A DNA stretch of 33,973 nucleotides from the NCBI GenBank assembly GCA_024640845.1, contig JAHEEE010000037.1, positions 1 through 33,973 of the forward strand, written 5' to 3'. The stretch comes from Myxococcales bacterium. Lineage in GTDB: Bacteria > Myxococcota_A > Polyangia > Polyangiales > Houyiibacteriaceae. Each line of letters starts with the position of its first letter. The stretch's first letter is position 1. This document shows, piece after piece, positions 1 through 33,973 of this stretch. The position numbers and the translations under genes were made by a program. The notes beneath the pieces are model-generated. The model was not told the origin of the DNA. It worked only from the letters and a program-made list of their open reading frames with translations, and ran no database searches.

Positions 1-1782
1 ATCCGGAACATCATCTCGGACGAGCGAACCAACTCCTTGATCATCATCGCGACCGAGCGCGCCTATCTCCGCATCTTGGAGATGATCCGTCAGCTCGACC
101 TGCCGCTCGAGGGCGAAGGCCGCATTCACGTGCACTACGTTCAGCATGGCGCGGCTTCCGACATCTCCGCCGCCCTGTCGGCTTTGATCGGCGCGTCCGG
201 CCCAACCCCTACGCCTCGAGCCGGCGCCCGCGGCCAGGCTGCTCGGGCCGCCGCAACGACTGTCACGACCTCTTTGTTCGAGGGTGAGATTGCCGTCACT
301 GCATATGAACCCTCCAACGCGCTGATCATCACCTCTTCGCTTCACGACTACACGGCGCTCAAGAGAGTGATCGAACGCCTCGACGCGCCTCGAAAGCAGG
401 TCTTCATCGAGGCGGTGGTCATGGAGCTCGGAATCGAACGCACATCGGATCTGGGCTTTGCGTTCCATGGCGGCGCAGGAGATTTCCCGACTGACGGCTC
501 TCTCTCGCTGTTCGGGTTCAACGCGCCCTCCTCGCTCGATATCACGCAGAACAATCTCACCGGTCTCGCGCTCGGCGTACGCGGTCCGACCATCGAGAAC
601 TCGCAACAGCTCGTCGGTTTCTCGGTGCCCGGATTCGGCGTCGTCCTGACGGCGTTGGCGACGTCCGGCGATGCCGATGTCCTATCCACGCCGCACATCA
701 TCGCGATCGACAACACCGAAGCTGAGATCAGCGTTGGCGAAAACATCCCGCTACAAACCAATGGCATCGCCCCCGGCAGCTTTGCGGGGGCTGGTAGCTT
801 GGGAGCGCTCGGCGTCGCTGCGCAGGGCAACCAAGATCTGGGTGCCCTGGCGGGCCTCGCGGGCGGGCTCGGAAGCGTCGCTCGACAGGACGTCGGCACG
901 CGGATTCGCGTGGTGCCGCACATCAACGCAAACAACGAGGTTCGTCTCGAGATCGAAGAGGAGATCTCCGAGCAAGGCGCGACCTCGGGCACGTTGGGCG
1001 TCGTTTCCATCAACCGACGAACCGCCCGAACCGAGGTCATGGTTCGAGACCAGCAGACGATCGTGATTGGCGGACTCATGCGCGATGCGATCTCGAACAA
1101 GGAGGACAAGGTCCCCGTCCTCGGCGACATTCCGATCCTCGGCGCGTTGTTTCGCAGAACCAGCAAGAACAAGCGCAAGACGAACCTGCTGCTGATTCTG
1201 ACCCCATACATCATCCGGGATCCGGGAGACCTTCGAGAGATCTTCGAGCGGAAGATGCAGGAGCGCCAACAGATGATCGACCGCTACTTCGTGTTCGGCG
1301 AGGACAAATTCGAGCCGCATATCGACTACTCGCGAACGCGCGGCCTAGTGTCGGAAATCGCCAACGAGATCGACCGCGTCGAGGAAGAGATCGCGCTCGC
1401 GCTTGCAGCGGAGCTCGAACCGCCGCCAGAACACGTGCCACGTGATCCAGTCGGCACGTACCACTCGTCAGTGCGTGGAGACGAGGATTCCTTCGTGATC
1501 GGCCCGAACGGGGTGGAGTCGACCGAAGTGATTGAACCGGAAACTGCCGAGCCCCCCGAGGCAGAAGGCGCGTCTACCGAGTCACCAGACGAGGCGGTCG
1601 AGCCTGATACAGAGGCGCCGGACGGTGATGCCGAGCCGGAGCCCGCGAGCGAACCGGAGCCGGATGTGCCGACCGAGGTGATCGAGCCGGAACAACCTAC
1701 CGAGCCGGTGAAAACGGCCGATGGGCAACCAGAACAGGAGCCCACGCCCACCAGCCAACGATCGGAGGACGCGGCGCAATGA
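1..1782 (+). CDS. gspD: Type II secretion secretin GspD, 5'-truncated by window edge
   Basis: This is the outer-membrane secretin through which folded exoproteins leave the periplasm. The reading frame is open from base 1, so the true start lies upstream and the signal peptide and N0/N1 domains are missing. The first residues (DERTNSLIIIATERAY) are the typical end of a secretin N-domain repeat. Another N-domain follows (PSNALIITSSLHDYTALKRVIERLD), then the membrane-embedded secretin domain with its signature VPVLGDIPILGALF and the closing TNLLLILTPYII. After the barrel, the protein carries a tail of more than 100 residues that is very rich in Glu and Pro and contains TEVIEPE twice. This tail sits where pilotin-binding S-domains are usually found. 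The stop TGA overlaps the gspE ATG by four bases, which suggests translational coupling. Family assignment is firm; the role of the tail is unknown. Confidence 0.95.
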   Translation: MRNIISDERTNSLIIIATERAYLRILEMIRQLDLPLEGEGRIHVHYVQHGAASDISAALSALIGASGPTPTPRAGARGQAARAAATTVTTSLFEGEIAVTAYEPSNALIITSSLHDYTALKRVIERLDAPRKQVFIEAVVMELGIERTSDLGFAFHGGAGDFPTDGSLSLFGFNAPSSLDITQNNLTGLALGVRGPTIENSQQLVGFSVPGFGVVLTALATSGDADVLSTPHIIAIDNTEAEISVGENIPLQTNGIAPGSFAGAGSLGALGVAAQGNQDLGALAGLAGGLGSVARQDVGTRIRVVPHINANNEVRLEIEEEISEQGATSGTLGVVSINRRTARTEVMVRDQQTIVIGGLMRDAISNKEDKVPVLGDIPILGALFRRTSKNKRKTNLLLILTPYIIRDPGDLREIFERKMQERQQMIDRYFVFGEDKFEPHIDYSRTRGLVSEIANEIDRVEEEIALALAAELEPPPEHVPRDPVGTYHSSVRGDEDSFVIGPNGVESTEVIEPETAEPPEAEGASTESPDEAVEPDTEAPDGDAEPEPASEPEPDVPTEVIEPEQPTEPVKTADGQPEQEPTPTSQRSEDAAQ

Positions 1783-3563
1783 GCTTGGAGCAGCGCTACA
1801 TCGGTGAGATCTTGGTTCGGCGAGGCGCGCTCGAGCCCGAGAAGCTCGAGGTCGCGCTCGAGACGGCGGCGAACCGCGCAATCGACCTCCGCGATTTCTT
1901 GGTGGCGACCCACACTGTGGAAGACGACAAAGTCGTTCGAGCGCTCGCCGACGAAGTCGGCATGGAGTTCATCGAGAAGATCGCCACCGAGTTGATCCCC
2001 GAGGGTCTCATCGACGCCGTGCCGATCAACTTCGCGCGACAACACCACGTCTTACCGTTGACCCAAACCGACGACAGCGTGCGGGTCGCAATCGCGAATC
2101 CGCTCGACCCGTTCCCGATCGACGATCTGCGCATCCTGCTCGGGAAAATGATTGTACCGGTCGCGGCCTCCGAAGAGACGATCGATGACGCGATCAACCG
2201 AGTCTACGAGCGCAAGGATGAAACCGCGCTGGCGGAAGCCAAGGAAGGCGAAGAAGTCGAGGAGCTCCGCGATCTCATCGACATGACGGACGAGGCGCCG
2301 GTGATCCGCTGGGTCAACAACCTCTTCTACACCGCAGTCAAAGAACGTGCATCTGACATACACATCGAGCCGACCGATGAGAAAGTGATCGTTCGGTACC
2401 GAATAGACGGGCGCCTGATTCCGCGCAAAGAAGCGAACCGCGGGTTCCTTGCCTCGATCGTGAGCCGCGTGAAGATCGAGGCGGGGCTGAACATCGCCGA
2501 GAAGCGCCTACCGCAAGATGGGAGGATCACGAAGAAGATCGCCGGCAAGGTCGTCGATGTTCGTGTGTCGACCATCCCGACTGCCAAGGGCGAGCGGGTG
2601 GTCATGCGATTGCTCGACAAAGAAACCGTGCTGCTCAACCTGATCGACCTCGGTTTCGCTCGCCGTGAGCTGGACCAGCTCGAGCACCTCATCACCCGCC
2701 CCAACGGGATCATCCTCGTCACGGGGCCGACGGGTTCCGGTAAGACGACGACGCTGTACGGCTGCCTGAACAAGATCAATACACCCGAAAAGAACATTCT
2801 TACGGCGGAGGATCCGGTCGAGTACGAGCTGCGCGGCATCGGCCAGATGCAAGTTCAGCCGAAGATCGGGCTGTCCTTCGCCTCCGGCTTGCGGAGCTTT
2901 CTCCGCCAGGATCCAGACGTCATTATGGTCGGCGAGATTCGAGACCACGAAACCGCCGAGATCGCAATTCACGCTTCACTCACCGGTCACTTGGTGCTCT
3001 CGACGCTGCACACGAACGATGCGCCGAGCGCCATCACCCGCCTCGTCGACATGGACGTACAGGCGTATCAGATCTCGTCGTCGGTGTTGGCCGTGTTGGC
3101 ACAGCGCCTCGTACGTAGGCTCTGCGAGCACTGTAGGACTCCGTACACGCCGAACGCGCAGGACCTACGCGAGCTCGGCATCGACGCCGCCTCCGCGCAA
3201 GAGAAGCTGGCCGAGCTGAAACGCGTCGCTGCCACGACGGTTCTCGGGGACAGAAACAGCGGCATCCCTGCGTTGCCCGGGCCCGCGGGCTCGAGTCCAT
3301 CGGATTTGATCTTCTACCATCCCGACGGCTGCGACGAGTGCAGCAACACGGGGTACCGCGGCCGAATCGGCATCTTCGAGCTCATGATCATCGACGAACC
3401 CGTGCGCCGTGAGATCCTGAACAATAGCGACGCGAAGACGATTCAGCGCGTCGCTCAACACCAAGGGATGAGACTTCTCCGCGAGGATGGCGCTCGGCAA
3501 GTCGTGGCAGGCGTAACGAGCGTCGAGGAGGTTCTTGCGGCAACCCAGGCCGCCGAGGTCTAA
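1779..3563 (+). CDS. gspE: Type II secretion ATPase GspE
   Basis: This is the cytoplasmic hexameric ATPase that powers pseudopilus assembly. It has 594 residues. An N-terminal GspE_N domain (about 1-160) contacts GspL in related systems. The ATPase core has Walker A GPTGSGKTT at about 316-324, an Asp box (ASDIHIEP), and Walker B within PDVIMVGEIRD followed by a His box (TGHLVLSTLHTNDA). The C-terminal zinc module has two CxxC pairs (CEHC and CDEC). In Vibrio EpsE the pairs are about 29 residues apart; here they are 65 apart, so the module carries an insertion. The start ATG overlaps the gspD stop (ATGA), and gspF begins 3 bases after the stop. The family call is very secure. Confidence 0.97.
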   Translation: MSLEQRYIGEILVRRGALEPEKLEVALETAANRAIDLRDFLVATHTVEDDKVVRALADEVGMEFIEKIATELIPEGLIDAVPINFARQHHVLPLTQTDDSVRVAIANPLDPFPIDDLRILLGKMIVPVAASEETIDDAINRVYERKDETALAEAKEGEEVEELRDLIDMTDEAPVIRWVNNLFYTAVKERASDIHIEPTDEKVIVRYRIDGRLIPRKEANRGFLASIVSRVKIEAGLNIAEKRLPQDGRITKKIAGKVVDVRVSTIPTAKGERVVMRLLDKETVLLNLIDLGFARRELDQLEHLITRPNGIILVTGPTGSGKTTTLYGCLNKINTPEKNILTAEDPVEYELRGIGQMQVQPKIGLSFASGLRSFLRQDPDVIMVGEIRDHETAEIAIHASLTGHLVLSTLHTNDAPSAITRLVDMDVQAYQISSSVLAVLAQRLVRRLCEHCRTPYTPNAQDLRELGIDAASAQEKLAELKRVAATTVLGDRNSGIPALPGPAGSSPSDLIFYHPDGCDECSNTGYRGRIGIFELMIIDEPVRREILNNSDAKTIQRVAQHQGMRLLREDGARQVVAGVTSVEEVLAATQAAEV

Positions 3564-3566
3564 TCC

Positions 3567-4790
3567 ATGGCCGTCTACGCATACAAAGGGGTCGACGCTC
3601 GGGGGAAGTCGGTAAAAGGTGTTCGCGACGCCGACAGCGCGAAAGCCCTGCGTGGCGTCCTCAAGCGAGATGGAGTCCTCGCAACCGAGATCCTCGAGCA
3701 ATCCGAGGCCGCCCGCAAAGCCGCGCGCGACATCGATTTCGGAAGGCTCTTTCGCCGAGTTTCCCAGCTCGACGTTGCGGTTGCTACGCGACAGCTATCG
3801 GTATTGCTCCGTTCCGGCGTGCCTCTCGTGGAGGCGCTCAGCGCGCTGATCGAGCAGCTCGACCACCCCGAGCTCAAGAACGCCTTTACCGACACCCGCA
3901 ACCAGGTCAACGAAGGCAGTACGCTCGCCAACGCGCTCAAAGCCCACCCGAAGATCTTCCCATCTCTCTATGTGAACATGGTCGCCGCAGGCGAGGCTTC
4001 TGGTACCCTCGAAGAAGTTCTCGGGAGGCTCGCCGAGTTCTTGGACGATCAAACTCGATTGCAGAGCAAAGTCCGTGGCGCCCTTGCCTACCCGATCGTG
4101 ATGGCAGTCGTCGTCGTGTTGATCTTGTTCCTGATGATGTCGGTTGTCGTACCGAAGGTCACCGCGATTTTCGAGAACTTCAACCAGACGCTTCCCTGGT
4201 ACACGCGGCTCTTGATCTTCGTGAGTGACATCTTCAGCAACTACTGGTGGTTGCTGGCCGCGCTTCTCATTGGCGGCATCTATTGGTTCCGGCGGTGGCA
4301 AGCCACGGACGAGGGCCGGCGCAAGTGGGACCTCTTCGTCCTGGAGATCCCCCTTTTCGGCCCGTTGTTGATCATGGTCGCCGTCGCACGGTTCTCCCGA
4401 ACTCTAGCGACGCTGCTCTCGAGTGGCGTGCCCGTCTTGACGGCCATGGACATCACGCGAAACGTGCTCGGCAACACCGAGCTGATGCGGGTCGTCGAAG
4501 ACGCGCGAGAAAGCGTCCGGGAGGGCGAGGGAATCGCCAAACCGCTTCGCCAAGGAGATCGCTTCCCCCCGATCGTCACCCACATGATCGCCGTGGGTGA
4601 GCGCACCGGGCAACTCGAAGAGATGCTGATCCACGTTGCGGACGCCTATGATCAACAGATCGAGGTGCGTGTGGGAGCGTTGACGTCGATTCTCGAGCCC
4701 CTGCTGATCGTCGTGATGGGAGCCGTAGTGGGCGGAATCGCGTTCGCCATTCTCATGCCGCTCCTGCAGCTCAACGAGATGATTCAATGA
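3567..4790 (+). CDS. gspF: Type II secretion inner-membrane platform protein GspF
   Basis: GspF is the polytopic platform protein that couples the GspE ATPase to pseudopilin assembly. The 407 residues match the usual length. Two homologous cytoplasmic T2SSF domains are visible: the first around 70-190 (RQLSVLLRSGVPLVEAL, then VAAGEASGTLEEVL) and the second around 270-390 (FSRTLATLLSSGVPVLTAM, then IAVGERTGQLEEML). Hydrophobic segments lie at about 171-195, 225-240 and 376-400, giving the standard three-helix arrangement. It starts 3 bases after gspE, and the next gene begins within 10 bases of its stop, so it belongs to the same operon. Confidence 0.97.
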   Translation: MAVYAYKGVDARGKSVKGVRDADSAKALRGVLKRDGVLATEILEQSEAARKAARDIDFGRLFRRVSQLDVAVATRQLSVLLRSGVPLVEALSALIEQLDHPELKNAFTDTRNQVNEGSTLANALKAHPKIFPSLYVNMVAAGEASGTLEEVLGRLAEFLDDQTRLQSKVRGALAYPIVMAVVVVLILFLMMSVVVPKVTAIFENFNQTLPWYTRLLIFVSDIFSNYWWLLAALLIGGIYWFRRWQATDEGRRKWDLFVLEIPLFGPLLIMVAVARFSRTLATLLSSGVPVLTAMDITRNVLGNTELMRVVEDARESVREGEGIAKPLRQGDRFPPIVTHMIAVGERTGQLEEMLIHVADAYDQQIEVRVGALTSILEPLLIVVMGAVVGGIAFAILMPLLQLNEMIQ

Positions 4791-4799
4791 GGGATGGGC

Positions 4800-5222
4800 A
4801 TGACAAGGCGGGGAAAAAGAGACCGGATTTCGCTTCCATGGGAACGGCGCGGTGGCCGCTTGCGCGGAGCGTTGCGCAATACCCGCTGGCAGGCCCTGTT
4901 CGGCGCCGTAGTGTTGGTAGCACTGCTCGTCGGCTTTGCGCGCTACTCCGAGCGCCGCATTCGCATGCGCAACACTCGGGTCGCGATCGCTCAGGTGAAA
5001 CAAGCCATCGATCGCTTTCGGACGGATGTCGGGAGATGTCCGAAGACCACCACGGAGCTCTTGCACCCTCCGCTTTCTCAGAAGCACTACCTCGATTCGA
5101 TGCCGACCGATGGTTGGGGCAGGCCCCTCCGCGTTCGCTGCCCGGGGCACTTCGAGGACGAAGCCGACGTAATTTCCGCGGGCCCAAGCGGCTCGCTTTT
5201 AAGGGACGACAACATTCAATGA
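4800..5222 (+). CDS. GspG-like protein with an ordinary N-terminal membrane anchor (no prepilin leader)
   Basis: This is a 140-residue protein between gspF and the true gspG. The start at 4800 is preferred because GAGGG at 4789-4793 sits 6 bases upstream; ATG 4794 in the same frame is too close to it. The N-terminus is strongly basic (residues 1-30), followed by one hydrophobic segment at 31-48, so the remainder should face the periplasm. The soluble part resembles the GspG C-terminal domain: VAIAQVKQAIDRFRTDVGRCP, a DGWGRPL turn, then VISAGPSG and a final DDNIQ, matching the calcium-loop region of the neighbouring GspG (VISAGPDLEFNTEDDI). The G/FTLIE prepilin cleavage motif is absent, so prepilin peptidase should not process it. 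It may act as a pseudopilus assembly or capping factor, but this role is inferred only. Its stop overlaps a possible upstream gspG ATG. Confidence 0.8.
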   Translation: MTRRGKRDRISLPWERRGGRLRGALRNTRWQALFGAVVLVALLVGFARYSERRIRMRNTRVAIAQVKQAIDRFRTDVGRCPKTTTELLHPPLSQKHYLDSMPTDGWGRPLRVRCPGHFEDEADVISAGPSGSLLRDDNIQ

Positions 5223-5239
5223 ACGGAACGGGAGGCTTC

Positions 5240-5635
5240 ATGCCCAACACAACCGAAACACGCCGACAACAGCACATCGACCGGGCGACGCGAAAAGAGG
5301 GCATGACGCTCATCGAGATCATGATCGTCATCACCATTTTCGCGATGATCGCCGGCGGCGTGGCTGTTGCTCTACTACCGCAGCTCGACAAAGCGCGAAT
5401 CAAGAGCACGAAAACCGACGCACAAGCGCTTCGCTCGGCAGTGATGCTCTACGTGTCTGAAAACCCAAGAGAATGTCCGACCGTCGACGACCTGGTCGCC
5501 GGGCGCTTCCTGGACGGCAGCCGCCGAACGTCCGACGCGTGGGACACCGATTTCCAAATCAGCTGTGAGGACGGTGAAGTCGCCGTCATCTCGGCTGGTC
5601 CCGACCTCGAGTTCAACACCGAGGACGATATTTAG
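5240..5635 (+). CDS. gspG: Major pseudopilin GspG
   Basis: This is the main subunit of the type II secretion pseudopilus. The start at 5240 is chosen because GGGAGG at 5230-5235 lies 4 bases upstream; an in-frame ATG at 5219 would add only seven residues. The 131-residue product has a prepilin leader ending in RKEG, with cleavage expected between Gly21 and Met22. The mature N-terminus MTLIEIMIVITIFAMIAGG carries Glu at +5. The C-terminal domain has the GspG calcium-loop signature ISAGPDLEFNTEDDI. It lies 6 bases ahead of gspH. The long open frame continuing upstream in the same phase from 4787 is non-coding background. Confidence 0.95.
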   Translation: MPNTTETRRQQHIDRATRKEGMTLIEIMIVITIFAMIAGGVAVALLPQLDKARIKSTKTDAQALRSAVMLYVSENPRECPTVDDLVAGRFLDGSRRTSDAWDTDFQISCEDGEVAVISAGPDLEFNTEDDI

Positions 5636-5641
5636 GTCGCC

Positions 5642-6331
5642 ATGCTCGCGCGCGCCCGATCCAAATCGACCAGCGGATTCACTTTGATCGAGGTGATCTT
5701 GGTGGTGGCGATCATCGCGGTGGTCGTCACGGGTGCGACGTTCGGGTTGGGCGCGGTCACGCGGACCAGGCTTCGTTCGGCTTCGTTCAGGGTCATGAGC
5801 GCCGCTCGATTTGCCTATAACCGTGCCATCACCCAAGGCACGACGACGCGACTCCACTTCGACTTCGAGAAGAACACCATGGCCGTCGAGGAGAGTGAGA
5901 CCCCAGTCACGTTGGCGACTGGGGATGATCTCGACGCCGAGACCGGGGACGCGGTCGACCCATGGGACCTGGCCCGAAGCCGGTTGGAGAAGCCGCTGGA
6001 CCCACCTCCCATGCGCTCTCCTTTTCAGCCGATCACGAACGCGAATGGGAAGGAGATCGAACGCTACACCGCGCAGCCACTGGGCGATGGCATCTCAATG
6101 CATGCGCTAATCACCCCGCACGAATCCGAAAAGAGGACTGATGGAGAAGGCTCCGTCTACTTCTTTCCGGGCGGGCTCACGGAGCAAGCTGTCATCCAAC
6201 TGCGGGACTCGAGCGATACGGTCTACAGCGTCGAAATCCATCCCCTCACGGGCAACGCGCGCATCCACAATTTCGCCTTCGAACCCTTAGACGAGATCGA
6301 CGATGAAGGCGAAGTGAGGGACAACATATGA
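5642..6331 (+). CDS. gspH: Minor pseudopilin GspH
   Basis: This is a type II secretion minor pseudopilin, expected to join the pseudopilus shaft below the I/J/K tip. The leader is short and ends SG, followed by FTLIEVILVVAIIAVVVTGATFG. Cleavage is expected after Gly12, with Glu17 at the +5 position. At 229 residues it is longer than many enteric GspH proteins (roughly 170-195). A Pro/Asp-rich stretch in the middle (around the PWDLARSRLEKPLDPPPM segment) may account for the extra length. The stop overlaps the gspI start by four bases (ATGA at 6328-6331). The H assignment rests on the leader plus position between gspG and gspI. Confidence 0.88.
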   Translation: MLARARSKSTSGFTLIEVILVVAIIAVVVTGATFGLGAVTRTRLRSASFRVMSAARFAYNRAITQGTTTRLHFDFEKNTMAVEESETPVTLATGDDLDAETGDAVDPWDLARSRLEKPLDPPPMRSPFQPITNANGKEIERYTAQPLGDGISMHALITPHESEKRTDGEGSVYFFPGGLTEQAVIQLRDSSDTVYSVEIHPLTGNARIHNFAFEPLDEIDDEGEVRDNI

Positions 6332-6948
6332 GCCGCGGATTCACACTCCTCGAAGTAATGATCGCGGTGGCGATCCTCGGGCTCTCACTCACCGCGATCT
6401 TTTCGAGCGAGGTCGGCGCGGCCAACGTCGCCGCCCGCGCACGGCGTCAAAACGTCGCAGCGACCTTGGCTCGCTGCAAGATGGGGGAAATCGAGGAGAT
6501 CATCGCCATCGAAGGACTGCCCGCCCTCGAGAAGAAGGACACCGATGCTTGCTGCGAGCACGCACCGATCGAGGGCTATGAGTGCGACTGGATCGTCGAG
6601 CGGATCATCCTGCCAGAGCTGGGCGCCCAGGAGGGAGACGAAGACGAGAGCGAGCAGGACCGTTCACAACGACGGCTGACCGAGACCTACGATGAGATCA
6701 ACGCGCAAGGCGGGGGTACACCGCAGGAGGTCATCGCGGGACAAGCAGGCAACCTCACGTCAATGGCGCTGGAAATCGGCTACCCCATCCTCAAGCCCTT
6801 TCTCGAGGAGCAAGTGCGTCGGGCGAGCGTGACCGTTCGATGGAAAGAAGGCCCACGGGAAATCGGCTTCGACGTCGTCCAGTACCTCGTATCAGAGCAG
6901 ATTGCGTCGCCGGATCCGAACGACGTGACGCCGGAGGACGGGCAATGA
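6328..6948 (+). CDS. gspI: Minor pseudopilin GspI
   Basis: This is a minor pseudopilin, expected at the tip of the pseudopilus with GspJ and GspK. The leader is only MSRG, followed by FTLLEVMIAVAILGLSLTAIF with Glu at +5. At 206 residues it is clearly longer than classical GspI (about 125). The extra length includes a charged stretch around residues 95-115 (GAQEGDEDESEQDRSQRR). The end of the core (VTVRWKEGPREIGFDVVQYL) fits the final GspI strands. Three Cys (two consecutive, DACCEH, and YECDW) lie in the periplasmic part. Both ends overlap neighbouring genes by ATGA, indicating coupled translation. Confidence 0.9.
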   Translation: MSRGFTLLEVMIAVAILGLSLTAIFSSEVGAANVAARARRQNVAATLARCKMGEIEEIIAIEGLPALEKKDTDACCEHAPIEGYECDWIVERIILPELGAQEGDEDESEQDRSQRRLTETYDEINAQGGGTPQEVIAGQAGNLTSMALEIGYPILKPFLEEQVRRASVTVRWKEGPREIGFDVVQYLVSEQIASPDPNDVTPEDGQ

Positions 6949-7628
6949 AACGCGGTTTCACGCTCCTCGAGGTGATCCTCGCCGTCACCGTGCTGGCGCT
7001 CATCGGGACGATGATATACGGCGGGTTCTCCCAGACGGCCTTGAACAAGGCCCGCGTCGAAAAGGACGTGGACCACTCGCGGATCATACACATGGCGCTT
7101 GAGCGCATGACCCGGGAGATCTCGATGGCGTTCGTTTCAACGCACGTCAACCCGTCCCTCGACCTCCGCGTGTCCAACACCGCGTTCGTCGGCAAGGACA
7201 GCGGTCGCCAGGATCGAATCGATTTCACGTCGTTCTCGCACCAACGCCTCTATCGAAACGCCCGCGAATCGGACCAAAACGAGATCAGCTACTTTATCAC
7301 CGAGCACCCGGACGAACCGGGAATGAACGTGCTGGCTCGCAGAGAGCAGAACCGCATCGACGAAGACCCGCGCAGAGGCGGGAAGTCACAGATCCTCGTC
7401 GAGAATGTCGAAGAGTTCAACGTAGAGTACTTCGATCCCCTGCTGAGCGAATGGGTCGACACCTGGGACACGGTCAACACGCTGGCCCAACCGAATCGCC
7501 TGCCGACACAGGTGCGCATACGACTCGGCGTCAAAGACCCCCGCCGTCCGAGCAAGACACAAACGTTCGGGACGCGAGTCGTAATTCCCATCACCTATGC
7601 GTTGAACCACGCCAACTACAACCCATGA
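6945..7628 (+). CDS. gspJ: Minor pseudopilin GspJ
   Basis: This is a minor pseudopilin of the type II secretion tip complex. The start at 6945 overlaps the gspI stop (ATGA) and gives the canonical short leader MKRG followed by FTLLEVILAVTVLALIGTMIYGGF, with Glu at +5. An in-frame upstream start at 6840 would bury the leader and is rejected. The 227-residue product contains GspJ-like features: the RMTREISMAFVS helix end and later strands (ISYFITEHPDEPGMNVLARREQ, VENVEEFNVEYFD, LPTQVRIRLGV). The gene overlaps gspK by ATGA at its 3' end. Confidence 0.92.
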   Translation: MKRGFTLLEVILAVTVLALIGTMIYGGFSQTALNKARVEKDVDHSRIIHMALERMTREISMAFVSTHVNPSLDLRVSNTAFVGKDSGRQDRIDFTSFSHQRLYRNARESDQNEISYFITEHPDEPGMNVLARREQNRIDEDPRRGGKSQILVENVEEFNVEYFDPLLSEWVDTWDTVNTLAQPNRLPTQVRIRLGVKDPRRPSKTQTFGTRVVIPITYALNHANYNP

Positions 7629-8977
7629 CCCGGACGACCACACGATCGCGCCCAAAGCGCTCCCAAGAAGGTGTTGCCTTGATCCTCGCGATCACGACGG
7701 TGGCGATCCTCGCGGTCATGCTGACAGACATGCATGAGACGACCGGCACGGCCTTTGCGGTGTCGACGTCGCAACGGGACGCTCTCCAGGCCGAGTACAT
7801 GGCGAAGAGCGCCTTGAATCTCACCCGGTTGCTCATTGGAAAGGAGCCAGAGGTTCGGCGGTTCATCGACCCGCTCTATCGCGCAGCCACCGGACGGCCC
7901 GCGCCACAACTACCCGTTTGGAATTTCATCGATGACCTCCTGGCCCCCTTCTGCACCCCCGAGGACGAGCGCGACACGCTCATGCAGCTCGGGATCGATT
8001 TTGGAGACACAGTCGGCTTCGACGGCCTACCAGGTCGATGCCATGTGGTCGCGGTGAGCGAGAACGGCAAGATCAACGTAAACGATCCGTTGTTTCTCGA
8101 CGGTGAACGCGCGCGCAACAACGTGGCCAATCAGCTCTTCGCGTTGACGGGCGGCTATCTCCCCGAGAGCCCCTACGACGCGTTGTTCACGACGCAGGAC
8201 GAGAACGGCACGATCACGACGCGTCTCGACCTCGTTGCAGCGGTCATAGACTGGTGGGATCGCGACATCCAGCGCACGGACTTCGACCCGGGTGCGGGCG
8301 AGACCCGCACCGGTGGCACAGGAACGGAAGACGACTCGATCTACCAACTCCGGGACGACGGCTATCGCAACAAGAATGCGCCGCTCGACTCGATTCAGGA
8401 GCTGAGATTGATTCGCGGCTTCTCAGATGATTTTTGGGCGACCTTCGTGGAGCCGATTCCCAACGACCCCGCATCACGCATCTTGACGATCTACGCGTCA
8501 GGCCTCGTCAACATCAACGAGGCCAGCCCGCAGGTTCTGCTGGGCCGCGTTTGTGCACACGCACCCGAGTCGACACTTTGTACCGACCCTCTCGAGTCGT
8601 TCAAGTTCACGAACCTCTTGAGCACGATTCGCGCACTCATTCCCATTCCTCTGTTCAGTCGTCCGGAGGACTTCACCAACTTCGTCGAGGGCAAAGGAGG
8701 CAGCAAAGACCTCTATCCGATGATCACGGGCTTCTTGCCCGAGGGGAGCGAGCTTCTGTTCCTTCCCATCGTGATCGATGAGCAGGAGAAGGCAGCACTC
8801 GTTCGCTCTCTGGCCACTGCTGCGAGGATCTTCACCATCGAAGCGACGGGGGTGGTCGGCCGATCGCGGGTTCGCATCGAGTCCGTCGTCAATTTCCACG
8901 ACCGATGGGTGCCACCACCACCAAACACTGGCCGCATGCCGGGGTTGGGTGTCTTCCACTACTATCGGGTGAATTGA
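7625..8977 (+). CDS. gspK: Minor pseudopilin GspK
   Basis: This is the large pseudopilin that caps the pseudopilus tip. The start at 7625 overlaps the gspJ stop by four bases; a longer in-frame open stretch from 7451 is not used. The 450-residue product has a basic leader ending SQEG and then VALILAITTVAILAVMLTDM. As usual for GspK, the residue at +5 is not Glu. The periplasmic part contains the GspK helix-hairpin-helix-like helical domain signs (SENGKINVNDPL, VAAVIDWWDRD, LDSIQELRLIRGFSDDFW, GLVNINEASPQVLL). It is longer than enteric GspK (about 330). gspL begins 1 base after the stop. Confidence 0.95.
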   Translation: MTRTTTRSRPKRSQEGVALILAITTVAILAVMLTDMHETTGTAFAVSTSQRDALQAEYMAKSALNLTRLLIGKEPEVRRFIDPLYRAATGRPAPQLPVWNFIDDLLAPFCTPEDERDTLMQLGIDFGDTVGFDGLPGRCHVVAVSENGKINVNDPLFLDGERARNNVANQLFALTGGYLPESPYDALFTTQDENGTITTRLDLVAAVIDWWDRDIQRTDFDPGAGETRTGGTGTEDDSIYQLRDDGYRNKNAPLDSIQELRLIRGFSDDFWATFVEPIPNDPASRILTIYASGLVNINEASPQVLLGRVCAHAPESTLCTDPLESFKFTNLLSTIRALIPIPLFSRPEDFTNFVEGKGGSKDLYPMITGFLPEGSELLFLPIVIDEQEKAALVRSLATAARIFTIEATGVVGRSRVRIESVVNFHDRWVPPPPNTGRMPGLGVFHYYRVN

Positions 8978-8978
8978 A

Positions 8979-10445
8979 ATGTCGTTGGTTTTGGGAATAG
9001 AGATCACACCACGCGTCGTGCGCGGAGCATTCCTGAAGACGGCGTTGCGCGGATCGGAAATCGAGCGCTATGCGGAGGCTCCGATTGCACGTCCGACGGA
9101 GTCACAGTCCGAGGCGGATGCACTCAGAGCGGCGGTCGGTCAGGTCCTCGCTCTAGGAAGCCGACCACCCGACCGGATCATCGCTTCGCTGAATGGCGAG
9201 GCCGCGTCGTTGAGGCTGATTGACCTTCCCGCCGGGGTGGAGAAAAAGATCGCCGAAGTCCTTCCGGGAGAGCTCGAGGCGGTCCTTCCGTTCGACATAA
9301 CGGACTCGGTCGTGGACTACCAAATCGTCGGAAGAACCAACACGACCATTCAGTTGATGACTGTTGCCGTGCCGCGCGCCAGCGTATCCGCGCGACTCCA
9401 ACAACTTCAGAATGCCGGGGTAGACCCGCGGGAGCTGGCAGTCGGAGCAGCCGCCTTCGGTGGGCTCGGCGGCATCATCGAAGAGTGGCTGTCGGAGCGG
9501 ACCGTGCTGGTCATCGACGTTGGCCCGGACAACACGGATTTCGCGATCCTCACAGCCGGGCAATGCACCTTCGCGCGAACGCTGTCAGGCGGAATGAACC
9601 TCGTGGAATCGGGCCGGCGAACCGAGCTCGGCGCCTCCCTGCAGCGAACGCTCGCAAGCTATAAGGCGCAGCGGGCGGAAGAGCCCTCCATCATTCTGCT
9701 CGCGGGGGAAACCGCGCCGATGGAAACCGCTCGCCAATGGCTCACCGAGCAGCTTGGCATCGAGTGCGGCACGGTGCCCATACCCTCCGCACCCGGCGCA
9801 GACGAGGACACGGTTGCGAAGTTCGCCAAAGCCGCGGCACTGGCGGCTCGGGCCATCACTAGAAAGAAACAACTCGATCTTCGGCAAGGCGAGTTTGCAT
9901 CGAGGGCGGCGGCAGGCGAGCTCCGCCAGCACTTGCGCCTCATCGCCGTGTGCGTCGGCGCGGTGCTCCTTTCGTTCATCGTCTCACTCGGCGCACGCTA
10001 CCGGGTCGCGCGAGCCGAGCACGAGCAACTCACCGAAGATCTCGCCGAGGTGAGCCAGGACCTGCTTGGCGAAGAGACCCGGACCGCCCTCCACGCAAGG
10101 GAGCTGCTCACCGCAGGACCGCGTATCGACGACCCGCTTCCGCGGTTCGATGCTTACGACGTGCTCGAGGCGATTTCCGAGAGCATCCCGCCCGAGATCA
10201 AGCATGACACGCGACGCTTACTGATCGAGATCGACGATGACGGACAGACCGGACGATTCGAGGTCCAGGGCACCGTCGACTCCATCGCCGAACGTGACCG
10301 TCTCGTCGAGGAGCTTCAGTCACACAAGTGCTTCGCGGACGTGGAAAAGGGATCGATCTCGACGACCGTCGGTGATCGGAAGGACTACAAGGTGGCCGTG
10401 AAAGTGGAATGCGAAGTCCAGGCCGACGCAGGGAAGGAGGAGTAG
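8979..10445 (+). CDS. gspL: Type II secretion protein GspL (actin-like/PilM fold)
   Basis: GspL is the bitopic inner-membrane protein that recruits GspE on the cytoplasmic side and GspM in the membrane. The 488-residue product has an N-terminal actin-like domain (VLGIEITPRVVRGAFLK at the start, VLVIDVGPDNTDFAIL near 177-192) resembling GspL/PilM. One transmembrane helix lies at about 319-337 (LRLIAVCVGAVLLSFIVSL), followed by a heptad-like region and a small periplasmic ferredoxin-like domain. Position between gspK and gspM supports the assignment. The strong GGAAGGAGG at its 3' end serves as the ribosome-binding site of gspM. Confidence 0.9.
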   Translation: MSLVLGIEITPRVVRGAFLKTALRGSEIERYAEAPIARPTESQSEADALRAAVGQVLALGSRPPDRIIASLNGEAASLRLIDLPAGVEKKIAEVLPGELEAVLPFDITDSVVDYQIVGRTNTTIQLMTVAVPRASVSARLQQLQNAGVDPRELAVGAAAFGGLGGIIEEWLSERTVLVIDVGPDNTDFAILTAGQCTFARTLSGGMNLVESGRRTELGASLQRTLASYKAQRAEEPSIILLAGETAPMETARQWLTEQLGIECGTVPIPSAPGADEDTVAKFAKAAALAARAITRKKQLDLRQGEFASRAAAGELRQHLRLIAVCVGAVLLSFIVSLGARYRVARAEHEQLTEDLAEVSQDLLGEETRTALHARELLTAGPRIDDPLPRFDAYDVLEAISESIPPEIKHDTRRLLIEIDDDGQTGRFEVQGTVDSIAERDRLVEELQSHKCFADVEKGSISTTVGDRKDYKVAVKVECEVQADAGKEE

Positions 10446-10446
10446 C

Positions 10447-11010
10447 GTGGCTTTTGGTGACGCGTTCGACAATCTGCGAAGCTGGTCCGACAGCTTGAGC
10501 ACTCGTGAGCAACGCTTGCTCGGCATGATGGGCCTGGTGTTCGGGGCTCTCCTGATCGTCCTGCCAATGTACGTCGGCATCGCGACCATCTCCGATGTCG
10601 AGAACGAGAACGAGGAGATCGTGCAGGTCCTGCGCGACATCAAGCGAGCAGAGCCCCGCCTTCGGCAACAAAAGGCCGAGAAACGGGCCATCGATGCACT
10701 CTACGATCGGAAGGCACCGTCGCTCGGAGGCTTCCTCGAAGAACGCGCGCAGCAATATGGCATCACTGGCCTCGGGATCACCGACCAGCCCAATCTGGAC
10801 CTCGGTGACTACAGCCGCCGCTCGGTGCGCGTGAGCCTTCCCGTCGTCGAGCTTCGGCCGCTCATCGAGATGTTGGCCGATATCGAGAACAGCTCATACC
10901 CCGTCTCGATCGAGCAAATCCAGATGACCGGTGGACGGATGAGAACAGGATACACCGTCAAGCTGGCGGTCAGCGCATATGATCGCAAAGTGCCCGGGCT
11001 GGCGGAGTAG
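10447..11010 (+). CDS. gspM: Type II secretion protein GspM
   Basis: GspM is the small bitopic partner of GspL in the inner-membrane platform. The GTG start at 10447 lies 1 base after the gspL stop and about 6-7 bases after a strong Shine-Dalgarno sequence (GGAAGGAGG). The 187 residues comprise a short cytoplasmic N-terminus, one transmembrane helix at about 23-45 (LLGMMGLVFGALLIVLPMYVG), a charged helical stretch and a C-terminal domain of alternating strands. Sequence conservation in this family is low, so the name depends mainly on size, topology and order between gspL and gspN. Confidence 0.82.
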   Translation: MAFGDAFDNLRSWSDSLSTREQRLLGMMGLVFGALLIVLPMYVGIATISDVENENEEIVQVLRDIKRAEPRLRQQKAEKRAIDALYDRKAPSLGGFLEERAQQYGITGLGITDQPNLDLGDYSRRSVRVSLPVVELRPLIEMLADIENSSYPVSIEQIQMTGGRMRTGYTVKLAVSAYDRKVPGLAE

Positions 11011-11018
11011 AGGCAGTC

Positions 11019-11972
11019 GTGCAGCGCATTCCGATCAAGAAGATATTGAAGTGGGCCGGATACCCGGCGTTCTTTATCGTGTGCTTCGTGTTCTTCGCAT
11101 ACAAGACCTTCCCCTACGATCGGCTCGCCGATCGCTTGGCACAGGAAGCGCAAGCCCGAGGCTATGAAATCGAGATCATCGACCTCACGCACTCCGGTCT
11201 CAGCGGACTCGCTTTCGAAAGCCTGCGGGTCGTGCTCCCCGCCGAAGAGGGGTCGCCTCCGCTGGACGTGATCTTCGACGAGCTCACGGTAAGCGCCTCC
11301 CTCTTGTCACTGATGACCGACACGACATCGTTCAGCTTCGACGCCGAGCTCGCCGGAGGCGAAGCGGTGGGTGACGTTTCGATTGGCACGGACAACATGG
11401 AAGTCGAAGCCGAAATCGAAGACATCGATCTCGCTGCGATCCCGGCGCTCCGCAGGTTCACTATGGTCCCGATGACCGGCACGCTGAACGCAGAGATCGA
11501 TCTCTCCATGCCGAGCAACGTCGCGGAGTCCACCGGCAACGTGGAGCTGACCATCGACTCACTCAACGTCGGAGACGGCAAGACCCAGCTCGATATCCCG
11601 GGCTGGGGTGGGCTCACACTCGATCGCGCCGACGCAGGCGACCTCGAGCTACTGGCGACGATCTCCGAGGGGACCGCCACAATCGAACGCGCCAAGTCCC
11701 ATGGGGAGGACCTAGAGCTCGACGCAGTGGGAACGGTGCGCCTCCTCCGTCCCATCAAGCGCTCTGAGCTGAACCTGATGGTCCGGGTCAAGATTGAGGA
11801 CGCATACAAAGACAGAAGCGCGAAAGTGGCAACGATGCTGGAGCTTGCGTCGTCGGGCCTCGAGGCTGCGATGACTCCCGATGGCGCGATGCAGTACATG
11901 ATCGGAGGGTCCGCAGGAGGCCGCTTGCGGCCCCGAGCTGCCGGGCGCCTGCCGTTCGAAGCCCCAAAGTGA
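11019..11972 (+). CDS. gspN: Type II secretion protein GspN
   Basis: This is the last gene of the secretion operon. The GTG start at 11019 gives a 317-residue protein with a single N-terminal transmembrane helix (about 13-29, YPAFFIVCFVFFAYKTFPY), then a large periplasmic part rich in beta strands (FESLRVVLPAEEG, GTLNAEIDLSMPSN, NVELTIDSLNVGDG). It looks like the AsmA-like/GspN family found at the end of deltaproteobacterial and some gammaproteobacterial gsp operons. The YEIEIIDLTHSGLSGLAFESL segment, like AsmA-type repeats, supports this. GspN is dispensable in several systems, and its role here is not evident. Confidence 0.82.
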   Translation: MQRIPIKKILKWAGYPAFFIVCFVFFAYKTFPYDRLADRLAQEAQARGYEIEIIDLTHSGLSGLAFESLRVVLPAEEGSPPLDVIFDELTVSASLLSLMTDTTSFSFDAELAGGEAVGDVSIGTDNMEVEAEIEDIDLAAIPALRRFTMVPMTGTLNAEIDLSMPSNVAESTGNVELTIDSLNVGDGKTQLDIPGWGGLTLDRADAGDLELLATISEGTATIERAKSHGEDLELDAVGTVRLLRPIKRSELNLMVRVKIEDAYKDRSAKVATMLELASSGLEAAMTPDGAMQYMIGGSAGGRLRPRAAGRLPFEAPK

Positions 11973-11973
11973 A

Positions 11974-12030
11974 GCTGGCCACTGGACGCGTTGGGGGGCT
12001 GTGCTTTAGAGAATACCGCCCCAGGCCAGC
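11974..12030 (+). promoter_or_regulatory. Possible structured leader in front of the RpoH-type gene
   Basis: The gap between gspN and the sigma gene contains nested complementary segments. GCTGGCC (11974-11980) and TGGGG (11992-11996) are together complementary to one uninterrupted block CCCCAGGCCAGC (12019-12030). They could form a 12-bp stem with an 11-base bulge on the 5' side and a 22-base loop. The only Shine-Dalgarno-like bases before ATG 12034 (AGG, 12023-12025) lie inside the stem, so folding would hide them. That would resemble thermosensor control of rpoH. The transcription start is unknown, and such pairings can arise by chance in GC-rich DNA. Confidence 0.3.
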
Positions 12031-12033
12031 GCC

Positions 12034-13020
12034 ATGACGGAAAACGACCCAGATCTACCGGACGAAATCGACGAACCAGAAGACGTCGAGGTCTTGGGCG
12101 AAGAGCCGAGTTACCGGGCGACCAAGGATGATGCGCTCGCGCCGGCCCAGTCGGCGATCTCTAGGCGGGATCCGCTCGCGGTCTACATGCGCGACGTTCA
12201 TCGCTACCCGCTTCTGTCGAAGGAAGAGGAACACGACCTCGCTGTACGCTACTTCGAGGAAGACGACGTCGAAGCAGCCAAGCGGCTAGTGACCTCCAAC
12301 CTGAGGCTCGTCGTGAAGATCGCGTACGACTACCGTCAGGCGTACAAGAACATCCTCGACCTCGTACAGGAGGGCAACATCGGCCTGATGCAAGCCGTGA
12401 AGAAGTACGACCCCTACAAGGGGGTCAAGCTCTCGAGTTACGCAGCGTGGTGGATTCGCGCGTACATTCTTCGCTACATCCTGAACAACCACCGACTGGT
12501 CAAGGTCGGGACCACGCAGGCTCAGCGCAAGCTCTTCTTCAACCTCCAAAAGGAGAAGGCACGCCTATCGGCGATGGGTATCGAACCGACCGCTGAAGTC
12601 ATCGCCGAGCGGTTGAACGTGCCCAAGCGGGACGTCGTCTCGATGGATATGCGGCTCGCCGCAGGTGACGCCTCGCTCGACGCACCCGTGGGCACATCCG
12701 AAGGACGCTCCGTTGCTCGCGTCGAGCTGTTGCCTTCGCAGGACGTTCGAGTGGACGATACCCTCGCGGACGCGCAGGTCGGCGACCAGTTCGCCGAGAA
12801 GATTCACGAGTTTGGAGACACGCTCGAGGGCAAGGAGAAGAAGATCTTCGACGATCGATTGGTCTCCGAGGACCCCAAAACCCTGCAGGCGCTCGGCGAC
12901 GAGTTTGGGGTGAGCCGCGAGCGCGTCCGGCAGATCGAGAAACGACTGCTGAAGAAGCTCAAGGAGTTCTTGCGCGATGAGCTGGGCGAGACGGTGGTCG
13001 ACGTCTACGAATCCCAGTAG
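12034..13020 (+). CDS. rpoH: RNA polymerase sigma factor, RpoH (sigma-32) type
   Basis: This is a group 3/heat-shock-type sigma-70 family factor that directs RNA polymerase to alternative promoters. It has 328 residues. An acidic N-terminal extension of about 45 residues precedes region 1.2 ([21 protein letters not shown]). Region 2 follows ([53 protein letters not shown]). The RpoH-box-like [15 protein letters not shown] comes directly after region 2.4. Region 3 is present, and region 4.2 carries the helix-turn-helix [21 protein letters not shown]. coli RpoH is 284 residues, so the acidic extension is the main difference. Myxobacteria carry several RpoH-like factors (such as SigB and SigC of Myxococcus xanthus), so the exact stress it serves cannot be read from sequence. 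Confidence 0.87.
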
Positions 13021-13057
13021 GGTTCGCGACGCCGCTCAGATGTGGTAACGCGCAGGG

Positions 13058-13894
13058 ATGGCCGGACGCTTGTCGATCGTGGCGACGCCGATCGGGTGTT
13101 TGGAGGACATCACCCTGCGGGCCTTGCGCGTATTGAGGGAAGCAGAGCTGATCCTCGCAGAAGACACCCGCCACACGCGAACGCTGTGCGCCAAGCACGG
13201 CATCGATACCCCGCTACGCTCGTTTCACGCGCACAGTAGTGACGAAAAGGTAGCTGCCGTAGTCGACGCGTTGCGGGGGGGCGCCCGCTTCGCCCTCGTC
13301 AGCGATGCGGGCACACCGTTGGTGAGTGACCCGGGTGCGCACCTCGTCTCGCTCGCCGCAAAGGCCGGTGTCACGATCGAGGCGATTCCCGGACCAAGCG
13401 CCGTGCTGGCTGCACTTTGTGTTGCGGGGTTCCGAGTGCGCCGATTCTCATTCGAGGGATTCCTCGCACGCGGAGGCAAGGAACGGCGCCAGGCGTTCGA
13501 TCGAATGCGGGACTCCGAGGCAGCCGTAGTTTTCTTCGAGTCTCCACACCGCATTCAGGCGACCCTGCGCGATCTGGAGGAACACGTGGGGGTCGACCGT
13601 GAGGTTGCCGTGTGCCGCGAGCTCACGAAAATCCACGAGCAAACGCTTCGAGGCCCTCTGCCGGAGGTCCGTGGGGCGCTCGCAGATCCGCCGAAGGGCG
13701 AAATCACCGTCGTGCTCGAAGGGAAGCGCAGCGATCGCCCGGCAGAAGATGTCGACGTCGCCGCACTGGTGAACGGGTGGAAGCGCGATGGAATGACCAA
13801 CAAAGAGATGGCCGAGCGGCTTCGTGACGACTTTGGTTGGAAGCGGAACGCGGCATACCAGGCCGTGCTCGATGCGACCTCGAACGACGACTAG
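13058..13894 (+). CDS. rsmI: 16S rRNA (cytidine(1402)-2'-O)-methyltransferase RsmI
   Basis: RsmI methylates the 2'-O of C1402 in the ribosomal P site using SAM, which helps decoding fidelity. The 278-residue protein shows the tetrapyrrole-methylase fold with the RsmI signatures: LSIVATPIGCLEDITLRAL at the start, AEDTRHTRTL, the ALVSDAGTPLVSDPG glycine-rich loop, IPGPSAVLAALCVAG, EGFLARGGKERR, and FFESPHRIQATLRDL. A C-terminal domain of about 40 residues (NGWKRDGMTNKEMAERLRDDFGWKRNAAY) is the winged-helix-like end common in this family. It starts 37 bases after the sigma gene. Its TAG stop shares the tetranucleotide CTAG with the stop of the convergent gene. Confidence 0.95.
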   Translation: MAGRLSIVATPIGCLEDITLRALRVLREAELILAEDTRHTRTLCAKHGIDTPLRSFHAHSSDEKVAAVVDALRGGARFALVSDAGTPLVSDPGAHLVSLAAKAGVTIEAIPGPSAVLAALCVAGFRVRRFSFEGFLARGGKERRQAFDRMRDSEAAVVFFESPHRIQATLRDLEEHVGVDREVAVCRELTKIHEQTLRGPLPEVRGALADPPKGEITVVLEGKRSDRPAEDVDVAALVNGWKRDGMTNKEMAERLRDDFGWKRNAAYQAVLDATSNDD

Positions 13895-14862
13895 CTCGCT
13901 GACGTGGGCAATGTCATGCAGACGCGCAAGCTCCCCGCGGTGCCTGCTTCGGTCCAAATGCGTCCGCCTTGGGTTTCGATCACGCTTCGGGCGACGGCGA
14001 CCTCGATCCCTAGGGCATCCGAGCGCGAAAGAGGCTTCTCCAGCTTCTCCACAATCGAGAGCGTATCCGCGGTGGCGTCTTTGAGGCTCGCCATGAGATC
14101 GAACTGAACGAACCCCTTCCCCGCCTGATCGCGACGAGGCGGCGCGACGCGGATCGAAATATCGGTTTCGGAGGAACGGATCACCAACACGGTGAGACTG
14201 ACCAGCGCCTGGACCGTTCGGTGCCGGTCTACGAAGACGCGAGGCAACCCCTCCGACACGCCCCCGACGACCGAAGTGCCGTCGGCGCGGGCGCGCGCGA
14301 ACCCAATGGCTTCGGTCACGAGCTCGTGTGGAGACACCCACTGCTGCTGCAGCCGGAGCGTGCCGGCCTCCATACGAGCCTGGTCGACAACGGTCGCGAC
14401 CAATCGCAGCAAGCGCTCGGCGGCGGCACGGATCGTACGCACACTCCGCTCCTGCTCGGCGTTGAGCTCTCCATCGACGCGCCCGAGCAACATGTCGGAG
14501 AAACCGGTCACCGAATTGAGCGGATTACGAAGATCGTGACCGAGGGCTCCGAGAAAGCGAGCCCTCTGGCGTTCCGGCAGCTCCGACTCCGTCTCGTAGG
14601 TGCCAACTGTCTCGAGCACCGGCGCCATGGCTTCGGGCGCAAGTTCCGTAGCGGGCGGGACGGGAGGCTCGGCGGAACCCAGAAGAAGCGTCAACGCGCG
14701 AATCGAAAAGACACTCTGCAAGAGCCCTACGCCCATGACCATGAGCGCTCCCCAGACGCGATGCTGGTCCGCCAACAACAGCCACAGCCCGGCGAAGTAG
14801 ACCGCCGAGCAGAGCAACGCCCAGCGCAGCCGTCGAATCGTTGGGTGTCTAGACACGCTCAC
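13891..14862 (-). CDS. Membrane histidine-kinase-like protein with degenerate ATPase domain (second of a pair)
   Basis: This is a 323-residue paralogue of the gene just upstream. The GTG start at 14862 overlaps the TGA of that gene (GTGA), pointing to coupled translation; a longer in-frame start at 14970 lies inside the upstream gene and is unlikely. Two transmembrane helices (about 13-31 and 37-58) are followed by a linker and a HisKA dimerisation domain with His109 (LGHDLRNPLNSVTGFSDMLL). The C-terminal part matches an HATPase domain in length and ending (GIEVAVARSVIETQGGRIWTE). However, the N-box Asn, the DxGxG box and the GLGL loop are not recognisable. It may be unable to bind ATP and act as a phosphotransfer or regulatory partner; this is inference. 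Confidence 0.78.
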   Translation of the reverse strand: MSVSRHPTIRRLRWALLCSAVYFAGLWLLLADQHRVWGALMVMGVGLLQSVFSIRALTLLLGSAEPPVPPATELAPEAMAPVLETVGTYETESELPERQRARFLGALGHDLRNPLNSVTGFSDMLLGRVDGELNAEQERSVRTIRAAAERLLRLVATVVDQARMEAGTLRLQQQWVSPHELVTEAIGFARARADGTSVVGGVSEGLPRVFVDRHRTVQALVSLTVLVIRSSETDISIRVAPPRRDQAGKGFVQFDLMASLKDATADTLSIVEKLEKPLSRSDALGIEVAVARSVIETQGGRIWTEAGTAGSLRVCMTLPTSAS

Positions 14863-15851
14863 GCCCGCCCTCCGACTGGAAGACGAATCATGAAACGCGA
14901 GGGCGAGCTCCCGTGATAGAGCGAACCGCCGTGGCGGCCGATGAGCTCCGAAGTGACTGCAACGGGCCACTGACGAATCTTCGTCATGTCCTCGGCGGCA
15001 AGCACTTCGGCCGTCGTCGGCAACGCCTCGAGCGTGGGCCGGTCCGAGCTGTCCGCACGTACCTCAATCGCGAAATAGTCTCCGGAAGGCGTCAGACTCA
15101 CTCCAATGTCTGCCTCCCGATGGCTCGTCGCCAGAAAGTCCGCCAGGACGAGAATCGAACGACGAAGCCGGGCTTCATCGGCTTCGGCAATACACGGCTC
15201 GTTGGGGAGCGTGCATTGAACATGCCGCTTGTTCGACCAGAGCTGCCTGGCCTCCGTCGTCGCCCGGCTGACGAGCCCGGCGACATCAACCCTCTCGGTG
15301 TCGAGACGGAGTTCACCCTCAGCGAGCTGAGAGATGTCGAGTGCACTGTCGAGTAATACCCGCAGGCGGATGCCGGACGCACGAATGATCTCCAGATCCT
15401 CTCTCTGCGAGGCATTCACATCGCCGTCGATGCCGCTCAAGAGGACGTCGGAGAAACCGAGCACCGCGTTGAGCGGCGTGCGAAACTCGTGGCGAAGCGC
15501 TCTCAGGTAGTCCACCTCGTCCGGACCTCCGCTCGATTCCGACAGCCGCTCGGGCGGGTCGGGAACCGCCGACGCCGAAGCGGCGATTGAACCAAGTGCC
15601 GCTCGCGGGTCGCCTGCATGCGCTTCGTTGCTCGATTCAGATTTCGACAGCGCCACGAAAAGTCTTCCGGGGACGAAGACGGCCGCAACGGCCGAGAGCA
15701 TGAACACCGCCCAGGACGAGCCATCACGAACGCCAGCTGCGAAGAACAAGCCGAGGCCCGTCAGCAGGGCCAACGTCGAGGCATAGACCCGGTACCGAAG
15801 GGCTGCCACACGCTGCAACTCCACCCGCAGTGAGTCCCCGCCATCCCCCAC
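14859..15851 (-). CDS. Membrane histidine-kinase-like protein with degenerate ATPase domain (first of a pair)
   Basis: The GTG start at 15851 lies 1 base after the GH15 stop, giving 330 residues. A longer frame from 15914 would overlap GH15 by 62 bases. Two transmembrane helices (about 22-40 and 46-68) precede a Ser/Pro-rich linker and a HisKA domain with His121 (LRHEFRTPLNAVLGFSDVLL). This domain closely parallels the downstream paralogue (GFSDxLL, then a GD/GE-x-N segment). The following domain has the D/E-ARLRRSILVLADFLA helix where NLLxNAxKF is expected, but Asn is absent. The DxGxG and GxGL boxes are missing, while a trailing SELIGRHGGSLYHG remains. There is no extracytoplasmic sensor of note and no adjacent response regulator. 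Confidence 0.78.
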   Translation of the reverse strand: MGDGGDSLRVELQRVAALRYRVYASTLALLTGLGLFFAAGVRDGSSWAVFMLSAVAAVFVPGRLFVALSKSESSNEAHAGDPRAALGSIAASASAVPDPPERLSESSGGPDEVDYLRALRHEFRTPLNAVLGFSDVLLSGIDGDVNASQREDLEIIRASGIRLRVLLDSALDISQLAEGELRLDTERVDVAGLVSRATTEARQLWSNKRHVQCTLPNEPCIAEADEARLRRSILVLADFLATSHREADIGVSLTPSGDYFAIEVRADSSDRPTLEALPTTAEVLAAEDMTKIRQWPVAVTSELIGRHGGSLYHGSSPSRFMIRLPVGGRA

Positions 15852-15852
15852 G

Positions 15853-17748
15853 TCAGCGTCCGATCTCGATCTCCGGTACGCGATGCGAGCCTTCGTCCCG
15901 CAAGCGCAGCGCAAGGTCGATGCGCGCAGCGGCGTTGATCAGCCCGAGATGACTGAACGCCTGGGGGAAGTTCCCTAGCAGCATCTTGCTCCCAGGCTCG
16001 ATTTCCTCGGCGAGCAGCCCCAAGTGATTGGATGCCTCGGCGTGCGCGACGAAGACATGCTGCGCCTCGTCAATCCGACCCGCCATTGCAAGCACCTCTG
16101 CAAGCCAGAAACCGCACAGAACGAACGCACCTTCTTCGCCACCGACGCCATCGTCGGAGCGATAGCGGTAGACGTGCGGCCCCTCACCGAGCTCGGCCTG
16201 AATCCACTCGACGGTGCGAAGCACGCGCTCATCACTCGGAGGAAGAAACCCGTGAATCGGCAACAACAGCAACGACGCGTCCGGGTGCTCATGATCATAG
16301 GCGGCCACGAATCGCTTGCCGGACTTGTCCAGGCCCCGCACACAAAGCTCGGCATGAAGCTCGTCAGCCGTCTTCTGCCATCGGCTTTGCAAGATCTTGT
16401 CGCCGAAGAGCGGCGCGAGCTCTGCCCCCCGCCGAAGCGCTAACCAGCTCATGAGCTTGGAGTGAACGTTGTGCCGTTTGCCAGCACGCGGCTCCCAGAT
16501 ACCGTGATCCGGTTCGGGCCAGGTGGCCGCCACGTTGTCCACTACCTCCCGAAGCCGGCGCCAGCCGCGCGCGGTGAGCGAGCCCCCGCCGCGTTCGTAG
16601 ACGTATGCGGCATCCATCAGCGCACCGGCGGTGTCGAGCTGCACTTGGTCCCTTGCCCCGTTGCCCACGCGGACCGGCTGGCAACCACGGTATCCGGCAA
16701 GATGGTCGAGCGTACGCTCATCGGGCACTCGCTCGCCATCGACCGCGTACATGACCTGAAGCTTCCGATCGCGCTCGAGGGTATCCCGCACGAAGTGAAA
16801 GAACTCACGCGCCTCGCTTCGGCAACCAAGAAGGTTCGCGGCACGCACCGCCATCGCCGTGTCCCGGGTCCACGTGTAGCGGTAGTCCCAGTTGCGCTTG
16901 CCGCCTATCCACTCGGGGATGGAGGTCGTCGGCGCTGCGACCATCGCGCCGGTAGGCGAGTACATCAGCAGCTTCAACACCAAGCCCGATCGAATTACGT
17001 GATGTCGCCACGGGCCGTCGTACTGGAGGCCACGCACCCAGTCGCGCCAACGCTGTCGAGTCTTGCGCAGAGCCTCGAATGGCCGGTACGCCAGCACGGA
17101 CTCGGCCTCCGTCGTGTTCCAACTGATGACAACCCAAACGCGCTCACCCGCTTTCAGCGGAAACACCGCCTCCACGCCGCCTTGCGGGCGCGCCTTCCAC
17201 CGCCCGACGCCCCCAAGCACCGCCATGAGCCGCTCTCCGGAGGCGCCTTTGGCAAGCACGCTCGTCCCGTTTACCTCAAACGTCGTCTCGGAGAGACCGT
17301 ACCCAAAACGCGGATCGAACACCACCCGCACCATCACCTCGCCTTCGACACACTGGACGCGTCGATGCACCTCGTGCATCGCGGAGCGAGGGTCGTCGGT
17401 CCAGGGCATGTAGTCGGTCAGCCGAAGCACACCGCGGCCCTCGGCACGAAAGAGGGTTTCCAGGACGTTAGTCCCCGGATCGTAGCGCTGCAGGGTTTCG
17501 AACGGGTAGTCGACTGGGCGCACCGAGGTCGAGCCACCGTGGTCCTCGTCGAGGAGCGCACCGAAGACGCTCGGGCTGTCGAAGCGCGGCAAGCAAAGCC
17601 AGTCGATGGCGCCGTCGGCACGCACGAGGGCCGCAGAGAAGCCGTCGCCGATCAAGCCGTGATCCGCAATGGAGAGGCCGCGCGAAGACGCTTCGTCGGT
17701 GAACACGAAAGGCCGGCCGAGCCTCTTGGCAGCACTGTAGAGATCCAT
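15853..17748 (-). CDS. Glycoside hydrolase family 15 protein (glucoamylase/trehalase-like)
   Basis: This is a cytoplasmic-looking GH15 enzyme that probably hydrolyses terminal alpha-glucosidic bonds (alpha-glucans or trehalose). ATG 17748 is chosen; an in-frame start at 17826 would overlap the divergent protease gene. The 631-residue product has the bacterial GH15 N-terminal beta domain (IADHGLIGDGFSAALVRADGAIDWLCLPRFDSPSVFGALL). The (alpha/alpha)6 barrel shows the family motifs RNWDYRYTWTRDTAMAV, QLDTAGALMDAAYVYE, EGAFVLCGFWLAEVLAMAGRIDEA with a conserved catalytic Glu, and LLAEEIEPGSKMLLGNFPQAFSHLGLINAA. No signal peptide is evident. Two kinase-like genes follow at +1 and -4 base spacing. 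Substrate specificity between glucoamylase and trehalase is not decidable here. Confidence 0.92.
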   Translation of the reverse strand: MDLYSAAKRLGRPFVFTDEASSRGLSIADHGLIGDGFSAALVRADGAIDWLCLPRFDSPSVFGALLDEDHGGSTSVRPVDYPFETLQRYDPGTNVLETLFRAEGRGVLRLTDYMPWTDDPRSAMHEVHRRVQCVEGEVMVRVVFDPRFGYGLSETTFEVNGTSVLAKGASGERLMAVLGGVGRWKARPQGGVEAVFPLKAGERVWVVISWNTTEAESVLAYRPFEALRKTRQRWRDWVRGLQYDGPWRHHVIRSGLVLKLLMYSPTGAMVAAPTTSIPEWIGGKRNWDYRYTWTRDTAMAVRAANLLGCRSEAREFFHFVRDTLERDRKLQVMYAVDGERVPDERTLDHLAGYRGCQPVRVGNGARDQVQLDTAGALMDAAYVYERGGGSLTARGWRRLREVVDNVAATWPEPDHGIWEPRAGKRHNVHSKLMSWLALRRGAELAPLFGDKILQSRWQKTADELHAELCVRGLDKSGKRFVAAYDHEHPDASLLLLPIHGFLPPSDERVLRTVEWIQAELGEGPHVYRYRSDDGVGGEEGAFVLCGFWLAEVLAMAGRIDEAQHVFVAHAEASNHLGLLAEEIEPGSKMLLGNFPQAFSHLGLINAAARIDLALRLRDEGSHRVPEIEIGR

Positions 17749-17805
17749 CTGCCCGGGAAGGATAGCAGATCGTGCGGATTGCAACGCACATGCTACAGCC
17801 AGCCG

Positions 17806-18726
17806 GTGCGGGGACGAAAGACGCAATGGGCTTTGCCGCTCTTCTTGATCGCCCTGACGTTCTTGTCGACGTTCTACGTCGGTGCTTCGCGCGTCTTGGG
17901 GCGCCCACCCGCCTCGTTCGACGAGATCCTGACAGGGTGGGTGTTCTCAGTGCCACTGATGGCGATTCTCCTGGCGCACGAGTTCGGGCACTTCTTTGCG
18001 GGCATGTACCACCGGGTGGACGTGTCCCCACCCTATTTCATCCCGGTTCCGTTCTTTCTGCTCGGCACTCTCGGGGCGGTCATCCAAATACGACAGCGCA
18101 TCCGCTCACGAAACGCACTGCTCGACATCGGTGCGGCGGGTCCATTGTGCGGCATGGTGGTCGCGGTGCCGGTCGTGATCTACGGGCTCGCGACGTCGCC
18201 CGTGCAACCCCTTCCTGAGACCGAGTACTTCATCGAGGGCCGTTCAGTTCTTTATCTTGCCATCCTCCATGGTCTGAAGGGGACCATCGCCGCCGGGTAT
18301 GACGTCTCGCTCAGCCCGACCGCACTTGCGGGCTGGGCTGGGCTCCTGGTCACGATGATCAACCTGCTCCCCTTCGGTCAGCTCGACGGCGGCCACATCG
18401 CATATGCACTCATGGGTCCGCGACAAAACCGAGTTTCGAAGCTCGTGATGCGCATACTGCCCTTCGTCGCCGTGCTGATCGGTTTGGCCTACGGGGTGCC
18501 GAGCTACCTCGAGGGCGTGCGGGGGGACCGACTGATGTACGACGTAGCCGCCGGCATGCATTGGCTCGTCTGGGCAGGTGTACTTTGGTTCCTGACCCGG
18601 GCAACGGGCCCAGGTCATCCTCCGACCGAGGACACCGAGCTGACGCCCGGCCGCCGGATGATAGGTTGGTTCACCCTCTCGCTGTTCGTCCTGTTGTTCA
18701 TGCCGTCGTGGATCCGCGTGCAGTAG
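17806..18726 (+). CDS. Site-2-protease-type zinc metalloprotease, peptidase family M50
   Basis: This is an intramembrane zinc protease of the S2P family, which typically cleaves membrane-bound regulators. GTG 17806 (306 residues) is the chosen start; TTG 17779 is an alternative. The much longer open frame reaching back to 16462 is the antisense of the GH15 gene. The zinc motif HEFGH is at 58-62 inside the second hydrophobic helix. The second signature NLLPFGQLDGGH is at about 186-197, with Asp194 as the likely third ligand. Several more hydrophobic helices follow to the C-terminus. There is no PDZ domain. It resembles the short cyanobacterial/plant EGY-like M50 branch (ARM-free, PYFIPVPFFLLGTLGAVI). 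Substrate is unknown; no anti-sigma gene is adjacent. Confidence 0.9.
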   Translation: MRGRKTQWALPLFLIALTFLSTFYVGASRVLGRPPASFDEILTGWVFSVPLMAILLAHEFGHFFAGMYHRVDVSPPYFIPVPFFLLGTLGAVIQIRQRIRSRNALLDIGAAGPLCGMVVAVPVVIYGLATSPVQPLPETEYFIEGRSVLYLAILHGLKGTIAAGYDVSLSPTALAGWAGLLVTMINLLPFGQLDGGHIAYALMGPRQNRVSKLVMRILPFVAVLIGLAYGVPSYLEGVRGDRLMYDVAAGMHWLVWAGVLWFLTRATGPGHPPTEDTELTPGRRMIGWFTLSLFVLLFMPSWIRVQ

Positions 18727-18766
18727 GAAATTTCACCAGAACCTCGGAATTCCGTAGGTTCCAGCC

Positions 18767-20368
18767 ATGCGCTTTCGCCGTTCCTCCGGGCTGCTGTTTG
18801 TGGTCCTCGTCGCCTCACTGAGCGCGTCTTCCTCGGCGCGCGCTTGGACGCGAACGGTCGTGCAAAGCGCTCGCGCAACGGTCGAGGTAGAACCCGACGC
18901 AATGCTCTCCATCCTGCTTCGCCTGGACGTCGAGGTGCACGCGGGATGGCTGCAAGAGCTGGAGCTAGTGGATCTCGGCCCCGGCGTCGAGCTCGACCGA
19001 TACCGGCCGCCGTACTTCCGATCGGAGGAAGGCGAGGTGTTTCGTCCCGAAGCGGACCTCCACGAGGACGGTCGAATCCGCCTCTGGTTCCACCGGCGCG
19101 ATGCGCCGCGACGGGGCGAATATCAAGTCTTCATGCGCTACCGTACGAAAGCAGATGCGCGCGCCGTCGAAGCGAAGGGGCAGCCGCGCGCCCGCGTCGT
19201 GTGGTCCGTTCCCGCGTGGGAGACGGGGCTCCACGACGTATCAGTCGAGATCCGGGCACCCAAAGGAAGCGTCGTCCCTGATGAAATGAAGGACACCTCC
19301 CCCGGCGTCGACTTGCAAGTCATCGAAGACGCGGGGCGCACCACCATGCGATGGCGGCGAATCCACTTGCCGCGCATGACTGATTGGCCGCTCGTGCTCG
19401 ACGTGCCAGCAGGCTCGATCTCATTGTCGGTGGCGGCCGAAACCACGGAGATCCCGGACGGCTTTCGACCGATGAAGACCCCAAAGGAGCGGCATGTCGC
19501 TTGGGCAATCCTGCTGCTGGCCGTGGTGACGCTGCTCAAGCGGCGCTCCATGGAACACCGCCTCGGCCGCACCGAGCTTTGGATTCGCGCGGGTTGGCCG
19601 ACGGTTCTCGCCGCGACGACGCTCTGGGTCGCCATCGCGCAGTGGTTGATCCCGACCCACATGGCGTGGGGGCTGCCCTTGATCTGCTTGGCGCTCCATC
19701 GGCCGATTCTCCTGAGGCCGAAAGCCGCGAGGACGTGGACCCCAACGGCACTGTCGAAGCTGACCGCAGCCGATCCGCCCGATCTCCTCGATGCGACGAC
19801 CCCGGTTGGGGCGGCGGTGCTCTTCGGAATCAGCACCATGCTCTTCGCCGCCGGACAGCCAACCGGGGCGTTATTGCTCCTGCCGGTGTTCCTATCGAGC
19901 ACTCGTCTTCACCACGCGCCAACCGCGGCCTCGACGATCGCAGCGCTTCGCAAGCACGCACTCGAGCTTCGGTTGCCCGAAGATGCACCGGCCATGTGTT
20001 TCCAATGGGAGCGCGATAGCGAAGGATTGCCGCGCCTTCGGATGCATCTCGGAACGAGCCGGGTTGGTCTGCTCAGCCTGAGCTTTGTCCTGACATCGCG
20101 CTCACTTGGCTTCCTTCGTCCCCGGGGCATCATGCTGCTCGTTCAAACGCGCGCGCAGTCGGATGCAGACGACCTGATGCGCCGCCGTACGGGCGACGAC
20201 ACCGAGCTTCGCGAGGAGGACGGTAGCATCCTTCGGCTCATCGACTGGAACGCCGAAGCGATCGAGCTTCTGAGGGTCTTGGCACACGAGGCTCCGAAGC
20301 CTGTAAAAGCGTCGCGCGGAACTTGGTTGCTTCGAGAGATCTCCGAGCCGGGACGCAAAGCGGCCTAG
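18767..20368 (+). CDS. Exported multi-span membrane protein of unknown function
   Basis: I do not recognise a named family. The 533-residue protein starts with a signal peptide (about 1-27, ending SSSARA). A periplasmic domain of about 210 residues follows, rich in beta strands and charged residues (VEPDAMLSILLRLDVEVHAGWLQELELVDL, GEYQVFMRYRTKADARAVEAKG). Next come hydrophobic segments near 243-258, 277-294, 298-316, 346-362 and 365-378, and a C-terminal cytoplasmic domain of about 150 residues (LPRLRMHLGTSRVGLLSLSFVLTS, LRLIDWNAEAIELLRVL). The overall layout, with a secreted beta domain before a cluster of helices and a soluble tail, is loosely like DUF2207-type proteins, but no motif proves it. 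It starts 40 bases after the M50 gene and may be cotranscribed. Confidence 0.75.
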   Translation: MRFRRSSGLLFVVLVASLSASSSARAWTRTVVQSARATVEVEPDAMLSILLRLDVEVHAGWLQELELVDLGPGVELDRYRPPYFRSEEGEVFRPEADLHEDGRIRLWFHRRDAPRRGEYQVFMRYRTKADARAVEAKGQPRARVVWSVPAWETGLHDVSVEIRAPKGSVVPDEMKDTSPGVDLQVIEDAGRTTMRWRRIHLPRMTDWPLVLDVPAGSISLSVAAETTEIPDGFRPMKTPKERHVAWAILLLAVVTLLKRRSMEHRLGRTELWIRAGWPTVLAATTLWVAIAQWLIPTHMAWGLPLICLALHRPILLRPKAARTWTPTALSKLTAADPPDLLDATTPVGAAVLFGISTMLFAAGQPTGALLLLPVFLSSTRLHHAPTAASTIAALRKHALELRLPEDAPAMCFQWERDSEGLPRLRMHLGTSRVGLLSLSFVLTSRSLGFLRPRGIMLLVQTRAQSDADDLMRRRTGDDTELREEDGSILRLIDWNAEAIELLRVLAHEAPKPVKASRGTWLLREISEPGRKAA

Positions 20369-20371
20369 CCG

Positions 20372-20935
20372 CTACCGACCGATACGCGCAGCAAGCGGCG
20401 CAAGAATGCGGTCCACCTGTTTGAGCTCGCGAACGACATCCTCGTCGTCGAAGTCGATCTCGGCGATTAGCGCCTCTTGCACCGCGTCATAGAGCCAAGT
20501 CGCGGACTCGGGATCCTCGACGCAGGCGGCCGCCTGGTGGCCCTGATGGTTCAACGCGGGAAATTTCTCCACCGCTTGCTCGAGCACGCTTACTCGATCG
20601 CCGAGGTATTCGCGCATCGCTTCGAGCTCGTCGGACAACGGCCCGAGCATCTCCGGAGATTTAGCCAGATGCTTGTCGAACGCGCCGGGGGAACGCTCGC
20701 GCACCCGCTCGAGCACGAGGCGCATCACCATGACGTCGCCCAAGTGCCGGAGCACACCACGCACACCTGGGATGGCGCCGGTCGAAGAAATGATGTGCAT
20801 GAGGCTGCCGGCAGCCGCAACACGACTTTGGTCGTCGACTTCGGGATCTTCGACAATTCTTAGTACCGACTTCACGTCCTGACTGAATCGCGTCAGTGCA
20901 GGGGTCATCAGCTCGATGAAGCGCTCACGCGACAT
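20372..20935 (-). CDS. Small helical protein, possibly YkvA/DUF1232-like
   Basis: This 187-residue, largely helical protein has no signal peptide. Its central segment (DPEVDDQSRVAAAGSLMHIIS, then GAIPGVRGVLRHLGDVMVMRLVLERV) has the spacing of the YkvA/DUF1232 core, in which a short hydrophobic helix is followed by a Pro-Gly turn, a G-x-L-D-D-like element and a second helix. The match is by eye only and the second Asp is replaced. The C-terminal half is acidic and predicted helical (DAVQEALIAEIDFDDEDVVRELKQVDRIL). It starts 1 base after the OmpA-family gene, so it is probably the third gene of the FHA-OmpA unit. It converges with the upstream + strand gene with 3 bases between stops. Confidence 0.7.
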   Translation of the reverse strand: MSRERFIELMTPALTRFSQDVKSVLRIVEDPEVDDQSRVAAAGSLMHIISSTGAIPGVRGVLRHLGDVMVMRLVLERVRERSPGAFDKHLAKSPEMLGPLSDELEAMREYLGDRVSVLEQAVEKFPALNHQGHQAAACVEDPESATWLYDAVQEALIAEIDFDDEDVVRELKQVDRILAPLAARIGR

Positions 20936-20936
20936 A

Positions 20937-23000
20937 TCACCTCGGAACCAGTGACCGGCCCCGCGGGCATGTTACCTCAACTCCGGTCGGTCCTGCGTCG
21001 GTTTCGATGATCTTGAACTCCACTCGGCGGTTTTTCTCCCAAGCTTTGGCGTTACTCTTGCGGTCCACTGGGCAGCGTTCGCCGTAGCCAGCCGACCGCA
21101 AGCGATCCTTGAGAACGCCCCGCTCGATGAGGGCGTTCATGACCGATGCGGCTCGTGCTCGGGTGAGCTGGATGTTGTACTGATCGCTGCCTCGCTCGTC
21201 GGCATGGCCCTGAATCTCGACCAAGGTAATCTGTGGGCTGGCATTGAGTGTGGCCGCGACTGCGTCGAGCAGCGGGAAGCTCCTCGCCTTGATGATGGCG
21301 CTGTCGGTCTCGAAGTAGACCTTCTCCAGGATGGTGATTTGCGTGTCCTCGAGAATGACGAGGCCCTTGTCCGGACAGCCGTCTTCGTCCTCATGGCCGT
21401 TGTACGTCTCCGGATCGTTCGGGCAGGCGTCGTCGACGTCGAGGATCCGGTCTCCGTCGTTGTCGACATCAGGACAACCATCTTCATCTTGGAACTTGTC
21501 GAAGTCTTCCGGATCATTCGGGCAGAGGTCTCTTTCGTCCGGGATGCCGTCGCCGTCGTTGTCGGGGTCCGGGCAACCATCTTCATCCTGGAAGCCGTCG
21601 AAATCCTCAGGCTCGTCGGGACACTGGTCCATGTCATCTGGAATTCCGTCGCCGTCCCGATCGCCTTCGCGACCCTCCGGACAACCGTCTTCATCGCGGT
21701 CACCGTCGTAGTCCTCTTTGACCAATGGACACGCATCGTCGATATCCAAGATGCCGTCACCGTCGTTGTCGCGATCGGGGCAGCCGTCGCTGTCTTCGAA
21801 ACCGTCTTTGTCCTCGGCGTCATCCGGACAGCCGTCGTCGTCGTCCGCAATGCCGTCATTGTCACGATCGCCCACCGCCGGCTCGTACATGAAACCGAGC
21901 ACGACACGCGCATCCGCGGCTTCAAACCCAGTCTTCGGAATCCCGGCACCACCCGCCGCATAGAGGAAGCTCTTGTTGGTCACGAAGTACTTGAACCCGA
22001 GCAAGGCTTCCATCGAAAGGGTGCCTTTGGTCCCAATTTCCTGGGCGATCTTGGTTCCGTAGAGCTCAAGAACGATGTCGAACGACTGCGCGACGCGAAA
22101 CGCCGAACCGAAGCCAAAGGTGATCAAGTCGTTGTAGGTGAAGCGGCTGCCTTCACCCTGATCGACGGGTGCAATCGCAACATCGTTGGGATTCTCGGCT
22201 AAGCTCGTCGAGGGGATCGAAGACCCATCCCAAATGAAGCTGGCGCCCTGCCCGGAATTCCAGCGATAGCCGCCTTCGAAGGCAAAGCGGATCTTCTCGA
22301 TCGGTTGGAACTCCAGCACGACGGTAGGCCAGAGCGAGAAGCCTGGCTCACCCGCAAACTGATTTGCCTTCGCAGTGGGAAATCCAGCGCGGAGCGTCAC
22401 TGCGATCCCGAGCGGGTACTCGCCGAGATTCAAGAGGCGAGCCTTGACGTTGAGCGTCAGATCCCCGACGCCCTGAGAGCGCAGGCCTCCGGCTTCGAGG
22501 TTGTAGAGACAAGTGGTTGAACCTTCGAGGCAACTACCTTCGCGATCAGGCGCCTGCACCGCGTTACCACGAAAGAACGTGATCGGAAGCGAAATGCCGA
22601 CCACCAATCGATCGATGATGCCGAAGTTGAACTTGAACGTGCCAGTGAACCCCTGTCGTGCAATCCGGTTCTGTCGTGTCGCGTCGTCGGCGGCACCGTT
22701 CGGATCATTTATGAAGCCGTTGTAGCGAAGGATCCCGAAGCCCGCGTCGAGAATGAGCCCGAAGCTGAACTCCTTGTGGGGCATGACCTCGCTGCCATTC
22801 ACGCTGAAGTAGCCGCGGGTATCGACGGCCGGCCGAAACAGGTGCAGATCCATCCCGCCATTCACGAGCGTGGCGTCTTGGGCCCCCGCCGAGCTAGGAA
22901 GCGCACACGCCCCGAGCAGGAGCAGTACGAGCCATGCACCCCGCCGGGACGAATCCCTCCTGGACTGTGTTCCCCCAAACACCCATCTCCAGTGTGTCAC
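20937..23000 (-). CDS. OmpA-family outer-membrane protein with thrombospondin type 3 repeats
   Basis: This is a 687-residue outer-membrane protein with a GTG start at 23000. The N-terminus is basic and then has a signal-peptide-like stretch (AWLVLLLLGACALPSSAGA, cleavage near residue 40). A beta-barrel-like region of about 330 residues follows (alternating strands, many aromatic residues). Residues 377-545 form calcium-binding thrombospondin type 3 repeats (D-x-D-x-D-G units such as DRDNDGIADDDDGCPDD). The C-terminal OmpA domain (about 555-666) contains VYFETDSAIIK, EIQGHADERGSDQYNIQLTRARA and EKNRRVEFKI, which bind peptidoglycan in the family. It thus anchors the outer membrane to the wall with a long calcium-stiffened linker. 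It lies 12 bases downstream of the FHA gene. Confidence 0.92.
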   Translation of the reverse strand: MTHWRWVFGGTQSRRDSSRRGAWLVLLLLGACALPSSAGAQDATLVNGGMDLHLFRPAVDTRGYFSVNGSEVMPHKEFSFGLILDAGFGILRYNGFINDPNGAADDATRQNRIARQGFTGTFKFNFGIIDRLVVGISLPITFFRGNAVQAPDREGSCLEGSTTCLYNLEAGGLRSQGVGDLTLNVKARLLNLGEYPLGIAVTLRAGFPTAKANQFAGEPGFSLWPTVVLEFQPIEKIRFAFEGGYRWNSGQGASFIWDGSSIPSTSLAENPNDVAIAPVDQGEGSRFTYNDLITFGFGSAFRVAQSFDIVLELYGTKIAQEIGTKGTLSMEALLGFKYFVTNKSFLYAAGGAGIPKTGFEAADARVVLGFMYEPAVGDRDNDGIADDDDGCPDDAEDKDGFEDSDGCPDRDNDGDGILDIDDACPLVKEDYDGDRDEDGCPEGREGDRDGDGIPDDMDQCPDEPEDFDGFQDEDGCPDPDNDGDGIPDERDLCPNDPEDFDKFQDEDGCPDVDNDGDRILDVDDACPNDPETYNGHEDEDGCPDKGLVILEDTQITILEKVYFETDSAIIKARSFPLLDAVAATLNASPQITLVEIQGHADERGSDQYNIQLTRARAASVMNALIERGVLKDRLRSAGYGERCPVDRKSNAKAWEKNRRVEFKIIETDAGPTGVEVTCPRGRSLVPR
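21366..21872 (-). repeat. Thrombospondin type 3 repeat block inside the OmpA-family gene
   Basis: The coding region for residues 377-545 consists of about five degenerate units of 31-38 residues. Each has an Asp-rich D-x-D-x-D-G motif followed by a DxCP or DGCP Cys. The Cys pattern (DGCPD, DACPL, DGCPE, DQCPD, DLCPN, DGCPD) and the acidic ladder are typical of calcium-binding TSP3 repeats. At the DNA level the units are related but not identical, so this is a protein repeat and not a perfect tandem DNA repeat. Confidence 0.85.
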
Positions 23001-23012
23001 GGGCGGCGCCCA

Positions 23013-24254
23013 TTAATCAACGATTCTGCGCCTCTGGGCAGCTTTCGCCTGCCGGGCCAACTGTCGAGCCTCCTGGCGCTGCTTCGGGGTAATGCCCCGT
23101 ACCTCGAGCACCAACGCCGCCTCGCGCAGGGCACGGTCGAAGTCCTCGTCCCGCAGCGCGCGGTCACCATCATTGATGTGGGACTGAACATATCGATAGC
23201 GGATCTCGCCGAATTCCGGCGTCTGCCGCAACACACTGTCCTCTGGGAGCTCTTGAGCGATCGCATATGCTCGATCGAATCGCTCGCGCGCCAACGCCTT
23301 GCGCGCTCGAACGAGCTCCCTCTCCCATTCCTGCGGCTCGTCGATCGACACGTCGTCGCTTCGCCCATCTGACGGCGTCTCGGCGGATTTTCTCGTTGCG
23401 GTGTTGGTAGCTCTTTGCGCGGCGGCCGCAGGCGCAGGCTGCTCGGTGGAGGTGGCTTTGGGTCCAGCGGATCCAGGCTGCGGGCGCAAGGTCGTGAGGA
23501 CGGCGCCAGCACCGGCCATCAATAAAAGGGCGATGACCGACAGCGCGATGATCGGTTTGCGCGACGAGGATGAGGATGGCGCTCCAGCGGCCGGCTCTTC
23601 GGGCAGCGCGACCAAGGTATGAGCACCTTCGGCGGGGAGAAACCGAAATCGCACCTGGCCGAGCTCGAGGATGTCGCCGCTTTCGAGAACGGCTCGTGTT
23701 GCGCGGACACCATTCACGCACATCCCATTGGCGCTCTCGAGGTCGAAGACCGTTACCTTTCCGTCACGCACCTGCACCTCGGCGTGCTCATGTGAGATCG
23801 ATTTATGATTGATCCAAATGTCGAGTCGTTCGTCGCGCCCGATGCGCAGCGCCGACTTGCTGAGCGTGAACTCCGCGCCCGCAGCCGGCTCACCGAGAAC
23901 CACTAGCCTCGGCGGGGGCTGACTTTTCGGCTTTGGCGAGGGTAACGTGTTGGCGGTGGCCACGACGTCCGATTGAAACGCGAGGTCGTAGTCGCCGATG
24001 CCGAGTTGATCCCCCGCCGCGAGCTCGGCCTTGCTCTCGATGCGCTCCCCGTTGACCGTGACCCCGTTGTAGGAACCGAGATCCTCGACGATGTAAGAGC
24101 CATTGCGTTTCAGCAGCCGGGCGTGGAGGCGCGATACATTGCGCTCCGTGAGCCGAATACTGTTGCCCCGTTCGCGACCGATGGTGATCTCATCCCGCAG
24201 TAGCGGAACGACGGTGGTGTGACCTTCGTCATCGGAGATGACGAGCTTATACAT
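23013..24254 (-). CDS. Membrane protein with two FHA domains and a C-terminal helical repeat region
   Basis: This 413-residue protein has two forkhead-associated domains, which bind phosphothreonine peptides. The first (about 5-95) shows ITIGRERGNSIRLTERNVSRLHARLL and a YNGVTVNG end. The second (about 112-200) shows LRIGRDERLDIWINHKSISHEHAEV and NGMCVNGV. A transmembrane segment (IIALSVIALLLMAGAGAVL) follows. An Ala/Pro/Thr-rich linker then leads to a charged helical region (WERELVRARKALARERFDRAYAIAQELPED, then FDRALREAALVLEVRGI) that looks TPR-like and would be periplasmic if the FHA part is cytoplasmic. It is the first gene of a likely three-gene unit with the OmpA-family protein. No Ser/Thr kinase is in the window. 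Confidence 0.9.
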   Translation of the reverse strand: MYKLVISDDEGHTTVVPLLRDEITIGRERGNSIRLTERNVSRLHARLLKRNGSYIVEDLGSYNGVTVNGERIESKAELAAGDQLGIGDYDLAFQSDVVATANTLPSPKPKSQPPPRLVVLGEPAAGAEFTLSKSALRIGRDERLDIWINHKSISHEHAEVQVRDGKVTVFDLESANGMCVNGVRATRAVLESGDILELGQVRFRFLPAEGAHTLVALPEEPAAGAPSSSSSRKPIIALSVIALLLMAGAGAVLTTLRPQPGSAGPKATSTEQPAPAAAAQRATNTATRKSAETPSDGRSDDVSIDEPQEWERELVRARKALARERFDRAYAIAQELPEDSVLRQTPEFGEIRYRYVQSHINDGDRALRDEDFDRALREAALVLEVRGITPKQRQEARQLARQAKAAQRRRIVD

Positions 24255-24416
24255 CGGTTCGGCCCACGAGCGTTTTCACATAGAGTTTCGGGGGTTTGAA
24301 CGTATGCTACTCTCGCGTGCCGGGGTGTCAATCACGGTTGAGCGAAGGTTTGCGCTCCCGCCGAACCCGGCTATGCCCTGGCGCATGACGAACCGGTTCG
24401 CGAGAGGCCTGCACGG

Positions 24417-25289
24417 ATGAGCACTCCCCCACCCGCGCTCGGCGTCATCGGCGGCAGCGGGCTCTATGAAATGGAGCAACTGACCGACGTCGAAGAGATC
24501 GCACTGATGACGCCCTTCGGTGCGCCCTCGGACGCGATCATCGCTGGAATGCTTGGCGACACGCGCTTGCTCTTCTTGCCGCGCCACGGCCGAGGGCATC
24601 GGTATCCGCCTCACCGAATCAACTACCGCGCCAACGTGCTCGCCCTCAAGATGGCAGGTGCCGAGCAGATTCTCAGTTTGTCAGCCGTCGGGTCGATGAG
24701 AGACGACATCCACCCGGGCGACATGATCGTCGTGGATCAGTTCATCGATCGAACCCGCCACCGTATCGACACCTACTTCGACGAAGACGGCGTCGTGGCG
24801 CACGTCGAGTTCGCGCGCCCCATCGATTCCAAGCTCGCAGGCGCGTTGAGCGCCGCCGCCCGTCGCGCTGGGGCGACCGTCCACGAAGGCGGCACGTATC
24901 TGTGCATGGAAGGCCCTCAGTTCTCGACACTCGCCGAGTCGCAGCTTTATCGATCCTGGGGCGTTTCCGTGATCGGGATGACCAATCTGCCGGAAGCGCG
25001 ATTGGCACGAGAGGCCGAGCTGCCCTATGCGACGCTCGCGATGGCCACGGACTATGATTGCTGGCACGAGGCCCACGATGCCGTCACTGTGGAAGCGGTG
25101 GTCGCCGTAATGCAAGAGAACGTCGCCAAGGCCAAAGAGATTATCGTCGAGCTCGGTAAGGCCGTGCCCGACCCGAGCGGGCGTCCGGCGACTTCTGCGC
25201 TCGCCGGCGCCATCATCACCAACCCCGATTCGATTTCAGCGGACGTGCGAGATAAACTACGACCGTTGATCGGCAAATACATCCCTTGA
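24417..25289 (+). CDS. mtnP: S-methyl-5'-thioadenosine phosphorylase
   Basis: This enzyme cleaves methylthioadenosine with phosphate to adenine and 5-methylthioribose-1-phosphate in purine and methionine salvage. The 290-residue protein has the class I nucleoside phosphorylase/MTAP layout: GVIGGSGLYEM near the N-terminus, the PRHGRGHRYPPHRINYRAN phosphate-site loop, LSLSAVGSMRDDIHPGDMIVVDQFIDRT, and EGPQFSTLAES. MTNLPEARLAREAELPYATLAMATDYDCW carries the Asp residues (TDYD) that favour MTA-type 6-aminopurines. The gene is divergent from the FHA unit and is followed directly by a PfkB kinase. Family confidence is high; a purine-specific variant is possible but less likely. Confidence 0.95.
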   Translation: MSTPPPALGVIGGSGLYEMEQLTDVEEIALMTPFGAPSDAIIAGMLGDTRLLFLPRHGRGHRYPPHRINYRANVLALKMAGAEQILSLSAVGSMRDDIHPGDMIVVDQFIDRTRHRIDTYFDEDGVVAHVEFARPIDSKLAGALSAAARRAGATVHEGGTYLCMEGPQFSTLAESQLYRSWGVSVIGMTNLPEARLAREAELPYATLAMATDYDCWHEAHDAVTVEAVVAVMQENVAKAKEIIVELGKAVPDPSGRPATSALAGAIITNPDSISADVRDKLRPLIGKYIP

Positions 25290-25297
25290 AAGACATC

Positions 25298-26191
25298 ATG
25301 AGCGAGCTTCTCGTCGTCGGTTCCGTCGCGTTCGACACCATTCACAATCACCTCGGCTCTCATCCGCGCATCCTCGGCGGTTCGGCTGTGTACGCGTCGC
25401 TTGCGGCGTCACAGCTCGCATCGGTGCGCCTGGTGGGGGTCGTCGGCAAGGATTTCCCCCGGGAGGCCGTCGACATGCTGCGAATGCGCGGCATCGATAC
25501 GACCGGGTTGGAGGTCGCCAACGGCGAAACGTTCCACTGGGAGGGCCGGTACGCCGACGACCTCACGTCGCGCGAGACGATTCAAACCGACCTCAACGTC
25601 TTTGCCGACTTCGAGCCGAAGATCCCGGCAGCATTTCGCGACACGCCGTACGTCATGCTCGGCAACATCGCGCCGGAGCTTCAGCTCTGCGTGCTAGAGC
25701 AAGTCGAGAACCCGCAACTCGTAATCGCCGACACGATGAACCTCTGGATCGACACTGCGCTCGATGCCTTGAAAGAGCTCCTCACACGCGTCGACATCCT
25801 GGTCATCAACGAGGAAGAGGCGCGTCAGCTAACGGGCTACCACCATCCATTAGCGGTCGCCGAAGCACTGCGGGTGATGGGCCCAGAGACGGTCATCGTG
25901 AAGCGCGGTGAGTACGGCGCCCTTCTCTTCCTCGAAGAAGACATCTTTTGCGCGCCGGCTTATCCCCTGAAGTCAGTCGCCGACCCGACCGGCGCCGGGG
26001 ACTCGTTCGCCGGCGGGTTCCTCGGGTATCTCGCCGAGAACGGTCACACCGACCTCCGGCAGGCTGTGATTTGCGGGTCGTCGACGGCTTCGTTTTGCGT
26101 GCAGGACGTTGGCATCGGCGCCCTGGTCGAGCTCAGTCGCGAAGACATCGAGTCTCGAATCCGGGACTTCCGAGAGCTCACGTGCTTTTAG
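25298..26191 (+). CDS. PfkB-family carbohydrate/nucleoside kinase
   Basis: This is a ribokinase-fold ATP-dependent kinase of 297 residues. The chosen start is ATG 25298, with GAAAG-like bases about 5-10 upstream; a TTG overlap start at 25286 is possible. Visible motifs are the N-terminal GG-S-AVYASLAAS sugar-binding segment, LVGVVGKDFPREAVDMLRMRGIDTTG, VLVINEEEARQLTG, TVIVKRGEYGALL, and the PfkB signature DPTGAGDSFAGGF (residues 229-241) with Asp235 as the catalytic base. It starts 8 bases after the mtnP stop and is probably cotranscribed. It could phosphorylate a nucleoside or a sugar released in salvage. The substrate is not shown by the sequence. Confidence 0.9.
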   Translation: MSELLVVGSVAFDTIHNHLGSHPRILGGSAVYASLAASQLASVRLVGVVGKDFPREAVDMLRMRGIDTTGLEVANGETFHWEGRYADDLTSRETIQTDLNVFADFEPKIPAAFRDTPYVMLGNIAPELQLCVLEQVENPQLVIADTMNLWIDTALDALKELLTRVDILVINEEEARQLTGYHHPLAVAEALRVMGPETVIVKRGEYGALLFLEEDIFCAPAYPLKSVADPTGAGDSFAGGFLGYLAENGHTDLRQAVICGSSTASFCVQDVGIGALVELSREDIESRIRDFRELTCF

Positions 26192-26253
26192 CCGGTCGTT
26201 TTCTTGACCGGAGCCGGCCGAAATCGACACTCGGGGCTCAGGAAGGTACGGCC

Positions 26254-26490
26254 ATGAATCTAGACGAGCTCAAGGGAACACTGCGCGGCCTCGTGCGAAA
26301 GACGATCGAAACTCGCTTCAGCGGCGCGAACTATGCGACGTTGGCGCAAGCGCGTGGCTACGCCGACGGCTACATGCGTGCCCTGCTCGACGCCGGCCTG
26401 GTCGACCAGAAGCAGCTGCTCACTCTCGTCAACGAAGAGCGCCGGCTGTACGTCGACAAGGCGAATACGCGGGCGACGGCAGCGGCTTAG
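26254..26490 (+). CDS. Small protein of unknown function, 78 residues
   Basis: A short reading frame starts at ATG 26254 with a good ribosome-binding site (AGGAAGG at 26240-26246). The product is charged and probably alpha-helical (LDELKGTLRGLVRKTIETRFSGANYATL, then ARGYADGYMRALLDAGLVDQKQLL) and ends with a short Ala-rich tail. No domain is recognised. It follows the PfkB kinase by 62 bases in the same direction, and a longer open frame from 25948 overlaps the kinase and is not real. Its start, codon pattern and helical periodicity support it as a true gene; its function is unknown. Confidence 0.7.
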   Translation: MNLDELKGTLRGLVRKTIETRFSGANYATLAQARGYADGYMRALLDAGLVDQKQLLTLVNEERRLYVDKANTRATAAA

Positions 26491-26507
26491 ACGGGCGTCT
26501 TCGCGCC

Positions 26508-26525
26508 GGGCTTCGCCCTTCGGGC
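26508..26525. other. Two mutually exclusive GC hairpins between convergent genes
   Basis: The 42-base gap between the convergent 78-residue gene and the PAP2 gene contains GGGC-TTC-GCCC (26508-26518) directly overlapping GCCC-TTC-GGGC (26515-26525). The two hairpins share one arm. No U-tract follows on either strand, so a simple rho-independent terminator is not supported, but this may contribute to transcription termination in both directions. Confidence 0.3.
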
Positions 26526-26532
26526 TCGCGCG

Positions 26533-27426
26533 CTAGAACGCGCCGGCGGCGCTCAGGCCTACTGAGTTGGTGTCTCCGTAGGGGGCAAGGTAGTGAAGGT
26601 GGCGCTTCCTGCTGTGCTCTCGCTTGCCGAGGTCGTGCCTGTAATGCATCAGCCACGGCATCAACCAACCCGCAACCAGGCCGACGCCGGCGCCAGTGAG
26701 CATGTCGCTCATCCAATGCTTGTTCGCCACGACGCGGAACAGTCCGGTCGTCGTGGCCAATGCCAGCGCTGCTGCACAGGCCGTTGGACTCCCGACGCGG
26801 CCGAAGAACTGAAAGTGCTGCTGCTCTACGCATGTGAGCCCAGCGCCGGCAAACGCCATCGACGTGTGCCCGCTGAAATAGGATCGATTGGGGTCGTCAC
26901 AATCGGTGTCACCTGTTTCCGATGCTGCGCATGGGCGCCGGCGACCGCTCAACTTGACCACGCCAGTTACGAAACCCGTGATCGCAAACGCCTGTGCTTG
27001 GATCGCAAACACTTGAAGGCCGACGTCTTTATTTCGATCGCCGATCAAGGTCATGCCGATGAGATCCACGAGGACCGGAAACGCGATGCTCGTCGCAGCA
27101 AGCGCGTCGCTAGCCTTCGCGTACTTCTGTTGCTTTGCGGTGGACGCAATCAGTCTGCCCTGAAACCAATCGTCGAAGGCGTTCTGCCTCGTCCAGCGCG
27201 GTTTCACCTCGATAGGCGCGAGCTCGATGACAATCGCCGCAACGCCGAGCACACCGGCGGTCACGCCTTCTGCCCAATGGACGCGCTTGTAGTTCCACTC
27301 CAGCTGATAGGTCCGCTCGACCTCGGGCGCTTCTTCCGCGAGAGCCGTTTGTGCGTTCAACGAAAAGGCGATGCATAGGAGAGCCAAGAGGCAGTGATGG
27401 GACTTTTGCATCGCCGAGCGTCGCAT
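26533..27426 (-). CDS. PAP2-family phosphatase, membrane-bound
   Basis: This is a phosphatidic acid phosphatase type 2 protein of 297 residues. ATG 27426 lies 4 bases after the stop of the upstream gene; a longer in-frame start at 27477 overlaps that gene. The N-terminus is a signal-peptide-like stretch (CLLALLCIAFSLNAQTALA). The three PAP2 active-site motifs are visible: KLSGRRRP (K-x6-RP-type), SYFSGHTSMAFA with the His of PSGH, and the third motif RVVANKHWMSDMLTGAGVG with H and D. Multiple hydrophobic helices place the catalytic site at the outer face of a membrane. PAP2 enzymes dephosphorylate lipid phosphates such as phosphatidate or undecaprenyl pyrophosphate. It follows a phospholipase-like gene and may act with it. 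Confidence 0.9.
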   Translation of the reverse strand: MRRSAMQKSHHCLLALLCIAFSLNAQTALAEEAPEVERTYQLEWNYKRVHWAEGVTAGVLGVAAIVIELAPIEVKPRWTRQNAFDDWFQGRLIASTAKQQKYAKASDALAATSIAFPVLVDLIGMTLIGDRNKDVGLQVFAIQAQAFAITGFVTGVVKLSGRRRPCAASETGDTDCDDPNRSYFSGHTSMAFAGAGLTCVEQQHFQFFGRVGSPTACAAALALATTTGLFRVVANKHWMSDMLTGAGVGLVAGWLMPWLMHYRHDLGKREHSRKRHLHYLAPYGDTNSVGLSAAGAF

Positions 27427-27430
27427 CGGC

Positions 27431-28516
27431 TCAGCTCCGCCTCCGGCGCACGGCAAAAGGCAGTAGAACGCAGACAACGGCGACCGGGACCCAGGTGCCG
27501 GGCGCTGTGACCGTGCGGGCCGAGCAGGTCATCCACTTCGGAAGAACAGGGCCTGTTGCGTCTTGGCGGGCGATCGCGACCGCAGAAGCGTTGTCGCAGA
27601 AGTCGTTCTCGTGCGTGCATCCCTCTTGAAGCGTGACCCACCCATCGAGCACCTCGTTGATCGCGGCCGAGTCTCCCGCCTGCGTTCGAAGAAACGCGGC
27701 GAGCAGGTCCTGCATCGCCGAGTCAGCGGCTTCCCTCAGCGGACCCACGTCGGCCGCATCGCACCTGTCGAGATGGCGCGAGTGCGCGATCCCATCGCGC
27801 GATTCGCTGAACCCTTTGTAGATCGCGTCGACGTAGTTGAGCACGTGCACCATCTCGGTGTAGTCGAACGCTTCGGAGCGAATCGCATGAGCGAAGGTAT
27901 CCTGAAGCGCGTGGGCTGCCTCGCCGAGCAAGAATCCCGGCCGCCAGACTTCTACCGTGAGTAAGTCGTAGAAGTCGATGGTCACCGGTGCAGAGGAGAT
28001 CTGCGTCTCACTCGAATCACGCCACGCTGCAATGGCCTGGGAGAAGGACTGGCGGATCGATGCACGTGTACCTATCACCGCGGCTTGGCTGCCCCCGGGC
28101 TCATCGTCCTCCGGAGCCCGAAGCCCATGCACGTACTGCGCCTCGGGACGCGGGTTCGCATGGATGCTTCGCTGCGTCGCCAAATCGCTCGAGGATCGGC
28201 CGTTCGTGTCCGGGGCGCGAACGCCCGCAACCAGGCTGAACAACACGAAGAGCTGCGGGTCCGACAGCTCTTCTTCGATGAGCGCCTCCTCGAGCAGCCA
28301 TTGATTGAGAGGAAGGGCGAGCTTTCGCCATGTGTCCCCTTCGGGAACGGGGACCTCGGCCCAGACCGGCTCATCGACGAACGCCGCAAACGCCTCGGCC
28401 GTGATCCTTTCGTGACAACCCTCGGTCAAGCCGGACTGGATGGTGTAGGCGCCGGCCGGAACGGCCTGAAGCCACGCCATCGCTGCGAGCGCTCCGACAG
28501 AAACGCGCGACCACAT
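27431..28516 (-). CDS. Exported zinc phospholipase C/S1-P1 nuclease-like protein with MYXO-CTERM-like tail
   Basis: The ATG at 28516 shares the TGATG junction with the upstream gene, giving 361 residues. A signal peptide (1-22, ending PAGA) is followed by GCHERITAEAFAAF. Further on is GEAAHALQDTFAHAIRS, with spaced His and Asp residues like the metal-binding helices of zinc-dependent phospholipase C and S1/P1 nucleases. The full set of ligands cannot be proven by eye. The C-terminus has Cys331, then a short linker, one hydrophobic helix (WVPVAVVCVLLPFAV) and RRRRS. This is the pattern of MYXO-CTERM tails that are processed by myxosortases. Overlap and 4-base spacing tie it to the beta-barrel gene before and the PAP2 gene after it. 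Confidence 0.7.
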   Translation of the reverse strand: MWSRVSVGALAAMAWLQAVPAGAYTIQSGLTEGCHERITAEAFAAFVDEPVWAEVPVPEGDTWRKLALPLNQWLLEEALIEEELSDPQLFVLFSLVAGVRAPDTNGRSSSDLATQRSIHANPRPEAQYVHGLRAPEDDEPGGSQAAVIGTRASIRQSFSQAIAAWRDSSETQISSAPVTIDFYDLLTVEVWRPGFLLGEAAHALQDTFAHAIRSEAFDYTEMVHVLNYVDAIYKGFSESRDGIAHSRHLDRCDAADVGPLREAADSAMQDLLAAFLRTQAGDSAAINEVLDGWVTLQEGCTHENDFCDNASAVAIARQDATGPVLPKWMTCSARTVTAPGTWVPVAVVCVLLPFAVRRRRS

Positions 28517-29115
28517 CAGAACGGGGTCTCCAGGTAGAAGGTAGTCCGATATTCGACCTGCACGAGAGGAACGCCGTCGAGCGAAGGGGCGACGATCGCA
28601 AAGCTGAGCGGATCCAGCCCCAGGCGGACGAAGCGATGCACGTCCCACTGAACTCCAATGGGGCGAAAATCGACAAACCAGCCGACGCTGCCGCGACTGT
28701 CCAACGGCGTATCGAACGCGAGGATCGATGGCCCGAACGCAATACTGCTATGCGCGCGCCCTTCGAAATAGGTGAAGTCCACGCCCACGGCGATGTTGTA
28801 CGCGCCCTGCGTCACTCGAACGTCGAACTCGGTCCCAATCCAGAAGTCCTGCTCGAACTGAAGAAACGCACCCACGAAGCCCCACCGGTATCCGCCCTTG
28901 AATCCATACCCGAACGCAGGAACGAGATCAGAACGGTCGGCGAGCTCCGTCAGAATGGAGTAGTGAAGCTCGAGCCGGACAAATGCCTCACGAGGCACGA
29001 GGCGTGACGATCGCGGCGCGCTTTGCTCCGGCGCCGACGGCTCGAGGTCGGCGCTCGCATAGCGTATCGGCATGCTGGCGAGACCTAGACCGAAGAGAAG
29101 CAGGACGCACTTCAC
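28516..29115 (-). CDS. Outer-membrane beta-barrel protein of unknown function
   Basis: A 199-residue protein with a GTG start at 29115 and a good ribosome-binding site (GAGGAG upstream). A signal peptide (about 1-22, ending RYASA) is followed by a mature part with regular alternating aromatic/hydrophobic strands and turns (EAFVRLELHYSILTEL, GFKGGYRWGFVGAFLQFEQDFWIG, AYNIAVGVDFTYFEGR). It ends in a strand with terminal Phe (YRTTFYLETPF), a hallmark of BAM-dependent outer-membrane barrels. This suggests an eight-strand-type barrel. Its stop overlaps the start of the phospholipase-like gene (TGATG), implying coupled expression. No specific family is recognised. Confidence 0.75.
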   Translation of the reverse strand: MKCVLLLFGLGLASMPIRYASADLEPSAPEQSAPRSSRLVPREAFVRLELHYSILTELADRSDLVPAFGYGFKGGYRWGFVGAFLQFEQDFWIGTEFDVRVTQGAYNIAVGVDFTYFEGRAHSSIAFGPSILAFDTPLDSRGSVGWFVDFRPIGVQWDVHRFVRLGLDPLSFAIVAPSLDGVPLVQVEYRTTFYLETPF

Positions 29116-29189
29116 GGCCCGGTGCTCCTCGTGTCCTGTGACGCTCGACTCCGCATTGTCTTCGGTTTAAGGATGGCATCATAGTAGCA

Positions 29190-29204
29190 GGGAGTCGGAC
29201 TCCC
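29190..29204. promoter_or_regulatory. 15-bp inverted repeat in the divergent intergenic region
   Basis: GGGAGTC-G-GACTCCC (29190-29204) is a perfect 7-bp-arm inverted repeat with one central base. It lies in the 153-base gap between the - strand barrel gene and the + strand molybdopterin oxidoreductase. A TATGAT on the - strand (29183-29178) lies 6 bases from it. If that is the -10 box of the barrel operon, the repeat would overlap the -35 region, as a repressor operator would. No TTGACA is visible, so this is a candidate only. Confidence 0.35.
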
Positions 29205-29268
29205 GCCGCCAGGCCTGGCTAGATCCGGGTTCCGGCGATGCCGAACGCGTGCTAGCGTTTTCAACGGA

Positions 29269-31470
29269 ATGAGCACCATCAAGCGAACGTACTGCCGCAT
29301 CTGCGAGGCCCATTGCGGCCTCACCGTCGAGGTCGACGAGCTGACCCAGCGGGTTGGCGCGGTCCGGCCCGACCGCGACCATCCCCTTTCCAAAGGCTAT
29401 TGCTGCGTGAAGGGACTTGGCGCCGGCGCGATGCATGAGGACGAGGCGCGGCTCAATTATCCGATGAAGCGCGTCGGCTCCGGCTTCGAGCGAATCGGTT
29501 GGGACCAGGCGCTGCAGGAGATCGGCGCGAAGGTGCGGAAGCTTCGCGCGGAGTTCGGGCCGCGTTCGGTGGGACTCTACACCGGGAACCCCACTTACTT
29601 CAGCTTCCAGAACATCCTGATGTCCGCCGGTTTCATCGAGGCGCTGCACTCGCCGAACCTCTTTGCCTCCCATTCGGTCGACAACAACAACAAGCTCCAC
29701 GTTTCGACGGCGATGTACGGCCGTTCGATGGTGCACCCCGTCCCCGATCTGGATCACACCCGTTTCTTCATGTGTATGGGGAGTAACCCCGTCGTGAGCC
29801 AGATGTCCATGGTGCAGCTACCGAACGCGCTCGAACGCTTGAAGGCGATCGAAGCGCGCGGAGGTCGCGTCGTCATCGTCGACCCCCGCCGCACGGAGAC
29901 CGCGCAGCGGGTGGGACAGCACATCTCGATTCAGCCGCAGACCGACGTCTACCTTCTGATGGCGATGCTGCACGTCATTGCGCACGAAGACGGCATCGAC
30001 CTCGCGCCGGCCAAGGCGATCGCCCACGGGGTCGACGAGCTCGTCGCATCCGCTTCGGCCTGGACGCCGGAACGCGTCGCCCCCGTGACCGGCATCGCTG
30101 CGTCGACTATCCGCGAGCTGGCGCACGCCTACCGCGACGCGGATGGCGCAGCGCTCTACATGTCGACTGGTGTCAACATGGGACCGTTCGGGTCGATCGC
30201 ATACTGGCTGCTCCAAGGGCTGAACCTGATTACAGGAAACATCGACCGCCGCGGCGGTCTTCTCGTTCCGCGCGGGCCTTTCGACACATTGAGGCTCGCG
30301 GGCTGGATCGGCCTCGGCGGTTTCAACGAGCATCGGACGCTGCGCGGCGATTGGCACCAGGTCGCGGGCTGCTTTCCCGTCGCCGCATTACCCGGTGAAA
30401 TCGACAATGACGATCCGCGGCGCATCCGCGCGCTCTTCGTGTCGGCCGGCAATCCCGTGCACTCCATGCCGAACGGTGCGGCCTTGGCCAAGGCCTTCGA
30501 GAAGCTCTCCCTGCTCGTCTCCATCGACATCTATCGCAACGAGACCTCCGCCTACGCCGACTATCTGCTGCCGGCGACGGACATGCTCGAGCGCTCCGAC
30601 TACCCAGCGTCTCACGCAATGCTGCAGGTCACGCCTCACGTTCAGTACACACCGGCGATGGTGGAGCCGAAGTACGAGCGACGATACGAATGGCGTATCT
30701 TCTCGGACTTGGCCGTTGCTTGTGGCGCCAAACCCTGGGGCAAGATCGGAAACCTGTTGCCGCGAATCAATCGCCTGCTCGCGCGCCTCCCGGGCGATCT
30801 GGAGCTCACGCCCGATCACCTTCTCGCGTTGCTCATGCGTTGGGGCGGAGAGGTCACGCTCGAGGAGCTCAAGCGAGAACCAGCGGGACTCATGCTGCCC
30901 CCCAACGAGCCGGGCTCGTTCTTCGGCAAACGTGTGCCGACCAAAGACGGTAAAGTTCAACTGGCCCTGCCTGACGTGATTGCGGACCTTCCGCGACTAG
31001 ATGCCGAGGAAGAGCGTCTGGGGCCGCGTTCGGGACGACTCGTGTTGATCGGTCAACGCGATCGGCGCTCTCACAACAGTTGGATGCACAACAGTCCGCA
31101 CATCCGCCAGCCGGAGGGGAACCATGCTCTCATTCACCCCGACGATGCGCGTGCGCTCTCGATCACGGACGGAGACGAAGTCGAGGTAGGTAGCGATCAG
31201 GCGTCGGTCCGCCTCCGCGCGCGACTCAGCGACGAGATGCGACGCGGCGTCGTGGCCGTGCCTCATGGCTGGGGGCATCAGAATGCGCCCGTCAAACGCG
31301 CGGCGTCGCTTCCCGGCGCCAACATCAACGACGTCATTCCAGGTGGCCCGTCGCAGGTGGAACCCGTGAGTGGCATGGCGATCATGATGGGTCACGAGGT
31401 GCGAGTCAGCCGGATCGAAGCGCACCAGGCTGTCGCTCCAACGCTCGATTCCGCGCCCCGCGGCAACTAG
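29269..31470 (+). CDS. Stand-alone molybdopterin oxidoreductase with one [4Fe-4S] cluster
   Basis: A 733-residue member of the DMSO-reductase superfamily. The N-terminal iron-sulfur motif is CRICEAHC (Cys9, Cys12, Cys16), with Cys46 as the likely fourth ligand in GYCCVKG. Molybdopterin domains follow: SVGLYTGNPTYFS, the FFMCMGSNPVVSQ dinucleotide-binding segment, VVIVDPRRTETAQ, ADYLLPATDMLERSDYPASHAM, and the C-terminal molydopterin-binding domain (LVLIGQRDRRSHNSWMHNSP, then HPDDARALSITDGDEVEVGS). Where FdhF and Nap carry Sec or Cys as Mo ligand, the region around residues 134-142 has no Cys. No signal sequence, and no electron-transfer or membrane subunits, are adjacent. The substrate is unknown; it resembles the formate dehydrogenase/BisC-type annotation group of soluble enzymes. 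Confidence 0.9.
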   Translation: MSTIKRTYCRICEAHCGLTVEVDELTQRVGAVRPDRDHPLSKGYCCVKGLGAGAMHEDEARLNYPMKRVGSGFERIGWDQALQEIGAKVRKLRAEFGPRSVGLYTGNPTYFSFQNILMSAGFIEALHSPNLFASHSVDNNNKLHVSTAMYGRSMVHPVPDLDHTRFFMCMGSNPVVSQMSMVQLPNALERLKAIEARGGRVVIVDPRRTETAQRVGQHISIQPQTDVYLLMAMLHVIAHEDGIDLAPAKAIAHGVDELVASASAWTPERVAPVTGIAASTIRELAHAYRDADGAALYMSTGVNMGPFGSIAYWLLQGLNLITGNIDRRGGLLVPRGPFDTLRLAGWIGLGGFNEHRTLRGDWHQVAGCFPVAALPGEIDNDDPRRIRALFVSAGNPVHSMPNGAALAKAFEKLSLLVSIDIYRNETSAYADYLLPATDMLERSDYPASHAMLQVTPHVQYTPAMVEPKYERRYEWRIFSDLAVACGAKPWGKIGNLLPRINRLLARLPGDLELTPDHLLALLMRWGGEVTLEELKREPAGLMLPPNEPGSFFGKRVPTKDGKVQLALPDVIADLPRLDAEEERLGPRSGRLVLIGQRDRRSHNSWMHNSPHIRQPEGNHALIHPDDARALSITDGDEVEVGSDQASVRLRARLSDEMRRGVVAVPHGWGHQNAPVKRAASLPGANINDVIPGGPSQVEPVSGMAIMMGHEVRVSRIEAHQAVAPTLDSAPRGN

Positions 31471-31535
31471 GGCGGCCCGCGGGCTTGAAGCGGTAGCTAT
31501 TGGCGTCGCGGTTCGTTGGTGCCATAGACACGCTC

Positions 31536-32333
31536 ATGTCGTCATCATTCGAAGGGAAGACAGTGTGGATCACCGGGGCCTCGGCGGGCATCGGCAAGTC
31601 GCTGGCCCTCGACCTTGCAAAGCGGGGCGCGACGCTCGTCATCACGGCACGACGGGCGGACCGGCTCGAGGAGCTTCGCTCGCAATGTGCCGACCCAAGT
31701 CGTGTCCATGTCCTCAGCGGAGACCTGCTCGATGAGAGCTCGTGGGCCCGTTTGGCGAAAGACGCGGAAGCCGCCACCGGTCGAATCGACGTACTGGTCA
31801 ACAATGCGGGCGTCACCCAGCGTGCTACCGCCCAGACCACGCGCTTGGACGACGTGCGTCGGCTGATGGAGCTCAATTTCTTCGCACCCGTCGCGCTCAC
31901 CAACTTGGTGTTGCCCGGGATGATCGCCCGCAAGAGCGGTCGGATCGTGGTCGTGAGTAGCGTTGCTGGTTACGTCGGAACTCCGTGGCGTTCGAGCTAC
32001 TCGGCGTCGAAACACGCGGTGCGCGGGTACTTCGACTCCCTGCGGGCTGAGCTCCACGACACCGGTGTCGGCGTCACGATCGTCAGCCCCGGCTACGTCC
32101 GGACCGAGATCTCCACGCATGCCATCGCGAGCGACGGCCAGGTGCATGGAAAGGAAGACGCGGGGAACGCGTCGGGCTTGGATCCCGCCGAGTGCGCAAG
32201 GTCGATCGCAGACGCGATCGAAAAAGGCCGCTCGGAGATTTACCTCGGAGGCACCGAGGTCTACGCGATCTACTTGAAGCGATTCTTTCCGAAGCTCCTC
32301 GAGCGGATTGTGTCGAAGCACGTCCCGGAGTGA
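31536..32333 (+). CDS. Short-chain dehydrogenase/reductase (classical SDR)
   Basis: A 265-residue NAD(P)-dependent oxidoreductase of the classical SDR family. ATG 31536 is chosen; a TTG in frame at 31500 is less likely. The cofactor motif TGASAGIG is at 13-20, followed by TARRADRLEEL with Arg residues that favour NADP(H). NNAG is at 89-92, the catalytic Ser at 141/142 in VVSSVAGY, and YSASK gives Tyr155 and Lys159. The C-terminal SPGYVRTEIST loop and a hydrophobic/basic tail (IYLKRFFPKLLERIVSKHVPE) resemble DHRS7-like, possibly membrane-associated, SDRs. It lies 65 bases downstream of the molybdopterin enzyme in the same direction. The substrate is not predictable. Confidence 0.9.
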   Translation: MSSSFEGKTVWITGASAGIGKSLALDLAKRGATLVITARRADRLEELRSQCADPSRVHVLSGDLLDESSWARLAKDAEAATGRIDVLVNNAGVTQRATAQTTRLDDVRRLMELNFFAPVALTNLVLPGMIARKSGRIVVVSSVAGYVGTPWRSSYSASKHAVRGYFDSLRAELHDTGVGVTIVSPGYVRTEISTHAIASDGQVHGKEDAGNASGLDPAECARSIADAIEKGRSEIYLGGTEVYAIYLKRFFPKLLERIVSKHVPE

Positions 32334-32374
32334 GGCTCTACGCCGCGGCGGAGCTCACTGGAAACAAACGGGAG

Positions 32375-32590
32375 CTAGCGAATCAACGCCAGAAGCGTGT
32401 TGGCGTCGAGGTGCGGGGAGCCGGCGCCTGCGCGCTCCGCCTGGTGAACCAACTCGACGATGCGCCGATTGAGCGGGGCATCGCGCGAATTCGCCCGGGC
32501 CAGAGCCACGATCTCTCCATTCAGAAACTCCACCTCGGTGAGCCGATGCCTCTCGAGGTCCTGCGCCATCGAAGTGCGCTCTTCGGCCAT
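32375..32590 (-). pseudogene. Remnant of 2-dehydropantoate 2-reductase, C-terminal end only
   Basis: The - strand frame ending with TAG at 32375-32377 encodes about 71 residues that match the end of ketopantoate reductase (PanE/ApbA): RTSMAQDLERHRLTEVEFLNGEIVALA, then APLNRRIVELVHQAE. The RTSMxQDLxxxRxTEVxxLNGxIV element is the hallmark of the C-terminal domain that binds the substrate carboxylate. Nothing upstream in the same frame (to 32713) looks like the missing NADPH-binding N-terminal domain, and no GxGxxG motif is present. It is therefore a truncated or decayed gene. The rest of this 446-base gap (32334-32374 and 32591-32727) contains no feature I can support. Confidence 0.6.
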
Positions 32591-32727
32591 CGTGCGTCGT
32601 ATCCGGGAAAGCCGCTGTGAACCTCGGATACCATTCCAAATCCAACGCTGTGATGGTTTCGACCGGAAAGGAGCGCAGCCCGGGTCGGGGAGCACAGCCC
32701 TGTACGGCTTCATCTGCGAATGAAAGA

Positions 32728-32756
32728 ACGGGGCGCCCTCGATGAGGACGCCCCGT
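32728..32756 (-). terminator. Rho-independent terminator of the acidic lipoprotein gene
   Basis: Arms ACGGGGCGCCCTC (32728-32740) and GAGGACGCCCCGT (32744-32756) form a 13-position stem with one mismatch and a 3-base loop. On the - strand the stem is followed by TTCTTT. It lies 24 bases after the stop of the lipoprotein gene, in the right place and orientation for transcription termination. Confidence 0.7.
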
Positions 32757-32779
32757 CAACCTGTTGCGGCCTGGGATGA

Positions 32780-33451
32780 CTAGTCGAAGTCCGCGACGAT
32801 CGTACCGTCCCAGACACCGCGAATCCTACTGGTGATGAGCGTGACACCGCCGAAGTCGAGCGACATGACGCCGTCTTCGAGCGCACCGGTCAGTGGGAGT
32901 GCGTGTGGACGATTGTTTAGCGTGATGACGATGTCGCCGTCGACCACGCTGTCTTCATCGACTTGGCCGCTGACCGTGTAGTCAAGGAAGTTGTTCGGCA
33001 AGGCGCAGCTCCCGTCGCCGAAGAGAATGCCGTCGGTGACGGATACCGCGATCGCACCCGTGCAGCCGGTTGCAAGTGGCTCTTCGTTGGAGCCGAGGTC
33101 GTCGATGATGAGGTCGATGACGATGTCGCCCTCGGTCTCGCCCTCGAATGCCTCGACCTCACAGGCGCTGGAGCAGCCGTCACCATCCACGTCGTTTCCA
33201 TCGTCGCAAGCTTCGCCGTCGTCGACGAATCCGTCGCCGCAGAACGGACCCTCGGCCCCCAAGTCCTCTTCATCGACCGCCAACTCCTCTTCATCGACGT
33301 TTTCCTCCTCGCTGTTGTCGCCCTCGTACTCGTCGAAGTCCTCGCCGAGCGCGGGGTCCTCGTCGACGGCATCCCCTGCGGGGGCGCCGCACGCCAGGGC
33401 AAAGAGCGACAGTAGGCCAACGAGCGTCAGTTTAAGAATGTCTGTTTTCAT
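32780..33451 (-). CDS. Acidic lipoprotein with a Myxococcus cysteine-rich repeat (DUF4215-type)
   Basis: A 223-residue secreted lipoprotein. ATG 33451 is chosen because AGGAGA lies about 7 bases upstream; an in-frame start at 33493 is less likely. The signal peptide ends in a lipobox (FALA then Cys21). A very acidic stretch (about 29-66) is followed by one copy of the cysteine-rich repeat CGDGFVDDGEACDDGNDVDGDGCSSACEVE (split here as residues 71-98, Asp-rich with six-Cys spacing). The rest is a beta-rich domain (VIDLIIDDLG, ITLNNRPHALPLTGALEDG, WDGTIVADFD). This repeat is strongly associated with myxobacterial surface proteins. Likely an outer-membrane or surface-attached calcium-binding protein. 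Confidence 0.85.
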   Translation of the reverse strand: MKTDILKLTLVGLLSLFALACGAPAGDAVDEDPALGEDFDEYEGDNSEEENVDEEELAVDEEDLGAEGPFCGDGFVDDGEACDDGNDVDGDGCSSACEVEAFEGETEGDIVIDLIIDDLGSNEEPLATGCTGAIAVSVTDGILFGDGSCALPNNFLDYTVSGQVDEDSVVDGDIVITLNNRPHALPLTGALEDGVMSLDFGGVTLITSRIRGVWDGTIVADFD

Positions 33452-33489
33452 GATGTCTCTCCTGATGTCTGCGGAGTCATTTCCGCGTT

Positions 33490-33586
33490 TCAAAGAGCCC
33501 TACGCCGGAGAGACGGTTTTGGATTAAGCACCCAGGTCGAAGTCGTCGAAGAGTCCCCTAACGGGCTCTTTGACGCGTTTGACGCG
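33490..33586. promoter_or_regulatory. Inverted repeat plus tandem 9-bp direct repeat in the divergent intergenic region
   Basis: The 157-base gap between the lipoprotein gene (-) and the DUF2868-like gene (+) carries an 11-bp perfect inverted repeat: TCAAAGAGCCC (33490-33500) and GGGCTCTTTGA (33563-33573). With a 2-base bulge the pairing continues through a further CGCG on each outer side. The right arm runs into a tandem direct repeat, TTTGACGCG twice (33569-33586), each copy including a -35-like TTGACG. This could be an operator region or a stem-loop in the lipoprotein leader transcript. Confidence 0.45.
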
Positions 33587-33608
33587 CTCATCGTACTGTG
33601 TGTCTTCG

Positions 33609-33973
33609 ATGTCGACAGCTGCACGAGATCACGATGGAACCAAGAGATGGGGTGTGTCGGAGCTCGTTGATCTCGAGGCCCAACTATTCGCCGACCGTGA
33701 GCAACCGGAGTCAGAGCTACTCGCTCGGGATGAGCGCGTCGCGCTCGAATCGGACGAACTCTCTCGATCTGCGGTTCTCGCGGCTTGGGTGCACGCGATC
33801 CGAAGAACGAGCAAAGCCAAACTGCCGGGCCGGGCGCTCGAGCGCGCGTACCGGCAGGCGACAGGCCTTCTTATCCTCTTCTCTTTTCTTTTGGGCTGGG
33901 GTTCCGCGTCGGCCGTGCTTCGGTTCACCGGGGAGCAACCGGTCAATGTGCTCGTGGTTCTTGGTGTGTTCGT
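33609..33973 (+). CDS. DUF2868-like membrane protein, 3'-truncated by window edge
   Basis: An open frame starting at ATG 33609 runs to the window end without a stop (121 codons). The first 80 residues are charged and helical (WGVSELVDLEAQLFADREQPESELLARDER). A basic segment (RRTSKAKLPGRALERAYRQA) and a hydrophobic helix (TGLLILFSFLLGWGSASAVL) follow, then FTGEQPVNVLVVLGVF. The R/E-Q-PVNxLxxLxxF element directly after the first helix is characteristic of DUF2868 proteins. Proteins of that family are often next to a DUF3482 GTPase-like gene, which would lie beyond this window. The frame upstream has no clear ribosome-binding site. The assignment is by pattern only. Confidence 0.6.
   Translation, partial: MSTAARDHDGTKRWGVSELVDLEAQLFADREQPESELLARDERVALESDELSRSAVLAAWVHAIRRTSKAKLPGRALERAYRQATGLLILFSFLLGWGSASAVLRFTGEQPVNVLVVLGVF

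Follow-up and report, generated by a model that had tools for sequence, protein, structure and literature searches.

Two adjacent genes encoding membrane histidine-kinase-like proteins, here called A and B, are located in the 33,973-nucleotide stretch of DNA that was analyzed (the window; Myxococcales bacterium, contig JAHEEE010000037.1). Both proteins have kept the phospho-acceptor histidine and both lack the residues with which histidine kinases bind ATP, which raises the question of what such a pair can do. Sequence comparison identified A and B as a genus-specific version, predicted to be wholly ATP-free, of an ancient tandem in which the gene of an active kinase (A) precedes that of a pseudokinase (B).

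The A-B Locus and Its Gene Order

Protein A (330 aa; 14859–15851, reverse strand) and protein B (323 aa; 13891–14862, reverse strand) each comprise two TM segments, a HisKA DHp region and a CA domain without ATP boxes; their orthologs in relatives are an active kinase and a pseudokinase, respectively. On rechecking, the positions and strand of both genes given in an earlier note on this DNA were correct, as were two further details, namely that A and B share four bases (GTGA) and that one base separates A from the preceding gene. This gene (15853–17745, reverse strand), the first of a presumed operon GH15-A-B, was predicted to encode a GH15 enzyme with a TREH_N domain (trehalase/glucoamylase-like; PF00723, 1e-71; PF19291, 7e-17), which scored 401 bits against NCBIfam TreH1, under the cut-off of 820. 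No response regulator was found nearby, as had been stated earlier, with zero PF00072 (receiver) matches on the contig of the window.

Within the genus, GH15-A-B lies between an M50-like gene and the genes for an RpoH-type sigma factor and RsmI, and GH15 was located directly upstream of A in 15 of the 16 fetched loci, the exception being a locus with a run of unread bases there. The earlier note had proposed looking for this order in related genomes; it was present in the genus of the window and in two other genera of the same family (G022, G025, and G031), where the boxes of A are intact. GH15 as a universal partner of A-B was rejected, as close relatives of the enzyme in Myxococcaceae and other groups have no A-B nearby. 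Since A-B stands beside different neighbors in other genomes, the link to GH15 seems to be lineage-specific and suggests co-expression only. GH15 is probably co-transcribed with A and B, so that a sugar or glycan state might be the context in which the pair acts.

Elsewhere in the window, a type II secretion-like cluster (37–11972, forward strand) starts with a secretin and a T2SSE ATPase and lies directly before the sigma-factor gene. A gene at 23013–24254 (reverse strand) showed two FHA/YscD-type domain matches and adjoins a gene for an OmpA-domain protein (20937–23000, reverse strand), the C-terminal part of which is unusually conserved (>90% identical across the genus).

Domains and Residues of A and B

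All features in this section are encoded on the reverse strand. By hydropathy, two hydrophobic segments were detected in A (residues 22–40, 15732–15788; residues 48–66, 15654–15710) and in B (residues 12–30, 14773–14829; residues 36–54, 14701–14757), in agreement with the two TM helices claimed for each protein. The HisKA segments proved real, scoring 47.1 bits (A) and 55 bits (B) against PF00512 (cut-off 26.9). The DHp helical hairpin covers residues 110–177 of A (15321–15524; helices 6–35 and 43–73 of the AlphaFold2 model) and residues 96–165 of B (14368–14577; model helices 4–34 and 43–73). His121 of A, in the motif HEFRTP (15489–15491), and His109 of B, in HDLRNP (14536–14538), had been correctly named as the phospho-acceptors and were invariant in the alignments of A and B, respectively. 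The acidic residue next to the histidine is kept (E in A; D or E in B). Four positions after the histidine, A has Thr125 (15477–15479), a phosphatase-type residue according to PMC3510030, and B has Asn113 (14524–14526).

About 140 further residues follow HisKA in each protein, and CA-like alpha/beta domains were assigned to residues 186–325 of A (14877–15296) and residues 173–319 of B (13906–14346). The reported loss of the N-box Asn and of the DxGxG and GxGxG-type boxes was borne out by the alignments in all 15 A and all 15 B sequences scored from the genus. In A, VLADFLAT (15126–15149) stands in place of NLxxNAxK, with V and F at the positions of the two N-box Asn; DxG and GxGxG are absent and the lid is shortened. 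At the N-box place of B, SLTVLVIRS (14173–14199) was found, with S and L at the positions of the two Asn; DxGxG is absent and G2 is reduced to a remnant. Among the features expected of a HisKA autokinase, A and B contain the DHp domain with its histidine and the fold of the ATP domain, while HATPase_c with N, G1, and G2 boxes is absent.

The HMM comparison proposed earlier gave no match of A or B to PF02518, even at E ≤ 1. HisKA was the sole family over the cut-off in the Pfam scan of the two proteins, and families of the ChpT or Spo0B type were absent. Because some NCBIfam kinase models aligned along most of the C-terminal part of A and B, this part is regarded as a diverged CA domain and not something else. 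Judged from the missing residues, neither protein would be able to bind ATP.

In the genome of the window, 25 of the 28 HisKA matches have an adjoining PF02518 match, as read from two match lists; the remaining three are A, B, and a protein encoded on another contig (C29). The latter, a PAS-type protein (L286:5030–6427, reverse strand), ends soon after the HisKA helices with no CA domain at all; the next gene encodes an intact PAS histidine kinase (L286:3332–5026, reverse strand), and the two form another tandem.

Predicted Structures and Their Neighbors

AlphaFold2 models were built from family alignments (pLDDT 87.9 for A and 89.0 for B), and both showed a two-helix DHp hairpin and a Bergerat-like alpha/beta domain. 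Compared with solved structures, the C-terminal domain of A matched the CA domain of ThkA (Z 18.9, rmsd 2.1 over 142) and the whole A model matched DivL (Z 19.4, rmsd 6.1 over 213). The whole B model matched GacS (Z 20.2, rmsd 3.7 over 226), followed by RetS (Z 18.0, rmsd 3.8 over 191). This structural alignment to kinases, also proposed in the earlier note, showed a CA fold without the N, G1, and G2 residues and therefore no complete pocket. In the models, the ATP domain of both proteins is a retained shell without nucleotide residues; deletion of the CA domain or its exchange for another fold was rejected by the models and their structural matches.

RetS and GacS of Pseudomonas, the best structural neighbors of B, represent a kinase-kinase interaction through DHp. 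They are hybrid proteins encoded apart and, unlike A and B, both have recognizable CA domains. DivL, the best structural neighbor of A, is similarly a histidine kinase fold repurposed without kinase activity, and it also lacks phosphatase activity (PMC4211667); RocA is regarded as a probable pseudokinase (PMC6193603). These likenesses would fit a non-catalytic pair whose binding alters the activity of a response regulator or another kinase, with no handling of phosphate. We consider this unlikely, as the phospho-His and the T or N at +4 were invariant in the genus sequences scored, and a pure scaffold need not keep them. DivL is besides the reverse of A and B: its histidine is replaced by Tyr and its N, G1, F, and G2 boxes are kept (PMC4211667), whereas the histidine of A and B is invariant.

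An Ancient Tandem Pair in the Order

When 144 related genomes were searched, A-B tandems turned up in many families of the order (Myxococcota). A was found before B, adjacent and on the same strand, in 67/67 fetched loci holding both genes, which is not an unbiased rate, as loci were fetched where A- or B-like matches were seen. In a search of the phylum with the B alignment, the lower scores were not diagnostic, since ordinary kinases score there too. Outside the genus, all ATP boxes (N-box Asn, G1 Asp/Gly, and three G2 Gly) were intact in 57 of 58 A sequences, whereas the boxes were incomplete in 59 of 60 B sequences (N-box Asn present in 4/60, G1 Asp and Gly in 3/60, all boxes in 1/60).

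A and B formed separate clades in the tree (support 98/89 and 99/95), with the two proteins of the window falling in the matching clades, and the A and B clades were also recovered from the DHp domain only (100/100). A and B, described earlier as twin paralogues, thus belong to two ancient clades and are not recent twins; a recent duplication of one gene was rejected. Likewise, the absence of ATP boxes from both partners holds within the genus and in one further genome (G065), but in relatives only B is without boxes, and A has the full canonical make-up of a kinase. The same division was found within a single protein of G033 (L161:4787–6622), an A-B fusion of 612 residues with two HisKA and two HATPase_c matches, in which the ATP boxes are intact in the first module and absent in the second.

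Within family f7, B has all boxes in G061 (L210) and a partly intact ATP pocket in G056 (L211) and G051 (L212). As these sequences nest among degenerate B, the boxes of B were probably lost more than once. A of G065, which belongs to another family (L167:4737–5792), also lacks the N, G1, and G2 residues, though PF02518 still matches, and the N-terminal part of the adjacent B is short too. This A grouped with the genus of the window (99/96 for the full domain, 90/84 for DHp only), where long-branch attraction is possible; its loss of boxes may be common to it and the genus or independent.

FasB and FasC of group A Streptococcus are a close parallel to the state in relatives, with A intact and B degenerate. 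Like A and B, which are encoded by co-directional genes here, they are two adjacent histidine-kinase-like membrane proteins, and they were reported to heterodimerize, the HATPase domain of one being dispensable (PMC12675982). They differ in that the cognate regulator gene fasA is adjacent and in that one partner has a working CA domain, while this domain is intact in 0/15 A sequences of the genus of the window (57/58 elsewhere). Phosphorylation of B in trans by A is plausible in relatives, where an active-looking CA domain of A is present beside B. For the pair in the window, unconventional nucleotide binding, or phosphorylation of the histidines in trans by the CA domain of a partner kinase, is improbable: although an intact CA fold is predicted and the acidic residue that kinase activity requires has been kept, both proteins lack the N-box Asn, the G1 Asp/Gly, and the G2 GxGxG, and A has a shortened lid.

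Each piece of this picture has been described before, in ChpT (PMC3433190), FasB/FasC (PMC12675982), RocA (PMC6193603), DivL (PMC4211667), and ChrS (PMC9491836). Literature searches, limited to open-access sources, found no description of this A-B pair. The present data make it possible to trace a kinase and pseudokinase pair across an entire bacterial order; one genus has lost the working partner, and the same seems to hold for a single genome from another family (G065). To our knowledge, histidine pseudokinases have been known from scattered single cases. A natural series from active plus dead to dead plus dead can be used to study the purpose of a dead CA domain, and it bears on the long-term stability of histidine kinase heterodimers and on whether kinases can become pure phosphatases.

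Changes and Selection within the Genus

The distance from the stop codon of A to the histidine of B is mostly 900–1280 bases in relatives and about 275–320 bases in the genus. Because this distance shrank, B of the genus is deduced to have lost a long, multi-TM sensor region. A of the genus showed a mean identity to other A of 44% in DHp and 17% in CA, compared to 56% and 52% among the A sequences outside the genus, and the stem branch of the genus was long in both clades (A 2.52, B 1.95 changes per column).

The position four residues after the histidine was T in 15/15 A and N in 15/15 B sequences of the genus, and S, A, or G in 60/60 other B sequences. Willett and Kirby, working on HisKA kinases from M. 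xanthus and T. maritima, found only T or N at +4 to be needed for phosphatase activity and nothing else, and the acidic residue at +1 to serve kinase activity alone (PMC3510030). B of the genus thus acquired a phosphatase-type residue as the kinase residues went.

As the same losses were found in all 15 genus sequences scored, they are ascribed neither to chance nor to sequencing error. Median pairwise dN/dS among genus sequences was 0.089 (DHp) and 0.138 (CA) for A and 0.047 (DHp) and 0.072 (CA) for B; the values are approximate, with synonymous sites near saturation, and indicate that both proteins, dead CA domains included, are under purifying selection. One MAG (G017, L177:3172–4152) contained an A without the in-frame stretch that holds the whole H-box, the rest being kept, which is either a real loss or a misassembly. 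This sequence and the long stem branches, as seen after relaxed constraint, are what decaying pseudogenes or assembly artefacts might leave. Such an origin is scarcely credible, and was largely refuted by the genus-wide conservation, frames that are open in all fetched genus members, strong purifying selection, and conserved gene order.

Possible Functions of the Pair

With the phospho-His kept and the ATP boxes lost, the earlier proposal of a DHp phosphotransfer or phosphatase module appears reasonable. We tentatively favor an ATP-independent, probably heteromeric membrane DHp module that would act on a response regulator; a dedicated phosphatase is its likeliest role, perhaps combined with that of a relay. 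This reading is quite possible but falls short of probable. A and B would associate via their DHp hairpins to form a membrane-anchored four-helix bundle, and neither could phosphorylate its own histidine without an ATP pocket. The conserved histidine and the Thr or Asn at +4 in both proteins would act on a phosphorylated response regulator encoded elsewhere in the genome, most likely by removing its phosphate, which may also be passed on via the histidine of A or B; the dead CA shells may be kept for packing or partner recognition. The module is favored by the loss of boxes in 15/15 A and B of the genus, as opposed to 57/58 intact A elsewhere, and by the DHp domain of A being closer to that of other A than is its CA domain (44 and 17%), while the constant order in 67/67 loci and the fusion in G033 support association of A with B.

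A phosphatase role appears more likely than a relay, mainly because the +4 residue of B became Asn, the residue type that HisKA proteins need for phosphatase activity, although this change was probably one ancestral event and carries limited weight. CrdS of Myxococcus xanthus is among the HisKA proteins in which T or N at +4 is needed exclusively for this activity; it shares with other kinase-phosphatases of this species, and with A and B, the H-E/D-x-x-T/N motif that sets it (PMC3510030), but the CA domain of these proteins is active. Reports differ on the phosphatase activity of DHp without CA: a CA-less form of HK853 is quoted in PMC7005713 as having this activity, whereas CA-less EnvZ DHp had none in one study (PMC8971529). 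The latter result counts against an ATP-free phosphatase, as does the stimulation of the phosphatase reaction that nucleotide normally gives (PMC7005713). Since the acidic residue, tied to kinase activity only in PMC3510030, has been kept, there are also hints that the histidine is still phosphorylated somehow, which counts against a pure phosphatase. ChrS of Corynebacterium, a pseudokinase with a CA frameshift, resembles A and B in that CA is destroyed and DHp still matters, but it is a laboratory-evolved single mutant in which the autophosphorylation His is not needed (PMC9491836).

A phosphotransfer hub, in which His121 and/or His109 would accept phosphate from one receiver, in a hybrid kinase or a regulator, and hand it on to a second, is somewhat unlikely. 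ChpT of Caulobacter and Spo0B of Bacillus are dimeric histidine phosphotransferases with a DHp hairpin and phospho-His like A and B, and ChpT also has an atypical Bergerat domain unable to use ATP (PMC3433190). The conserved histidine with its acidic neighbor would suit such a role, as would the genome of the window, where about 50 receiver matches were found, several of which share a frame with HisKA/HATPase_c, against only five Hpt matches. However, ChpT and Spo0B are single homodimeric proteins and not two membrane-anchored paralogues, neither A nor B matched their Pfam families, both A and B contain membrane segments, and the switch to Asn at +4 of B is left unexplained by a hub.

The favored module can be extended to a more far-reaching proposal, which is possible but rather doubtful: in one genus, an order-wide, previously unnamed Myxococcota family of kinase/pseudokinase heterodimers would have evolved into a phosphatase that consists of two proteins, uses no ATP at all and acts on a response regulator, both partners having lost their pockets and B having gained the phosphatase Asn. 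If true, evolution has turned a kinase pair into a pure phosphate remover.

Regulators and Other Neighbors of A-B

No conserved cognate regulator was found next to A-B across the order, a weak negative result, as the receiver profile used had recruited only eight seed sequences. Among the fetched loci, A and B had no universal neighbor other than each other. Few loci had a receiver near A-B, and most of these belong to one group of f12 genomes (L166, L182, L204, L205, L207, L209, and L224), where a receiver-GAF-PAS-HisKA protein, with domains checked in L166, is encoded about 1 kb downstream of B and is a possible partner. A GNAT gene was found near A-B in 10 loci. Outside the genus, a Ser/Thr protein kinase gene lies just upstream of A-B in 21 loci, namely L163 (1067–3622), in which the kinase domain was checked, and 20 further loci.
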